Shown: in pieces, positions 1 through 54,410 of the stretch
How the letters are laid out: each line of letters opens with the position of its first letter
Numbering within the stretch: the stretch's first letter is position 1
NCBI GenBank assembly: GCA_016209225.1
Contig: JACQWO010000020.1
Location: 1 to 54,410 of the forward strand
Direction of reading: 5' to 3'
Length of the DNA stretch: 54,410 nucleotides
Origin: Desulfobacterales bacterium
Lineage (GTDB): Bacteria > Desulfobacterota > UBA8473
Program-made: the position numbers and the translations under genes
The notes under the pieces: generated by a model
Told to the model about the DNA's origin: nothing
Database searches by the model: none
Seen by the model: the letters and a program-made list of their open reading frames with translations, nothing else

Positions 1-1
1 G

Positions 2-109
2 TATTTTGCTCGCACAGTTGGAGACAAAGTGACGGCAGATGTGATCAGAAATTATATTAAGTATCATCGTGAACAAGAGAAATCTCCGAAGCAATTAAAA
101 TTGTTTTAA
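2..109 (+). CDS. tnpA: IS200/IS605-type transposase TnpA, C-terminal end (partial)
   Basis: The window opens inside a reading frame whose last 35 residues read YFARTVGDKVTADVIRNYIK and then a basic tail ending KQLKLF before TAA. This matches the C-terminal helix of IS200/IS605 Y1 transposases, where a T-V/A-G-x-V-T-x-x-x-I-x-x-Y-I pattern closes the protein. Such enzymes are HUH single-strand transposases that act as dimers on hairpin ends. The catalytic HUH and Tyr residues lie outside the window, so activity cannot be judged. The GC hairpin just downstream fits the right end of the element. The family is inferred from a short stretch. Confidence 0.6.
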   Translation, partial: YFARTVGDKVTADVIRNYIKYHREQEKSPKQLKLF

Positions 110-113
110 GATG

Positions 114-132
114 CCCCGCCCTGTGGGCGGGG
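114..132 (+). repeat. GC-rich hairpin, probable IS200/IS605 right-end hairpin or terminator
   Basis: Eight bases CCCCGCCC pair perfectly with GGGCGGGG across a TGT loop, four bases after the transposase stop codon. IS200/IS605 elements carry such a subterminal hairpin at the right end, usually followed by a short cleavage motif; here taattcact follows. It could also act as a terminator, but no strong T-run follows directly. Confidence 0.5.
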
Positions 133-166
133 TAATTCACTCTTTTAAAAACGAAAGGAGATCAAC

Positions 167-613
167 ATGAAGACAGTAAAATTATTGTTAATATTTTTCT
201 TCATTTTTATGCTTCTCAGCCAGGTTGTCTTATCAAAACAGGGGTCTGCGTCCGAAGACAGCCTGGGCGAGAACCTGGTGCGGCAGTTATGGGCAGATAT
301 GAAGAAACCAGATATGGATGCCATCGAAAAGAAGATTGCCAAAGGTTTCCAGTCAATACATCAGTATGGTGCCGATAACCGCGAGCAGGAGATAAAGCTT
401 ATCAGAGGCCTCAAGCTCGGCGAGTATACTCTGAGTGATATTCAAATTACTCGGAATGGGCCAGTGATTGTTGCTACCTACTTTGTCTCTGTAGAAGAGA
501 CTATCATGGGTAAGCGGCTATCAAAGAAACCGGCCCCAAGGCTTAGCGTTTTTCTGAAAACTGACAGCGGTTGGCAATGGATCGCCCATGCTAATCTTAA
601 GCCTTCAAAATAG
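167..613 (+). CDS. Exported NTF2-like (SnoaL/DUF4440-like) small protein
   Basis: This 148-residue protein starts at an ATG preceded by gaaaggagatcaac, a good ribosome site. Residues 1-24 form a signal peptide (basic KTVK start, then a long hydrophobic stretch rich in F, L and I), so the product is probably periplasmic. The mature part has the pattern of NTF2-like cone folds: an early helix (VRQLWADMKKPD), a 'F-Q-S-I-H' strand and a final strand pair ending WQWIAHANLKP. Such domains bind small molecules or serve as enzyme scaffolds; no catalytic residue is certain. It stands alone between the IS end and the chalcone-isomerase-like gene. The exact function is unknown. Confidence 0.6.
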   Translation: MKTVKLLLIFFFIFMLLSQVVLSKQGSASEDSLGENLVRQLWADMKKPDMDAIEKKIAKGFQSIHQYGADNREQEIKLIRGLKLGEYTLSDIQITRNGPVIVATYFVSVEETIMGKRLSKKPAPRLSVFLKTDSGWQWIAHANLKPSK

Positions 614-742
614 CAAAGTAACCAAACAGAAATATATCGGGAACATAAAGGTTATGTCTTAAGGTGATTATAAGAGATCTGGCACTAGATTTGTGAGACA
701 AATCCAATAAAAAAACCCAATCGAAAGAAACTAGGGAATAAT

Positions 743-1333
743 ATGCCAAAAAAACTCTTTTTCCTGATACTAACTTTCTTTATGATAGTTTCAATTAGCA
801 ATGCAATAGAAATTGATGGTATCAATATGCCTGATTCTCTTATGACTGGCAAAACCAACTTGATTCTAAACGGGGCTGGTGTACGAACTAAATTACTGAT
901 AAAATTATATATTAGTGGTCTCTACCTTATGCAAAAGAATCATGACCCCAAAAAAATTATAGAGGCAGATGAACCGATGGCAATCAGACTGCATATTATC
1001 TCCTCCCTGATTACCGGTAAAAAGATGGGGGAATCAACAAAAGAAGGTTTTTCTAGAGCTACACATGGAAACATTGAACCAATCAAACCTGAGATAGAAA
1101 AGTTTATCTTAGTTTTTAAAGACAGAATAAATGAAAACGACATCTATGATTTGATTTATGAACCCAGCAGAGGAGTAGAAGTTTATAAAAATCATAAAAA
1201 ACACTCTCTAATAAATGGCTTACCCTTTAAAAAGGCTTTGTTCGGAATATGGCTTTGTGATAACCCAGCCCAAAAGAGTTTAAAAAGGGAAATGTTAGGG
1301 ACAGTTGGAGGGGTAACGGTTAAATGGGAGTAA
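743..1333 (+). CDS. Secreted chalcone isomerase-like protein
   Basis: This 196-residue protein has a signal peptide (about residues 1-21, cleavage near SNA). The mature part begins with IEIDGINMPDSL, followed by LNGAGVRTKLLIKLYISGLYL. These are the hallmark segments of the bacterial chalcone-isomerase-like family, in which the strand 'G.G.R.K....KVY..GLYL' precedes a helical domain. Bacterial members are not flavonoid enzymes as far as is known; many are periplasmic and are thought to bind fatty acids or other hydrophobic ligands. The closing segment (KREMLGTVGGVTVKWE) is shorter than usual. Only 3 nt separate it from the next gene, so the two are probably co-transcribed. The ribosome site (actaggga) is weak. 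Confidence 0.7.
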   Translation: MPKKLFFLILTFFMIVSISNAIEIDGINMPDSLMTGKTNLILNGAGVRTKLLIKLYISGLYLMQKNHDPKKIIEADEPMAIRLHIISSLITGKKMGESTKEGFSRATHGNIEPIKPEIEKFILVFKDRINENDIYDLIYEPSRGVEVYKNHKKHSLINGLPFKKALFGIWLCDNPAQKSLKREMLGTVGGVTVKWE

Positions 1334-1336
1334 TGC

Positions 1337-2023
1337 ATGCATTTTCAAGCAGTAGTCTTCGATTTGGACGGGACATTACTTGACACCCTGGCAGATATCG
1401 CTAACTCGGTGAACAGTGCCTTAGCGAGATACGGGCTCCCCCCCCGTGGAGAAGCTGAGTATCGTTACTTCGTAGGTGAGGGGGTAACTGTGCTTATATC
1501 GAGGGCGCTGCCTGCCGAAAAACGGAATGATGATATCATTTCGGACTGCGTAAAGGCATTTCGTGAGAGTTACAGCCTCAACTGGAATGTAAACACCAGG
1601 CCGTATGATGGTGTTATGGAGCTTCTGGACAAACTCACTGCCAAACAGGTCAAAATGGCCATACTCTCGAATAAACCTGACAATTTCACAAAACTTTGCG
1701 TCCGTGAGCTTCTGCCGTACAAAAGGTTTGAAATGGTTCTAGGCCAGCGCGAGGGAATCCCCATGAAGCCTGACCCTGCCGGTGCTGTCGAAATAGCTGA
1801 GACCCTCGGTATCGCATCATCACAATTTCTTTATCTGGGAGATAGCGGCCTCGACATGCAGACTGCCACACGTGCGGGTATGTTCCCAGTGGGTGCAGTA
1901 TGGGGTTTTAGATCGGCGGAGGAGTTGAGGATACATGGTGCTCAGGTAGTGATCGAACAGCCGAGGGATCTCCTGGATCTCTTGGATAACCCTTCATCCT
2001 CCTTCATCCCCCCTGAAACTTAG
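1337..2023 (+). CDS. gph: HAD-superfamily phosphatase, phosphoglycolate phosphatase-like
   Basis: This 228-residue protein has all four HAD motifs. Motif I is FDLDGTLLDT (residues 8-17), with the nucleophilic Asp and the acid/base Asp. Motif II is the Ser in ILSNKPD. Motif III is the Lys in MKPDP. Motif IV is YLGDSGLDMQTA, with the Mg-binding acidic residue. The helical cap lies between motifs I and II, as in phosphoglycolate phosphatase Gph and the pyrophosphatase PpaX. Gph clears 2-phosphoglycolate made during DNA repair or oxygenase side reactions. Substrates in this family cannot be read from sequence, so the symbol is tentative. Start: ATG after gggag. It follows the chalcone-isomerase-like gene by 3 nt. 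Confidence 0.75.
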   Translation: MHFQAVVFDLDGTLLDTLADIANSVNSALARYGLPPRGEAEYRYFVGEGVTVLISRALPAEKRNDDIISDCVKAFRESYSLNWNVNTRPYDGVMELLDKLTAKQVKMAILSNKPDNFTKLCVRELLPYKRFEMVLGQREGIPMKPDPAGAVEIAETLGIASSQFLYLGDSGLDMQTATRAGMFPVGAVWGFRSAEELRIHGAQVVIEQPRDLLDLLDNPSSSFIPPET

Positions 2024-2084
2024 GTTTTCTTTTTTCCACAAAAGCAGCCACACCCTCCTTCTAATCCTCACTGGCACTTGCAAC
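2004..2084 (-). pseudogene. Relic of a crotonase (enoyl-CoA hydratase/isomerase) C-terminus
   Basis: Read on the minus strand, this stretch gives ASED, a stop (TAG), then KEGVAAFVEKRKPKFQGG and TGA. The pattern 'S-E-D-x-K-E-G-x-x-A-F-x-E-K-R-K-P-x-F-x-G' is the classic C-terminus of enoyl-CoA hydratases. The TAG sits where an aromatic residue (Phe or Tyr) normally stands, one base from a TAC codon. Nothing upstream continues the protein, so only the tail remains. Its last codons overlap the 3' end of the HAD gene on the other strand. It is too short for statistics, but the match is specific. Confidence 0.5.
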
Positions 2085-2159
2085 TTTTTGTACTTGTGTG
2101 ATAAAGTAGAGAAATGCTCAAAGATTTTGATTCACTATATACACAGGTAGGGAAAAGAA

Positions 2160-3734
2160 ATGAGCTATAGTATTTTTAGCCATGATGATATTAAGCAGAT
2201 GAAGGCCATTAGAATCACAGAAGAACAGGTTATATCCCAAATAAAACTCTTTAAGAAGAAACCCTCTTATTTGAAGTTGAATCGCCCCTGTACCATAGGT
2301 GACGGTATAAGGGTTATCCCGGAAGATGAAATTAAGGAACTTATACTCCATCATCAAGAAGCAGCGAGCAGAGGGCGACTATTGAAATTCGTGCCCGCTT
2401 CAGGGGCGGCCAGCCGTATGTTTAAATCGCTGCTTAACTTCAATAACCTGAATCACGAGATTGATCGAGATTATATTACTAGAAAAGCAGGAGAAGACAC
2501 CGAACAGGCTGAAGATATTCTTTCTTTTATGGATGGGATAAGGAAATTCGCCTTTTTCGATGACCTTAAATCGTCAATGTCTGCCTCCGGGCTTGATATA
2601 GATACCCAGATAGGTAAAGGTCAATTTAAAGAGATCGTCCACTGCCTCCTCACCTCCCAGGGTCTTAACTACGCTGACCTGCCCAAGGGATTGCTCAAGT
2701 TTCACCAATATTCCAACGGTAGCCGGACAGCCTTTGAGGAGCATCTGGTCGAGGCTGCGGATTATGTCAAGGATGCCCAGAATGTATGCCGTCTCCATTT
2801 TACCGTTTCCCCCGAACACCAAGAAAGTTTCAAAGGTCTTATGAAAGATGTCAGGAATGAGTACGAAAAGAAATACAATGCCCGGTTCCAGGCGGACTTT
2901 TCTCTTCAGAAGAGATCCACCGATACTATTGCTGTAGACATGGGAAACCAGCCTTTTCGAGAGAAGGACGGAAAGCTCCTGTTCCGGCCTGGGGGACATG
3001 GCGCCCTTATAGAAAACCTGAACGATCTCAAAGGAGATATAATTTACATAAAAAACATTGACAATGTGGCGACTGACAGGATTAAATGCCCAACATTTCT
3101 CTGGAAAAAGATTCTGGCTGGCTTTCTAATTGAACTCCAGAAAAAGATTTTCACTTATCTGAAAAGATTGGTGGCACAGAAACATGATGAACAGTTTCTT
3201 GACGAAGTCACGGACTTTGCCATAGAACGGCTCTGTCTGACACCCCCAAATGGCTGGAAGCGTAAATCTATAAAAGAAAAGAGAGAGTTTCTCTTGAACA
3301 AACTCAATCGTCCCCTGAGGGTATGCGGTATGGTCAAAAATGAGGGAGAACCCGGAGGGGGCCCTTTTTGGGTTGAAGGGAAAGATGGCGCCCTGTCCAT
3401 GCAGATCGTCGAAAGCGCCCAGGTTGATCCTAAATCCAATGAGCAACAGGCAATATTCGCATCAGGGACCCATTTTAACCCCGTAGATATTGTCTGCGGT
3501 GTCCGGGATTATAAAGGGGATCCCTTTGATTTGTGGAATTATATAGACGCAGATGCAGTCTTTATCTCTCAAAAGTCAAAGGATGGTCGGAATCTGAAGG
3601 CATTGGAGCTTCCAGGCCTATGGAACGGGGCCATGGCCAATTGGATTACCCTTTTTGTGGAAGTTCCAATTATCACCTTTAATCCTATAAAAACCATAAA
3701 TGACCTGCTTCGCAAGGAACACCAACCCCAGTAG
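2160..3734 (+). CDS. DUF4301 family protein
   Basis: A 524-residue cytoplasmic protein without signal peptide or membrane segments, starting at ATG after agggaaaagaa. It carries the features I associate with DUF4301: an N-terminal SIFSHDDIKQMKA opening, a glycine-rich segment FVPASGAASRMFKSL near residue 78, a central RPGGHGALIENLNDL near residue 277, and the C-terminal GEPGGGPFWVEGKDG and FNPVDIVCGVRDYKGDPFDL. The loop PASGAASRMFK resembles the nucleotide loop of sugar-nucleotidyltransferases (PAAGxGTRM), and the G-G-H-G-A-L segment would suit an NTP-sugar pyrophosphorylase fold. That is inference only, and no activity is established to my knowledge. The neighbours do not explain it. Confidence 0.7.
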   Translation: MSYSIFSHDDIKQMKAIRITEEQVISQIKLFKKKPSYLKLNRPCTIGDGIRVIPEDEIKELILHHQEAASRGRLLKFVPASGAASRMFKSLLNFNNLNHEIDRDYITRKAGEDTEQAEDILSFMDGIRKFAFFDDLKSSMSASGLDIDTQIGKGQFKEIVHCLLTSQGLNYADLPKGLLKFHQYSNGSRTAFEEHLVEAADYVKDAQNVCRLHFTVSPEHQESFKGLMKDVRNEYEKKYNARFQADFSLQKRSTDTIAVDMGNQPFREKDGKLLFRPGGHGALIENLNDLKGDIIYIKNIDNVATDRIKCPTFLWKKILAGFLIELQKKIFTYLKRLVAQKHDEQFLDEVTDFAIERLCLTPPNGWKRKSIKEKREFLLNKLNRPLRVCGMVKNEGEPGGGPFWVEGKDGALSMQIVESAQVDPKSNEQQAIFASGTHFNPVDIVCGVRDYKGDPFDLWNYIDADAVFISQKSKDGRNLKALELPGLWNGAMANWITLFVEVPIITFNPIKTINDLLRKEHQPQ

Positions 3735-3770
3735 GAGGGTAAAGGAAAGAAAGAAAACACCTTTCATTGT

Positions 3771-4133
3771 ATGATAAAGGAGGTATATACTACGAAAGAG
3801 CTCGACAATACCGAAGATACCTGTTTATATTCAAGTGAGGCTGCTTGCCTGGGGCTCAAAGACTGTCTCACTAAAGAGGAAGAGATTATTCTTGCCGATA
3901 TTCGGGCACTTCGCAAAAATGCCATTAATGTAAAAACCAGGTTGAAGCGTTTGGAGGATTGCACTATCAGTGATACGTCAGGATGTCAAGAGACGATTCA
4001 ATCGATTAGTTCTGAGCGTCAGGCTTTGATGGATGAGCTGGATGACCTGAGAAAAAACAGGAAAGAGCTTGATAGGCTGATGGAGGAAGCGCATCATCGT
4101 AAGATGGTGCTGTTAGGTCACAGAAAGCCATGA
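3771..4133 (+). CDS. Small coiled-coil protein of unknown function
   Basis: I do not recognise this 120-residue protein. It is rich in Glu, Lys and Leu, and from about residue 40 to 110 it should form two helices with heptad spacing (EEIILADIRALRKNAINVKTR and later ERQALMDELDDLRKNRKELD), that is, a coiled-coil hairpin. Four Cys residues lie at about 18, 27, 63 and 71. The start is uncertain: the ATG has no good Shine-Dalgarno site at the normal distance, although GGAGGG lies about 35 nt upstream, right after the DUF4301 stop. It ends one base before the convergent gene at 4135. Confidence 0.5.
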   Translation: MIKEVYTTKELDNTEDTCLYSSEAACLGLKDCLTKEEEIILADIRALRKNAINVKTRLKRLEDCTISDTSGCQETIQSISSERQALMDELDDLRKNRKELDRLMEEAHHRKMVLLGHRKP

Positions 4134-4134
4134 C

Positions 4135-4650
4135 TTAAATCACCAAATCTTCTTGAAGACCGCATTTGATGTCTTTTGTAAAGAGGTGATCGTTCCCAAC
4201 CTTATATGCCCAGCACATATCCTTTATTTGAGGATAAACCTCAAGGACTTTTTTTCTCATTAATGCAGCATCTCCGATATACTCTCTTATGGGAAAATTG
4301 TAGGATTTGTCTATGAATTGAGCCATAATTTTAGCCATTTCCAGGGTTTGGTCAACTAAGTGGTGACAGCCATCCTTGCCGCCTACAGATTCGATTACCC
4401 TTTCTGTGAATCCGCTGTTGATCTTAATGCCAACGAGATTAGCCATTTTTTGGCTGGTCTGCCGGCAGACTCCAAGATATGGGGCCTTTTTAAAGTCTGC
4501 CTCTGCATGCTTGATCTCTCTGGATGGGAAGGAGACATGAAAAGTAGTAGAGATGTGATGGACATTATCCAGCATGGATACTTCTACTTTCAGCAACCCT
4601 TCTCCAATAATATCTGCCCTTACATTCTTGTTTCTTTCAAATAGTGCCAA
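4135..4650 (-). CDS. DUF2889-like protein
   Basis: This 171-residue cytoplasmic protein opens with a strand-rich region (LLKVEVSMLDNVHHISTTF). It then has a helix with Cys and Gln (YLGVCRQTSQKMANLVG), followed by GFTERVIESVGGKDGCHHLVD, which matches the DUF2889 signature 'G..GCtHL.dL'. It ends in a segment with KDMCWAYKVGND. DUF2889 proteins have no proven function that I know of but often stand near acyl-CoA metabolism genes. Here the divergent neighbour is an acyl-CoA dehydrogenase, which fits. The 142-nt space between the two start codons must hold both promoters. Confidence 0.55.
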   Translation of the reverse strand: MALFERNKNVRADIIGEGLLKVEVSMLDNVHHISTTFHVSFPSREIKHAEADFKKAPYLGVCRQTSQKMANLVGIKINSGFTERVIESVGGKDGCHHLVDQTLEMAKIMAQFIDKSYNFPIREYIGDAALMRKKVLEVYPQIKDMCWAYKVGNDHLFTKDIKCGLQEDLVI

Positions 4651-4792
4651 ATCAAAGCCCCTTTCTTATATTTTTTACTTTACCAACAAATTCCTTTCTT
4701 TTATACTTTATTGAAAAAAAGAATCCTTGTCAACTAAATGCTTACCAGGCAATCCAAAAACAATAAATATTAACCATAAAGGAGGATAAAAC

Positions 4793-5935
4793 ATGCCCTT
4801 CCAACTTACTGAAGAGCAACAGATGTTTCAAAGGTCTTTGAGAAGCTTTTTTGAAGATAGGGTGGCCCCAAGGGCAGCTGAAATCGATGAAAAGGACGAA
4901 TTTCCAGGTGATGTATACAAAGCCATGAGTGAGATCGGTGTCCAGGCTATATTCTTCCCTGAAGAGTATGGTGGATCTGGAGGGGATCTGCTGACCTGCT
5001 GCGTGGCTACAGAGGAAATTAGCAGGGTGAGTGGATCCATAGCTGTTCTCACAGCCCCTCCCTTATCTCTTGCCTCTGCAGCATTCAGATTAGCTGGTAC
5101 TGATGAACAAAAGTCCAGATATCTACCTAAGTTAGCAAGTGGTGAATGGATATATGCTATAGCCATTACTGAACCGGATGCAGGGTCTGACGTCTCTGCC
5201 ATAAGAACAACTGCCGTACTTAAAGGTGATCATTACATTCTAAACGGTACAAAACGTTTTCATACGGTTGGGGACATGGCTGATGTAACAACGGTCTATG
5301 CCAAAACTGATACAGGCAAAGGAGCAAAGGGAATTAGCACCTTTGTGGTTGAAAAGGGAGTTCCTGGACGAATTATTTCTAAAAAAGAAAAGATGATGGG
5401 CATAAGGGGCATTGCCTCATGTGAGGTGGTCTTTGAGGACTGCCGTATCCCCAGAGAGAATCTTCTGGGCAAAGAGGGAGATGGGTTTAAAGACGTTATG
5501 CATACCCTGGATGAGAGCCGCCCAATAGTGGCTGCGATGGGTGTGGGATTAGCCCAGGGTGCCCTTGATTATGCCGTAAATTATGCAAAACAAAGGGTAC
5601 AGTTCGGAAAGCCCATTTGTGAATTTCAGGGAATCCAATTTATGCTGGCAGATATGGCAACCCAAATTGAGGCATCCAGGTATCTGGTTTACAGAGCTGC
5701 CTCTATTGCATTAAATCGTAACAGAGAGAGTATCATGCTTGCTTCTATGGCTAAATATTTCAGCAGTGACATGGCTATGAAGGTTACCACAGATGCAGTT
5801 CAGATTCTTGGAGGGTATGGATATACCAGCGACTACCCCGTGGAGAGAATGATGAGAGACGCCAAATGCTTTCAGATATTTGAGGGGACCAACCAGATCC
5901 AGAGGGTTGTGGTTGCAAGGTCTCTGCTAGGATAG
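4793..5935 (+). CDS. Acyl-CoA dehydrogenase
   Basis: A full-length 380-residue FAD enzyme of the acyl-CoA dehydrogenase family, which puts a 2,3-double bond into an acyl-CoA and passes electrons to ETF. It has the N-terminal helical domain (residues 1-115), the middle beta domain with the FAD/substrate signature [19 protein letters not shown] (near 123-140), and the C-terminal helical domain with [13 protein letters not shown] and [19 protein letters not shown]. The catalytic base is the Glu in [11 protein letters not shown] (about residue 364), the position used by short/medium-chain and butyryl-type enzymes. ATG follows a strong site (aaaggaggataaaac). Chain-length or branched-chain preference cannot be decided, but a role in amino or fatty acid oxidation fits the 2-oxoacid genes elsewhere in the window. 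Confidence 0.93.
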
Positions 5936-6147
5936 GCAGGTTATTTTTCTTTGAATTTTTCTATTGCTTTGTTATAGTAAACCTGATAAATGGCAAGTAA
6001 CTATTGAAAAAGCAGCTTTTACCTTACCAGTACCAGTGAGTTTTTTCTCTTCTTATGGCAGCGGAAAATGAAGAAGTGATAGGCTTGCCGGGCCTGTGAA
6101 TTAAATATAGTAACGCTTATGAGCGAAAGTATAAATGGAGAAAAAAG

Positions 6148-6387
6148 ATGACAAATAGTAAACGGGATTATTTTTTAGCGTGTGCCGAGGATGGCTCCCT
6201 TTCTATGAGGCCTTATTGTGGTAGCTGTGGGCATCAGTTAAACGAGGACTATTTTTGCGAAAATTGTCAGCGCCAATGTCGTTGTACTCACGTTAAATGT
6301 GAAGATAGAGATTCTTATAGTTTAATGGATGCCCTTATAAAGAAGAATAAGGCTTTTAAAAAATTTACTATAGAAATACTGATATGA
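6148..6387 (+). CDS. Small Cys-rich zinc-ribbon protein
   Basis: A 79-residue protein with eight Cys residues. The set CGSCG...FCENCQRQCRC (residues 27-51) looks like a zinc ribbon with two CxxC knuckles plus an extra C-R-C-T-H-V-K-C cluster. It has no signal peptide. The C-terminal third is basic (IKKNKAFKKF). ATG follows ggagaaaaaag. I do not recognise a named family. A metal-binding adaptor or nucleic-acid-binding role is possible but only inferred. The gene is isolated, with about 210 nt before it and a palindromic repeat after it. Confidence 0.5.
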   Translation: MTNSKRDYFLACAEDGSLSMRPYCGSCGHQLNEDYFCENCQRQCRCTHVKCEDRDSYSLMDALIKKNKAFKKFTIEILI

Positions 6388-6451
6388 CCATTTAAGGGTT
6401 AGCTTCTCTGCAATTCACACACTGGACTTTAGATACCAGACTTTTCTGTAA

Positions 6452-6573
6452 CCGTTCACGGTTCCAGTTTACAGTTCACGGTTTAATTACAACAGCAGGC
6501 TTAAGCCCGCTGTTTATATAAAGCTTGAAGCATTTTTGCCAACTGTTAACTGCAAACCGTAAACTGTGAACGG
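6452..6573. repeat. Imperfect long inverted repeat with nested hairpin
   Basis: The left arm (6452-6484, beginning ccgttcacggttccagttta) faces a right arm ending ccgtaaactgtgaacgg at 6573. Shared blocks are ccgttcac, agtttac and cggttt, with two short insertions in the left arm. Between the arms lies a near-perfect hairpin, acagcaggctt / aagcccgctgt (6492-6513). The structure sits between a plus-strand and a minus-strand gene, so it may act as a two-way terminator or be a small non-autonomous element. The rest of 6388-6669 shows nothing else. Confidence 0.6.
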
Positions 6574-6669
6574 ATACCCTTTATCTTTATGTAATCTCTG
6601 GCCACTTTCTCCCCTTCAGTCTAATGTCTGAATCACAGATACACCATCCTTACCTTTCCTCGCCGGGCA

Positions 6670-7890
6670 TTACTTAGGGCTCCTCCATTCAGTCATTGAT
6701 ATAAACTTTCCTGTGGCCGGCTCGGCCTTAAATATCTTCCAGGTACTTCCACCGTTGTGGTCTGTGGGGCCGTAATCTATAGGACCCGTAAGTCCTCCCG
6801 TATCAAAGCTCTTCATTCCTTCTAAACTATTTACCAGAGCCTCTCCATCGAGGTTCCTGCCTGCCCTCCTTATACCCTCGATTTTGACCGTTCCAATAAC
6901 CCAACCGTAAGTATATGTTTTTCCACGATAGGGTTTTTCCGTTCCAGGTTCATATTTGAGGGTAATCTCCCTCATTCTTGCCACACCAGGCCCCTCATCG
7001 TACCATGAGGCCATAGAAGCAACTGCATAGAATAGCTCGGATGCATCACCGGACATGCGAATCACATCTTCATTACAGGTTGCCCAACTGCCAAATAAGG
7101 GAACCTTTAAACCAAACTTCTTTAACTCTCTAAGAAGAACAATCGTTGGCTGGGGGAGTGAACCGCAGATAATAATATAATCAACCTTAGCCTTCTTCAG
7201 GTTCATCACCTGAGAGGTTGCCTCAATGGAACCGGGATTGAGCACCTCCTTTGCTGCAGGCTCTAAATTATAGAATTTGAGCCTCTCCAATCCGGGCACC
7301 AAATCTGCTTTTCCTGCCTCGCTATCAGGAACAACGAATGCAATCCTTGGGTTCTTCGCCTTTAAATCCTTCATGATATAATCCACAATTACCTTCATCT
7401 GGCCAGGGTAGATGTCCTGGATGGTAAAGATATACCGCTCGAAGGGTTTTACCATCCTCTCCGCCGTCGATGCGGGAAAGGTAGTAACCTTTTCCTTCTC
7501 GATACTCTTCAACAGGGCAACAGCCCCATTGGTGCTTGTAGGCCCAATTAAAGAAATAACCTCATCCCGGAAGAGCAATTTTTTGAAGGAAGATATAGCC
7601 ATAGGTATAGAATAACGGTCATCCTCCACGATCAACTTGATCTTCCTTCCATGTATGCCACCCTGTTCGTTAACGAATCGAGTCAGGCTTCTAAGTCCTG
7701 CGGTCAAAGGAATGACCGCATTTGCAGCAGGCCCTGTCTGATCGAGTATGATCCCCACCTTTATCGTGTCATCCGTTACCCCCCTGACCCTACCGGCATA
7801 GCCATATGCCGAAATTCCGAATAGCATAATAGCCATTAAAACCCAGATTGAAAACCTCTGAAAATTCACTAAAGATGTCCTTTTTTTCAT
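6670..7890 (-). CDS. Periplasmic ligand-binding protein, LivJ/Peripla_BP_6 type (array copy 1)
   Basis: The last gene of the array in transcription order. I place the start at the ATG at 7890 (MKKRTSLVNF, 406 aa) because aagggggag stands right before it; a longer frame begins at 7944 but has no such site. A signal peptide ends near residue 32 (AYGYA). The mature protein begins GRVRGVTDDTIKVGIILDQT, the usual first strand and T-G-P turn of branched-chain amino acid type binding proteins. GGIHGRKIKLIVEDDRYSIP follows. The ligand-loop motif is GPTSTNG, and the hinge-side motif is SWYDEGPG. The protein ends W-R-S-P-K. Ligand unknown; amino acids, amides or small organic acids are typical for the family. 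57 nt separate it from copy 2. Confidence 0.9.
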   Translation of the reverse strand: MKKRTSLVNFQRFSIWVLMAIMLFGISAYGYAGRVRGVTDDTIKVGIILDQTGPAANAVIPLTAGLRSLTRFVNEQGGIHGRKIKLIVEDDRYSIPMAISSFKKLLFRDEVISLIGPTSTNGAVALLKSIEKEKVTTFPASTAERMVKPFERYIFTIQDIYPGQMKVIVDYIMKDLKAKNPRIAFVVPDSEAGKADLVPGLERLKFYNLEPAAKEVLNPGSIEATSQVMNLKKAKVDYIIICGSLPQPTIVLLRELKKFGLKVPLFGSWATCNEDVIRMSGDASELFYAVASMASWYDEGPGVARMREITLKYEPGTEKPYRGKTYTYGWVIGTVKIEGIRRAGRNLDGEALVNSLEGMKSFDTGGLTGPIDYGPTDHNGGSTWKIFKAEPATGKFISMTEWRSPK

Positions 7891-7947
7891 AACTCCCCCT
7901 TTCTGTCTTTTCCGTATTGTCAAATATAAATCATTAAATACCATATG

Positions 7948-9168
7948 CTAATCTACGGGCTTCCTCCATCCAGTTACAGGAACAATTTGCTTTGTCTTCA
8001 CATCAGCCTTATAAATCCTATGATAATCTATCGGCTTATGGTCATTGGGTCCGTAATCGACAATGCCGCATATTCCCTGTGTGTCAAACCCTCTTATCTT
8101 TTCGTATCCTCCTACCAGAGTCTCCCCATTTAAATCTCTGCCGGCATTCTTGAGAGCTTCAACAATCAGCATAGCAGCAAACCACCCTTGCACATAGTTC
8201 GTATCCCGACTCCCTGAACCCGGGTGATATGTAAGAGTCACTTTCCGGAGCTTATTCATTCCGGGACTATCCTCATGCCACAAGCCAAACGCGTTAACAC
8301 CCATCATGTTCCTTGCAGCATCACCTGCCAGTCTCACAGTAGGGTCTACACATCCATACTGAACCGTAAAAGAGGTAGAGGGAAAACCTAATTTCTTCGC
8401 ATCTCTCAGGAATGATGCCATGTTACCGATATACCCGTGGACAATAACATAGTCCGGGGCAACTCTCTTTAGGTTGAGTATCTGGGAACTGCAATCGCCT
8501 GCCCCTACGGGTATGACCACTTCGGCAAGTAACTTTATACCGCTGGCTTTTGCTTCCTCTCTCACCGAGTCGCGCGTATCTTTGCCCGCAGCAATATCAG
8601 GGTAGGCCGAAGCTATTCTCAGACTTTGACTTTTTATCTTCATATCATTTAAAAGATAGTCAAATATCAGCTTCACTTGATCACTGTAAAAAGGAAGGGG
8701 AGTGAAGATATACCTTCTCACCGGCTGAAAAAAATCCTTGTTGTTTGTTACAGCCATAAGGGGTATCTTATCGTTCTCGCAAAGCGGGATAATTACATGG
8801 GTATGCCCCGCCCCAGATGCCGCCATGAGAGTCAGCACCTTATCCCTGAACACGAGCTTCTTAAAGGCCGCCAATGCCAAAGGTATAGAAAGGCGGTCGT
8901 CTTCAAGGATATGCTCTATCTTCCTGCCATGAATACCTCCCTGGTCATTTATGTATCTGAAATACGTCCTTATTCCTTCCGCGCAAGGCACCCATATATC
9001 GGCGACCGGACCGGTCAGGTCTCCTACCACTCCCAACTTTATGGTGTTATCTGTTACACCCCTTACTTCTCCGGCATAACCAGAAACAACAGTCAAAAAC
9101 AGGAAGACAGGTACTATGATTAAGACCGATAAAAAATGATACCCTCTAAAAAAACATCTTTCCATCAT
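7948..9168 (-). CDS. Periplasmic ligand-binding protein, Peripla_BP_6 type (array copy 2)
   Basis: A 406-residue secreted protein. The ATG follows aaaggaggagatc. The signal peptide (MMERCFFRGY, then a hydrophobic run) is cleaved near residue 32 (SGYA). The mature N-terminus GEVRGVTDNTIKLGVVGDLT has Gly-Asp-Leu where copy 1 has Ile-Leu-Asp before T-G-P. The ligand loop reads AASGAGHTHV instead of the GPxSxG form, and the hinge motif is LWHEDSPG. Both features, and the tail IDYHRIYKAD, are shared with copy 3, so these two form a subgroup and are probably neighbouring duplicates that have since diverged. Ligand unknown. Confidence 0.9.
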   Translation of the reverse strand: MMERCFFRGYHFLSVLIIVPVFLFLTVVSGYAGEVRGVTDNTIKLGVVGDLTGPVADIWVPCAEGIRTYFRYINDQGGIHGRKIEHILEDDRLSIPLALAAFKKLVFRDKVLTLMAASGAGHTHVIIPLCENDKIPLMAVTNNKDFFQPVRRYIFTPLPFYSDQVKLIFDYLLNDMKIKSQSLRIASAYPDIAAGKDTRDSVREEAKASGIKLLAEVVIPVGAGDCSSQILNLKRVAPDYVIVHGYIGNMASFLRDAKKLGFPSTSFTVQYGCVDPTVRLAGDAARNMMGVNAFGLWHEDSPGMNKLRKVTLTYHPGSGSRDTNYVQGWFAAMLIVEALKNAGRDLNGETLVGGYEKIRGFDTQGICGIVDYGPNDHKPIDYHRIYKADVKTKQIVPVTGWRKPVD

Positions 9169-9189
9169 GATCTCCTCCTTTCAGAAATA

Positions 9190-10380
9190 TCATTTTTCAG
9201 GTTTTCTCCATCCTGAAATAGGGATAAATCTCTTTTCCTCCGTATCCGCTTTATAAAACCGATGACTATCTATTAGTTTATGGTCGTCTGGGCCAAATGT
9301 TACCACGCCGCAGATCCCTTGTGTATCAAAGTCTCTAATGGCCTCCAGCCCCTTTAGGTAAGTCTCTCTGGTGAGATCTCTTCCCGCATTCTTAAAGGCT
9401 TCACAGAATACTATCCCTGCAAGCCAACCTTGAAAAAAATAGGAACTCCGACGATGAACATTCGGATCATATGCCAAAGAGGCTTTTCTTAATTTACTTA
9501 CACCAGGGGTGTTCTCGTCCCAGGTGCCAAAACAATTAATAGCAAGTAATCCTTTAGCTGCTTTTCCAGTTATTGCCATAACCTCATCGGAACATCCGTA
9601 CTGATTTACTATAATTGGCGTGGAAATCCCCAATCTGTATGCAGCCTTTACAATAGAAGAGGTATCAACAACCAGTCCGTGAATAAAAACGATGTCCGGC
9701 TCGAACTGCTTCATGTTAAGCATCTCAGAGGTATAGTCCACAGCAGTAAGGGAAAAGACTACCTCTTTATACTTTTTTACCGGATATGCCTTGACCAGTT
9801 CCCGAACAGCATCTCTGGTGTCCTTACCTGAAGCCGTATCAGGATACATAAGGGCAATGGCAGGATTCTTGAGTTTCATATCGCCAAAGATATATTCCAT
9901 AACCAACTTTGCCTGATCTTCATACCAGGGAATTAGACTGAATAGATATTTTCTTGCCGGCACAAAGAGCTTCTTTACCCCTGATGCTGCAAGGAGTGGG
10001 ATCTTCTCTTTTTCTACAAGGGGAACAAGGGCTGCAGTATGGCCAACCCCTGAAGCTGCCTGAAGGACAAAAATCTTATCTTTATAGACCAACTTTTTAA
10101 AACACGATAGGGCAAGTGGTATCGAATACCTATCATCCTCGAGGATGTAATCTATTTTCCTGCCGTGTATACCCCCTTCATCATTCACCATTTTGAAGTA
10201 GGATTTAGCCCCATGGGCTATCTGAATCCAGCCTTCCGCAATAGGTCCTGTCAAATCGCCCATTAAGCCTACCTTTACCGTATCTTTTGTTACACCTATG
10301 TCTTCTCCTGCTTGAACAGGGATTGTGCCAAAAAGCACAATCGCTACCATAGCCAAAAAGATATACACTATCCTTTTCAT
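9190..10380 (-). CDS. Periplasmic ligand-binding protein, Peripla_BP_6 type (array copy 3)
   Basis: A 396-residue protein. The ATG follows aaaggagggcaataga. The signal peptide is cleaved after VQA (residue 24). The mature part starts GEDIGVTKDTVKVGLMGDLT and has GGIHGRKIDYILEDDRYSIP. Its ligand loop AASGVGHTAAL pairs it with copy 2, as does the C-terminal block D-T-Q-G-I-C-G-V-V-T-F-G-P-D-D-H-K-L-I-D. The hinge motif is TWDENTPG. The gap to copy 2 is only 21 nt, which suggests translation from one message. No lipobox Cys is present, so it is free in the periplasm rather than a lipoprotein. Confidence 0.9.
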   Translation of the reverse strand: MKRIVYIFLAMVAIVLFGTIPVQAGEDIGVTKDTVKVGLMGDLTGPIAEGWIQIAHGAKSYFKMVNDEGGIHGRKIDYILEDDRYSIPLALSCFKKLVYKDKIFVLQAASGVGHTAALVPLVEKEKIPLLAASGVKKLFVPARKYLFSLIPWYEDQAKLVMEYIFGDMKLKNPAIALMYPDTASGKDTRDAVRELVKAYPVKKYKEVVFSLTAVDYTSEMLNMKQFEPDIVFIHGLVVDTSSIVKAAYRLGISTPIIVNQYGCSDEVMAITGKAAKGLLAINCFGTWDENTPGVSKLRKASLAYDPNVHRRSSYFFQGWLAGIVFCEAFKNAGRDLTRETYLKGLEAIRDFDTQGICGVVTFGPDDHKLIDSHRFYKADTEEKRFIPISGWRKPEK

Positions 10381-10430
10381 TCTATTGCCCTCCTTTCGTT
10401 TACTTTAGGGAATAAAAAACGGCAGAACCT

Positions 10431-11654
10431 TCATTCAACAGTTGGTGGTCTACGCCAATCAGTTATGGGCAGAAGTTTTCCTGTTGGAGGATCAGCCTTG
10501 AAAAGCTTACAGTAATCTAACCCTTTGTGGCTTTTTGAGGTATAGTTAATTGGTCCACATAGACCTTTTGTATCCAGATTGCGAATCATTTCCAATGCTT
10601 CTACAAGGGCTTCTCCATTCAGATTCTTGCCAGCCCTCTTGATACCTTCATAAAGGATACTTGCAGTAACCCACCCTACAGTGTATTGCTTGCTTCTGTA
10701 TGGTTTCTCCGTACCAGGATGGTATCTTAGGGTTATCTCCCTCACCCTGGCCATACCAGGGCCTTCATCATACCAGGAGCTGAAAGCATGGGCCCCAATA
10801 TAATTCTTTGATGCATTTCCTGCTATTCTTACAGTATCCTCAACGCAATTGGGGAATGTCCCAAAGACCGGGATGTCAAGGCCAAACTTCTTCATCTCTC
10901 GCACCATCAAAATAACCCCTTGGGATGTATGGTGCATCATTAGATGGGTAGGCTTATATTTTTTGATACGCAACACCTCGGAAGATGCTTCCAGAGCTGC
11001 CATTGGGATAATCTCCAGGCGGAGCTCCAATTTATAAAACTCTGCCCATTTTTTGGCAGATCCCATAGTAAGCTTGCCTGATTCAGTATCCGGGTAACAG
11101 AAAACAATCATTGGATCTTTCGCTTTCATGTCCTTTACGATGTACTCAAACATAACACCAATCTCATCATCATAGAAATCGACAGGTAGGAAGATATACC
11201 GCCTGAAGGGATTTACCAGAATTTTATCGGCAATGGGCGGTACCGTGGGAAGCTTTAATTTCTCAATTTCCCTTAGCAGCGTCCTGGTGCCTCCAACTGA
11301 GCCAGGGCCCATAAGCGCCAGGATTCGATCTTTAAAAAGCAGCTTTTTGAAGGCAGCCATTGTGACAGGTATGGAATAACGATCATCTTCCACTATAAGC
11401 CTTATCTTCCTTCCATAAATACCTCCTTCATCGTTTACATATCTGGTATAGTTTCTTACCCCCTCGGTTAATGGCAGAGTAATATCGGCTATTGGACCAG
11501 TTTGATCACATATCAATCCAATGGTAATAGTAGAATCTGTAACTCCCCTAATCTCGTCTGAATAGCTGGTGGAACCGGCTACTAAAATCGAACCCACACT
11601 GAAAATACATGCAAGAAAAAGATAGCAACCGGAAAGTAGTAACCCCCCTTTCAT
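10431..11654 (-). CDS. Periplasmic ligand-binding protein, Peripla_BP_6 type (array copy 4)
   Basis: I start this protein at the ATG at 11654 (MKGGLLLSG, 407 aa), about 8 nt after aaagggg. An in-frame GTG at 11663 touches the ribosome site and is less likely. The signal peptide is long, with a hydrophobic stretch to about residue 26. The mature N-terminus DEIRGVTDSTITIGLICDQT leads to T-G-P. GGIYGRKIRLIVEDDRYSIP is close to copies 1, 7 and 8, as are the loop GPGSVGGT and the hinge motif SWYDEGPG. The tail (GPINYTSKSHKGLDYCKLFK) is most like copies 7 and 8. It belongs to the GPxSxG subgroup. Confidence 0.9.
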   Translation of the reverse strand: MKGGLLLSGCYLFLACIFSVGSILVAGSTSYSDEIRGVTDSTITIGLICDQTGPIADITLPLTEGVRNYTRYVNDEGGIYGRKIRLIVEDDRYSIPVTMAAFKKLLFKDRILALMGPGSVGGTRTLLREIEKLKLPTVPPIADKILVNPFRRYIFLPVDFYDDEIGVMFEYIVKDMKAKDPMIVFCYPDTESGKLTMGSAKKWAEFYKLELRLEIIPMAALEASSEVLRIKKYKPTHLMMHHTSQGVILMVREMKKFGLDIPVFGTFPNCVEDTVRIAGNASKNYIGAHAFSSWYDEGPGMARVREITLRYHPGTEKPYRSKQYTVGWVTASILYEGIKRAGKNLNGEALVEALEMIRNLDTKGLCGPINYTSKSHKGLDYCKLFKADPPTGKLLPITDWRRPPTVE

Positions 11655-11703
11655 ATTTTTCACCCCTTTCTATCAAAATCCTTAATTGTACCCCCTCCTT
11701 TAT

Positions 11704-12897
11704 CTATTTCGCCTTCACCCAATCTGTAACCGGGGTAAAGTAGCCCTTCTCTATGTCAGCTTTATATAACCTTGCAGAACCGTTGCCCTTATGATCCGTG
11801 GGGCTATAGCTAATAGGGCTGGTAAGACCTTTCATATCCAGATTTTTAATGGTCTCAAGGGCATTTACAAAGCTCTCCCCATCCAAATCTTTGCCTGCCC
11901 TCTTTATTCCCTCATGGGTAATCCTGGCTGTAATCCATCCTTTTATATAGTATCTGTTTGGTGGTTCCATATTGGGGTAGTACTTAAGCGTTATTCTCTT
12001 CAACTCAGCAACACCTTCCGTGTCGTCAAACCATGATCCAAACGCCCCTGCTCCGTATACCTTCTCCGCCAATTTTCCTCCAGCCTTTGCCAACTCATCA
12101 CCAAAGATATGAAAAGATCCGAAAATCACAGGGGAATAGCCCAGTCTGTGTGTATCCCGCAGAAGGGCCAGGAAGGTACCGGTGATAGATAGGTTTATGA
12201 TATGGGTGGCATCCTTTTTTCTTAAACTGAGGGACTGAGAACTTGCATCTACCGCCCCAGGGGCTAAAATTTCTCCTTCTACCAGCTGGACATTGTACTC
12301 TTTCGCCTTCATCTGGGCCACTTTAAGGCCAGATTTGCCGTACTCTACATCAGGACTTACAATAGCAATCCTTAGGTCTTTCGGTCTCAAGGTATTAACG
12401 ATATAGTCCATAATTATCTTGATTTCGTCTTTGTTGTCATTTCCTGGAGTAAATACGTATCTTCTCACCGGATCGGTCATAGTCCAGGACCAGCTCACGG
12501 TATTTACCGGTATCCTGTTTTTCTCGATATTTGGGAACAACGCAGTATTTTGACCGGTCCCGCCACAGGACAAAATGGTCAATGCCCTATCCTTAAAAAC
12601 CAGCTTTTTAAAAGCTGCAAACGCTCTGGGAATAGTATATCCGTCATCTTCGAGCACCAATTCGACCTTCCTCCCATTGATACCCCCCTGATCATTAACG
12701 TATCGAAAGTAATTCCTCACTGCCTTTCCATAGGGAATGCCCAGGGAAGCCGCTGGGCCCGTTTGATCCATTATTGCGCCAACTTTAATAATGTTTCCTG
12801 AAACTCCTCTTGTCTCATCAGCGCTCAAAAGGTTACTTGAGGCGATCAGAAAAAATGCGACTAATAGCAAAGATAAGATGGTTTTTCCCCTTTTCAT
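11704..12897 (-). CDS. Periplasmic ligand-binding protein, Peripla_BP_6 type (array copy 5)
   Basis: A 397-residue protein. The ATG follows aaaggagtaataac. The signal peptide ends near LLSA (residue 26). The mature start is DETRGVSGNIIKVGAIMDQT. The ligand loop is CGGTGQNTALF, placing it in the GGTGQ subgroup with copies 6, 10 and 12. An unusual aromatic pair in TVSWSWTMTDPVRRYVF follows the loop, where other copies have small residues, so the pocket may differ strongly. The hinge motif is SWFDDTEG. It ends W-V-K-A-K, without the W-R-x-P tail of the others. Ligand unknown. Confidence 0.9.
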   Translation of the reverse strand: MKRGKTILSLLLVAFFLIASSNLLSADETRGVSGNIIKVGAIMDQTGPAASLGIPYGKAVRNYFRYVNDQGGINGRKVELVLEDDGYTIPRAFAAFKKLVFKDRALTILSCGGTGQNTALFPNIEKNRIPVNTVSWSWTMTDPVRRYVFTPGNDNKDEIKIIMDYIVNTLRPKDLRIAIVSPDVEYGKSGLKVAQMKAKEYNVQLVEGEILAPGAVDASSQSLSLRKKDATHIINLSITGTFLALLRDTHRLGYSPVIFGSFHIFGDELAKAGGKLAEKVYGAGAFGSWFDDTEGVAELKRITLKYYPNMEPPNRYYIKGWITARITHEGIKRAGKDLDGESFVNALETIKNLDMKGLTSPISYSPTDHKGNGSARLYKADIEKGYFTPVTDWVKAK

Positions 12898-12935
12898 GTT
12901 ATTACTCCTTTCTCGAAGTTTTCAAACCTTTAGTG

Positions 12936-14162
12936 CTATTTCAATGGCCTTCTCCATCCTGTAAAAGGGATTAGTGCTTCTTTATCCAAATCACCTTTGT
13001 AGAATTTGCTCTCATTCCCTGCTTTGTGGTTTGTTGAAGTGTATGTAACTGGGGCGCTAAGCCCTCCTGTATCAAAATTTTTCAATGTTTCAAGGGCAGT
13101 TACAAAGGTCTCATTATTCAAGTCTTTTCCCGCCCGTTTCATCCCCTCAGCTAAGATCATCCCATTTTGCCAGCCCTGGGTATAAAACTTGTTACGGTAG
13201 GGTTTTTCACTACCCGGTTTGTACTTCAGGGTAATCTCCCTTAACTTTGCCATCCCTGGGGTGTCGTCATACCAGGAACTCAATGTATGGGCTGCAACAT
13301 AGCCTTCAGCCGCTTTTCTAGCGCCCCTTAGGACAGCCTCATCGCACGCATAGTAAAAACCAATAAACTGAGGGGCAAATCCAAACTTTCTTGAGTCCCT
13401 CAATATGCTGATTGCCGATCCAACATCCTCAACCAGGATGACATAATCAGCGCCTGTCTTTTTGATCTGAAGCACCTGTGAGGTGGTATCTAAGGCTGCC
13501 AAACCAACTACTATTTCTCCAGCAAGCTTAAGACCATAGGAATTAGCCGCGGCTCTGGATGCAACCAGATTGGTCTTACCAAACTCAAGATCTGGATATA
13601 TGACAGCTATCCTGGGATTTTTTGCACGCAGATCTGTCATTATGTAATCGAAAATCACTTTCATCTGGTCTTCATAGGTAGCCCCAGGGTTGAAGATATA
13701 TCTTCTAAACGGATTAACCATCTTCTCTGCCAAGCTACCAACCATAACAGGAATCTTCTCCTTTTCAACGTGAAAAAAGAGGGCCATGGCCTGACCTGTT
13801 CCACCGAGAAACATCAAAGCAAGCGCTCTGTCCTTATACATCAATTTCTTGAAGGCCGCTATTGAGCCTGGTATGGTATACCTATCATCCTCTACCAACA
13901 CACTAACCTTTCTTCCGTTAATACCTCCCTGGTCATTGATATGCCTAAAGTAATTTCTAATAGCTTCTGTATACGGAATACCAACAAAGGCGGCAGGGCC
14001 TGTTTGATCGATTATTACTCCGATCTTTATCGTGTCATTAGTAACGCCTCTCACCTCTTCCGCAAAAGACGATCCTTCACCCATAAATAACAAAAACGAA
14101 AAAACAAAAACGAAAAATGTCAATAGTGTTTTTAAAGAACCCTTTAACAATTTCTTTTTCAT
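12936..14162 (-). CDS. Periplasmic ligand-binding protein, Peripla_BP_6 type (array copy 6)
   Basis: I start at the ATG at 14162 (MKKKLLKGS, 408 aa) because taggaggtatact stands directly before it. The longer frame from 14180 would contain this ribosome site within its coding part. The signal peptide ends near SSFA (residue 34). The mature part starts EEVRGVTNDTIKIGVIIDQT. The ligand loop LGGTGQAMALF and hinge SWYDDTPG join it to the GGTGQ group. It is the first gene after a 513-nt gap, so it probably opens a second transcription unit covering copies 6 to 1. It ends W-R-R-P-L-K. Confidence 0.9.
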   Translation of the reverse strand: MKKKLLKGSLKTLLTFFVFVFSFLLFMGEGSSFAEEVRGVTNDTIKIGVIIDQTGPAAFVGIPYTEAIRNYFRHINDQGGINGRKVSVLVEDDRYTIPGSIAAFKKLMYKDRALALMFLGGTGQAMALFFHVEKEKIPVMVGSLAEKMVNPFRRYIFNPGATYEDQMKVIFDYIMTDLRAKNPRIAVIYPDLEFGKTNLVASRAAANSYGLKLAGEIVVGLAALDTTSQVLQIKKTGADYVILVEDVGSAISILRDSRKFGFAPQFIGFYYACDEAVLRGARKAAEGYVAAHTLSSWYDDTPGMAKLREITLKYKPGSEKPYRNKFYTQGWQNGMILAEGMKRAGKDLNNETFVTALETLKNFDTGGLSAPVTYTSTNHKAGNESKFYKGDLDKEALIPFTGWRRPLK

Positions 14163-14675
14163 AGTATACCTCCTATTCATTCAAATATTCAAAAATCCAT
14201 CTTCGTTTACACAGCTACATACACACCGAAGTGCCATGAGGAAAGACTTAAATAAGTTATGTGCTTTCCTACATATAGACTTTTGACATTTGCAACTAGA
14301 AAAATAAAGGTAGGGAAAAGACTCCAAAAATACTGGTTAAAGAAGTGCATTGTTACTCTTTGAGTAAGAGACCTTTAACTTATTGAATACGAATAGGAGG
14401 AACTAGAGAATAGAAGATACTGAAAATGTGTGGGGGCATTAATGAGCAGAGATTCCACGCGCATAAGAACAGGAATTTGATTTTCCATCATATGCCGACA
14501 GAAATTTTGAATAGATCAAAGGCTTCATTCCATTGACGCTTCTATCACCTCCTTTTTTGTTTATATCTTGATGGCTTCGTAAAAAGTCCATCTGTGGCGT
14601 TGCACTGCATCCTTAGAAAGCATACCACTTCCCGAGGAGAAAAAGCAAAAAACGGCAACTATTTGCTGACAGTGG
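14163..14675. other. Long gap inside the binding-protein array
   Basis: The gaps elsewhere in the array are 19-120 nt; this one is 513 nt and holds no credible gene. On the minus strand an orphan ribosome site (aaaaaaggaggtgat, near 14545) precedes only a few codons, as if a gene start had survived without its gene. At 14570-14590 the string gatggcttcgtaaaaagtcc resembles a dispersed intergenic repeat I associate with deltaproteobacterial genomes, but this cannot be verified here. A short hairpin (ttactctttgagtaa, 14352-14366) is also present. The gap may carry a promoter for copies 6 to 1; I see no clear -35/-10 pair. Confidence 0.4.
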
Positions 14676-15887
14676 CTACTCTTTCATATCTGGAGCCTTT
14701 CTCCAATCCGTGATAGGGACAAGCTTCCCGCTTTCTGGATCGGCATGGAATACCTTATTGTACTTTAATCCTTCGTGGCTCTTTGAGGTATAGGTAATGA
14801 GCCCACATATACCTTTTGTATCAAAATCCTTTATGGTCTCCATTGCATCTATGAATCTTTCCCCATCGAGGTTCCTACCTGCCCTTTTGATCCCTTCATG
14901 GACGAGGTTGGCCATAACCCACCCTATTGAGTAATTCTTGCTCCTATAGGGTTTTTCTGTTCCGGGATAATAGTGGAGCGTTATCTTTCTTGCCTCGGCC
15001 ATCCCGGGGGTATCATCGTACCAAGAACTGAAGGGATGTACCCCATAGAAATTATCAGCCGCCTTTTTCGCTATGTTGATAACATCCTCTGAAGTACCTG
15101 AATATGTTGCATATATTTTCGCATTAAGCCCAAACCTCTTAGAGTCTCTGAGGAATAAAGCTATAGTTGGGATAGAGTGAACCACTATTATGTAGTCTGC
15201 TTTTGCCCTTTTTATACTCAATACATCTGAAGTAGTATCCAAAACATTTAAGGGAAGCATAAACATATCAACCTCAATTCCAAAAAACTGAGTCCACTCT
15301 TTTACAGCCTTTAAGATAACTGCTTTTACTCCTGCATCGACACAAACAAGAGCTATTTTGGGTTTCTTTGGTTTTGCCTCCTGAAGTATATAATCAAAGA
15401 TGATTCCTATCTCATTATCATACGTGTCAATGGGCAAGAAAATGTATCTCTTGTAAGGGATAATCATATCTCTATCAGCAGCAAGAGCTAAAGTGGGAAG
15501 CTTCTGGCTCATTATTTGATTCATCAAGGCTCTAGTCTCACCAGTTGAGCCAGGTCCTAAAAGGGTGAATATTTCATCCTTATAGATCAGCTTTTTAAAT
15601 GCCGCCACCGCCGCTGGAATAATATAACGGTCGTCTTCTATTATAAGCTGAATCTTTCTTCCATGAATTCCACCCTGATCATTTACATATCTTGTGTAAT
15701 TTCTAATTCCCTCCACTACAGGCTTTATGATTGATGCTATAGGTCCAGTAAGATCGAAAATCCCCCCTATTTTGATGGTGGTCTCTGTAACCCCTTTTGC
15801 TGATGCTGAATATCCTTTAGATGCTATAGAAAGCATACAGACAACAGTAAAGATCACTGCCAATAGAATATTTCCTTTCATCTTCAT
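14676..15887 (-). CDS. Periplasmic ligand-binding protein, Peripla_BP_6 type (array copy 7)
   Basis: A 403-residue protein. The ATG follows aaggaggggatgattt. The signal peptide is cleaved near GYSA (residue 28). The mature start is SAKGVTETTIKIGGIFDLT, leading to T-G-P. The ligand loop is GPGSTGETRAL and the hinge SWYDDTPG. The segment RYIFLPIDTYDNEIGIIFDY and the tail GLITYTSKSHEGLKYNKVFH place it with copies 4 and 8. It is the last gene before the 513-nt gap, so it may close the upstream transcription unit. It ends W-R-K-A-P-D-M-K-E. Confidence 0.9.
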   Translation of the reverse strand: MKMKGNILLAVIFTVVCMLSIASKGYSASAKGVTETTIKIGGIFDLTGPIASIIKPVVEGIRNYTRYVNDQGGIHGRKIQLIIEDDRYIIPAAVAAFKKLIYKDEIFTLLGPGSTGETRALMNQIMSQKLPTLALAADRDMIIPYKRYIFLPIDTYDNEIGIIFDYILQEAKPKKPKIALVCVDAGVKAVILKAVKEWTQFFGIEVDMFMLPLNVLDTTSDVLSIKRAKADYIIVVHSIPTIALFLRDSKRFGLNAKIYATYSGTSEDVINIAKKAADNFYGVHPFSSWYDDTPGMAEARKITLHYYPGTEKPYRSKNYSIGWVMANLVHEGIKRAGRNLDGERFIDAMETIKDFDTKGICGLITYTSKSHEGLKYNKVFHADPESGKLVPITDWRKAPDMKE

Positions 15888-15955
15888 AAATCATCCCCTC
15901 CTTACCTAATAAGTTGTCAGCTTTTAGCTATCAGCAACATTAAGAAAATAATGAA

Positions 15956-17152
15956 CTATTTTTTTGCAGGCGGCAGTTTCCACTCAGTGATGGGGATAAG
16001 CTTGCCGCTTTTTGGATCAGCCTTGAAAAGCTTATTGTAGTTCAACCCATAATGCATTGTAGGGGTATACGTTATAAGGCCACATATCCCCTGGGTATCT
16101 AAATCCTTTATGGTCTCTAGTGCGGCCACCAGTTTTTCCCCATCCAGATCCTTGCCGGCCCTCTTTATCCCTTCACATAGAATAAGAGGTACAACCCATC
16201 CCATAGAATAGCTCTTAATGCTATAGGACTTCTCAGCACCAGGATTGTATTTCAGGCTTATCTTTCTTACTTTTGCCATTCCCTGGCTTTCTTCATACCA
16301 GGAACTGTAAGGACTGGCGCCCACAAAATTCTTTGATGCCTCACCGCCTATCCTGATAACGTCCTCTGTACATGCAGCAGATGTACCGAACATAGGTACA
16401 TCAAGGTCAAACTTCTTCATATCCTTGAGAACAGCAGCAGCACCCGGTGCAACGTGATGTATCAAGATATGGGTTACCCCTGCCCTCTTCATGCTCAGAA
16501 CCTGAGAGGTAACATCAATAGCGCTTATAGGTATTGTCTCGTGATGCAGTTTTAAACCATAGGATTCAGCCCAGGCTACAGCCGATGCCCTGACAACCTT
16601 GCCCGATTCGACATCAACAGTGGCCATAGCGATCTTTGGATTTTTAGACTTTAATTTGTTAACAATATAATCAAGGGTCACACCCCATTCATTATCGTAG
16701 AATCCGCTGGTTGGAAATACATACCTTTTATACGGCTTCATTACCGACTCATCAGGGGCCCATGGCAATGTAGGGATATTCTCTTTCTCAATATGTCGAA
16801 ACAATACCTTGGTTTCACCAACAGAGACAGGGCCTAAAAGTGCCAATATCTGGTCCTTGAATAACAGCTTTTTAAAGGCTGCTATTGATGCAGGAATAGA
16901 ATAACGGGAATCCTCCGCGACCAATTTAATCTTTCTTCCATTTATACCACCTTCATCATTTATATGGCGAATAAAGTTCTTATAAGCCTCGACCATTACA
17001 ACCCCGATATTCGAAGTAGGACCCGTATGGTCGGCTATTGAGCCGATTATTATCGAATCTTTTGTCACACCTCTTGCTTCTTTACTGTAGGCTAAATTAC
17101 CCTGTGAAATGAGTAAAACCAAAACCAGAAAACCAACAAACCTCATTTTCAT
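15956..17152 (-). CDS. Periplasmic ligand-binding protein, Peripla_BP_6 type (array copy 8)
   Basis: I choose the ATG at 17152 (MKMRFVGFLV, 398 aa), 7 nt after aaagggg; an in-frame TTG lies two codons upstream. The signal peptide is cleaved near AYS (residue 23). The mature part opens KEARGVTKDSIIIGSIADHT. The ligand loop is GPVSVGETKVL. Distinctive residues are the Trp in PTLPWAPDESVMKPYKRYVF and the hinge SWYEESQG instead of D-D-T-P-G. It is closest in motifs to copy 7. A hairpin (17180-17212) separates it from copy 9. Confidence 0.9.
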   Translation of the reverse strand: MKMRFVGFLVLVLLISQGNLAYSKEARGVTKDSIIIGSIADHTGPTSNIGVVMVEAYKNFIRHINDEGGINGRKIKLVAEDSRYSIPASIAAFKKLLFKDQILALLGPVSVGETKVLFRHIEKENIPTLPWAPDESVMKPYKRYVFPTSGFYDNEWGVTLDYIVNKLKSKNPKIAMATVDVESGKVVRASAVAWAESYGLKLHHETIPISAIDVTSQVLSMKRAGVTHILIHHVAPGAAAVLKDMKKFDLDVPMFGTSAACTEDVIRIGGEASKNFVGASPYSSWYEESQGMAKVRKISLKYNPGAEKSYSIKSYSMGWVVPLILCEGIKRAGKDLDGEKLVAALETIKDLDTQGICGLITYTPTMHYGLNYNKLFKADPKSGKLIPITEWKLPPAKK

Positions 17153-17179
17153 AACCAATCCCCTTTCTTGAAATTTTTA

Positions 17180-17212
17180 CCCTGTTAATCCGTCTTATGC
17201 GGACTAACGGGG
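17180..17212 (-). terminator. Stem-loop between array copies 9 and 8, possible terminator or processing hairpin
   Basis: cctgttaatccg (17181-17192) pairs with cggactaacggg (17200-17211) through 12 base pairs including two G-U pairs, with a 7-nt loop. In the sense of transcription (minus) it is followed by gtaaaaattt, a weak U-rich tract. It could cause partial termination or shield an RNA end, so that copies 12 to 9 and copy 8 onwards are made in different amounts. Confidence 0.5.
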
Positions 17213-17213
17213 T

Positions 17214-18428
17214 TTACTTTGTAACCGGCATCCTCCACCCTGTAACAGGCATAAACCTGATCTTTTCTATATCAGCTTTGTAAACCCTAACATACTTCTG
17301 GCCACGGCGGTTTTCTTTACCAAAGGTGATAGTACCACATATCCCCCCTGCATCAAAATCCTTTATCGTTTCCATAGCCTTCATAAGGGTCTCTCCGCTA
17401 AGGTCTTTTCCAGCTCTTTTCATCCCCTCCGTGAATACCATAGCAGCAACCCAACCCTGAAAATAGCCGCTATCTGTCATGATATCTAAGCTCTTATGGT
17501 AATTAAGAGTAATTTCTCTTACTTTAGCCATCCCAGGAGTATCTTCATGCCACTGGCCATAGATATTGGAAACATATCCGTTCTTTGCCCCTTTACCGGC
17601 AAGCTTTATCAAATCCTGACTGCAAACCCACTGGGTACCCAAAAAAGTAGGCTCATAACCAAACTTCCTCGCATCCCTCATCAATCCTGCTGCCGTCACA
17701 GCTATATGCTGAACAATAACATAATCAACCTTCGCCTTTTTCAAATTCAGTATCTGAGAGGTAGCATCCAATGCCCCTACATTCAGTACCTCTCTGTGCA
17801 TATCCAAATCATAAAATTTGGCTCGTTCTATTGCTCCCTGCATACCGGCCTTTCCAAACTCGATATCAGGATAGACCACCCCAAACTTAGGATTCTTCGC
17901 CTTCAGGTCTCTAATTGCATAATCCATTAAGACAGCAGCGGCATCCTCGTGGGTAGCCCCTGTACAGAAGATATATTTCTTTGGGGGAGAAGAAAGCCTC
18001 AATTCAAGACCTGCCGGAATATTGGGAATCTTTTCTTTTTCTATCTGATTGAAAAGGGCAATGTTGCCGCCACCCTGCCCTGTGCCAATAAAGGCAAGTG
18101 CCTTGTCCCTGTAAACAATCTTTTTAAAGGCTGCAACAGACAATGCTACATTTGCACGGTCATCTTCCACGATTACCTTTACCTTTCTCCCATGGATACC
18201 CCCTTGATCGTTGATGTGTTGAAAATATGTTCTAAATGACGCTATACCATACTTCCATGTGTCTGCCACTGGTCCGGTTACATCACCTATGATTGCCATC
18301 TTTATTGTATCATCGGTTACACCCCTAACATCCTCTCCATACAATCGGCTACTCAGTGACATGATCAAAATAAATGACAAAAAACCAACAACAGACAACT
18401 GATACCTGGAATTTAGTAATCGTTTCAT
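17214..18428 (-). CDS. Periplasmic ligand-binding protein, Peripla_BP_6 type (array copy 9)
   Basis: I start at the ATG at 18428 (MKRLLNSRYQ, 404 aa) since gagggga lies 6 nt upstream; the longer frame (18443) would swallow that site. The signal peptide is hydrophobic to about residue 28. The mature part opens EDVRGVTDDTIKMAIIGDVT. The ligand loop GTGQGGGNIALF is unique in the array, mixing features of the GPxS and GGTGQ forms, and is followed by PAGLELRLSSPPKKYIF. The hinge QWHEDTPG has a His, as in copy 2. It ends W-R-M-P-V-T-K. Ligand unknown. Confidence 0.9.
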   Translation of the reverse strand: MKRLLNSRYQLSVVGFLSFILIMSLSSRLYGEDVRGVTDDTIKMAIIGDVTGPVADTWKYGIASFRTYFQHINDQGGIHGRKVKVIVEDDRANVALSVAAFKKIVYRDKALAFIGTGQGGGNIALFNQIEKEKIPNIPAGLELRLSSPPKKYIFCTGATHEDAAAVLMDYAIRDLKAKNPKFGVVYPDIEFGKAGMQGAIERAKFYDLDMHREVLNVGALDATSQILNLKKAKVDYVIVQHIAVTAAGLMRDARKFGYEPTFLGTQWVCSQDLIKLAGKGAKNGYVSNIYGQWHEDTPGMAKVREITLNYHKSLDIMTDSGYFQGWVAAMVFTEGMKRAGKDLSGETLMKAMETIKDFDAGGICGTITFGKENRRGQKYVRVYKADIEKIRFMPVTGWRMPVTK

Positions 18429-18447
18429 GATCAATCCCCTCATCTTC

Positions 18448-19647
18448 TCACTCTTTTGTCTTTATCCAGTCACTAATGGGATGAAATATCCCCTTTTCCA
18501 CATCCGCCTTATAGAACTTGCAATACTCCGATGCCTGATGCTTATCAGGCCCAAAGGTCACATTGCTGCTCAGACCCTGCATGTCAAAGTCCTTCATCCC
18601 TTCCCATGCCTTTATCAGACCTTCTCTAGCAAGGTTTTTACCTGTCCTATTGAGTCCTTCATGTACAATCATGCACTCAGACCATCCCTGGATATATCCT
18701 CTTGGACGGATCTCCTTTTCCGTGCCCGGATGGTATCTCAAGGTTATTTCTCTCACTACCTTTGTCCCAGGAGTACTATCATACCAGGCTGCAAAGGAAT
18801 TGGTTGCATGAAAATTTTCCGCTGCTTTGCCTGCCAGTTCCAGCATAGTCTCTATACATGTATACTTAGTCCCTAAATAGAATGCCTTCAAACCAAATTT
18901 CTTTGCATCCTTCAAAAAGACAGCACTGCTCGAGGGAGTTAGGTGGAGGATTAAATGGGTGGGGTTGACCTTTTTTAGTCGAAGCACCTCAGAACCCGCC
19001 TCAATGGCCCCTGGGGAGAGGATAATGTCCGCCGTAAGTTCCAAACCATATTTCTTTGCCTGTTCATTTGCAGAACGGGAACCCACCTTACCATGTTCTG
19101 TATCTGGCCTTACCAATCCGATCTTTGGGTCCTTCACTTTAAGGACATTTATCAACCAGTTGAATATGATCTCGATCTCATCCTCATAAGTAGCACCATT
19201 AGTAAAATGATATGGCAGCGTCGGACGCACGAAAATCCTCGATGTACTCGTCACAAAATTGGGAATCTTTAATTTGTTAAATTGGGGTACTAAGGCAAGC
19301 ATTTGCCCTGTCCCCCCAATCTCCATAAACATAAATACCTCATCTCTGTAAACAAGCTTTTTAAATGCTGCCACATGGAGTGGAATAGTATAACGATCAT
19401 CCTCAACGATTATCTTAACCTTCCTTCCATGGATGCCTCCCTGGTCGTTTACGTTCTTAAAATATGTCCTGATAGCCTTCGGAGCCGGAGTCTGGAGATC
19501 AGCTGTAGGACCGGTCATGTCGACTATTACACCGATCTTAATGGTGTCTTTGGGGCGAGCAGGGTCTTCTTCTGCCACTGCAAAGTGAACACCTGAAAAT
19601 ACCAGAATTAAAACCAAACCAACAAATAACATCTCTCTTATTTTCAT
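18448..19647 (-). CDS. Periplasmic ligand-binding protein, Peripla_BP_6 type (array copy 10)
   Basis: A 399-residue protein. The ATG is preceded by aagggagaataaaccct. The signal peptide is cleaved near AVA (residue 25). Its mature start, EEDPARPKDTIKIGVIVDMT, lacks the R-G-V-T block found in most other copies. The ligand loop is IGGTGQMLALV, followed by SRIFVRPTLPYHF, where the usual R-R-Y-I-F is altered. The hinge is AWYDSTPG. The tail S-S-N-V-T-F-G-P-D-K-H-Q-A-S-E-Y-C resembles the relic at 22954-23058. Only 19 nt separate its stop from copy 9. Confidence 0.9.
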   Translation of the reverse strand: MKIREMLFVGLVLILVFSGVHFAVAEEDPARPKDTIKIGVIVDMTGPTADLQTPAPKAIRTYFKNVNDQGGIHGRKVKIIVEDDRYTIPLHVAAFKKLVYRDEVFMFMEIGGTGQMLALVPQFNKLKIPNFVTSTSRIFVRPTLPYHFTNGATYEDEIEIIFNWLINVLKVKDPKIGLVRPDTEHGKVGSRSANEQAKKYGLELTADIILSPGAIEAGSEVLRLKKVNPTHLILHLTPSSSAVFLKDAKKFGLKAFYLGTKYTCIETMLELAGKAAENFHATNSFAAWYDSTPGTKVVREITLRYHPGTEKEIRPRGYIQGWSECMIVHEGLNRTGKNLAREGLIKAWEGMKDFDMQGLSSNVTFGPDKHQASEYCKFYKADVEKGIFHPISDWIKTKE

Positions 19648-19767
19648 AGGGTTTATTCTCCCTTGATAAAAAAATTAGCCGTTGTACCAGCATTAAATAA
19701 ACCAGCTCTCAATTCCTTATTCAAATTATCGCTTATTGCTTACCTTTTTGGAGACTCATCATCTGTC

Positions 19768-20982
19768 TTATTTTGATGGCTTCATCCAGTCCGTTATTGC
19801 TATCAGTCGTTTGTTTTGCACGTCGGCCTTGTATAGCTTCACATATTCTCCACCTGTCCTCATGCCAGGCCCAAGGGTTATAGGTCCGGTTAAACCATCC
19901 GTTTTAAAATCCTTAAAACTCTCGTAAGCCCTTATCAGACCTTCTCTGTTTAAATCCTTACCTGCCCGCTTCAGGGCCTCGACCAATACGACACTATGTG
20001 TCCAACCCTGAACGAACCAACTAGGTTGTTCATTTTTCTTAGGATTGTATTTAGAATTTATCTCCTTCATCTTTGTTATACCAGGAACATTCTCATACCA
20101 TCTGCTGAAGGAATTGACGATATGAAAGTTCTTTGAGCCATCCCCTGTCAATCTCACGAGATCTTCGGCACCGGCATATTTTGTTCCTAAATACATGGGG
20201 TCGTATCCGATTTTCATAGCACTCCTGACGAATGCAGTCGCATTCCCGGTAGTTGTGTGGAGCAATACGTAATCACAGCTGGCCATCTTCAAGATGAGTG
20301 CCTCTGATGTAGCATCTATGGCACCAGGAGAAACTATAACCTCTCCCACCAGCTTGGTGTGGCGCAATTCAGCCTGTTGGCTGGCTGTCCGGGAACCAAC
20401 CTTTCCATGCTCTGTATCAGCCCTAACCAAGCCTATCTTTGGATTCTTTGCCTTTTTAACATCATATATGTAGTCGAACAGTATCTTTATTTCATCTTCG
20501 TAACTCGTTCCGTGTGTGAAGTAATATTTCCTGGGAGGGATAACTAGAATGTCCGAAGTAGGTGGTCCCAGTACAGGAACTTGCTCTTTGGCTATCATAG
20601 GCTGTAATGCCAATAGTCCCCCGGTCGACCCTCCAAGAAACATAGTAAATACTTGATTTCTATAAATCAGTTTCTTGAATGCAGAAATCATCAGGGAAAC
20701 CGTATACCGATCATCTTCATGGACCCATTTAAGCTTCCTCCCGTGAATACCTCCCTGGTCATTCACATATCTAAAATAGGTTTTGACACCGTCAGCGAGG
20801 GGGCCTTGAATTTCGACTGTTGGTCCTGTCTGGTCAAGTATCATACCAACCATTATAGTATCTTCGGTTACACCAGGGACATTCGCCGCTTCCCCCGGTG
20901 TAACAGTAAAAAGAGCAACAATTGACATAACAAAGAAAACAAATAAAGGTATTAAGAACACATAGGATGATCTTTTTTTCAT
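19768..20982 (-). CDS. Periplasmic ligand-binding protein, Peripla_BP_6 type (array copy 11)
   Basis: A 404-residue protein. The ATG follows aaaaaaaggaggaattcc, one of the strongest ribosome sites in the array. The signal peptide is cleaved near GEAA (residue 33). The mature part starts NVPGVTEDTIMVGMILDQT. It has WVHEDDRYTV where other copies have I-V-E-D-D-R-Y-S-I. The ligand loop LGGSTGGLLAL is again different, and the hinge is RWYENVPG. The region KNPKKNEQPSWFVQGW type (shifted by indels) is specific to it. Like copy 10 it has K-V-G-S-R-T/S-A after E-H-G, so the two are probably sisters. A 120-nt gap follows. Confidence 0.9.
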   Translation of the reverse strand: MKKRSSYVFLIPLFVFFVMSIVALFTVTPGEAANVPGVTEDTIMVGMILDQTGPTVEIQGPLADGVKTYFRYVNDQGGIHGRKLKWVHEDDRYTVSLMISAFKKLIYRNQVFTMFLGGSTGGLLALQPMIAKEQVPVLGPPTSDILVIPPRKYYFTHGTSYEDEIKILFDYIYDVKKAKNPKIGLVRADTEHGKVGSRTASQQAELRHTKLVGEVIVSPGAIDATSEALILKMASCDYVLLHTTTGNATAFVRSAMKIGYDPMYLGTKYAGAEDLVRLTGDGSKNFHIVNSFSRWYENVPGITKMKEINSKYNPKKNEQPSWFVQGWTHSVVLVEALKRAGKDLNREGLIRAYESFKDFKTDGLTGPITLGPGMRTGGEYVKLYKADVQNKRLIAITDWMKPSK

Positions 20983-21031
20983 GGAATTCCTCCTTTTTTT
21001 TATGTTTTTTTATTACTCATGCTGAATAAGT

Positions 21032-22237
21032 CTACTTTCTCTCTAAAGGCTTAAGCCATCCAGTAATAGGAACAAAAATAGCTTTATCTAAATCTGTCTT
21101 ATAGAATTGGGAGAACTGGTTAGGTTTGTGCTGGGTTGGGCTATAAGTGATAAGACCACAAAGGCCTTTTGTATCAAAATCCTTCAAACTCTCTAACGCA
21201 TCTACAAGATTATCTCCATTCAAATCCTTGCCTGCCCTTTTTATAGCTTCACCAAGGATTAAAGATGTAACCCAGCCCTGGGTATAGAACTTGGTCTGTA
21301 TCTTTGTGTCAGGCTGATATTTCAAGGTTATCTCTCTCATATTCGTAACCCCTGGTGTATCATCGTACCATGAGTTGAATGAATGTACCCCAATGAACTT
21401 TTCTGCTGCCTTTCCGGCTACCTTTATCAAATCCTCTCCACAGGTATAATAATCGCCTATAAAGGTGGGTTTATAGTCAAATTTCCTTGCATCCCTGAGT
21501 AGAATTATTGCCTGTCCAACACCGCTGTGGGCAATAACATAATCTGCCTTTGCCCTTTTCAGAGAGAGAACCTGTGAAGTGGCTTCAAGTATATTCAAAC
21601 CAACGATCTCCTCGGCTACCATCTCTATATTATAAAACTTTGCCCTCTCCCTTGCAGCCCTTAAGCCTGTCTTTCCGTGCTCTGTATCCGGATAAGTAAA
21701 GGCTATTCTGGGGTTTTTAACATTTAGTATCTTAATTATATAGTCAAATATACATTCCACCTCATCATCATAGCTGGCCGCCGGTATAAAGACATGTCTC
21801 CTCACCGGATTGACCAGACTCTCTGCCAGACTGACAGTTATAACCGGAACCCTCTCCTTTTTTATCTGGGAGGCAAGTGCCATTGTCTGCCCCGTCCCCC
21901 CTCCATACAATATTGAGAGTACCCCATCTCTAAAGACGAGTTTCTTGAAACCGGCTATGGCACCAGGGATGGTATAATGGTCATCCTCAATGATAAGCTT
22001 TATCTTCCTGCCATTGATACCACCCTGTTCGTTTATATGCCGGATATAGTTTCGAGTTGCCTGTACTAAGGGAATTGTCATGTTTGTAACAGGCCCCGTC
22101 ATGTCTATTATTACACCGACTTTAATAATATCTTTCGTGACTCCGCTGTCTTTTTCAGCAGATACTCCCGTAACCAATAAAAGAACCAGAGCCAAAGTTA
22201 AAATCGCACTAAACCCCCAATAACCTTTTCTAACCAT
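21032..22237 (-). CDS. Periplasmic ligand-binding protein, Peripla_BP_6 type (array copy 12)
   Basis: A 401-residue protein. The ATG follows caggaggtttgaatt. The signal peptide is cleaved near GVSA (residue 27). The mature start is EKDSGVTKDIIKVGVIIDMT. The ligand loop is GGGTGQTMALA, the hinge SWYDDTPG, and the tail G-L-C-G-L-I-T-Y-S-P-T-Q-H-K. It belongs to the GGTGQ group with copies 5 and 6. It is the first intact gene of the array in transcription order; the truncated copy at 22328 lies just upstream. It ends W-L-K-P-L-E-R-K. Confidence 0.9.
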   Translation of the reverse strand: MVRKGYWGFSAILTLALVLLLVTGVSAEKDSGVTKDIIKVGVIIDMTGPVTNMTIPLVQATRNYIRHINEQGGINGRKIKLIIEDDHYTIPGAIAGFKKLVFRDGVLSILYGGGTGQTMALASQIKKERVPVITVSLAESLVNPVRRHVFIPAASYDDEVECIFDYIIKILNVKNPRIAFTYPDTEHGKTGLRAARERAKFYNIEMVAEEIVGLNILEATSQVLSLKRAKADYVIAHSGVGQAIILLRDARKFDYKPTFIGDYYTCGEDLIKVAGKAAEKFIGVHSFNSWYDDTPGVTNMREITLKYQPDTKIQTKFYTQGWVTSLILGEAIKRAGKDLNGDNLVDALESLKDFDTKGLCGLITYSPTQHKPNQFSQFYKTDLDKAIFVPITGWLKPLERK

Positions 22238-22327
22238 AATTCAAACCTCCTGAAAAATTTATTGATACATGGTTCCCATAAAAGTTTGGAGAATATACCA
22301 ACCAAGCAAACAGGATCTTCTTGATTG

Positions 22328-22687
22328 TCAATCCCTAAATGCCGGTTCCCTAAATCCGGTAATGGGTATAAAGGTCTGCTTTTCAATGTCGGTTTTGTAA
22401 AGTTTATTAGTCCTCCCACCTTTATGATCATTTTTACTATAGCTTACAGGACCTGAAATATCACCCGTGCTAAAGTTTTTAAAGGTTTCATAAGCCTCAA
22501 CCAAGGTATCGGGTGTTAAATCTCTACCCGCCCTCTTTAATCCTTCTGCACAGATCATAGAGGTTACCCACCCCTGGGTATAATTTCTGATCTTCGGCTT
22601 TGTGCCAGGTTGATACTTCTCTGTAATCTTTCTCATTTGAATCATTCCAGTGGTATCATCAAACCAATAGCCATAGAAACTCTTTTT
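22328..22687 (-). pseudogene. Truncated Peripla_BP_6 binding protein (C-terminal third only)
   Basis: An open frame of 119 codons begins right after an in-frame stop (22688-22690) and reads KKSFYGYWFDDTTGMIQMRK, continuing to a normal C-terminus (ITGFREPAFRD). The YWFDDTTG block equals the hinge motif of the intact copies, so about 270 N-terminal residues, including signal peptide and ligand loop, are gone. The remaining codons are intact without stops, so the truncation may be fairly recent. An internal ATG (22645) could start a 105-residue piece, but without a signal peptide it would not work as a binding protein. Confidence 0.85.
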
Positions 22688-22953
22688 TTAACCTTGGGGC
22701 TATCTTTTTGATATTTCAGAAGTTACAGTTACAGGGATGTCATCAAAACGAGATGTCAGAGGATAACAGTAGAAATAGTCAGAGGTCATGGGGAGATTCC
22801 ATCAGGTATCGAAGATGAACCTCGAATTCGGAAACGAATAAGAAATGTAGGAGGGTATGGGAGACAACTGACTAGAATTTAAAGGGTTATTTGAATTATC
22901 ACCTACCTTATCTAGATATTATAAAACTAACTGTTTTGGGGAAATTACTAAAG
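22688..22953. other. Gene-free stretch between two binding-protein relics
   Basis: No open frame, RNA or repeat is convincing here. It lies between two C-terminal relics of the array family and is probably leftover, decayed array DNA. I could not read further family motifs in any frame. Confidence 0.4.
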
Positions 22954-23058
22954 TCAGAGTTTAGTAATCGGGAGATCGGGTTTGAATATCCTACAGTATT
23001 CTGTTGCCTTACGGTCATTGGAGCCAAAAGTAACTGAGGTGGTCCCCATTGTCAAGAC
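22954..23058 (-). pseudogene. Second, shorter Peripla_BP_6 relic (C-terminal motif only)
   Basis: Minus-strand frame VLTMGTTSVTFGSNDRKATE continuing YCRIFKPDL, then a stop at 22954-22956. It lines up with the intact copies' penultimate block (copy 10: S-N-V-T-F-G-P-D-K-H-Q-A-S-E-Y-C-K-F). Only about 35 codons remain and the final W-x-x-P tail is lost. It shows that at least one more array member once stood here. Confidence 0.65.
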
Positions 23059-23080
23059 AAAAGATTGCGAAAAATAAATC

Positions 23081-24577
23081 TCATTTATTCAAGTACTCAG
23101 CATAATCCACCACGTGACGCAATGCCCTTGCTGCCCTTCTGGGGTTCGGATATATTGGAATACCCTTCTCACGCAAGAGTTTGAAGCTTTCCGGTTCTGC
23201 CATAACCCTTGGCATTAGATTAACATAAACAAGGGGTTTCCCAAGCTTATCTATTTTTTCCCTCATGATATCTAAATTCTTAGTTTCTTGCTCTTCGAGA
23301 GACTTAATCATCTTCTGAAACTCTTCATTATTTGAAAAGGATCCCTTCTCTATCATATTCGAAAAATAAGAACTTGCCCCAATACCCCCTAAAAGAATTG
23401 CAATATCTATGTTAGGGTCTTCCATTATTGTCCATAGGCAGGAAAATATAACAAGATTGCCCGATGTAACCATATCCGTAATATCTGTAGGATTTCCGTA
23501 GGAACAGCGTAAGGGTAAAAGGGATCTCAATGTTTCGGTAGTCTCAGAGGAGAAATCAGGAAGCTCTAAACCTATCTTTTCAACAGCTTCAGCCATCACA
23601 ACGCCGATACCCCCACCTTCAGTTAAAATTCCCACCCTATTACCTCTTGGAAGAGGAAGAGAAAGCAGGGCAGTAACAACATCGAACAACTCCACTTCAT
23701 CCTCTACTCTGATTACTCCCGACTGTTTAAACATAGCATCATAGATTTTGTCCGAACCGGATAAAGATGCAGTATGGGACTTTGCTGCCTTTGCAGAACC
23801 CTTTGTGGCGCCAGCCTTCATGATTATGATTGGTTTTTCCCGTGTGATTTCCCTGGCCAATTTAAAGAACCGTCTGCCTTCTCTTAACCCTTCTACATAG
23901 GCACCGATAATCTTGGTATCTTCATCTTTGGCAAGATATTCTATATAATCTTCAAAATGGATATCAGCCTCATTACCGTTGCTTACAAATTTACTAAAGC
24001 CAATCCCTCGGTGTGTTCCAGTGCGAACCACACGCTGGCCGTAAGTCCCGCTCTGGGAAAGAAAAGCAACCGGCCCTGGTTTGACGTCCTCCATCCATGC
24101 CAGTGTAGAAAATGAGGAATGTGTATTTATATGACCCATACTATTGGGGCCGATGAATCGTATTCCCCCTTCTCTTGCTATATCCACCAGTTCTTTTTCC
24201 AGTTTTCCGCCTTCTTCACCAGACTCAGCAAGTCCCCCTGTAATCACCAAAGCTGCTTTAACCCCCTTAGCTACACACTCTCTCATAACTTCAGGGGTTT
24301 TTGTAGTAGGCACTGAAAGAACTGCGAATTCCACCGGATATGGTATGTCTGTGATTTTCCGGTATGCCTTAATCCCCATTACCTCATTGCTTTTTGAATT
24401 AACCGGATAAACCTTCCTTTCCGGATTGCCAATAAGACGGTTCATAACCCCAAAACCCCATGTTCCTATCCTGTTCGATGCTCCAACTACAGCCACCGAG
24501 CAGGGATTAAAGATGTAATCTAGCTGCTCTACAATAGAACTTTCAGTTACAGATTCAACTTTAGCAACATTTTCCAC
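23081..24577 (-). CDS. ADP-forming acyl-CoA synthetase, alpha (CoA-binding) subunit
   Basis: A 498-residue protein of the acetate-CoA ligase (ADP-forming) alpha family. It converts acyl-CoA, ADP and phosphate to acid, CoA and ATP together with an ATP-grasp beta subunit. It starts at GTG after a clear aggagg. The N-terminal CoA-binding Rossmann domain has VAVVGASNRIGTWGFGVMNR (residues 28-47). The middle domain holds GPNSMG (143-148) and LSQSGTYGQ. The phosphohistidine is H268 in AKAAKSHTASLSG. A third domain starts about residue 310 (RVGILTEGGGIGVVMAEA). No ATP-grasp beta partner is in the window, so it must be encoded elsewhere. Standing after the 2-oxoacid oxidoreductase genes, it probably makes ATP from branched or aromatic acyl-CoA. 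Confidence 0.85.
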   Translation of the reverse strand: MENVAKVESVTESSIVEQLDYIFNPCSVAVVGASNRIGTWGFGVMNRLIGNPERKVYPVNSKSNEVMGIKAYRKITDIPYPVEFAVLSVPTTKTPEVMRECVAKGVKAALVITGGLAESGEEGGKLEKELVDIAREGGIRFIGPNSMGHINTHSSFSTLAWMEDVKPGPVAFLSQSGTYGQRVVRTGTHRGIGFSKFVSNGNEADIHFEDYIEYLAKDEDTKIIGAYVEGLREGRRFFKLAREITREKPIIIMKAGATKGSAKAAKSHTASLSGSDKIYDAMFKQSGVIRVEDEVELFDVVTALLSLPLPRGNRVGILTEGGGIGVVMAEAVEKIGLELPDFSSETTETLRSLLPLRCSYGNPTDITDMVTSGNLVIFSCLWTIMEDPNIDIAILLGGIGASSYFSNMIEKGSFSNNEEFQKMIKSLEEQETKNLDIMREKIDKLGKPLVYVNLMPRVMAEPESFKLLREKGIPIYPNPRRAARALRHVVDYAEYLNK

Positions 24578-24717
24578 TTCAAATACCTCCTGAACTTCAA
24601 ATGAATTTCAACTTTCGAAAAGAGTATGTTCGGTTATAGAGGTTCCATAACCCTACAGAAATAAGTTTCAACTTTAGCAATTCGTTTCAAAAAACAGAGA
24701 AGACTTTTTCAGCTTTT

Positions 24718-25272
24718 TTACATTATTTCATATCCGCATCTCAATGCCTCTTTATTTAAGGGTATCAGCTTGTCTTTCTGCTCTTTTCGGAGGGTGTCCT
24801 CAAGAGTGTTTTCTACCGTTTCAATTGGAATTACATTCGTCATCTTAAGATAAACCCCCAGGAGCACCAAGTTTGAAACCTGAATAGCCCCCATCTCCTG
24901 TGCCAGCTCTGTAGCAGGAATAGGTATTGCCTTTACGTCATTTCTCTTCAATTCCCGCTTTACCATTGAGCTGTTAAAAATGAGGAGACCCCCAGGTGCC
25001 ACGCTACCCTCATAAAGGTCCAAGGCAGGTTCATCAAATACCAGTAAGGATTGGGGTACTGCGATCATGGGGGATAAGACCTGATTATCAGAGAGTACAA
25101 CCCCACAAAATACCCTTCCCCCTCGCTGCCATGTCTCATAAGTTGGAAACCAGCTCACATGGTTGAATTCTTTAAGACCGGCCCTGGCAATCAATAGCCC
25201 AATCATCAATACACCTTGGCCTCCATAACCAGCAATTGCAACGTTACATGTCCTGCCGTTATCTTTTCTCAT
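24718..25272 (-). CDS. 2-oxoacid:ferredoxin oxidoreductase, gamma subunit
   Basis: A 184-residue protein of the POR/KOR gamma family. It starts NVAIAGYGGQGVLMIGLLIA, the hallmark G-x-G-G-Q-G-V. It then has the SWFPTYETWQRGGRVFCGVV segment (usually P-S-Y-G-x-E-x-R-G-G), D-E-P-A-L-D and a C-terminal helical region. In these enzymes gamma packs against alpha and helps close the CoA and TPP site. It is the last of the four subunit genes, 21 nt after alpha. The Trp-Gln in ETWQRGG, where most members have E-x-R-G-G, suggests a separate subclass. Confidence 0.9.
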   Translation of the reverse strand: MRKDNGRTCNVAIAGYGGQGVLMIGLLIARAGLKEFNHVSWFPTYETWQRGGRVFCGVVLSDNQVLSPMIAVPQSLLVFDEPALDLYEGSVAPGGLLIFNSSMVKRELKRNDVKAIPIPATELAQEMGAIQVSNLVLLGVYLKMTNVIPIETVENTLEDTLRKEQKDKLIPLNKEALRCGYEIM

Positions 25273-25293
25273 TACTCTCCCCCATTAAAGAGT

Positions 25294-26364
25294 CTAGTTA
25301 AAAGCCTTGATCTTTTCTAAGACCTTTCGTGAAAGGATCATACCACTGCCTGTCGGCAGGTTGCGGTCCATGGATCCCACAAGGCCAATCCGAGCCTTCC
25401 CCACAACAGCCAATTCCACATCTTCAATCATTTGACCCATACAGTCTTCAACTACCAGGAATTTCTTTGTATTGTCGGCTATCTTATTTATTGCTTCACG
25501 TGGAAAAGGCCAGAGGGTTATTGGCCTGAAGAGTCCTACCCTTATCCCTTCATCACGGGCCAGATACATTGCCCTCAGGGACACCCTGGCTGTGGATCCA
25601 TAAGATACCAGAATTATCTCTGCATCTTCTATTTCATAGGTTTCATAACGAACTTCGTTCTCTTTTATCTTTGTGTATTTTTCGTCGGAACGTTTCATGT
25701 AATCATAGTAGGAGCCTATTATACCCGGTGAATTGTGAACAAAAGTACGTACATAATTATGAGCCGCAGAGCCCTTCACCGCCCAATCTTTTTCAGGCAA
25801 CGGTGGAAATTCGAGCTTCTTAAGCTCCACACTCTCGTACATCTGCCCCATTATACCATCACTCAATAAAATTACATGAATCCGATATTTGTCAGCCAGG
25901 TAAAATGCCAGTTGGGTGAGTTCAAATGCCTCTTGTACCGAGAAAGGGGCAAGAACTATATTCTTGTAGCCACCATGGGCGCCCCGGGTTGCGATAAGAT
26001 AGTCCATCTGAGAATGCTGCGTGCTTCCTGCTCCAGGACCACCACGCTGAACATTAACGATAAGGCATGGCAGTTCCATGGATGCTATCCCAGAAATCCC
26101 TTCCTGCATAAGACTAAAGGCTGTGCTGGCAGTAGAGGTCATAGCCCTTACACCTGTAGCTGCCGCCCCACAAACCATACTAATAGAAGCAAACTCACTC
26201 TCTGCCTGGACAAAGGTCCTGCCAAGTCTCGGAAACTCTCTCGCCATAAACTCTATCAATTCATTCTGTGGCGTTATGGGATAACCAAAGTAGTGCGTAC
26301 AGTCAGCATAGATAGCCCCATAACCAATAGCTTCATTCCCACTTATTAATATCTTTTCAACCAT
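25294..26364 (-). CDS. 2-oxoacid:ferredoxin oxidoreductase, alpha subunit
   Basis: A 356-residue protein counted from the ATG at 26364, 9 nt after aggag; earlier in-frame ATGs at 26373 and 26370 are too close to that site. It has the pyrimidine-binding domain of the TPP site (GNEAIGYGAIYADCTHYFGY, then PITPQNELIEFMAREFP), followed by the conserved QAESEFASISMVCGAAATG and the M-T-S-T-A-S motif. The C-terminal transketolase-C-like domain reads ILVSYGSTARVSLRAM. The enzyme oxidises a 2-oxoacid with CoA to acyl-CoA, CO2 and two reduced ferredoxins. The pattern is closest to the 2-oxoisovalerate/2-oxoglutarate (VorB/KorA) branch. The substrate is not fixed by sequence. Confidence 0.9.
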   Translation of the reverse strand: MVEKILISGNEAIGYGAIYADCTHYFGYPITPQNELIEFMAREFPRLGRTFVQAESEFASISMVCGAAATGVRAMTSTASTAFSLMQEGISGIASMELPCLIVNVQRGGPGAGSTQHSQMDYLIATRGAHGGYKNIVLAPFSVQEAFELTQLAFYLADKYRIHVILLSDGIMGQMYESVELKKLEFPPLPEKDWAVKGSAAHNYVRTFVHNSPGIIGSYYDYMKRSDEKYTKIKENEVRYETYEIEDAEIILVSYGSTARVSLRAMYLARDEGIRVGLFRPITLWPFPREAINKIADNTKKFLVVEDCMGQMIEDVELAVVGKARIGLVGSMDRNLPTGSGMILSRKVLEKIKAFN

Positions 26365-26429
26365 GGTCATCATCTCCTATAGAATATTTGAACAAATTTG
26401 TGTCTTGAGTCTTTAACCCAAGAGAGAAA

Positions 26430-26657
26430 TTAGACAACCTGATATACCTCAATGGCTATATCAGGACATAGGAAACTACAAGCTCCACAACCTGTACAAT
26501 CCTCCTGATTTATAAAAACAGGGAAATTATACCCCACACTGTTTATCTCCTCTCCCATTATCAAACATTCTTTGGGGCAGGAATCGACACAAAATGAACA
26601 TCCCTTGCAGAATTCTTTATTGATCTCAACCTCTATGACCTTCTTTTTTTTCTCCAT
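26430..26657 (-). CDS. 2-oxoacid:ferredoxin oxidoreductase, delta (ferredoxin-like) subunit
   Basis: A 75-residue protein with two 4Fe-4S motifs: CKGCSFCVDSCPKECL and CTGCGACSFLCP (CxxCxxCxxxCP twice). This is the bacterial-type ferredoxin domain of VorC/KorD/PorD. I start at ATG 26657 after gagggtaaaa; a TTG four codons upstream overlaps that site. It moves electrons from the TPP centre to free ferredoxin. Its position between beta and alpha in one run of four genes confirms the assignment. Confidence 0.92.
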   Translation of the reverse strand: MEKKKKVIEVEINKEFCKGCSFCVDSCPKECLIMGEEINSVGYNFPVFINQEDCTGCGACSFLCPDIAIEVYQVV

Positions 26658-26698
26658 TTTTACCCTCAATTTGATATTCTTGATATTCTTTTTAATCT

Positions 26699-27493
26699 CT
26701 AGTCGTTCTCTATCTGATATTTAATCTCTCGTTCATTCACATTCTTGAATTCACCTAGAGGGTACTCGGCAAGCATGTGTTTCTCAAACCACTCTCTCGC
26801 CTTCGTCGGACTCATCTTGAGCAAAGGCGGACATGCTGAGAGTACCTCAACAAAGCCGTATCCGATACCGTCTATCTGCTTCTGAAAAGCGGTTTTTATC
26901 GCTTTTTTAGTACGCTTGAACTGAGCCAATGTGTTTACCGCACAGCGAGCCGAATATACAACACCAGGCAACCCGGCCATTAATTCCGCTACGTGAATCG
27001 GGAAACCACCGGCTTCCGGTCTTCTTCCGTCAGGCGTCGTAGTTGTAACCTGACCAATCAAAGTTGTCGGAGCCAGCTGCCCCCCTGTTGTACCATAACC
27101 AGCATTGTTAAAGAACACAGTAGTAAGCTTTTCACCTCGAACCGTAGCATTTATTAAATCACCTATCCCGATGGCAGCTAAATCACCGTCCCCCTGAATG
27201 GTAAAAACTACTGCCTCCTCATTCAATCCACGTTTCACCCCGGTACCCACAGCCGGAGCCCTTCCATGTAACGCCTGCACAAAATCAACGTTCATGACGA
27301 ACATGGACATAGCATGACAACCAACACCTCCAATACCCACAACATTCCCCATAATCCCAAGCTCATCTATTACCTCACTTATTATCCGCCCTACTATTCC
27401 ATGCTGACAGCCAGAGCAAAGGGGTGATTTTGCTTGCATGAGAGACTTAGGTCGACCGCATATCAGTCTCCTTGGACTATCCTTCTCTTCCAT
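26699..27493 (-). CDS. 2-oxoacid:ferredoxin oxidoreductase, beta (TPP-binding) subunit
   Basis: A 264-residue protein. The N-terminal Cys motif CSGCQHGIVGR binds the cluster near TPP. The TPP-Mg motif is QGDGDLAAIGIGDLINA, followed by FFNNAGYG. TTGGQLAPTTLIGQVTTTT is typical of the VorA/KorB group rather than pyruvate-specific PorB. Val-Gly-Cys-His-Ala (GGVGCHA) supplies a further Cys. It is the first of the four subunit genes (ATG after aggaatt), 294 nt downstream of the binding protein at 27787. With the adjacent ADP-forming synthetase subunit it forms the usual peptide/amino-acid fermentation pair known from archaea and anaerobic bacteria. Confidence 0.9.
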   Translation of the reverse strand: MEEKDSPRRLICGRPKSLMQAKSPLCSGCQHGIVGRIISEVIDELGIMGNVVGIGGVGCHAMSMFVMNVDFVQALHGRAPAVGTGVKRGLNEEAVVFTIQGDGDLAAIGIGDLINATVRGEKLTTVFFNNAGYGTTGGQLAPTTLIGQVTTTTPDGRRPEAGGFPIHVAELMAGLPGVVYSARCAVNTLAQFKRTKKAIKTAFQKQIDGIGYGFVEVLSACPPLLKMSPTKAREWFEKHMLAEYPLGEFKNVNEREIKYQIEND

Positions 27494-27555
27494 ACTAATT
27501 CCTGCCTTTCTTTTAAATAAATATTTTGGAGCACAAATTGAAAAAAGAAATACTT

Positions 27556-27741
27556 TTAGATGATCTCCTCCTTTTTTAATTGCTCTATCTCGTGTTCACC
27601 ATATCCTCCCAATGTCCCCAGAACCTCCTCAGTGTGCTCCACCGGTTCAGGGGCGGCTTTTCTTGTCCCGGCTCGAGCCTCGCTAAAAGGCTGGAGAAAC
27701 TTTGACACATCAAATGAGTAAAATCGGCTATTTCGGATATC
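27556..27741 (-). pseudogene. Relic of a CaiB/BaiF family III CoA-transferase (C-terminus)
   Basis: A 61-codon minus-strand frame without start, bounded upstream by a stop, reads in part FLQPFSEARAGTRKAAPEPV, then EHTEEVLGTLGGYGEHEIEQ and LKKEEII before TAA. The block A-P-x-P-G/V-E-H-T-x-E-V-L followed by L-G-Y-x-x-x-E-I-x-x-L is the standard C-terminus of family III CoA-transferases. Roughly 340 upstream residues are missing, replaced by the tail of the binding-protein gene. It implies that a CoA-transferase once belonged to this acyl-CoA cluster before the insertion or deletion. The rest of 27494-27786 shows nothing else. Confidence 0.75.
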
Positions 27742-27786
27742 TTAAGATTTCATTTTTTATATTGTTAAGTGACTTTGGAGGGAAAG

Positions 27787-28986
27787 CTATTTCTCCAATT
27801 TTATCCAATCCGATATGGGTGTTAATAACCCTTCTTTGACATTAGCCTTATACATCTTTACATATCTAGACCCCTTATGGTCATCAGGTCCAAAGGTGAC
27901 AGAGCCACATAGTCCTCTCATATTAAAATCTTTGATTGACTCCAATGCATCAACCAACGCTTCACCATCAATGTCCTTTCCTGCCCTTTTTATCCCTTCT
28001 GCAAGGATTGTAGCATCGCCCCAACCCTGAGTATATGCCTTTGGTCTGTATGGTTTCTCTGTCCCAGGATGGTATTTTAAAGTCGCTTTTCTCATCTCCT
28101 CCAAGGCAGAGCCTTTATCATACCATGAACTGTAAATCGCTGTACCTATGTAATTGGAAGCTGCCTTTCCTGCAACCTTAACGGTATCCTCAGTACATGT
28201 ATACTGGGTGCCCAAAAAAGGGATGTCCGTTATACCCATCTGCATTGCAGATTTCATTATTACAATCGAATTGTCAACCAGAAGATGTAATACAATGAAG
28301 TCCGGGTTCCTTCTTTTAATATTCAGCGCCTGGGAAGTGGCATCCAATACCCCTGGGTTTACGATCTCAATACTGACAATATCTATGCCGTATTTGTCTT
28401 TGTACTTCTCTGCCGCCTTAAAACCGAGCTTGCCATGCTCGGTATCATTATACACAAAGGCTATTCTGGGATTTTTCTTCTTCAGATCACTCACTATATA
28501 CTGAAATATAAGTTGAATTTGATCCTCATAGGTCGGTCCACTGGCAAACATATAACGCTTAGGTGGTATCACCACCCTGTCGGATGAAGGAGGAATAACA
28601 CAGGGCATCTTGTCTTTAAGGATAGCTGAAGTGAGCGCAAAGATACCAGCACTGGATGCCGGACCAAGTAAGGCAAGTACCTGATCCTTTAATAAGAGCT
28701 TCTTATATGCAGATATAGTCGCAGGGATCGAATATCTGTCATCCTCAATGATTAACTTGATTTTCCTTCCATTGATTCCGCCGTTTTCGTTTACCCATTG
28801 AAAGTAGTTTTTAAACGCCTTAGAAGCAGGAACAGTCACAGGGGTCGCCGGACCTGTCTGGTCATATATAACCCCCATCCTGATCTCGGAATCCGTAACA
28901 CCTCTCACCTCTTTACTAAACCCATAATCACATATCAAAAACACAGAAATAGCCACCATAAGTAAAACTATACTAACTTTCTTCAT
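27787..28986 (-). CDS. Periplasmic ligand-binding protein, Peripla_BP_6 type (copy 13, separate from array)
   Basis: A 399-residue protein. The ATG follows agggaggatattcagg. The signal peptide is cleaved near GFS (residue 24). The Cys in F-L-I-C-D-Y lacks a good lipobox, so I treat it as soluble. The mature part opens KEVRGVTDSEIRMGVIYDQT. The ligand loop is GPASSAGIFAL and the hinge SWYDKGSA. It is nearest the GPxSxG subgroup. It heads the minus-strand run and stands upstream of the 2-oxoacid oxidoreductase, whereas the other twelve copies lie downstream of the ADP-forming synthetase. It may therefore be the founding, metabolically coupled copy (inference). Confidence 0.9.
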   Translation of the reverse strand: MKKVSIVLLMVAISVFLICDYGFSKEVRGVTDSEIRMGVIYDQTGPATPVTVPASKAFKNYFQWVNENGGINGRKIKLIIEDDRYSIPATISAYKKLLLKDQVLALLGPASSAGIFALTSAILKDKMPCVIPPSSDRVVIPPKRYMFASGPTYEDQIQLIFQYIVSDLKKKNPRIAFVYNDTEHGKLGFKAAEKYKDKYGIDIVSIEIVNPGVLDATSQALNIKRRNPDFIVLHLLVDNSIVIMKSAMQMGITDIPFLGTQYTCTEDTVKVAGKAASNYIGTAIYSSWYDKGSALEEMRKATLKYHPGTEKPYRPKAYTQGWGDATILAEGIKRAGKDIDGEALVDALESIKDFNMRGLCGSVTFGPDDHKGSRYVKMYKANVKEGLLTPISDWIKLEK

Positions 28987-29402
28987 CCTGAATATCCTCC
29001 CTTCCTAGTGTTCTTTTTTAACCTTATTTTAAAGGACCTTTTATAAATCTTAGGTTAAATCCTCCCTTGTTTTCTTATAATACAAGACTCATATTTCACA
29101 AAGCTCCTATAGTAGCAAATGAGTGTCTGTCTCTAGATAATTCATTATCACTAATTGGCATTCGACTATAATGTATACTATAATGTATGTGTTCATGTAA
29201 AGCTTTTATTTATAATCTAACTTAAAATGGATTCATATCATTAACCATCAGGAATGTGAAGCTTGATTAAGCTTTCGGTAAACCCCACCATTGTAGGGAG
29301 TGGCTTTTATAGGCAAAAAATCTTGACATTAACCTGGATATATAATAAAGAAAAGGCAATTGTAATTATACTAGGTTAATTGTACAAACAAGGGACAGAC
29401 AA
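28987..29402. other. Divergent regulatory region between the binding-protein/oxidoreductase run and nadB
   Basis: A 416-nt AT-rich region with no gene. It must hold the promoters for the minus-strand run and for nadB. On the minus strand a possible -35 TTTACA (29196-29201) and -10 TATACA (29172-29177) are 18 nt apart, with the -10 inside a 12-bp tandem repeat. On the plus strand TTGACA (29323-29328) is followed by TAAAGA at 17 nt and by TATAAT at only 12 nt, so the nadB promoter is uncertain. No riboswitch or terminator is clear. Confidence 0.45.
29165..29188. repeat. Exact 12-bp tandem repeat in the divergent promoter region
   Basis: actataatgtat occurs twice without gap. Each unit contains a -10-like hexamer on both strands (TATAAT on plus, TATAGT on minus). 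It could be an operator bound by a dimer on one helix face (period near 12 bp is slightly over one turn), or simply two stacked -10 elements. It lies about 180 nt upstream of the copy 13 start. Confidence 0.6.
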
Positions 29403-31031
29403 TTGGAGATAAAGACTGACTTTCTGGTTATAGGGAGTGGCATTGCCGGATTGACATTTGCCCTCAAGGTCTCAAAATATGGTACTGTCGCAATTGTTAC
29501 TAAAAAAAACAAGATAGAATCAAGTACCAACTACGCCCAGGGTGGCATCGCATCGGTTTTGAATCATGGTGATAGCTTCGATCTACACATTAAGGACACC
29601 TTGATAACCGGTGACGGACTCTGCCATGAGGATGTGGTCAAGATGGTTGTGGAGAACGGCCCTGACAGAATAAGAGACCTGGAAGGCTGGGGGGTAAAAT
29701 TTACCGGCGGTGAAGGGGATACCGGTTCTAAATACGATCTGGGTAAAGAGGGTGGACACTCAAAGAGGAGGATTGTCCATGCCTCAGATTTTACCGGTCA
29801 AGCAATAGAAAAGGCATTAATAGAAAAGATAGAATCGAATAAAAACATCAAATTATATGAAAATACGATTGCCATAGACCTTATTATCCAGTCAAAGGTC
29901 AACAAGTGGGGAAGATTTGGTGTAGACAGAGAGGATACGTGCTGGGGGGCATATGTCCTGGATATTAATGGAAACGCCATTTATACCTTCCTTTCGAAAG
30001 TGACCCTCCTGGCTACTGGAGGAGCAGGTAAGGTCTATCTTATCACCAGCAATCCCGATATTGCTACCGGGGATGGAATGGCAATGGCATACAGGGCAGG
30101 CGCCAGGATAGCCAACATGGAATTCATCCAATTTCACCCAACCTGTCTATATCACCCTGAGGCAAAGTCCTTCTTAATATCTGAAGCCCTCAGAGGAGAA
30201 GGAGGTATTCTCAGGCTGGGAGACGGTACACCTTTTATGAAGACATACCATTCCTCAGGGGATCTGGCGCCAAGAGACATAGTGGCCCGGGCGATTGACA
30301 ATGAATTGAAAAAGAGCGGTGATGATTGTGTGTTTCTAGACATCAGCCACAGGGACGCTGATTTAATCAAACGGAGGTTCCCCAATATTTACGAAAGGTG
30401 CCTTTCCTTCGGGATTGACATGACAAAGGAACTCCTTCCGGTTGTTCCTGCTGCTCATTATATATGTGGTGGAGTAGTGACGGATATCAACGGAGAGACC
30501 AGTATAAAAAAGCTCTATGCCTGTGGAGAAGCAGCCTTTACCGGACTCCACGGAGCAAATAGACTGGCAAGCAATTCTCTTTTAGAGGCATTGGTATTCA
30601 GTCATAGTGCATCTATCAAAAGTGTCAAGGATCTCAAGGACGATCGAAAAAGCCCTCCCCAGATTCCGCAATGGGATTCCAGTGGTGCCGTAGATAGCGA
30701 CGAGTCTGTAGTTGTATCTCAAAACTGGGACGAGATCAGACGTCTTATGTGGAACTATGTAGGCATTGTGAGATCCGATAAAAGGCTAAACAGGGCCAAA
30801 AGGAGAATTCAACTTCTTCAAGAAGAGATAACGGAATATTACTGGAATTTTACCATAACCAGCGATCTGGTAGAGTTGAGAAATATAGCCTTAGTAGCCA
30901 GGCTGATAATTGACTCTGCCCTGACAAGAAAGGAAAGCAGAGGCCTACATTTCAATAGAGACTATCCAGAAAGAAATGATACAAATTGGAAAACAGATAC
31001 CATTGTTGATCCCAGAGGAAGAATACAATGA
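29403..31031 (+). CDS. nadB: L-aspartate oxidase
   Basis: A 542-residue FAD enzyme that oxidises L-aspartate to iminoaspartate, the first step of de novo NAD synthesis. In anaerobes fumarate can serve as acceptor. FAD motif: VIGSGIAGL (residues 9-17). [13 protein letters not shown] follows, then [20 protein letters not shown] with the active-site His, LRGEGG, and [17 protein letters not shown], all typical of NadB rather than SdhA/FrdA. The start is a TTG after caaggga; no ATG fits upstream. nadA and nadC are not adjacent. The stop overlaps the next start by 4 nt (ATGA), so the thioesterase gene is translationally coupled. Confidence 0.93.
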
Positions 31032-31447
31032 GTGTTAAAACAAAAAGCAATATTTCCCATGATGTTCATTCCATATCTGAAATGAGTAACAATTCCAGTT
31101 ATGCAAAGCTCCTTGGATTAAAAGTAATTGAAGTTTCTAAAGGTAAAGCAAGGATATCCCTGAAGCTGAAGCAGGAGTTGCTAAATCCCTCAAAGGCTCC
31201 TCACGGTGGTGCCATCCTGTCATTAGCCGATCACACTTGTGGAACCGCAGCTATGACCTTGGGGCCGTGTGTTGGGGGTCAGTTCAGTGTTAATTTCATT
31301 TCTTCTCCCAAGATAGATGAAGATATAGTTGCCGAGGCATGGGTAATCCACAATGGGCGTAAGACAAGAATAATAGAAGTAGAGGTCAAAGACCAGAGCG
31401 ATAGATTGGTAGCGAAAGGGACAGCCGTAGGTATAGTTTTAGAATAA
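31028..31447 (+). CDS. PaaI-type hotdog-fold acyl-CoA thioesterase
   Basis: A 139-residue single hotdog domain. Signature: [20 protein letters not shown] with the H-G-G motif, followed by a helix ending in the acidic residue of ADHTCG (catalytic acid position in PaaI/YbgC-like thioesterases). The C-terminal strand is [24 protein letters not shown]. Substrates are usually aryl- or acyl-CoA thioesters that need release of CoA. ATG overlaps the nadB stop (ATGA), so the two are one operon. A link between NAD synthesis and a thioesterase is not obvious; the general acyl-CoA theme of the region explains it better. Confidence 0.88.
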
Positions 31448-31462
31448 CAGTGGTAAAACTTT

Positions 31463-31768
31463 TTAATCCTTATGCCATGGAAGCCTGGCCTCTGGATTGC
31501 TCCAGAAAATGGATAGGTATACAGAGATCACAATTGCTCCCAGCCAGAAAGCCACTATCTGGGAAGGTTCCCATGTGTCCGTTTTGGATAAGTGCATTAT
31601 CACCTCTCCAACAGCAAAGTTGATCAATCCCCAGATCACATTGGTCAAAGGACGTGACTTGCGGGCGAAGGGAGTCATGTGAGTCTTGCCACAGATCCCT
31701 TGAATGAAATGGGGAATCCCATTGAAATAAAAAATAGCTGCAAAGAAAAAACCTATTAACCTGATCAT
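31463..31768 (-). CDS. Small integral membrane protein of unknown function
   Basis: A 101-residue protein with three likely membrane helices: residues 3-22 (LIGFFFAAIFYFNGIPHFIQ), 45-60 (IWGLINFAVGEVIMHL) and 70-88 (IVAFWLGAIVISVYLSIFW). The first helix contains N-G-I-P-H-F, a pattern I recall from small DUF-type membrane proteins with a His near the bilayer surface. ATG follows gaaaggaggaaaggatt. It stands before the nitronate-monooxygenase-like gene in opposite order of transcription flow, i.e. downstream of it. Function unknown. Confidence 0.65.
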   Translation of the reverse strand: MIRLIGFFFAAIFYFNGIPHFIQGICGKTHMTPFARKSRPLTNVIWGLINFAVGEVIMHLSKTDTWEPSQIVAFWLGAIVISVYLSIFWSNPEARLPWHKD

Positions 31769-31806
31769 AATCCTTTCCTCCTTTCTAGAAAACCCTTAAC
31801 TACTAT

Positions 31807-32775
31807 CTAACCCCTTATCCCACCGAAAACCCCGCTTTTTAGAATCTCTTCAGCGCCATTAATAATGCTGTCTATGAGTTCCTTCACAGTTAATATCTTA
31901 TCTATTCCGCTTACAGCCAGAGAGCCAGGAGCAAGTTTTAGTACTTCATCACTTTCAAACGACGTATCAGCATCAGGGTCTTCCTTCAATAAAACCCTCT
32001 CCAGCTTCATCATCCACTCACCATGGGGAATTTTTCCTCTAAGTTTCATAACCTTTTCCATGTCCAGAGGGTTAGGTGGGGCCAAAATCTTTTTCATAAG
32101 CTTAGGGTCAGACGGATCAACATCCACAAGATATTGCTTATGATGTTCTGTTATGGGACATTCTTTAGTGGCCATAAAGGCTGTTCCCATATATGCTGCC
32201 TCTGCCCCCATTGCCAAAGAAGCCAGAAATCCCCGAGCATCTCCAATACCGCCGGCTGCAATTACCGGTATCTTTATCTGTTTAACTGCCCATGTTATAC
32301 TGGTAAGTGTAGGAAGTTGGTCCACACTCTTAAATCCGACCCCCTCCATGCCAACAATAACAACTGCATCAGCCCCCTGTTTCTCAGCTACTATTGCATG
32401 CTTAACAGTAGCTACCTTGTGAATCCACTTAACCCCGGCCTCCTTCAGTCGCTTTCCATGATCAGTGGCTTGAAATGCTGAGGTTTCAACGACAGGGATG
32501 CCCTCCTCAATGGCAACTTCCCGCATCTCATCGATATGCGGACACATCCCCACAGTAAGATTCACACAGATAGGCTTATTAGTCATGGATCTGGCTTTTC
32601 GTATATCTTCCCTGAGCCTTTCCGGGGTTTTCAAAGCCCCTGCAGTAATAATACCCAACCCCCCTGCCTCGGAGACAGGCGCCGCAATCGCTGAAGTGCC
32701 GAATCCTCCGTATGACCCTTGAATAATAGGATACTTTATACCCAGCATCTCTGTAACTCTAGTCTTCCATTCCAT
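31807..32775 (-). CDS. FMN-dependent nitronate monooxygenase / FabK-like oxidoreductase
   Basis: A 322-residue TIM barrel of the 2-nitropropane dioxygenase (NMO/FabK) family. Typical segments: MLGIKYPIIQGSYGGFGTSA at the start, then NKPICVNLTVG, KQGADAVVIVGMEGVGF, and the FMN phosphate site IPVIAAGGIGDARGFLASLA followed by GAEAAYMGTAFMATKECP. NMO and FabK cannot be split safely on motifs. The end (DSIINGAEEILKSGVFGGIRG) is normal. ATG follows aggggaggtgaaac. The short distance (12 nt) to the bactofilin gene upstream suggests co-transcription with the cell-wall genes, though a functional link is unclear. Confidence 0.87.
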   Translation of the reverse strand: MEWKTRVTEMLGIKYPIIQGSYGGFGTSAIAAPVSEAGGLGIITAGALKTPERLREDIRKARSMTNKPICVNLTVGMCPHIDEMREVAIEEGIPVVETSAFQATDHGKRLKEAGVKWIHKVATVKHAIVAEKQGADAVVIVGMEGVGFKSVDQLPTLTSITWAVKQIKIPVIAAGGIGDARGFLASLAMGAEAAYMGTAFMATKECPITEHHKQYLVDVDPSDPKLMKKILAPPNPLDMEKVMKLRGKIPHGEWMMKLERVLLKEDPDADTSFESDEVLKLAPGSLAVSGIDKILTVKELIDSIINGAEEILKSGVFGGIRG

Positions 32776-32787
32776 GTTTCACCTCCC

Positions 32788-33183
32788 CTAAGACACCTTT
32801 TCCTTTGCCTGCAGTTCAACCACGTTTGATTCTTCTCTGAACATTGAAGAACGGCCGTTAAACATTGCGCCTTCTGCAATGCTGAGTTTGCTTGTCGTAA
32901 TCTCCCCTGTAACCTGTCCTTTTGCCTTAATCTCTATAATTTCTCTGGCGTTCAGATTGCCGTCAACCCTGCCTCCGACAATAATGCCTCTTGAGACGGT
33001 ATCGCCTTTAAGATGCGCTGTTTCTCCAAGTATGAGCCAGTTAGCTTCAATATTGCCTTCAACTGTGCCGTCAACCCGCAGTGTTCCCTGTGTTTTTATG
33101 TCACCTTTGAAATGACAGTTGCTGCCGATAAATGATCCGAGCTTTTCTGTGTTTTTTGAAAACATTGAACCAATTGAACCCAT
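32788..33183 (-). CDS. Bactofilin (polymer-forming cytoskeletal protein)
   Basis: A 131-residue protein with the bactofilin beta-helix: SFIGSNCHFKGDIKTQGTLR, then VDGTVEGNIEANWLILGETA and GGRVDGNLNAREIIEIKAKG, repeating G-x-I/V turns. Short flexible tails flank it. Bactofilins self-assemble into filaments at the membrane without nucleotide and position peptidoglycan enzymes; CcmA of Helicobacter is one. Here the gene directly follows an M23 endopeptidase (15 nt), as ccmA does in the csd1-ccmA-csd2 locus, which supports a role in cell shape. The start ATG follows gggaggaattaagaa. Confidence 0.92.
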   Translation of the reverse strand: MGSIGSMFSKNTEKLGSFIGSNCHFKGDIKTQGTLRVDGTVEGNIEANWLILGETAHLKGDTVSRGIIVGGRVDGNLNAREIIEIKAKGQVTGEITTSKLSIAEGAMFNGRSSMFREESNVVELQAKEKVS

Positions 33184-33198
33184 TTCTTAATTCCTCCC

Positions 33199-34023
33199 TT
33201 AGATAAAAGGTTTCAGATTAACAGGACTGCCGTTTTTCCATACTTCGTAATGAAGATGGGGACCCGTTACATCTCCTGTCGAGCCGACATAGGACACGAC
33301 ATCTCCTCTTTTTACCCTCTGGCCTATCTTAACCGCATTCATCTTGTTATGGGCATAAACCGTTGAAAATCCAAAACCGTGCTCAACAACTACAACGTTG
33401 CCGCTACCGCCGTGCCATCCGGCAAAACTCACTATGCCGTCAGCAGTGACTGTAACAGGATTGCCCGGAGAGGCGCTTATATCTATTCCGTTGTGAAAAT
33501 CTTTTTCACCGGTTACAGGATGCTTCCTTTTGCCATAGGGTGAAGTTACATTCCCTATGAGAGGCCAGCCTTTGGGTGTTGCCATGTAAAGGTCTCTTCG
33601 CTGGCTCAGGTAATCTTTTATCTCACCAACGTCTTCAACCGTATTTTTTATCTGCTGCTTCAGAGCTTCCATGTCAATTACGCCGCTGTCTGATGTATCC
33701 ACGTTTTCAAGAACCTTTTCTTTGGATTTCAGAGAAAAGAGTTTTTTGAACTCAGCTTCCGCTTTTTTAAGCGCTGACATTGTTGTCTTCATTTCCAGAA
33801 ACTCGTCGGAATAATACTGAACCTTCTCCTGCATCCTGTAATATTCAAGCGTGTCAATAGCTATTGAGAAGACATAACCGGTTCCAATGAGCCAGAGGAG
33901 CACTGAAATGAATATGCCTATAGAAGGTATCTTGAGACTGAACGGTTTTCTGCTGCTGTGAGGTATTACCATTATAGTTATCGGAGTAAATGCTTTTTTA
34001 AGCAGAAATCTCATTCTAAGCAT
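33199..34023 (-). CDS. Membrane-anchored M23 (LytM) peptidoglycan endopeptidase
   Basis: I start at the ATG at 34023 (MLRMRFLLKK, 274 aa); the longer TTG frame at 34050 contains the ribosome site aaaggaggt inside its codons. One membrane helix (about 32-55), then a coiled coil (about 60-105), then the LytM domain. It has the zinc ligands H177 and D181 (FHNGID) and the H-x-H motif HLH (256-258) in TGPHLHYEVW, all intact, so it should be an active enzyme cutting peptide cross-bridges. The layout equals Csd1/Csd2-type and other M23 shape enzymes paired with bactofilin. The adjacent bactofilin is the likely partner. Confidence 0.92.
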   Translation of the reverse strand: MLRMRFLLKKAFTPITIMVIPHSSRKPFSLKIPSIGIFISVLLWLIGTGYVFSIAIDTLEYYRMQEKVQYYSDEFLEMKTTMSALKKAEAEFKKLFSLKSKEKVLENVDTSDSGVIDMEALKQQIKNTVEDVGEIKDYLSQRRDLYMATPKGWPLIGNVTSPYGKRKHPVTGEKDFHNGIDISASPGNPVTVTADGIVSFAGWHGGSGNVVVVEHGFGFSTVYAHNKMNAVKIGQRVKRGDVVSYVGSTGDVTGPHLHYEVWKNGSPVNLKPFI

Positions 34024-34086
34024 ATCTTCCGCCCTGACCTCCTTTCTCAATATTGCCTCTTACAAAAGAATCAACCCCCGTCTCGA

Positions 34087-35889
34087 TTATCCTATCTCAA
34101 CGATGACCTTACCTATAAGCAGTCCCTCCCTGGTTACCAAAATCTCATATTGCTTCCCTTTTTTGTCAAGGGAATACTTTTTTTGCAGACTTCCATCTAA
34201 TCTTATAATACGCTTTCTGTCCTCTCCATCATCCCCATGTATATATCCCCTAAAATTTACCTTGACTCCCAAGTTATCGGCGATATTGGTACGAAGATCG
34301 GTTATTTCTATGTAATCATTATACAACGCCCTTATAACTTTACCGTTATCGTAGCACACCCCTTCTTTCCCATTGTGTTTTACCACCAGATAATACAGCT
34401 CAGGTTCCATCAAATCTATAAAAATTTGGCCCATATTTTTACCTTTATTCGATACTACTATTTGATACTGATTGCCTTTTCCGTCTGTAGAGTATTTTTT
34501 CCAAACGTCCCTTGCTGTATTTATTATGTATCCACGGTCATTTCCACTGTTATTGCTTTTATTACCAACAAAGCCAAGAAAATTAACAGTAGCATTCTTG
34601 AACTCTGAAGGATTAGTTATCACATCGATAATCTTTATCTTATCTCCTTTAACAACTTGAACTCGCTCATTATTGTAAAAAACCCTTTTAATACCATTAA
34701 GATCCAGCACAAAATATTCCACTTTTGGAATTACATCTACACTCTTTAGAAAAAGATGATCTCCCTTCTGGGAAGCCAGCGATACCTGAATTTCACCACA
34801 TTTATAATTATCTTTTCTTACAATAATGGAGGTTGGCTCATCAACCACAAACTTTTTTCTATAGTCATTTTTTGTGCCCATCTTTGAAATATCTACAGAG
34901 AGCCCCCTTTCGTAGTTTGCTTCGATATGAGATATCTCAATACTATCTCCCTTCTGCAAGGTTAATCTCTTTTGATTGAAGACTACCAAAGGAAGAGAGT
35001 TGTTTATAGAGAGAACAAGGTATTTCAAGAGGGGTGGATCCAGGTATATCCTCGGATTTTCCGGTATTATGTCAAACTCTTTCATAAAGGCATTGATTAC
35101 CATCGTTTGAAACTTAATCCTCAGTTTAACAGAGGGAATGTTTTTGGATGTTTCAATCCCGAACGCAGGGATTTCATGATCAGTTAATGAGTAGTATGTT
35201 GCCGACTTACGCTGCTCTGTATGGGGGGTATCAGGTGAACTGGTCCTGTGATTATTAAAATGAAAATGAAAATCGGGGTTATCTATGTGTTCGTTAACTT
35301 TGCTTGCTACCTTTCTTGCGAGATCACCTAAATAAAGGGTTTTTTTGTTCCGCTTTGAATAGAATACATCCGCATCAGCTATTATGGATTGACCATAGCG
35401 CAAGGGATTTCTAATGTCACTCTCCCACTTGGTGGAATAGAACCCTGAACCATCATGGAGATTTAAGAGATAGTCAGATTCTGCTATTAATCTCTTCAGT
35501 ACGAAAACAATCTTACTATCATAGTCTTTTATGGAAGAGTCGGTGAATTTTCTGTTCATATCACCACTTGGACCACGTTGATTTAAGAGGATAGAGTAAA
35601 AATTGGCCCTGGGCACAACAATCAGATTACCACTTTCCAGAGACATGTCTGCATAAAGATCTGCAGCTAGATACCCTCCTGGTTCATCCCCTTGAATTCC
35701 GCCGATTATTAAGAGGGTTTTACCAGGCTTATTGCCATAAATCCTATATACATTTAACTCGTATTGGGTGTTAGGTAAATATATTTCGTGTTTAGTAGCT
35801 GCTATGCTTCTCTTGGGAAGGATCAACAGTAAGGAAAACAAGAAGGGTATCAAGATTTTTTTGAGGTGAACGTTATATTGTCGACTCAC
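34087..35889 (-). CDS. M99-type D,L-carboxypeptidase (Csd4-like)
   Basis: A 600-residue exported enzyme (signal peptide about 1-30; GTG start after ggtggataaaca). The catalytic domain has GGIQGDEPGGYLAADLYAD, with zinc ligands Q66 and E69, and LLNLHDGSGFY with H145. A Gln in place of the usual His is the mark of Helicobacter Csd4, which trims tripeptide to dipeptide in peptidoglycan; NQRGPSGDMNRKF is also typical. The C-terminal part (about 280-600) has three similar beta-sandwich repeats, each with a W/Y-K-K...G-K-Q-Y-x-I-x-V pattern. That is more than the Csd4 C-terminal region that I recall. It is probably a shape-determining carboxypeptidase in the periplasm. Confidence 0.85.
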   Translation of the reverse strand: MSRQYNVHLKKILIPFLFSLLLILPKRSIAATKHEIYLPNTQYELNVYRIYGNKPGKTLLIIGGIQGDEPGGYLAADLYADMSLESGNLIVVPRANFYSILLNQRGPSGDMNRKFTDSSIKDYDSKIVFVLKRLIAESDYLLNLHDGSGFYSTKWESDIRNPLRYGQSIIADADVFYSKRNKKTLYLGDLARKVASKVNEHIDNPDFHFHFNNHRTSSPDTPHTEQRKSATYYSLTDHEIPAFGIETSKNIPSVKLRIKFQTMVINAFMKEFDIIPENPRIYLDPPLLKYLVLSINNSLPLVVFNQKRLTLQKGDSIEISHIEANYERGLSVDISKMGTKNDYRKKFVVDEPTSIIVRKDNYKCGEIQVSLASQKGDHLFLKSVDVIPKVEYFVLDLNGIKRVFYNNERVQVVKGDKIKIIDVITNPSEFKNATVNFLGFVGNKSNNSGNDRGYIINTARDVWKKYSTDGKGNQYQIVVSNKGKNMGQIFIDLMEPELYYLVVKHNGKEGVCYDNGKVIRALYNDYIEITDLRTNIADNLGVKVNFRGYIHGDDGEDRKRIIRLDGSLQKKYSLDKKGKQYEILVTREGLLIGKVIVEIG

Positions 35890-35997
35890 TGTTTATCCAC
35901 CTGTAACGTCTCGGAAGTTCTACAACCCCCATTATTCCACCATTCCATTTATTAATAATATTCCAATTACGGAGCTAAGGGGAGCCAAGTTCTCCTA

Positions 35998-36687
35998 TTA
36001 TGTCTTTATTTTAAAGGATTTATTCAGCAAAATATCCCCCTCAATTGAATAAACAAAGATTACAATTTCTTTAAACTCTGCCCCTCCTTTTGGCCTTTTA
36101 ATACGTCCTTTTAAGGGTTTTGAATGCTTTATTGCAAAGAACTGTCCCTTTCTGTAGTCCACGGGAACCCCGTTTTTAACTTCAACCATGGAAGATGCCC
36201 CGTAGACGGGAGAGTTAATATCTTCATTTTGCGCTATCATTGCTATGTATCCGGAAACCAGTCTATTGTCTTCAGTGTTGTTATATACTGTAAAGGTAAA
36301 ATTAATAATATCCGGCTCTGATTCAGCCGTCACCACCTTAAAATCTCCTATACTGATTTCCGAGGATAAGAGTGTCGCTATCTTGGATTTTTCTGGACTA
36401 CCTGGACCATCTGAAACAGGGGCACTCCTGGGATTATAGACCGGTTTAACCCCTTTTATTTCAATAGAATTTTGGTTTCTAATATCCAACTCTAACCTTT
36501 GAATCTCTTTGACCAATAAAGCCCTCTCCCGGTACAAGGAAAAGTACCCATAGGTAAAATATATAGAGGCTAATATTGAACATGCAAGCAATATAAGGAG
36601 ATAAATAAACCTATCGGTTTTTATTTCAAATGACCATATCTTACCCACGTGCCTCATAAAGATAATGGTTAAAGAGTCTTTTTTCAT
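35998..36687 (-). CDS. Single-pass membrane protein of unknown function in the cell-shape cluster
   Basis: I do not recognise this 229-residue protein. A short basic N-terminus, one membrane helix (about 27-47: FIYLLILLACSILASIYFTY), a short coiled coil (YRERALLVKEIQRLELDIRN), a Pro/Ser-rich linker (PRSAPVSDGPGSPEKSK), then an all-beta domain (about 110-229). The beta domain has an immunoglobulin-like pattern: INFTFTVYNNTEDNRLVSGY...EFKEIVIFVYSIEGDILLNK. The topology suits a membrane-anchored periplasmic scaffold. It sits 18 nt downstream of the L,D-transpeptidase gene and 108 nt upstream of the carboxypeptidase, so a role in organising these enzymes is the natural guess. Confidence 0.6.
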   Translation of the reverse strand: MKKDSLTIIFMRHVGKIWSFEIKTDRFIYLLILLACSILASIYFTYGYFSLYRERALLVKEIQRLELDIRNQNSIEIKGVKPVYNPRSAPVSDGPGSPEKSKIATLLSSEISIGDFKVVTAESEPDIINFTFTVYNNTEDNRLVSGYIAMIAQNEDINSPVYGASSMVEVKNGVPVDYRKGQFFAIKHSKPLKGRIKRPKGGAEFKEIVIFVYSIEGDILLNKSFKIKT

Positions 36688-36705
36688 CTTTATCTCGCTG
36701 GAAGC

Positions 36706-38115
36706 TTATTTTTGAGTGCTATCGTTATCAAAATCTGACTTCCAATCCTCACCGACAATTTCCCAGTTGTCCCCTTTCTTCTCTAAATACAATCTCTTTA
36801 TCCCCGAATCGTCATAGCTGTCTGAACGATAGTCCTGCTGAAAAGCTGCAATTACCTTATTCTCTTGTTTAAGTATTTTAATATCACCTATCTTTATATT
36901 AATAGTACGTACCTTTTTATTGAGGGCCTTTTTATAATCTCTCCATGACTGCCAGCCCATACCCTTAGCATTGAACCCTTTAGAATAACAAGACATATAC
37001 CTGTCTAACTCTTTGTTTTCCCAGTATGCCTTCCATTTAGAAATAAAAGAACGGATTGATTGTTCTTCCAACTCCAAAGTGGGTTTAATTAAAGGCTTCT
37101 CTTTTGGCTTTAGGATATTTTTCACCAAACGGGCTCTATACTTTCTCAAAGAAGGGGGCAACGAACTCCATGTCTCGCCTATGATCTCCCAACCATTTTT
37201 CCCTTTTTCTAAATACAATCTCTTCAATCCAAAACTATCAAAGCTACCTGAATGGTAACCCTGAAGAAAAAGTGCAACAACGCTATCCTTTTGTCTAAAT
37301 ATTCTCAAGTTCTCCAATGTTATATTGATTGTTTTGTATATTCTGTTAAGAGACCTCTTTTTGGCTCTCCACGACTGCCAGTCCATGTTCTCTGAGCGAA
37401 ACCTCTTAGAATAACTCGCCATATAGTTGTCTAATTCCTTGTTTTCCCAGTAGCTTAACCATTTAGAAATAAAATCCTGAATCTCTCTATTCTCCTGTAG
37501 GAGGGAATCTTTATGTCGGTAATCTATTTTTTCTTTGATAATTATCGGTGTGCTATGGGGTTCAATATATCTTGAGAGGTAAAGCACATCCTCATTTCCC
37601 AGGGCTATACATCCATTTGTATCAGTAGGTATCAACTCCTTATTTGTACCGTGAAGCCATATCCCATTACCACCCTTATTCCTTCTTTTATCCAAGTAAT
37701 TAGGGTAATCCAGCACGAAGGCCTTCACTCCATATTTGGGTGGCAGCTCCCTGCCCTCAATGATCTCAGTAACAAAATAGACCCCTTCTGGGGTTTTAAA
37801 ATCCCCTTTTCTTTCTTTGTCGCCGCTGTTTTCCCCGGTAGAGGAATTAAATATCTTTGACAACATATATCCATGGTTGCCGTATGAGTATAAATAGAGC
37901 TTTTGTTTCGACTTGTCAACGAGAATAGCGTAAGATTTGTCTCCATCTCCCATGTTAATCAATGAGCTTGGGATTCTGTCTGTTATGGAACCTTTTGTCG
38001 ATATACTATCGGGGGTAAATCGTTGAATTGCATGGGAAAGATTGGTTAATAAGGTTAATGGAATTAAAAGGAATGGTATGCTTATAAGGCCAGGTAATTT
38101 CCTTCTAACATTCAC
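36706..38115 (-). CDS. Csd6-like L,D-transpeptidase/carboxypeptidase with two NTF2-like repeats
   Basis: A 469-residue exported protein (GTG start after aaggagacgtttatt; signal peptide about 1-29). The YkuD domain (about 60-195) has the catalytic H155-G-T and C169 in TDTNGCIALG, so the active site is complete. It is followed by two homologous NTF2-like domains (about 209-317 and 350-462), each with W-x-x-Y-W-E-N-K-E-L-D, S-K-x-F/F, M-x-W-Q-S-W-R and K-R-L-Y-L-E-K near the end. Helicobacter Csd6 has one such domain after its YkuD fold and acts as an L,D-carboxypeptidase. This protein has two. It heads the cell-wall run. Confidence 0.87.
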   Translation of the reverse strand: MNVRRKLPGLISIPFLLIPLTLLTNLSHAIQRFTPDSISTKGSITDRIPSSLINMGDGDKSYAILVDKSKQKLYLYSYGNHGYMLSKIFNSSTGENSGDKERKGDFKTPEGVYFVTEIIEGRELPPKYGVKAFVLDYPNYLDKRRNKGGNGIWLHGTNKELIPTDTNGCIALGNEDVLYLSRYIEPHSTPIIIKEKIDYRHKDSLLQENREIQDFISKWLSYWENKELDNYMASYSKRFRSENMDWQSWRAKKRSLNRIYKTINITLENLRIFRQKDSVVALFLQGYHSGSFDSFGLKRLYLEKGKNGWEIIGETWSSLPPSLRKYRARLVKNILKPKEKPLIKPTLELEEQSIRSFISKWKAYWENKELDRYMSCYSKGFNAKGMGWQSWRDYKKALNKKVRTINIKIGDIKILKQENKVIAAFQQDYRSDSYDDSGIKRLYLEKKGDNWEIVGEDWKSDFDNDSTQK

Positions 38116-38214
38116 AATAAACGTCTCCTTGTACCTTTTTTTATTTGACCTGGTCCCGCTTCATTGTGAAATTGGAATGGTGGAATGGTGGGATCCTGGG
38201 GACATCTTGATTCA

Positions 38215-38769
38215 TCAATCTTGGAGAAAGTCTGCTTTTGTGAATACAGCCTCCAGTTGATATCCCTCTTTTGCCAAATTTTCTCTCCCTCCCTCTTGCC
38301 TATCGACCAACGTCAGAACTTTAACTACCTCATAACCCTCTTCCTCAGCTCTATAAATGGCCTTTAGGGTTGACCCCGCCGTTGTCACCACATCATCTAC
38401 TATTGCAACCTTAGCTCCCTTTCTCAGACCTTTTACCCCTTCAATCCATAGCGACGTGCCGTGTTTTTTCGGTTCTTTTCTGACGATAAATGCCTGGATG
38501 GGATTCCCTTCAGTATAACTAACCAGAGATATGGCCGTAACAATAGGATCTGCGCCCAAACTCAACCCCCCTACCCCATCTATAGGAACCTTGGACATTC
38601 GGATTATATCATAAAACATCTTGCCCACCAAATACGAGCCTTCAGCACTAAGGGTTGTCTGTTTCCCATCAATATACATATCACTTTCTCTCCCGGAAGC
38701 TAAGACAAACTTTCCCCTTTCGTATGACTTTTCCTTTAGTATTTTTAATAGCCTGCTTTTATAATCCAT
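38215..38769 (-). CDS. pyrE: Orotate phosphoribosyltransferase
   Basis: A 184-residue enzyme that joins orotate to PRPP, giving OMP in pyrimidine synthesis. It opens SRLLKILKEKSYERGKFVLA and has the substrate segment SGRESDMYIDGKQTTL. Catalytic Lys/His residues lie in FIVRKEPKKHGTS, and the PRPP loop is VAIVDDVVTTAGSTLKAI. Its length is normal. It follows purF by 8 nt and so closes the purine run, showing joint expression of purine and pyrimidine steps. Confidence 0.93.
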   Translation of the reverse strand: MDYKSRLLKILKEKSYERGKFVLASGRESDMYIDGKQTTLSAEGSYLVGKMFYDIIRMSKVPIDGVGGLSLGADPIVTAISLVSYTEGNPIQAFIVRKEPKKHGTSLWIEGVKGLRKGAKVAIVDDVVTTAGSTLKAIYRAEEEGYEVVKVLTLVDRQEGGRENLAKEGYQLEAVFTKADFLQD

Positions 38770-38777
38770 ATCTCTAA

Positions 38778-40187
38778 CTATATAACTATCTCTCTCTCGA
38801 ACAGAGTCAGTTGCCTGGAGTCCAGATCAACAGGGGGTTCTATGGGGTATTCTCCGGTAAAACATGCATCGCAAAAATCACCTCCGCCATTTTTAACCGA
38901 TCCTCTAAGTCCTTCAATACTCAAATACTCAAGGGAATCAGAAGTTATAAACCGGTTGATTTCAGAAACAGTGTGAAGAGAAGCAATAAGCTCTGTTTTT
39001 GCGGGGGTGTCAATGCCATAAAAGCATGGATGGGCAGTAGGAGGAGAGCTTATTCGAACATGGATTTCTCTGGCTCCTGCGTTTCGTATCATATTTATTA
39101 TCTTGTGAGAAGTAGTCCCCCTTACGATAGAATCATCAATGACTATTACCCGCTTTCCCTTCAAAAAGTCCTTTATAGGGTTAAGCTTAATCTTTGCGCC
39201 AAAATGCCTTATGGACTGCTGAGGCTCAATAAATGTCCTTCCCACATAGTGGTTTCTTATGAGTCCCATCTCAAAAGGTATAGAAGACTCTTCAGCATAA
39301 CCAATAGCGGCAGGAATCCCCGAATCTGGCACAGGTATTACAATATCCGCCTCAACTGGGTTCTCCCTAGCCAGTTGCCTACCCATTTCTTTTCTAACAC
39401 CATAGACGTTTCTTCCAAATATATTGCTGTCAGGACGTGAAAAGTAGACTAATTCAAATATACAGAACTTGTTCAAAGGGCTGAATGGTTTATAGGAAGT
39501 GATGCCGTGATCATCTATAAGTATAATTTCTCCTGGTTCAATCTCACGTACGTATTCGGCCTCTATTAAATCTAAGGCACAGGTCTCAGATGATACTATA
39601 TAAGCGCCCTTAAGCCTTCCCAAAACCAGAGGGTGAAAGCCATGAGGATCACGGACAGCAACCATCTCTCTTTCCGTAAGAAATAGCAAAGAATATGCCC
39701 CTTTTATCCTTGAAAGGGCATCAATTATACGCTCAACCAGTGAGCTTCCCCGGGAGGTTGCCATAAGATGCACTACTATCTCTGTATCCATTGTAGATTG
39801 AAAGATTGAGCCCCACTCCTCTAGTTCATGCCTCATTAGTCCTGCATTCAACAAATTCCCATTGTGGGCAACCGCTATACCCCCTTGAGAATAACTCACC
39901 ACAAAGGGTTGCGCGTTTTTTAATAAACTTGAACCGGCCGTTGAATAGCGCACATGACCTATAGCGCTATAACCGGTTAACTTATTTAAGATATCTTCGT
40001 TGAATATATCCGCAACCAGCCCCATCTGGCGATGGGAACGCAGTATTCTGCCATCAGATGATACAATGCCGGCGCTTTCTTGCCCCCGGTGCTGCAGGGC
40101 ATATAATCCCAGATACGTCAGATTGGCGGCTTCAGGATGTCCAAATACTCCAAAGACACCACATTCTTCTCTAAATTTATCAAACAT
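38778..40187 (-). CDS. purF: Amidophosphoribosyltransferase (Fe-S type)
   Basis: A 469-residue enzyme that makes phosphoribosylamine from PRPP and glutamine, the first step of purine synthesis. The N-terminal [14 protein letters not shown] shows the glutaminase Cys at residue 9, so an 8-residue propeptide must be removed, as in Bacillus-type PurF. The PRPP loop is [17 protein letters not shown]. Cys residues for a 4Fe-4S cluster are present ([24 protein letters not shown]), so this is the oxygen-sensitive Fe-S form. It lies between purL and pyrE. Confidence 0.95.
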
Positions 40188-40209
40188 TATGGGTTTCCTG
40201 ATCCCTTCC

Positions 40210-42344
40210 TCAAACCCTCTCTTTAATGGCCATTTTCCACCTTTGTTTAAGAACCTCCACAGGACAATTAATAAGCTCGTTTATTACCAATCTCTCTCCA
40301 CCAACCCTTCCAATAATTTTAAAAGGGGCTTTATTTTTTTCTGCAATCTCCTTAAAATGATCCAAATTACCCTTATCCAATGAGACTATAATCCGAGATT
40401 GAGATTCTCCAAAAAGAAGGCAGTCTCCTCGTATATTTTCACTAATAGTTACCTTTGCGCCACGATTAAATTTAGGGCCCGAGAAACAACATTCTGCCAG
40501 CGCAATGGCAATACCACCTTCGGAACAATCATGGGCTGATTTTATTATTCCTTTCTGGATAACCTCCAAACAGGCATTCTGAACAGCAATCTCTAAATCC
40601 AGCTCAATCCCTGGAGGCATCCCCTCTTCGATGCCATGGACAACTGCCAGGTATTCACTGCCTCCCAGCTCTTCATAACTTTTCCCCAGCATTACTATCA
40701 CATCCCCATCGTCTTTAAACCACTGGGTTTGATGGAGGTTAATGTCGGGAATAATACCAACCATAGCCACTGTAGGTGTAGGGTAGATACCCTCTCCCTG
40801 GGTCTCATTGTAAAAACTGACATTTCCCCCTACCACAGGAGTGTTCAGTCTTTTACAGGCATCACTAATCCCGTTAGTAGCCTGCTCAAACTGCCACATT
40901 ATCCCAGGCTTTTCCGGGTTGCCAAAATTAAGGCAATCGGTTATAGCCAGGGGCTTTGCCCCGGAGCAGACCAGATTCCTTGCTGCCTCGGCAACGGCTA
41001 TCATTCCTCCTATGTAAGGATCAAGATAACAGTATCGGCTATTACAATCAACCGTCATTGCAATGCCTTTATTTGTCCCCTTTATCCTTATAACAGCCGC
41101 ATCAGAACCAGGGTAAACCACAGTATTGGTTCGCACCATATGGTCATATTGCCTGTAAACCCACCCCTTGCCGGCAATATTAGGAGACCCCAATAATTTA
41201 AGGAAAATTTCCGCATATTCTGTTGGTTCAGGAAGGTTATCTATAGAAAATCTTTGGGTCATGGAAAGGTATTCAGGTCTTTCTTTGGGCCGCAAATAGA
41301 CTGGGGATTCCTCGGACAAAGCCCTGGCCGGTATTTCAGCTACCATCACACCATCATTCATCACCCTAAGTAAACCATCATCTGTAACACTACCCACCAC
41401 GGATACATCTAAATCCCATTTCTTAAATACTTCCTCTACCTCTTTTTCATAACCCTTCTTCACAACTAGAAGCATTCTCTCCTGAGATTCTGACAACATC
41501 AGCTCGTAAGGAGTCATTCCCACTTCCCGTCTCGGCACTTTGGAAAGATCTATCTCAATCCCCGTCCCGCCTCTACTTGCCATTTCACAGGATGAACATG
41601 TCAGTCCTGCTGCACCCATATCTTGAATACCAACTATACAATCTCTGCTCATTACCTCGAGGCAGGCTTCCAGTAAGAGCTTCTCTGTAAAAGGGTCACC
41701 AACCTGAACTGTGGGACGTCTCTCTCCCGACTTTTCATCGAATTCTTCTGAAGCCATAGTTGCGCCATGAATACCATCTCTCCCTGTCTTAGAGCCAACG
41801 TAGATGACAGGATTCCCTGCCCCACAGGCAACCCCTTTGAATATCCTCTCCTTTTTAACCAATCCCAGACTAAAGACATTGACCAATATATTTCCATTGT
41901 AGCATTTATTAAAATAAGTCTCGCCTCCAACCGTAGGCACACCAATACAGTTGCCGTAGCCTGCTATACCCCCTACCACCCCATTGAGCAAATACCTGGT
42001 TTTAGGGTGATCGAAAGAGCCAAAACGTAAAGAATTCAGGGAAGCTATAGGCCTTGCTCCCATGGTAAAAATATCACGTAAAATACCTCCCCGATATCAA
42101 CTACACCTGCATTCTCTCCCGGACCTTGAATGATATGTTCTCCGCCGGTGGGGAAGTTCTTAAGAAAAACCCTTGAACTCTTATAACTGCAATGCTCACT
42201 CCACATTACTGAAAATATACCTAATTCTGTGTAGTTAGGCTCCCTTCCTAGAATCTGCTTTATCTTTTTATATTCTTCGTCTGTCAATCCGTGTTCTCTG
42301 ATTAGTCCTTCAGTAATTTCAGGCTCTTTAAAATTATCCATCAT
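40210..42344 (-). pseudogene. purL: Phosphoribosylformylglycinamidine synthase PurL, broken by an internal deletion and frameshift
   Basis: Two overlapping frames together form a small-type PurL. The N-terminal piece (42045-42344, 99 aa) carries [18 protein letters not shown] and [12 protein letters not shown]. The C-terminal piece (40210-42063, 617 aa from an internal ATG) continues with [16 protein letters not shown] and all later motifs, e.g. [13 protein letters not shown]-like [13 protein letters not shown] and [13 protein letters not shown]. Reading the second frame upstream of its ATG gives GGILRDIF, the normal sequence. About 28 residues between D-I-G and G-G-I-L are missing, including the conserved ESHNHPS, and the frame shifts. 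PurL uses ATP and glutamine-derived ammonia (via PurQ/PurS) to make FGAM. As read, the gene cannot make a working enzyme. An assembly or sequencing error is possible because purQ and purS are intact. Confidence 0.88.
42085..42093 (-). other. Deletion junction in purL
   Basis: In frame 1 the codons run D-I-G-E (atc ggg gag); in frame 2 they run G-G-I-L (gga ggt att tta). Both share the bases cggggaggt, where the two reading frames meet. In other bacteria roughly 28 codons lie between these points. The short G-rich overlap suggests joining at microhomology (two G-rich glycine codon runs), either in the cell or during assembly. Confidence 0.7.
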
Positions 42345-42399
42345 ATATCAATTAGTTAAAGTAAAACCATATATTATTCTTTTATCTAGTTAATATTTA

Positions 42400-42511
42400 G
42401 GCACAAAGTGGCAAAGACACATAGGCACAAAGAACAGGCTATTAGCCTGTAGCCTATAGGCTAATAGGCTAGAAAAATTTGTGCCTTTGGTGCTCTGTGC
42501 CTCTGTGCGCC
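42400..42511. repeat. Inverted repeat with nested palindrome (purL-purQ gap)
   Basis: Left arm ggcacaaagtggcaaagaca (from 42400) and aggcacaaag face the right arm tttgtgcctttggtgctctg (from 42478), ending ctgtgcgcct. The middle (42434-42471) is itself palindromic: aggctattagcctgtagcct and aggctaataggct. Such G-T-G-C-C-T / A-G-G-C-A-C palindromes are common as dispersed intergenic elements. In the purine mRNA it would fold into a large stem between purQ and purL. Confidence 0.6.
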
Positions 42512-42527
42512 TATTTTCATATAAACA

Positions 42528-43217
42528 TTATGCAAAGCTTTTTATAATAGACTCGAAAATCACTCTGCCGTCTTCATTCCCCAATATCTCCTCAGCACAT
42601 CTTTCGGGATGGGGCATCATTCCAAGGACATTCCGTTCTTTATTACATATCCCTGATATATTCCAGAAGGCGCCATTTGGGTTGGCATCATCTGTAATAT
42701 CCCCATTTTTCGCACAATACCTGAACACTATCTGATGGTTGTCCTTCAATTCCTGCAACGTCTTTTCATCAGCATAATAATTTCCGTCGAAATGAGCAAT
42801 AGGCATTTTCAAGACCCCTCCTAACTTTCCCTGATTGGTAAAAGGGGTCTCATTGTTTTCAAGCCGGAGATAAACATTATCACATACGAACTTCAAAGAT
42901 CTATTTGTCATCATAACACCGGGTAACAAACCTGCTTCCAGAAGAATTTGAAAACCATTACAGATTCCTAGGATTAAGCCTCCATTATAAGCAAACTTCC
43001 TTATCTCCTTCATTATAGGAGAAAACTTTGCAATAGCCCCAGGTCTCAAGTAGTCACCATGAGAAAATCCACCAGGGAGTATCAAACAGTCAACAGGGGG
43101 TAAACTACCCTCTTTATGCCAAATAAACCCCGCTTCCTGTTTTAATATATGTTTTATAACATGGTAGCAATCATGATCACAATTTGACCCGGGAAAAACT
43201 ATTATTCCAAACTTCAT
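42528..43217 (-). CDS. purQ: Phosphoribosylformylglycinamidine synthase, glutaminase subunit
   Basis: A 229-residue class I glutamine amidotransferase that feeds ammonia to PurL. The catalytic Cys is in [20 protein letters not shown], and the His/Glu pair lies in [16 protein letters not shown]. It opens [20 protein letters not shown], as in Bacillus Pur[16 protein letters not shown] forms the oxyanion region. All residues are intact, in contrast to the damaged purL 183 nt downstream. It starts at ATG. A palindromic gap (43218-43406) separates it from purS. Confidence 0.95.
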
Positions 43218-43299
43218 TGGTACTCCAAGGGTTCCGATCGTTTATTACAAGTTGAATTCAAACGGCTATTATTTATGGTTCTTCTTCCATTTGAGGGTC

Positions 43300-43374
43300 C
43301 AAGGATTCAAGTGTTTGTTTTCTAAGGATTTAACAAACCTCTTGTAGTTTTTTAGCATTCCACTTGAATCCTTG
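43300..43374. repeat. 14-bp exact inverted repeat (purS-purQ gap)
   Basis: caaggattcaagtg (43300-43313) is the exact reverse complement of cacttgaatccttg (43361-43374), with further partial copies (ccacttgactccttgattcc) just to the right. This resembles simple dispersed 'CTTGAATCCTTGA' palindromes of intergenic DNA. Together with the element at 42400-42511 it means both purQ borders carry palindromes. Confidence 0.65.
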
Positions 43375-43406
43375 ACCACTTGACTCCTTGATTCCCCGAT
43401 CCGGTA

Positions 43407-43652
43407 TTACTCATCACTAATCTCAAATTGATAATCCTCTATTACCGGATTCGTCAACAATTTCTCACACATCTCCCTGATCCTCGTATCAGCTTTATCC
43501 CTTTCAATATCACCGAATTTAACTTCCATATACTTCCCTAATCTTATATCTCTTACCTCTTTATAGCCAAGGGATTCTAAGGAATGCCGTACTGCCTTCC
43601 CCTGGGGATCCAGCACACCTTTCTTCAGCGTCACATATATCTTTGCCAGCAA
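43407..43652 (-). CDS. purS: Phosphoribosylformylglycinamidine synthase, PurS subunit
   Basis: An 81-residue protein: AKIYVTLKKGVLDPQGKAVR at the start, then SLGYKEVRDIRLGKYMEV and MCEKLLTNPVIEDYQFEI. This is a complete PurS, which bridges PurQ and small PurL. It starts with TTG after aaggagataaaaa. It lies 11 nt after purB. Presence of PurS confirms that the missing part of purL belongs to the small-PurL type rather than the fused large enzyme. Confidence 0.95.
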   Translation of the reverse strand: MLAKIYVTLKKGVLDPQGKAVRHSLESLGYKEVRDIRLGKYMEVKFGDIERDKADTRIREMCEKLLTNPVIEDYQFEISDE

Positions 43653-43663
43653 TTTTTATCTCC

Positions 43664-44956
43664 TTATCCAAACACTCTCTGAAAGATTTCATCTATGTGT
43701 CTTAGGTGCCAATTAATATCAAAGCATTCTTCTACTTCGTTTTCAGTTAAATGCTTCATTATAGCCTTATCCTGTAAGATTAACTCTCTAAAATAAGTAC
43801 CCTCCTTCCATACCCTCATGGCATTTCTCTGAACCATTTCATAGGCATCTTCACGGTTTACCCCTTTTCTAGTAAGCGCCAAAAGCAACCCTTGAGAGAA
43901 GATCAAACCATGTGTTCGATACAGATTGTTCAGCATGTTTTCCGGGTATATCTGTAAACCGTCTATAAGACCGGTAATCCTATTCAACATGAAATCAACA
44001 AGCATAGTACTGTCCGGCAATATAATCCTTTCCACCGATGAATGGCTGATGTCTCTCTCATGCCAGAGAGCTATGTTCTCCAATGCTGCCAAAGAATTTG
44101 ATCTTACTACCCTGGCCAGGCCGGAGAGGTTTTCAGAGAGGATAGGATTCCGTTTGTGGGGCATAGCAGAAGACCCCTTTTGCCCCCCAGAAAAAAACTC
44201 TTCCGCTTCCAGTACCTCGGTGCGCTGCAGGTGTCTGATTTCTGTAGCAAATTTATCAACAGAGCTTGCTATTATTGCCAATGTGGTGAGGTACTCAGCA
44301 TATCTATCTCTCTGGATAATCTGGGTTGAAATAGGAGCAGGCTTTAGATCAGACCTCTGGCAGACGTATCCTTCTACAAAGGGAGGAATAAAGGCAAAAG
44401 TCCCTACTGCCCCGGAAATCTTGCCATAGCCTATGGTATCCTTTGCCTTCCTCATTCTATCAAGATTCCTTTTGGTCTCATCATACCAAACTGCGATCTT
44501 CATACCAAAAGTAATGGGCTCGGCATGAATACCATGGGTTCTTCCAACCATTACCGTGTCTTTGTACTGATATGCCTTCTTCTTCAAAACGGAAAGCATA
44601 CGTTCCAAGTCAGCGATTATTATATCGGCTGCTTCTCTCAGAATAACGGCCATTGAAGTGTCAAGGATATCAGAAGATGTCAAACCCATGTGGATATATC
44701 TAGAATTCTCTCCTACATATTCTCCTACACAGGTAAGGAAGGCAATAACATCGTGTTTTGTAACCTTTTCTATCTCCTCGATCCTCTTTATGTCAAATCT
44801 GGCATTCTCCTTTATGTTTTTGAGAGCATCTGGAGGAATCTCACCCAGTTCAGCAAGGGCCTCGCATACGAGCATTTCTATCTTAAGCCACTTGTTGAAC
44901 CTGTTCTCGGCTTCCCATATCATGGCCATTTCTTTTCTTGTATAACGTGGAATCAA
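43664..44956 (-). CDS. purB: Adenylosuccinate lyase
   Basis: A 430-residue homotetrameric lyase. It releases fumarate from SAICAR and from adenylosuccinate. Signature GSSAMPHKRNPILSENLSGL (with flexible catalytic-loop Ser) is present. The catalytic His lies in MVGRTHGIHAEPITFG, and HMGLTSSDILDTSMAV is typical. It starts with TTG seven bases after aaggagg; no ATG lies nearby upstream. It is the first gene of the purine run purB-purS-purQ-purL-purF-pyrE, divergent from the amidohydrolase. Confidence 0.95.
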   Translation of the reverse strand: MIPRYTRKEMAMIWEAENRFNKWLKIEMLVCEALAELGEIPPDALKNIKENARFDIKRIEEIEKVTKHDVIAFLTCVGEYVGENSRYIHMGLTSSDILDTSMAVILREAADIIIADLERMLSVLKKKAYQYKDTVMVGRTHGIHAEPITFGMKIAVWYDETKRNLDRMRKAKDTIGYGKISGAVGTFAFIPPFVEGYVCQRSDLKPAPISTQIIQRDRYAEYLTTLAIIASSVDKFATEIRHLQRTEVLEAEEFFSGGQKGSSAMPHKRNPILSENLSGLARVVRSNSLAALENIALWHERDISHSSVERIILPDSTMLVDFMLNRITGLIDGLQIYPENMLNNLYRTHGLIFSQGLLLALTRKGVNREDAYEMVQRNAMRVWKEGTYFRELILQDKAIMKHLTENEVEECFDINWHLRHIDEIFQRVFG

Positions 44957-45129
44957 GACTTGCCTCCTTATCTTTGTTCAAGCTTAAAGGGGAAGTTTGT
45001 TAATTAATTCAAGGTGAATCAAATATGAAAAACTCCCATAAGGTGAGGGTAAATTAGCAACTTTTAATTGAAAAGTCAATCGAAAAGCTCTAAGAAAGAG
45101 GAGAAGTCAAAAACAGAAGCTAAAAGTGC

Positions 45130-45159
45130 TTGACCTTTCTATTAGTTATCCCATAAAAT
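45130..45159 (+). promoter_or_regulatory. Probable sigma70-type promoter for the amidohydrolase gene
   Basis: TTGACC (45130-45135) and TAAAAT (45154-45159) are spaced by 18 nt. They lie 43 nt upstream of the start codon and before the strong ribosome site aaaggaggt. Confidence 0.5.
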
Positions 45160-45201
45160 AGAAAAAGGTTGTCATAAAAAATGCAAAAGGAGGTTTTCTA
45201 A

Positions 45202-46332
45202 ATGACTGAAGGCTCTAAAAACGAAGTACAGGAAAAAGTAGAAAAGCTGTATGAGGAGGCAAGGTCTGCATTGAATGCCAGATACTACATGGATGCAGAG
45301 AGGATATTCAAACAGGCGCTGGAATTGTTAAAAGAAGCAAAAGACGACAGCAATACCGCCGAGTGTGAAAAAGAGATCGAAAGAGTTCAGGCAGAAAGTG
45401 CTGCTTTTTCACCTGTGCCGGCCATAGATAATCACGCCCATCCTATGTTTCGGGATGATTTAAAAAAGAATCCCGGTCTTTTTATGGCGGCAAAACATTT
45501 CAGACTTAAGGAAGAAGTTATCCCAAAAGGCCTGGATGATATGATAAAAGATATGGATAATGCCAACGTGGAAAAGGCTTTAATAATGGGGCTGGACACT
45601 TCAAAGTCAGATCATTGGGCGTTTAAAGAATCAATGTTAAGCAATGACAAGGTTGCTAAATTGGTATCACAGTATCCCAACAGGTTCATAGGGTATGGTT
45701 CGGTCGACCCCAGAAGAGAGGACGCTGCGGAAGAGACTGAAAGGTGTATAAAAGAGCTGGGTTTAAAAGGCATGAAGTTCCATCCAGCTGCTGTGAGTAC
45801 ATATCCAAATGACGAGAAGCTTTTCTACCCCATTTATGAAAAGTGTGTGGAGCACAATGTTCCTGTCCAGAGTCACTGTGGAACGACAGGGATGTATTTC
45901 ACAAAGATCAAATACATGATGCCCCTCTACTATGATGATGTGGCGGTGGATTTCCCCACCTTAAAACTGATACTCCTTCATTTCGGTGTCGGGGGATGGC
46001 ATGATCAGGCCATGTCACTGGCATTCAGGCATCCCAATGTGTATCTGGACATATCAGGTGCTTCTCCCAGGATATATCCCCAAAGCCTCGTGATATCTGC
46101 TAACACCCCCTTCTATCAGCCAAAGATTCTTTTCGGGACGGATTATCCCTTTGTAGGAATGCAATCATGGTTTAAGGCTTTTAAACAACTGAAAGGATTC
46201 GGCTGGAGTGAAGAGACACAGAAAAAGGTTCTAAGGGAGAATTTTATTCGTTTACATGATTCAGAACCGGTATCGCCTCTGGATATGCTAAGGAAAGAAG
46301 GAATTGATGTTCCCAAGGATGCAAAGAGATAG
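45202..46332 (+). CDS. Amidohydrolase (TIM-barrel metal hydrolase) with N-terminal helical repeat
   Basis: A 376-residue protein. The first about 65 residues form a TPR-like helical pair (YEEARSALNARYYMDAERIF, then KQALELLKEAKDD). From about residue 74 follows an amidohydrolase-2 type barrel: AIDNHAHPMF (H-x-H metal site), KGMKFHPAAVS, VPVQSHCGTTGMYF, LILLHFGVGGWHDQ, and FGTDYPFVGMQSW with the Asp ligand. Family members are decarboxylases or hydrolases of aromatic or cyclic acids. The substrate is unknown. A helical prefix on this family is unusual. ATG follows aaaggaggttttctaa. A tiny Cys-rich gene follows after 7 nt. Confidence 0.85.
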   Translation: MTEGSKNEVQEKVEKLYEEARSALNARYYMDAERIFKQALELLKEAKDDSNTAECEKEIERVQAESAAFSPVPAIDNHAHPMFRDDLKKNPGLFMAAKHFRLKEEVIPKGLDDMIKDMDNANVEKALIMGLDTSKSDHWAFKESMLSNDKVAKLVSQYPNRFIGYGSVDPRREDAAEETERCIKELGLKGMKFHPAAVSTYPNDEKLFYPIYEKCVEHNVPVQSHCGTTGMYFTKIKYMMPLYYDDVAVDFPTLKLILLHFGVGGWHDQAMSLAFRHPNVYLDISGASPRIYPQSLVISANTPFYQPKILFGTDYPFVGMQSWFKAFKQLKGFGWSEETQKKVLRENFIRLHDSEPVSPLDMLRKEGIDVPKDAKR

Positions 46333-46339
46333 AATTGAT

Positions 46340-46522
46340 ATGGCATTTATTGAAATTCCTGGTATTAAGGGAAAGATTTATGTCCCTGATGAAAAACCAG
46401 GACACACAAAAAAGCATGCTTGCAAGGACTGTTATTCATGTCAAATATGCAGTGATAATAGATGCCAATTATGTCTCCGACAGGGTTCTCATATTATAAA
46501 AAGGCGTTCCCAAGAGAAATAA
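46340..46522 (+). CDS. Small Cys-rich protein next to the amidohydrolase
   Basis: A 60-residue protein, MAFIEIPGIKGKIYVPDEKP, then KKHACKDCYSCQICSDNRCQ and LCLRQGSHIIKRR. Six Cys residues in C-x-x-C-x-x-C-x-x-C-x-x-x-x-C-x-x-C spacing could bind one or two metals (zinc or an Fe-S cluster). I choose the ATG at 46340; a longer overlapping frame starts inside the amidohydrolase gene. I do not know the family. Being 7 nt after the amidohydrolase, it is probably co-translated and may be a partner. Confidence 0.5.
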   Translation: MAFIEIPGIKGKIYVPDEKPGHTKKHACKDCYSCQICSDNRCQLCLRQGSHIIKRRSQEK

Positions 46523-46619
46523 AACTTCCTGCTCTTACCTTTTTATTCTTAAGATGGAGGAGGAACAGAGGGAAAAAGAAACTGTTTCCATTGCTGAATG
46601 GATCAACGGGCAAAAATTT

Positions 46620-46655
46620 AAGGGGTTAGTTACTTTAACTAACCCCTTGATTTTT
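46620..46655 (+). terminator. Bidirectional rho-independent terminator
   Basis: A perfect 12-bp stem, aaggggttagtt / aactaacccctt, with a 5-nt loop, is followed by gattttttt on the plus strand. It fits termination of the amidohydrolase operon. On the minus strand it lies just after tRNA-Ala with aaattttt beyond, so it can end that transcript too. Confidence 0.85.
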
Positions 46656-46656
46656 T

Positions 46657-46732
<76 letters not shown>

Positions 46733-46746
46733 TTCATTTTTCTAAT

Positions 46747-46774
46747 AAAAAACCCATAATTGATTGGGTTTTTT
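46747..46774. terminator. Second bidirectional terminator-like hairpin upstream of tRNA-Ala
   Basis: aaaaaaccca (47-56) pairs with tgggtttttt (65-74) over an 8-nt loop, with A- and T-runs on both sides. On the minus strand it would end read-through from the kinase gene. Its place only 15 nt before the mature tRNA-Ala is odd, since no room for a promoter is left between them. Confidence 0.6.
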
Positions 46775-46814
46775 ATGACGTACCATAAAATCAATTTCGC
46801 GTCAAGGTTTTTTG

Positions 46815-46844
46815 TTGACAGTTAGGTTGGGTTTTGCTTATAAT
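46815..46844 (+). promoter_or_regulatory. Promoter of tRNA-Leu
   Basis: Consensus TTGACA (46815-46820) and TATAAT (46839-46844), 18 nt apart, end 47 nt upstream of the mature tRNA. Confidence 0.8.
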
Positions 46845-46891
46845 TCCAGTCAATATTATAGATATGGAAGTGGTGCCCAAATAAGCTAACT

Positions 46892-46978
46892 GCCGGAGTG
46901 GTGAAACTGGTAGACGCAGGGGACTCAAAATCCCCCGCTCGCAAGGGCATGTCGGTTCGAGTCCGACCTCCGGCACCA
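46892..46978 (+). tRNA. tRNA-Leu (anticodon CAA)
   Basis: An 87-nt class II tRNA with a long variable arm (CGCTCGCAAGGGCATG region) and encoded CCA. The acceptor stem GCCGGAG pairs with CTCCGGC. The anticodon stem GGGGA/TCCCC holds CTCAAAA, giving CAA, which reads the leucine codon TTG. The T arm is GTCGG TTCGAGT CCGAC. Confidence 0.97.
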
Positions 46979-46994
46979 AAATAAAATCAAGGGC

Positions 46995-48596
46995 TTAGCT
47001 GTCTAAAATCTCTCTTAGTTTTTCCGAAAGCTGCTTCATGTTGTAGGGCTTCTGGATAAAACCATTGCAACCCAGTCCCAGTATTTCCATTGCCTTACCG
47101 TTTATAGCATACCCACTAGAAAGAAGAATCTTCAGATCAGGATTTGTCTGCTTTAACCTATAATATGTCTCATTACCACCCATGTCAGGCATAATCATAT
47201 CCATAATAACTATATGAATTTTCTCTTTATCTTTCTTACAGATATCTACAGCTTCCCTCCCGCTTGTTGCTATTGACACCTTATAACCCAAGCTATCCAA
47301 CATCTCCTTGACAACATCTAAAATCATCTCCTCATCATCTACAAGGAGGACATTCTCAGAACCTCTCAATACGCCTTCCTTTAATTTCCTTTCTTCGATA
47401 ACCTCACTTTCCGACGCCGGCAGATAGATATTAAAAGTAGTTCCTTCGCCCTTTTCACTGTAAACATTGATGATCCCTTTATGATTCTTCACGATTCCAT
47501 AAACAGAGGCAAGTCCCAAACCTGTTCCTCTGCCCATCTCCTTAGTGGTAAAAAATGGTTCGAATATCCTTTGCTGGGTTGCTTCATCCATACCCACCCC
47601 GGTATCTGTAACAGATATTTTTACATATCTCCCGGGGTCCACCTTATAGTGCTTTCTATGGTCATCATTAATAATAACGTTCTCTGTCTCAATGTATATA
47701 TCTCCGCCACTTGGCATCGCCTGCCATGCATTGATAAATAGGTTCATCAACACTTGTTCAATCTGTCCCTGGTCCGCATCCGCTGTCCAAATGTCCTTCT
47801 GATATTTCCTGTGAATATTGATCTCCTTCCTGGTACGGCCGAACATGTCGGATGTCTTTTTAACAATTTCATTCAGGTTCGTCGGTTTGACCTCGTATTT
47901 ACCACCTCTGGCAAAGCCTAAGACTTGTTTGGTTAAATCTGTTGCACTCTTAACACAACCCTCTATCCCTCTTAGCTGTTCAAAATGGGGATGGGAAAGA
48001 TGGGTATCCATTAGCATCAAAGAGATACGTCCCTGAATTCCCATAAGTATGTTGTTAAAGTCATGGGCTATACCGCCTGCAAGTGTACCGACCGCCTCCA
48101 TCTTTTGAGCCTGCTGGAGTTGAGCTTCCAGTCTCTTTCTTTCCGTAATATCTGATAGATTGACCACCATCCCAACAGGCACTCCTTCGGCACCCTCGAT
48201 GAGTGAAGCGCTTAAAAGAATATCAAGAGTACGTCCGTCTTTAGTCAATCTCCTGGTCCAAACCTTCGCAGGTTCTCTATTACCATAATAATTATCATAG
48301 AGCTTTCTTATCCTTACAGAAATTCTCTCTTTTTCATCGTCAGGCACAAAGGGAATGCACCTTCCTTTTAGTTCATCCAAAGTCCAACCGAAAACCTGGG
48401 TAAATGCAGGGTTCAGATATTGCGGATGCCCCTGGTTGTCATATACCACAACAGGATCAGGATTTGCCTCAAAAATCGCTCTTAGCCTTTCCTGGCTCTC
48501 TCGCAGCGCATTTTCTGCCTGTTTGCGCTTAATAGCCTCTATCTTTAACTTCTTAACCCTTTGTTCCAATTCCTCATAGGTTGGTTTTTTAAGCAT
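46995..48596 (-). CDS. Hybrid sensor histidine kinase/response regulator (PAS-HisKA-HATPase-REC)
   Basis: A 533-residue cytoplasmic kinase with no membrane segment. A coiled-coil start KPTYEELEQRVKKLK is typical of deltaproteobacterial kinases. Then come one PAS domain (about 33-152), the H-box GGIAHDFNNILMG with phosphoacceptor H178, and an ATPase domain (about 240-395) with N box NLFINAWQAM, G1 DTGVGM and G2 GRGTGLGLASVYG. A C-terminal receiver (415-530) follows, with acidic DD (420-421), phosphate acceptor D466 and Lys in IQKPYN. Stimulus and output are unknown: no response-regulator output domain lies nearby, so a separate partner or phosphorelay is likely. It ends 16 nt before tRNA-Leu on the other strand. 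Confidence 0.93.
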   Translation of the reverse strand: MLKKPTYEELEQRVKKLKIEAIKRKQAENALRESQERLRAIFEANPDPVVVYDNQGHPQYLNPAFTQVFGWTLDELKGRCIPFVPDDEKERISVRIRKLYDNYYGNREPAKVWTRRLTKDGRTLDILLSASLIEGAEGVPVGMVVNLSDITERKRLEAQLQQAQKMEAVGTLAGGIAHDFNNILMGIQGRISLMLMDTHLSHPHFEQLRGIEGCVKSATDLTKQVLGFARGGKYEVKPTNLNEIVKKTSDMFGRTRKEINIHRKYQKDIWTADADQGQIEQVLMNLFINAWQAMPSGGDIYIETENVIINDDHRKHYKVDPGRYVKISVTDTGVGMDEATQQRIFEPFFTTKEMGRGTGLGLASVYGIVKNHKGIINVYSEKGEGTTFNIYLPASESEVIEERKLKEGVLRGSENVLLVDDEEMILDVVKEMLDSLGYKVSIATSGREAVDICKKDKEKIHIVIMDMIMPDMGGNETYYRLKQTNPDLKILLSSGYAINGKAMEILGLGCNGFIQKPYNMKQLSEKLREILDS

Positions 48597-48713
48597 CAGA
48601 TCACCCTCCGATTAACTAAAAAATCGTTATTTTATCTCAACACCATTAAAATTTCAATCACTTTTTCCGTACATCCATACATACTGTTATTAATAGGGAG
48701 ATTAAGAAAATCC

Positions 48714-48742
48714 TTGACTTTTTTTAGAAATATTTATAAATT
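48714..48742 (+). promoter_or_regulatory. Probable promoter of the zapB-like/zapA/6S unit
   Basis: TTGACT (48714-48719) and TAAATT (48737-48742) stand 17 nt apart, 59 nt before the start of the coiled-coil gene. The spacing is ideal; the -10 hexamer is weak. Confidence 0.45.
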
Positions 48743-48801
48743 AGAGGCTATCTTAAGAATCAGAGATAGGTTCCTAATCGAAAACTGATGAAAGGATAAG
48801 T

Positions 48802-49035
48802 ATGGTAGATATAAGCAGCTTTGAACAATTGGAAGGCAGAATAGATAAATTAATCAAACAAAGCACCTTTTTGAAAGAACAAAATAAGATTTTGTTAGAA
48901 AAGCTAAATCAAAAGGATCAGGATATACAGAAATTAACCGACAATATAGAGGAGCTCCACAAGGAAAGGACATTAGTATTTAACAAGGTTGTTGATCTAA
49001 TTGACAAACTAGAGCATATAGACTTATCAGATTAA
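48802..49035 (+). CDS. ZapB-like coiled-coil cell division protein
   Basis: A 77-residue protein that is almost wholly coiled coil (DISSFEQLEGRIDKLIKQST, then LKEQNKILLEKLNQKDQDIQ and KLTDNIEELHKERTLVFNKV). Length and composition equal ZapB (about 80 residues), which bundles FtsZ through ZapA. Its place 13 nt before zapA gives strong context. Sequence similarity between coiled coils is unspecific, so the name is inferred. ATG follows gaaaggataagt. Confidence 0.7.
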   Translation: MVDISSFEQLEGRIDKLIKQSTFLKEQNKILLEKLNQKDQDIQKLTDNIEELHKERTLVFNKVVDLIDKLEHIDLSD

Positions 49036-49048
49036 ACAGAGAGGAGCT

Positions 49049-49357
49049 TTGAAAAAAAATATAGATATTGAGATACTCGGCCATAAATATACGATTAAAA
49101 GCAATGAAGAAGAGGGTTTTGTTTATAACATAGTAGATTATTTAAACAAAAAAATAGAGGAGGTATTACGAACCACCACAACTGTTGACACCCTTAATGC
49201 AATCGTCGTAGTGGCTTTAAATATTACCAGCGATTTCTTCCGGATAAAAAATGAAGGGGGAGAGCTTAGGCAGCAGATTGAAGACAAATCGAGACATTTG
49301 ATTAGTTTAATTGACTCCTATGTTGATAATGAAGGGAACGTTTTAAGTAATAATTAA
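49049..49357 (+). CDS. zapA: Cell division protein ZapA
   Basis: A 102-residue protein. The N-terminal ZapA domain reads NIDIEILGHKYTIKSNEEEG (the usual 'v.I.G..Y.i...e.e'), then VYNIVDYLNKKIEEVL and LNAIVVVALNITSDFF. A C-terminal coiled coil (LRQQIEDKSRHLISLIDSY) forms the tetramer. ZapA crosslinks FtsZ filaments. It starts with TTG after gaggag. A 6S RNA candidate begins within 10 nt of its stop, as in many proteobacteria. Confidence 0.92.
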   Translation: MKKNIDIEILGHKYTIKSNEEEGFVYNIVDYLNKKIEEVLRTTTTVDTLNAIVVVALNITSDFFRIKNEGGELRQQIEDKSRHLISLIDSYVDNEGNVLSNN

Positions 49358-49365
49358 AACCCAAT

Positions 49366-49540
49366 TCCCCCTGCTATGTTCGTGATAAACATATAATTTT
49401 GAGCCAATATATCTAAAAAGGGAACCGTCTCTTATTGTGACAGGCATGCCCTCTTGAAGGGAAGTCTAAAGCAGTAATATGGTGCCCACCTAGTAGCCTA
49501 GGTTCAAAATAAACTGTTTACACGGCATTACGTGGGGGGC
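49366..49540 (+). ncRNA. ssrS: 6S RNA (SsrS) candidate downstream of zapA
   Basis: About 175 nt with 6S features. The ends pair: tatgttcgtgataaac (49375-49390) with gtttacacggcatta (49516-49530), and CCCCC (49367-49371) with a G-run (49534-49539). A gagccaatat segment recalls gagccgatat of E. coli 6S. The 3' part has acctagtagcctaggttcaa, the small 3' hairpin beside the central bubble. 6S RNA mimics an open promoter and holds sigma70 RNA polymerase in stationary phase. The location right after zapA is conserved in proteobacteria. Ends are approximate. Confidence 0.75.
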
Positions 49541-50087
49541 ATTAAGTGCTTTCTCGTTTTTGCTAAAAGTTTAATTTTAAAGTCAGGAGATATTTTTAGG
49601 ATAGGGGGAACGGAGTTAACTTAGTGATAATATGATAATAATAGAATAAGAGTTGGATAATACAGGTGAAAAGATATTGTTTTTAAGATTTGAAGAGAAT
49701 GTGATTCTTTTTACAATAACACCATATAACTAACACGGATTGAACAACTAAAGGAAATTATCATTTTAGGTCGATTAAATGACTGTACAAATAAAGTTTT
49801 CGTGGTTAGACAGTTATATACCAATAGAGGATGCCTTTTATGGTTGTCTATCGGTCATGTAATACGTGAAAAGTTGCAACAATTATGAGTTATATGGGCT
49901 AGATATTTAAACTTAAAAACTTTTCAAGCGATTCGAGTTAGTCTTCCGTTTCACCTATCATTAATCATTCCAACCCCTGCTTTCATCAAATATCGAAATC
50001 ATTGGCTAAGTTCTAAAACTGGACAATTATCTCCTGTTAGAAGCTTTTTTAATAAGTTAACCGTATAGGAGGGAGGTGTTATATAAA
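49541..50087. other. AT-rich gene-free stretch between 6S RNA and rny
   Basis: No convincing gene, RNA or repeat. A 59-codon open frame without start (49892-50068) exists on the plus strand but shows no family motif. It contains the rny promoter somewhere; several AT-rich candidates are equal. The end (taggagggagg, 50065-50076) is the rny ribosome site. Confidence 0.4.
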
Positions 50088-51653
50088 TTGGGGATCTCTA
50101 TGGAACTGTTTATATACTTTTTACTAACTTTGGGCATTGGTGCTTTGATCGGTTTTATCCTTAGCAAAAGGTTTACCGAAGGTAGGATTAAACTTGCAGA
50201 AAATACTGTAATAAAGATAGTTGACGATGCTAAAAGAGAGGCTGAAAACATTAAAAAGGAGGCTATGCTCCAAGCTAAAGATTACCTTTTCCAAGCAAAG
50301 ACAGAATTTGAAAAGGAAACCAAGGAAAGAAAGACTGAACTACAAAAGCTAGAGAGAAGATTCTTGCAAAAAGAAGAACACCTTGACAAAAAAGTAAACT
50401 TACTTGACCAGAAAGAGGTTAGTATCTCTAAAAGGGAAAAGAATCTGGTTCAACTAGAAAAAGAAATCTCGGAGAAGGAAAGAAAATATAGCGCGTTAGT
50501 AAAAGAGCAAATGGAACAACTGGAAAAAATAGCTGAGATGTCATCTGAAAATGCCAAAAAAAGTTTAATGGAGTTGATGGAAAATGATGCCAAGCATGAA
50601 GCAGCCAAAAAGATAAAGAAAATCGAGGATGAGACCAGAGAAATGGCCGACAAGATAGCAAAAGACATAATTTCACTATCAATTGAAAGATATGCTGCTG
50701 ATTGTGTTACTGAAAAGACGGTTTCTGTGGTGAGCCTTCCAAATGATGAGATGAAAGGACGAATCATAGGAAGAGAAGGAAGAAATATTCGTGCGATTGA
50801 GGCAGCTACTGGGGTTGACTTAATCATTGATGATACCCCTGAGGCAGTTATCCTCTCAGGCCATAACCCCATAAGACGGGAAATAGCCAAAACCTCTTTG
50901 GAAAGACTTATAAACAATGGAAGAATTCATCCTGCCAGAATAGAAGAGATTGTTGGAAAAGTTAAAGAAGAAATGGAGGTAACCCTTCGTGAAGCAGGAG
51001 AACAAGCTGCTTTCGATGTTGGAGTACATGGCATTCACTCCGAATTAATAAAACTTATAGGGAAGCTTAAATTTCGAACCAGCTTTGCTCAAAACGTATT
51101 TCAACATTCCTTAGAAGTAGCATTTATTTGTGGTATACTTGCATCCGAATTGAAAGTGGGGGTTAAGCAAGCAAAGAGAGCCGGGCTTCTTCACGACATT
51201 GGTAAAGCGGTAGATCATGAAGTAGAAGGGTCTCATGCAATTATTGGTGCTAATTTAGCAAAGAAATATGGAGAGTCTCCAGAGATTATACATGCTATAT
51301 CAGCCCACCACAATGATGAATCTCCTCAATCTGTTTTAGCCGTTTTAATACAGGCAGCAGACACTCTGTCTGCCGCTAGACCAGGTGCCCGAAGAGAAAT
51401 GTTAGAGACTTATGTTAAACGTCTCGAAGACTTGGAAGGAATAGCAAATTCCTTCCCAGGGGTCAGCAAATCATATGCAGTCCAAGCTGGAAGAGAGCTG
51501 AGAGTCATTGTAGAAAGCTTGGCAATATCAGATGAAGACTCAATTATGACAGCCAGGGATATAGCAAAAAAGATAGAGGATGAATTGAGTTATCCAGGCC
51601 AGATTAAAATTACGGTTATCAGAGAAACCAGAGCCATTGAATATGCAAAATAA
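50088..51653 (+). CDS. rny: Ribonuclease Y
   Basis: An RNase Y of 521 residues from the TTG at 50088, about 11 nt after gggagg. An in-frame GTG at 50076 overlaps that site, and the ATG at 50100 is 23 nt away. One N-terminal membrane helix ([20 protein letters not shown]) anchors it. A long coiled coil (about 40-195) follows, then a KH domain ([20 protein letters not shown]), then the HD domain with metal ligands ([21 protein letters not shown]). It is an endoribonuclease that starts mRNA decay at the membrane. It stands in a conserved order rny-ymdB, with ymdB 12 nt downstream. Confidence 0.95.
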
Positions 51654-51665
51654 AGGAGGATTTTT

Positions 51666-52451
51666 TTGAGGATTCTGTTCATTGGGGATATAGTTGGTAA
51701 ACCAGGCAGACGAGCTATTTTCGAGCTTTTAAATAATATCAAAGATTCTTACAAGGTCGACTTGATTATTGCTAATGCAGAGAACGCATCGGGAGGGTTC
51801 GGTGTTACTCTAAAGATTATTAGGGAATTACTGGATAATGGTATAGATTTATTAACTTCAGGCAACCACATCTGGGACAAAAAGGAGATTGTTGAATGGT
51901 TCAATGAGGAAAAACACTTGCTACGTCCAGCTAATTACCCTGCGGAAAACCCTGGTGCTGGTAGTGCCATTCTTAGGACACCCCTAGGAGAAAATATAGG
52001 AGTTTTAAACTTGCTGGGCAGGGTATTTATGAATACTGTAGACTGCCCTTTTAAAACTGCTATAGAGGAAGTCAACAAATTAAAAGAGAAAACCAACGTC
52101 ATCCTTATAGACATTCACGCCGAGGCTACCTCTGAAAAAATAGCAATGGGCTGGTTTCTCGATGGAAAAGTAAGTGCTGTTATTGGAACACATACCCATA
52201 TCCAAACAGCAGACGAAAGAATTCTGCCAAAAGGAACTGCATATATTACCGATGTAGGTATGACAGGTGCTATGGATTCGGTAATAGGTATAGAAAAGGA
52301 AATTGTTATAGAACGTTTTTTAACCCAAAGACCTCAAAGATTTAAAGTAGCGAAAAGAGATATACAACTTAATGCTGTATTAATAGATATTGACCCACAA
52401 ACTGGCAAAAGCAACAGTATTAAAAGATTAAAAATGGATTTAAATATTTAA
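51666..52451 (+). CDS. ymdB: YmdB-type metallophosphoesterase (2',3'-cAMP phosphodiesterase)
   Basis: A 261-residue TIGR00282-family enzyme. Metal-binding motifs: FIGDIVGKPGRRAIFELL, NAENASGGFG, LTSGNHIWDKKEI, DIHAEATSEKIAMGWFLDGK and VIGTHTHIQTADERILPKGT. The Bacillus enzyme hydrolyses 2',3'-cyclic AMP, and the gene usually follows rny, as here. It starts with TTG after aaaggaggattttt. Probably co-transcribed with rny and tyrS. Confidence 0.92.
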   Translation: MRILFIGDIVGKPGRRAIFELLNNIKDSYKVDLIIANAENASGGFGVTLKIIRELLDNGIDLLTSGNHIWDKKEIVEWFNEEKHLLRPANYPAENPGAGSAILRTPLGENIGVLNLLGRVFMNTVDCPFKTAIEEVNKLKEKTNVILIDIHAEATSEKIAMGWFLDGKVSAVIGTHTHIQTADERILPKGTAYITDVGMTGAMDSVIGIEKEIVIERFLTQRPQRFKVAKRDIQLNAVLIDIDPQTGKSNSIKRLKMDLNI

Positions 52452-52463
52452 AAAGGTATTAAG

Positions 52464-53708
52464 ATGAATGTAGAACAACAATTGGAGATCATAAAAAGAG
52501 GAACAGTGGAAGTACTCATTGAAGATGAGTTGGTAAAGAAACTACGTGATTCTAAAAAAAACAGAACCCCCCTTAGGATAAAGGCTGGTTTTGACCCCAC
52601 TGCTCCTGACCTTCATCTAGGCCATACTGTACTTATTCAGAAGCTCAAACAGTTTCAAGAACTAGGGCATAATGTCATGTTTTTAATTGGAGATTTTACA
52701 GGAATGATTGGTGATCCCTCAGGAAAATCTGAGACTAGAAAAGCCCTGTCTAAAAAAGATATTCTTATAAATGCTAAAACTTATCAAAGACAAATATTTA
52801 AGATACTTGATCCACAAAAGACTCAAATCGTTTATAACAGTCAGTGGATGGAGAAAATGTCTGGAGCTGAATTAATAAAACTATGTGCCCAATATACAGT
52901 TGCAAGAATGTTGGAAAGGGACGATTTTCATAAAAGATATTCAAACCAGCAACCTATTAGCATACATGAATTTATCTATCCTCTTGTTCAGGGTTATGAC
53001 TCTGTGGCATTGAAAGCCGATGTGGAATTAGGGGGAACGGATCAAAAATTTAATTTGCTTGTGGGGCGAGAGATTCAAAAGGCATATCACTTGAACCCTC
53101 AGGTTATCATTACTATGCCTATCCTAGAAGGACTTGATGGGGTAAATAAAATGAGTAAATCTCTTAACAATTATATTGGTATCGATGAACCGCCCCAAGA
53201 GATTTTTGGAAAGGTTATGTCAATTTCTGACGACCTTATGACAAGATACTATGAACTGATTAGTGATATTCCCCTAAAAGACCTGGGGGCACTCAAGGAA
53301 AATATTAGAACGGGTAAAGAACACCCAAGGGAAACAAAAAAGAAGCTGGCTATAGAAATAGTTGGACGTTTTTATAATAGAGAGGAAGCCCTAAAGGCAT
53401 CTGAAGAATTTGATCTTATATTCAAGCATAGAGAAACTCCAGAGAGAATGGAAGAAAAACAAATTTGCTGGAATGAAAAAAATATCTGGCTGCCCCGTCT
53501 TATAACAATGTGCTCTGAGGTTGCTAAAACCAACTCTGAATCAAAACGACTGATAAAACAAGGTGGCGTTAGCATCAATAAAGAAAAAGTTGTTGATGAA
53601 AACGTAGAGATACCTGCTAAAGGAGAGTACATATTAAAGATAGGCAAAAGAGAATTTATAAAAGTAAGATTCTCGAAAAGTAATTGTAAGGAAAATTCAA
53701 GGGATTAA
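52464..53708 (+). CDS. tyrS: Tyrosyl-tRNA synthetase
   Basis: A 414-residue class I synthetase. The signature is [20 protein letters not shown] (HLGH in place of HIGH). The tyrosine/ATP site has [20 protein letters not shown], and [14 protein letters not shown] holds the KMSKS loop. An S4 RNA-binding domain ([20 protein letters not shown]) ends the protein. [20 protein letters not shown] is typical of the compact-insert TyrS group found in proteobacteria such as TyrS of Haemophilus, unlike the Bacillus TyrS form. It lies 12 nt after ymdB, and the 16S rRNA promoter starts 28 nt beyond it. Confidence 0.95.
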
Positions 53709-53736
53709 AAAAAATGCTTCGTCAGTCATTTTTTTC

Positions 53737-53765
53737 CTTGACAAATAATAAGATGTTTACTAGTA
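53737..53765 (+). promoter_or_regulatory. rRNA operon promoter
   Basis: Consensus -35 TTGACA (53737-53742), a 17-nt spacer, and -10 TAGTAT (53760-53765). It lies about 120 nt upstream of the 16S start, as expected for an rRNA leader. Confidence 0.8.
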
Positions 53766-53789
53766 TTCTCTTTTTGCAAGTGTGAAATT

Positions 53790-53802
53790 TTGCTCTTTGA
53801 AA
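53790..53802 (+). promoter_or_regulatory. boxA-like antitermination element in the rRNA leader
   Basis: tgctctttgaaaa matches the boxA consensus (TGCTCTTTAACA), which recruits NusB/NusE so that RNA polymerase passes through the rRNA genes without stopping. Confidence 0.7.
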
Positions 53803-53887
53803 ACTAAATAGTAGGTTCGATAGCTTTGTGGGCTCTTACGTAAAGTGAGATTTAATAAATTTAAATCTCTATATAAGTTTTGTATTT

Positions 53888-54410
<523 letters not shown>

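Follow-up and report, generated by a model that had tools for sequence, protein, structure and literature searches.

The expansion of orphan binding proteins is a phenomenon already known, and which pump and which ligand such receptors serve is an old puzzle. In Bordetella, Cupriavidus and Rhodoplanes sp. Z2-YC6860, orphan receptors of the TTT/Bug (TctC) family are expanded beyond their membrane partners and divergent TTT copies form tandem arrays, the largest of which comprises nine genes in Rhodoplanes (PMC5994714). Several receptors, some of them encoded elsewhere, act on one ABC permease in the HisQMP and Cbc systems (as cited in PMC7731109). Most COG0683 receptors of Rhodopseudomonas palustris, a set which includes RPA3723-3725 next to an ABC transporter and the pim operon, bound aromatic, fatty and dicarboxylic acids and not branched-chain amino acids, and the three receptor genes of RPA3723-3725 cluster with one ABC transporter near beta-oxidation genes (PMC3223731).

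The locus analyzed here lies on a contig of 54,410 nucleotides (JACQWO010000020.1, the whole of which is called the window) from a subsurface bacterium of the Desulfobacterales. Twelve intact open reading frames stand head-to-tail on the minus strand between 6670 and 22237 (396-424 aa as mechanically listed), as a sequence-only reading of this DNA had described, and each of the twelve matched PF13458 (Peripla_BP_6) in a Pfam profile search with E values of 3e-39 to 8e-61. The genes were located at 6670-7902 (receptor 1; listed start 7944, the mechanical ATG being probably upstream of the true start), 7948-9168 (2), 9190-10380 (3), 10431-11654 (4; listed start 11663), 11704-12897 (5), 12936-14162 (6; listed start 14180), 14676-15887 (7), 15956-17158 (8; TTG start), 17214-18443 (9), 18448-19647 (10), 19768-20982 (11) and 21032-22237 (12). 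The Pfam search likewise confirmed the thirteenth binding protein noticed earlier (receptor 13, 27787-28986, minus strand), which belongs to the same clade as the array. All 13 receptors score 136-207 bits for PF13458, the gathering score being 31.7, and are LivJ-type proteins (Peripla_BP_6, HAAT) and not members of the TTT/TctC family. Each receptor carries a signal-peptide-like N-terminal segment and a recognisable Shine-Dalgarno motif precedes nearly all of the genes.

Pairwise identity among the 13 receptors varies between 32 and 52% (median 40%), and assembly duplication is excluded as the origin of the array because the paralogs are this divergent, as had been judged before. Two decayed copies of a periplasmic binding protein (PBP), both on the minus strand, had been overlooked: a C-terminal fragment ORF of 105 aa at 22328-22645, which is kept in the relative SURF_34, and a second C-terminal tail at about 22957-23043 (12.4 bits, E 5e-5). 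The previously claimed lack of LivH, LivM, LivG and LivF was confirmed, since BPD_transp_2 (LivH/LivM) gave no match on the contig in the profile search and no ABC ATPase was detected among the scanned ORFs of the window; a standard LivJHMGF operon, in which these four genes adjoin the receptor gene, is therefore not present within the window. Scanning 6000-23500 for promoters and terminators gave counts equal to those of shuffles and was uninformative, and the conserved intergenic stretch 22646-23080 matched no known RNA family and gave a folding z-score of 0.4.

Between the array and receptor 13, the minus strand encodes an ADP-forming acyl-CoA synthetase of the alpha-subunit type (23081-24577) followed by the gamma (24718-25272), alpha (25294-26373; VorB subfamily, over cut-off) and beta (TPP; 26699-27493) subunits of a 2-oxoacid:ferredoxin oxidoreductase. 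The array, receptor 13, the oxidoreductase and the synthetase subunit share this one strand and may be co-transcribed. Catabolic enzymes and TetR regulators dominate the neighbourhoods of the clade PBPs in the selected genome regions covered by the operon statistics; the neighbours comprise VOR, acyl-CoA dehydrogenase, B12-binding proteins, glycyl radical enzymes (for which several subfamilies score, all below cut-off), the ADP-forming synthetase and TetR. In a second genome of the genus (G004), 12 of 27 acyl-CoA mutases among the matches listed are found near clade PBPs versus 3.2 expected; the enrichment considers 27 of 29 matches in G004 and, among the matches listed, 16 of 19 in G000. The genes of the clade receptors lie spread over separate catabolic islands, and for some of these receptors another LivHM pair, or a permease of an unrelated kind, may be the partner.

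Phylogenetic analysis placed the array receptors in one monophyletic clade (SH-aLRT 90) with L075 as its sister on the tree and with 144 full-length members over five genomes of the genus, of which 30 belong to the source genome and 67 to G004. The 30 members of the source genome sit in 13 runs, the array being one of them. The expansion spans the whole genus and sister genera carry 1-3 PBPs. In the wider phylum survey, the PBP counts of most genomes are first-look candidates and were not taken as exact numbers. The count of binding proteins against Liv permeases, which the sequence-only reading had proposed as a check, gave 41 PF13458 matches versus 16 LivH/M-type proteins in the source genome and 78 PBPs versus 15 permease proteins in G004, so that in both genomes the receptors far outnumber their membrane partners, as in a lineage-specific expansion of orphan receptors. 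For comparison, the control genome G052 contains 75 PBPs and 131 permeases. An origin by recent in-place tandem duplication was ruled out, because the common ancestor of the array on the tree spans 143 of the 144 clade members. The order of nine array genes is kept in SURF_34, and PBP fragments are common in the relatives; a search by name found no papers on SURF_34 or the other named relatives. For 11 array ortholog pairs, corresponding to 11 of the 12 array genes, dN/dS values of 0.10-0.22 were obtained, and by this measure the array genes are under purifying selection and functional.

In order to compare the binding pockets, ten LivJ ligand-contact positions were set against all other positions. 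Paralogs are 19% identical at the contact positions versus 42% elsewhere, whereas orthologs are 93% identical there versus 91% elsewhere. The entropy excess at the contact positions (P = 4e-4) and the 30 distinct contact-position signatures among 30 proteins suggest that each receptor has a binding pocket of its own. LivJ positions 102, 150, 202 and 276 are hypervariable in the clade. Of the residues Ser79, Thr102, Tyr202 and Glu226 of LivJ, which bind the alpha-amino acid, the last has an acidic counterpart in one of 144 clade proteins only. The pocket residues do not support the earlier LivJ label in the sense of a branched-chain amino-acid binder such as LivJ/LivK proper. The model of receptor 6, the one array member that was modelled, adopts the two-lobe type I periplasmic binding fold (pLDDT 94.6), and its closest solved folds are the fatty-acid receptor 4n03 and the valine-bound 3lkb, with TM-scores (query) of 0.82-0.83.

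A candidate for the missing membrane partner was identified on contig C33 of the source genome, where a LivF-LivG-acyl-CoA ligase-LivH-LivM set at 44174-49720 has no adjoining binding protein; the search for a PBP remnant beside this permease yielded nothing beyond an uninterpretable match of 5 bits. L075-L079, the closest relatives outside the clade, adjoin LivH and LivM genes whose best match is the C33 set (40-56% identity), above the other seven LivHM pairs, and the LivM tree is consistent with these partners grouping with it. The receptor-less C33 permease is thus related to those paired with the outside relatives of the clade. In G004 the counterpart set (C8:51400-56942), with subunits 94-98% identical to those of C33, is directly followed by a clade PBP at 57058-58239. 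This is the only copy with such a set, and the full LivHMGF set beside each copy in close relatives, named beforehand as an observation that would refute the orphan array, was not encountered. A basal clade member (C1:208136) lies near a second LivM and ligase in the same genome. Exceptional conservation of the C33 permease between species was also tested, and the permease does not clearly stand out: its LivH is 97.7% identical to that of G004, and two further LivH-type proteins reach 95.2% and 93.6%. Of the three roles that the sequence-only reading had offered, namely a shared permease, buffering and sensor input, the first gained specific support, from the receptor-less LivFGHM set and from the pairing of the outside relatives with the same permease clade.

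On these grounds we consider it reasonably probable that the array and the dispersed clade members serve one importer encoded elsewhere, the C33 LivFGHM-ligase set. The ancestral state would have been one receptor gene beside a LivF-LivG-ligase-LivH-LivM set; the receptor gene would then have been duplicated and dispersed within the genus, reaching 30-67 copies, whereas one complete importer set was retained, beside a partial second one in G004. The array would represent the substrate receptor block, with the membrane and ATPase parts at C33. The receptors, presumably exported by their Sec signal peptides, would differ in the ligand that each binds, the probable ligands being non-amino carboxylic acids of aromatic, fatty, dicarboxylic or branched-chain type, and loaded receptors would dock on a LivHM pore shared by all. 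The AMP-forming ligase encoded with the importer, together with ligases and oxidoreductases encoded next to the receptors, could then deliver the imported substrates as acyl-CoA to anaerobic oxidation. On this view a single importer linked to CoA activation would be fed by a multitude of receptors, probably with varied carboxylic acids as ligands, and comparison with the relatives suggests that probably 30 or more interchangeable receptors act on one pump. Whether the genus as a whole diversified its uptake by receptors and not by transporters, with 30-67 distinct-pocket receptors per genome and a single ligase-coupled LivFGHM, we regard as evenly balanced.

That subsets of the receptors are split over several LivHM pairs or other transporter types, with no single pump, appears rather unlikely. 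The source genome does hold eight LivHM pairs, Rhodoplanes TTT receptors adjoin several transporter families (PMC5994714), and the C33-type permease was not found in SURF_34, which has many clade PBPs and is 73% complete, incompleteness being a possible reason; no fewer than four of the remaining LivHM pairs, however, have PBPs of their own next to them, which are distinct and do not belong to the clade, and the outside relatives of the clade are consistently paired with the C33-type permease. A mainly sensory function, in which ligand-bound receptors would act on histidine kinases or chemoreceptors and so regulate neighbouring catabolic genes, has a precedent in some TTT receptors (PMC5994714) and would fit the homologous histidine kinases that adjoin two clade genes. 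It is nevertheless improbable here: the neighbours are mostly catabolic enzymes and TetR regulators, and the kinase scanned (L061, 4022-5887) combines a six-helix PilS-like membrane domain with GAF domains and matched no periplasmic receptor domain.

The very large number of receptors and the lack of an adjoining permease could also be explained by periplasmic scavengers or buffers which concentrate scarce organic acids and release them near any transporter without specific docking, but the clade is matched by phylogeny to a single permease clade, and G004 keeps one receptor-importer unit intact; both favour docking and leave this explanation quite improbable. Finally, the array might consist largely of redundant or decaying duplicates retained by chance, in line with the decayed copies beside it and the fragments in relatives; this is contradicted by the selection on 11 of the 12 genes and by pockets which are alike between orthologs and unlike between paralogs, and we consider it highly improbable.

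If the shared importer on C33 is correct, dozens of receptors would act on one ABC permease, an extreme for such sharing and akin to a receptor repertoire with one common effector; both the docking code and the range of ligands could then be tested directly, and the automatic annotation of the clade proteins as 'branched-chain amino acid' receptors would be corrected. The genus offers a clear example: phylogeny predicts the partner pump, the orthologs of the receptors are under selection and many of the genes lie in recognisable catabolic islands.

Compared with the E. coli LivJ/LivK-LivHMGF system for high-affinity branched-chain amino-acid uptake, the fold, export through Sec and the kinds of transporter component are alike, whereas the array has neither the kept pocket residues (including Glu226) nor an adjoining permease, and an acyl-CoA ligase forms part of the candidate importer set. 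The R. palustris COG0683 receptors belong to the same broad family, but their three clustered copies have a transporter at their side, which the 12 consecutive genes here lack. In the cited HisQMP and Cbc systems the receptors are few and the sharing is shown experimentally, in contrast to the 30-67 per genome for which it is inferred here. The TTT/Bug expansions share the lineage-specific excess of receptors and the tandem arrays of divergent copies; they differ in protein family, the present 12 genes being of the LivJ-type ABC family, and in that a candidate cognate ABC importer can here be named from phylogeny. With 12 genes the array is longer than the nine-gene TTT array of Rhodoplanes, the longest that we found reported in the literature.

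Twelve intact Peripla_BP_6 (LivJ-type) receptor genes stand head to tail on the minus strand of the window between positions 6670 and 22237, and a thirteenth is located at 27787-28986. Every product carries a signal-peptide-like N-terminal segment, a recognisable ribosome-binding site precedes nearly all of the genes, and pairwise identities among the 13 proteins vary between 32 and 52%. A profile scan of the contig revealed no LivH/LivM-type permease, and no ABC ATPase was found among the other window ORFs scanned. Upstream of the array, on the same strand, lie genes for an ADP-forming acyl-CoA synthetase subunit and for three subunits (gamma, alpha and beta) of a 2-oxoacid:ferredoxin oxidoreductase. 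When the gap between the beta and alpha genes (26374-26698, minus strand) is translated, one reading frame contains a ferredoxin-like CxxCxxCxxxCP motif, and the gap probably encodes a small ferredoxin subunit. Judged from strand and spacing, a common transcript may cover the whole region between 28986 and 6670.

Two decayed receptor copies were also detected, a C-terminal fragment of 105 aa (22328-22645, minus strand) and a weaker tail match at about 22957-23043. The fragment lacks a signal peptide and has the same length in SURF_34, a genome of the same genus (contig C61, 12654-12971); given this equal length and a dN of 0.020 versus a dS of 0.234 between the two species, selection seems to act on this shortened ORF. 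The 435 bp intergenic region that precedes the fragment and the array (22646-23080) is 96.3% identical to SURF_34 without gaps, exceeding the array coding sequence (92%), and is possibly a regulatory leader; it gave no Rfam match and its folding is not unusual. Elsewhere in the window, a 6S RNA is encoded at 49365-49542, and the edge of the contig carries the 5' part of a 16S rRNA gene (53888-54410), which can be used to place the organism.

The genome of which the window forms contig C93 (3.1 Mb, 95 contigs, 98.5% complete) yielded 41 PF13458 matches versus 16 permease-type matches, i.e. about eight LivHM pairs, and a second genome of the genus, G004, yielded 78 versus 15. Three further members of the genus, X2_MetaBAT.32, SURF_34 and CG_4_8_14_3_um_filter_43_13, gave 37, 37 and 23 PF13458 matches, respectively; all genomes are draft assemblies, and these three named ones are metagenome-derived. 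In other genera of the family, PF13458 matches number between 1 and 3 per genome, and a genome of the same phylum with a similarly high count (G052) combines 75 periplasmic binding proteins with 131 permeases. Across the closely examined genomes, this imbalance characterises the genus.

Scoring against a profile built from the 13 window proteins separated the proteins of the window's genome sharply, 30 of them exceeding 475 bits and the next best reaching 246. The clade comprises 144 full-length proteins in five genomes and is monophyletic in a tree with outgroups (SH-aLRT 90). A recent local amplification of the array could be ruled out, since the common ancestor of the window members takes in 143 of the 144 clade proteins; the array is thus made up of old paralogs, few of which are closely related to one another. 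In SURF_34 nine consecutive array genes were matched in order on contig C30, and two or more others on C61; dN/dS values for 11 ortholog pairs are 0.10-0.22. The gene at 14676-15887 is only 71.5% identical to its positional counterpart (dS 1.4, versus 0.13-0.40 for the other pairs), pointing to paralog replacement or gene conversion inside the array.

A candidate partner importer without an adjoining receptor gene was identified on contig C33 of the same genome, consisting of LivM (44174-45217), LivH (45304-46203), an acyl-CoA ligase (46239-48080), LivG (48067-48885) and LivF (48929-49720). Each of the nearest relatives outside the clade (loci L075, L076, L077, L078 and L079) is accompanied by a LivH-LivM pair, and LivF, LivG and an AMP-forming ligase are likewise present at all of these loci except the short L076 contig, where they were not seen. 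Compared with all pairs of the window's genome, these permeases match the C33 set best (40-56% identity), in agreement with the LivM tree. The G004 counterpart (C8, 51400-56942; transporter subunits 94-98% and ligase 93% identical) is directly followed by a clade receptor gene (57058-58239), and a second LivM and ligase are found close to the most basal clade member of G004. In X2_MetaBAT.32 and CG_4_8_14_3_um_filter_43_13 the set is present, partly visible on their contigs, with no receptor alongside; in SURF_34 (73% complete) no C33-type permease was found. In the simplest history, receptor and importer would have formed an ancestral unit, of which the receptor gene multiplied and the importer did not. 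Phylogenetic matching, copy number and the one adjacent example suggest that the dispersed receptors still use the C33-type importer.

For the binding pocket, the ligand-contact positions of E. coli LivJ were mapped onto the clade alignment, giving ten comparable columns whose entropy is above that of the remaining columns (P = 4e-4). Within the array these columns are 19% identical versus 42% elsewhere, and in cross-genome pairs above 80% identity the values are 93% and 91%, indicating that orthologs keep their pockets and paralogs differ. All 30 copies in the window's genome have distinct pocket signatures, and the 67 copies in G004 show 66 different ones. In nearly all members a non-acidic residue, mostly Tyr, Trp, Phe or Gln, occupies the position of the glutamate that binds the alpha-amino group in LivJ. 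The confidently predicted structure of one array protein (pLDDT 94.6) is closest to the solved folds 4n03, a fatty-acid receptor, and 3lkb, a valine-bound receptor, and several further matches are aromatic-acid binders. Genus-wide, clade genes recurrently have as neighbours acyl-CoA mutases, B12-binding subunits, acyl-CoA dehydrogenases, glycyl radical enzymes, ADP-forming acyl-CoA synthetases, 2-oxoacid:ferredoxin oxidoreductases and TetR regulators. Of the mutases, 12 of 27 in G004 (3.2 expected; 27 of 29 matches listed) and 4 of 16 in the window's genome (0.7 expected; 16 of 19 listed) are no more than 3 kb away from a clade gene. The predicted ligands are most likely non-amino carboxylic acids degraded as CoA esters.

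Methylmalonyl-CoA-type mutases are strongly multiplied across the family (13-30 matches per genome in G000-G007), including genera without the receptor expansion. The SURF_34 array includes a CdhA-like CO dehydrogenase/acetyl-CoA synthase alpha-subunit gene scoring below the curated cut-off (C61 locus L183, 2222-4726), with homologs near clade receptors in X2_MetaBAT.32 and G004. Six homologous genes lie near clade receptors in G004 (locus L173, 2752-5154, and five others), the one scanned being a glycyl radical enzyme. Directly downstream of two non-orthologous clade receptors are homologous genes in the window's genome (C64 locus L061, 4022-5887), where the product is a histidine kinase, and in SURF_34 (C16 locus L185, 2451-3998), a possible link to a sensor. 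Three tandem homologous genes follow a clade receptor on C66 of the window's genome (locus L058, 7438-10725); the one scanned encodes a DctP-type (TRAP) solute-binding protein.

For the LivJ-family receptors of Rhodopseudomonas palustris, the usual ligands are aromatic, fatty and dicarboxylic acids, and one transporter is grouped with three receptor genes (PMC3223731). A single permease with a few receptors is established for HisQMP and Cbc, as cited in PMC7731109. We found no report of a comparable expansion in the LivJ-type ABC family in the open-licence literature. In the TTT family of Bordetella and Rhodoplanes, receptors are known to have expanded with no corresponding set of membrane parts, the longest array having nine genes (PMC5994714); the case described here, with its 12-gene array and single predicted partner, is a phenomenon of that kind in the LivJ-type ABC family.

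Follow-up and report, generated by a model that had tools for sequence, protein, structure and literature searches.

A bactofilin-associated gene cluster of Desulfobacterota with two predicted stem-peptide carboxypeptidases and a candidate cytoskeletal adaptor

Gene content of the cluster

The window, i.e. the whole stretch of 54,410 nucleotides of the Desulfobacterales bacterium genome that was analysed, carries a cluster of five genes on the minus strand, bounded upstream by pyrE (38215..38769) and downstream by a nitronate monooxygenase/FabK-like gene (31807..32775), both also on the minus strand. In the order of transcription the cluster encodes a YkuD/NTF2 enzyme (LDT, 36706..38115), an uncharacterised bitopic protein of 229 amino acids (TMx, 35998..36687), an M99 zinc carboxypeptidase (34087..35889), a membrane-anchored, LmdC-like M23 DD-endopeptidase (33199..34050) and a bactofilin (32788..33183), with gaps of 18, 108, 36 and 15 bp between them. 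The four genes named in an earlier, sequence-only reading were present at the expected positions and on one strand, and family profiles matched all four. They were described there as contiguous and co-directional; the latter is correct, but the genes are not strictly contiguous, since TMx is placed between M99 and the YkuD gene. This fifth gene had been overlooked. TMx, for which no Pfam or NCBIfam family was found, is the most informative part of it. The number of promoter-like sites between 31500 and 40300 (21) was the same as expected from shuffling (21.0), therefore no promoter is claimed.

The assignment of the carboxypeptidase to family M99 was confirmed by a PF17033 match of 120.3 bits, above the curated cut-off of 27, and by its Gln-Glu-His zinc site. 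The residues proposed as ligands, Q66, E69 and H145, are as described and fall, in an alignment with Csd4, on its GIQGDE and LHDG motifs; all three were invariant in an alignment of 24 relatives, and the ligand Gln was kept in 124 of 128 M99 relatives. On the basis of its family and the conserved site the protein, the only M99 found in the window genome, is predicted to be a DL-carboxypeptidase that converts tripeptides to dipeptides; M99 enzymes of the Csd4 kind convert the tripeptide product to the dipeptide. The suggestion that it is the equivalent of Csd4 itself was contradicted by the family tree. In it, a clade of 16 rows (support 100/100) unites H. pylori Csd4 with Desulfobacterota proteins of another subfamily, while the window M99 belongs to a separate clade. 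It is thus not an ortholog and, judged from the tree, represents a sister subfamily to Csd4. Both kinds of M99 are held by two genomes of one family, and the Csd4-containing subfamily was never found within this gene cluster.

LDT is a secreted protein with a YkuD fold (PF03734, 67 bits) and, in tandem, two NTF2 domains of the Csd6 type (PF24125, 132 bits over two stretches). The catalytic residues H155 and C169 are invariant in its family, and two NTF2 domains occur in 98 of 125 members. The closest solved relative is PDB 7o21 (E 6e-48), Bd1075 of Bdellovibrio, and Csd6 and Pgp2 come next. The enzyme had been called Csd6-like, which is right for its domains, but it is closest to Bd1075. The idea of a transplanted Csd4-Csd6 pair was ruled out by the M99 tree together with the Bd1075 match. 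LDT is predicted to be an LD-carboxypeptidase producing tripeptides from tetrapeptides; with the activity predicted for M99, the cluster would encode two consecutive steps. Bd1075 is an LD-carboxypeptidase that is brought to the convex face of the Bdellovibrio cell by its NTF2 domain; when the enzyme is lost, the cell becomes straight (PMC8938487). Since the YkuD enzyme is nearest to Bd1075, curvature driven by an LD-carboxypeptidase outside Campylobacterota is already known.

The M23 endopeptidase (PF01551, 116 bits) is bitopic, its catalytic domain (residues 185-278) being located behind an N-terminal hydrophobic segment, and the HxxxD and HxH zinc residues are conserved. It had been regarded as the counterpart of Csd1/2; it is LmdC-like instead. 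The bactofilin (PF04519, 93.9 bits, cut-off 27.9) is the only one found in the window genome. It begins with MGSIGSMFSKNTEK, which is similar to MFSKQAKS, the peptide that targets Caulobacter BacA to the membrane, and its best solved relative is Bactofilin A (2n3d).

The bitopic protein TMx

The AlphaFold model of TMx (pLDDT 84) consists of strands at 5-11 and 17-23, a helix at 24-73, a low-confidence linker and a beta-sandwich at about 109-229. The predicted layout is thus a cytoplasmic beta-hairpin, a transmembrane and coiled-coil helix, a linker and an Ig-like beta-sandwich. The sandwich matches Ig-like accessory domains with Z values around 11 and an rmsd of 2.0-2.5 Å over 95-102 residues; the fold search with this C-terminal domain returned only generic accessory domains, such as those of glycoside hydrolases, and no enzyme. 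There was no match to an M23 catalytic domain in TMx. A search of PDB sequences with the TMx profile gave weak matches only, mostly to helical membrane or coiled-coil proteins, and a PHROGs search gave a single weak match, to the membrane helix of TMx.

The kinship of TMx was found in its N-terminal half. In a phylum-wide search with the TMx profile many weak matches were confined to the first ~118 positions, and 25 of the 27 sampled proteins with such a match were M23 peptidases, several of their genes adjoining a bactofilin gene; of the other two, one was a coiled-coil protein and one a YkuD protein anchored at its N-terminus. When M23 proteins chosen by the TMx profile were compared with TMx by hhalign, the E value was 4e-13 over 88 columns. 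Six independently chosen M23s of the window type aligned in the same register, weakly (E 9e-4, probability 22%). The window M23 itself has a TMx-like N-terminal motif that aligns in register with TMx (its model, with six sequences, has a pLDDT of 41). LmdC has at its N-terminus a conserved cytoplasmic hairpin that recruits it to bactofilin; when the hairpin is mutated, localisation is abolished (PMC10945521). From this role and the homology to the M23s, TMx may be read as an LmdC-type N-terminus on which an Ig-like domain has replaced the peptidase; only the N-terminal half of TMx is LmdC-like.

In five genomes TMx adjoins bactofilin with neither M99 nor LDT nearby, and in some lineages (six loci) its C-terminal domain is fused to LDT. 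The TMx-bactofilin pairs and the Ig-like/YkuD fusions point to contact with the filament and with the enzyme, respectively. It is possible, though somewhat less likely than not, that TMx founds a widespread, hitherto undescribed family of cytoskeletal adaptors, in which a peptidase-free LmdC-type N-terminus docks stem-trimming enzymes on bactofilin.

Distribution and descent

The neighbourhoods of M99 genes were analysed, by means of profiles derived from the window proteins, in 395 Desulfobacterota and 198 Nitrospirota genomes and in 80 named relatives, a neighbour being a gene within 4.5 kb on the same strand. M99 was present in 72 of the 395 Desulfobacterota genomes. The window subfamily and minor divergent branches provided 46 loci of this sample with sufficient flank, at which M99 was accompanied by YkuD/NTF2 in 40, TMx in 33, bactofilin in 15, pyrE in 12 and M23 in 2 cases; LDT and TMx both adjoined M99 in 33. 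At the Csd4-like M99 loci none of these five genes was found within 4.5 kb on the same strand (0/16 for each). Co-occurrence in related genomes, on which the sequence-only reading had been staked beforehand, was therefore observed both for YkuD/NTF2 and for bactofilin. Among 57 loci of the named relatives with sufficient flank, a set biased by its selection for similarity to the window, the corresponding numbers were 50 (YkuD/NTF2), 48 (TMx), 35 (bactofilin), 2 (pyrE) and 5 (M23). The median gaps at the surveyed loci were -25.5 bp for LDT-TMx, -1 bp for TMx-M99 and +5 bp for M99-bactofilin, the overlaps being somewhat overstated because the reading frames were extended to the first possible start.

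The conserved core is thus YkuD/NTF2, TMx and M99, in this order and tightly packed. Bactofilin joins this triad on either flank, in unrelated families and in Nitrospirota. In the Desulfobacterota phylum sample M23 runs in the same direction as the cluster in the window genus only, and since it is part of the cluster in few lineages, it stands outside the core. The position of pyrE upstream of the module is found in several other families, too. M99 was found above the cut-off in 9 of 198 genomes of the Nitrospirota sample. Four Nitrospirota genomes have the order M23, bactofilin, bactofilin, TMx, M99, and in Candidatus Magnetocorallium the order is M23, bactofilin, bactofilin, YkuD, TMx, M99, i.e. 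the five functions co-occur in a second phylum. The clustering is not due to chance, because it recurs in many families.

Within the genus of the window organism the cluster is not universal. In the complete genome G004 only about 107 bp separate pyrE from the nitronate monooxygenase gene that follows it on the same contig, and the entire cluster of 5.4 kb is missing; searches of this genome found neither M99, nor TMx, nor a close relative of the M23. In G003 the YkuD gene (interrupted), TMx, M23 and bactofilin are kept and nearly all of M99 is lost. The interrupted YkuD gene of G003 comes with an assembly gap, so the interruption may be an artefact. In the M99 tree most family codes stay together, which, with pyrE upstream in several families, fits mainly vertical descent with losses. 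Within Desulfobacterota the core may plausibly be called an ancestral operon, but the presence of the cluster is patchy, as its absence from a complete genome of the same genus demonstrates.

Proposed function and comparison with known systems

In our opinion the cluster probably encodes a bactofilin-docked module for stem-peptide trimming, by an LD- and then a DL-carboxypeptidase, which sets cell curvature. The YkuD/NTF2 enzyme would trim peptidoglycan tetrapeptides to tripeptides, and M99 would next trim these to dipeptides, in the same sequence as Csd6/Csd4 and Pgp2/Pgp1. TMx, as a non-catalytic adaptor derived from LmdC, would dock on the bactofilin filaments by its cytoplasmic hairpin and hold or position both secreted trimming enzymes on one side of the cell by its periplasmic Ig-like domain. 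The LmdC-like M23 would dock on the same filament by the same type of hairpin and cut cross-links. If wall trimming and cutting along the filament were asymmetric, a curved (vibrioid) cell would result. Of the curved or helical cell proposed earlier, the curved form agrees with a single case among cultured carriers: Desulfocarbo indianensis SCBM, with the gene order YkuD, TMx, M99, bactofilin, is reported to be vibrio-shaped, polarly flagellated and motile (PMC4559730).

Other explanations have to be weighed against this model. The cluster might consist of two independent modules that happen to be neighbours, the known bactofilin-LmdC pair and an LDT-TMx-M99 trimming unit unrelated to bactofilin. 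The triad is indeed mostly without M23 at the Desulfobacterota loci, and about two thirds of the sampled loci have no bactofilin within 4.5 kb, where docking would need a bactofilin encoded elsewhere. However, bactofilin is found on one flank of the triad or the other, in families that are not related and in another phylum, TMx has bactofilin as its sole partner in five genomes and bears an LmdC-type N-terminus, and all five genes are jointly missing in G004, which makes independence of the two modules unlikely. An adaptor may not be needed at all, since in Bd1075 and Pgp2 targeting or binding to the wall is done by the NTF2 domain of the enzyme itself.

A role in general peptidoglycan turnover or recycling, with stem trimming during growth and no specific function in curvature, would suit the housekeeping context of pyrE and purF, and trimming enzymes need not alter shape; the gene set is also missing from some relatives with no obvious replacement. 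Against this, those relatives of the two trimming enzymes that have been characterised determine cell shape, the module is linked to bactofilin and has a cytoskeleton-docking motif, and patchy presence suits an optional shape trait better than a housekeeping one; we find a purely general role improbable. It is very unlikely that the YkuD protein is an LD-transpeptidase or a DpaA-like amidase acting on lipoprotein-wall links, so that the cluster would control envelope attachment instead of shape. The YkuD fold allows it and the DpaA model gave a weak match of 32.7 bits, but this is far under the cut-off of 365 bits, the Csd6 C-terminal NTF2 domain was present in all 25 scanned members of the LDT family, the structures that match best are those of the LD-carboxypeptidases Bd1075, Csd6 and Pgp2, and the partner M99 would consume the tripeptide product.

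The clustering itself is real. What it represents is not a transplanted Helicobacter system; it is a module related to that system, which has an M99 subfamily to itself, a YkuD enzyme resembling Bd1075 and, in TMx, a candidate adaptor to the cytoskeleton. A literature search, which had most subscription papers outside its reach, found no description of this cluster, of a bactofilin-M99 link or of TMx. The module occurs in a large group of environmental bacteria, including a cultured vibrio-shaped species.

Three known systems can be compared with it. The BacA-LmdC module of Hyphomonas neptunium and Rhodospirillum rubrum, which tunes cell curvature in R. rubrum, likewise has a bactofilin gene next to that of a bitopic M23 in which a cytoplasmic hairpin at the N-terminus precedes a transmembrane helix (PMC10945521). 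Stem-trimming carboxypeptidases are not described for it, whereas here such an N-terminus is also found on the non-peptidase TMx, which is linked to two of them.

Bd1075 of Bdellovibrio bacteriovorus (PDB 7o21) is similarly an LD-carboxypeptidase that makes cells vibrioid outside Campylobacterota, but in contrast to the window LDT it is monocistronic and has one NTF2 domain, and the accessible part of the report describes no bactofilin or M99 partner (PMC8938487). According to the authors of that report, there is no known mechanism by which a protein is directed to a single side wall (PMC8938487). A cluster with both enzyme types, a bactofilin and a bitopic protein bearing a bactofilin-binding motif is a concrete candidate answer to this question.

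The Csd1/2-CcmA and Csd4-Csd6 proteins of H. pylori (Pgp1/Pgp2 in Campylobacter) also comprise a bactofilin, an M23 endopeptidase and a DL- and an LD-carboxypeptidase, and Csd4 has the same M99 Gln-Glu-His zinc site. Unlike in H. pylori, the M99 belongs to a separate subfamily, the YkuD enzyme usually has two NTF2 domains, the M23 is LmdC-like, TMx is present and all genes are in one cluster. The Helicobacter scaffold candidate Csd5 has been reported from H. pylori and H. acinonychis only, and in Helicobacter the bactofilin/M23 proteins and Csd4 trimming appear as two separate genetic networks. If TMx acts as proposed, it would directly connect the cytoskeleton to trimming of the Csd4/Csd6 type, i.e. 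the two networks which Helicobacter genetics has left separate.

Partners of the candidate adaptor TMx

The candidate bactofilin adaptor TMx was found to be partnered with YkuD even where the operon-type M99 carboxypeptidase is missing. In the loci of family f40 (L204-L208, L232) the gene order is pyrE, a long YkuD protein (577-825 aa) and a TMx-like gene, and a Csd4-like M99 is encoded elsewhere in the same genomes. At five further loci (L209-L211, L231, L233) the bactofilin gene adjoins TMx, with no M99 or YkuD/NTF2 gene close by, thus the role of TMx may be broader than stem-peptide trimming. The TMx profile also matches a YkuD/NTF2-type protein (L249:1729-3075) that bears an N-terminal membrane anchor of its own, together with a coiled coil, and is possibly a natural fusion of the anchor and the enzyme.

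Other features of the window

Around the cluster (window 31500-40300) 16 terminator-like sites were observed versus 7.2 expected from shuffled sequences, and many of these are intragenic. Twelve tandem genes on the minus strand (6670-22237) encode Peripla_BP_6 periplasmic binding proteins of about 400 aa each, and an additional protein of 399 aa, similar in size to the members of this array, is encoded at 27787-28986. The local number of substrate-binding proteins in the array is unusually large.

Two M99 subfamilies in one genome

Both M99 subfamilies are present in two genomes of the same family, G210 (L052 and L083) and G293 (L053 and L081). In each, one M99 lies inside the YkuD-TMx operon, and the other is unlinked and Csd4-like, of the subfamily grouping with Csd4 of H. 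pylori.
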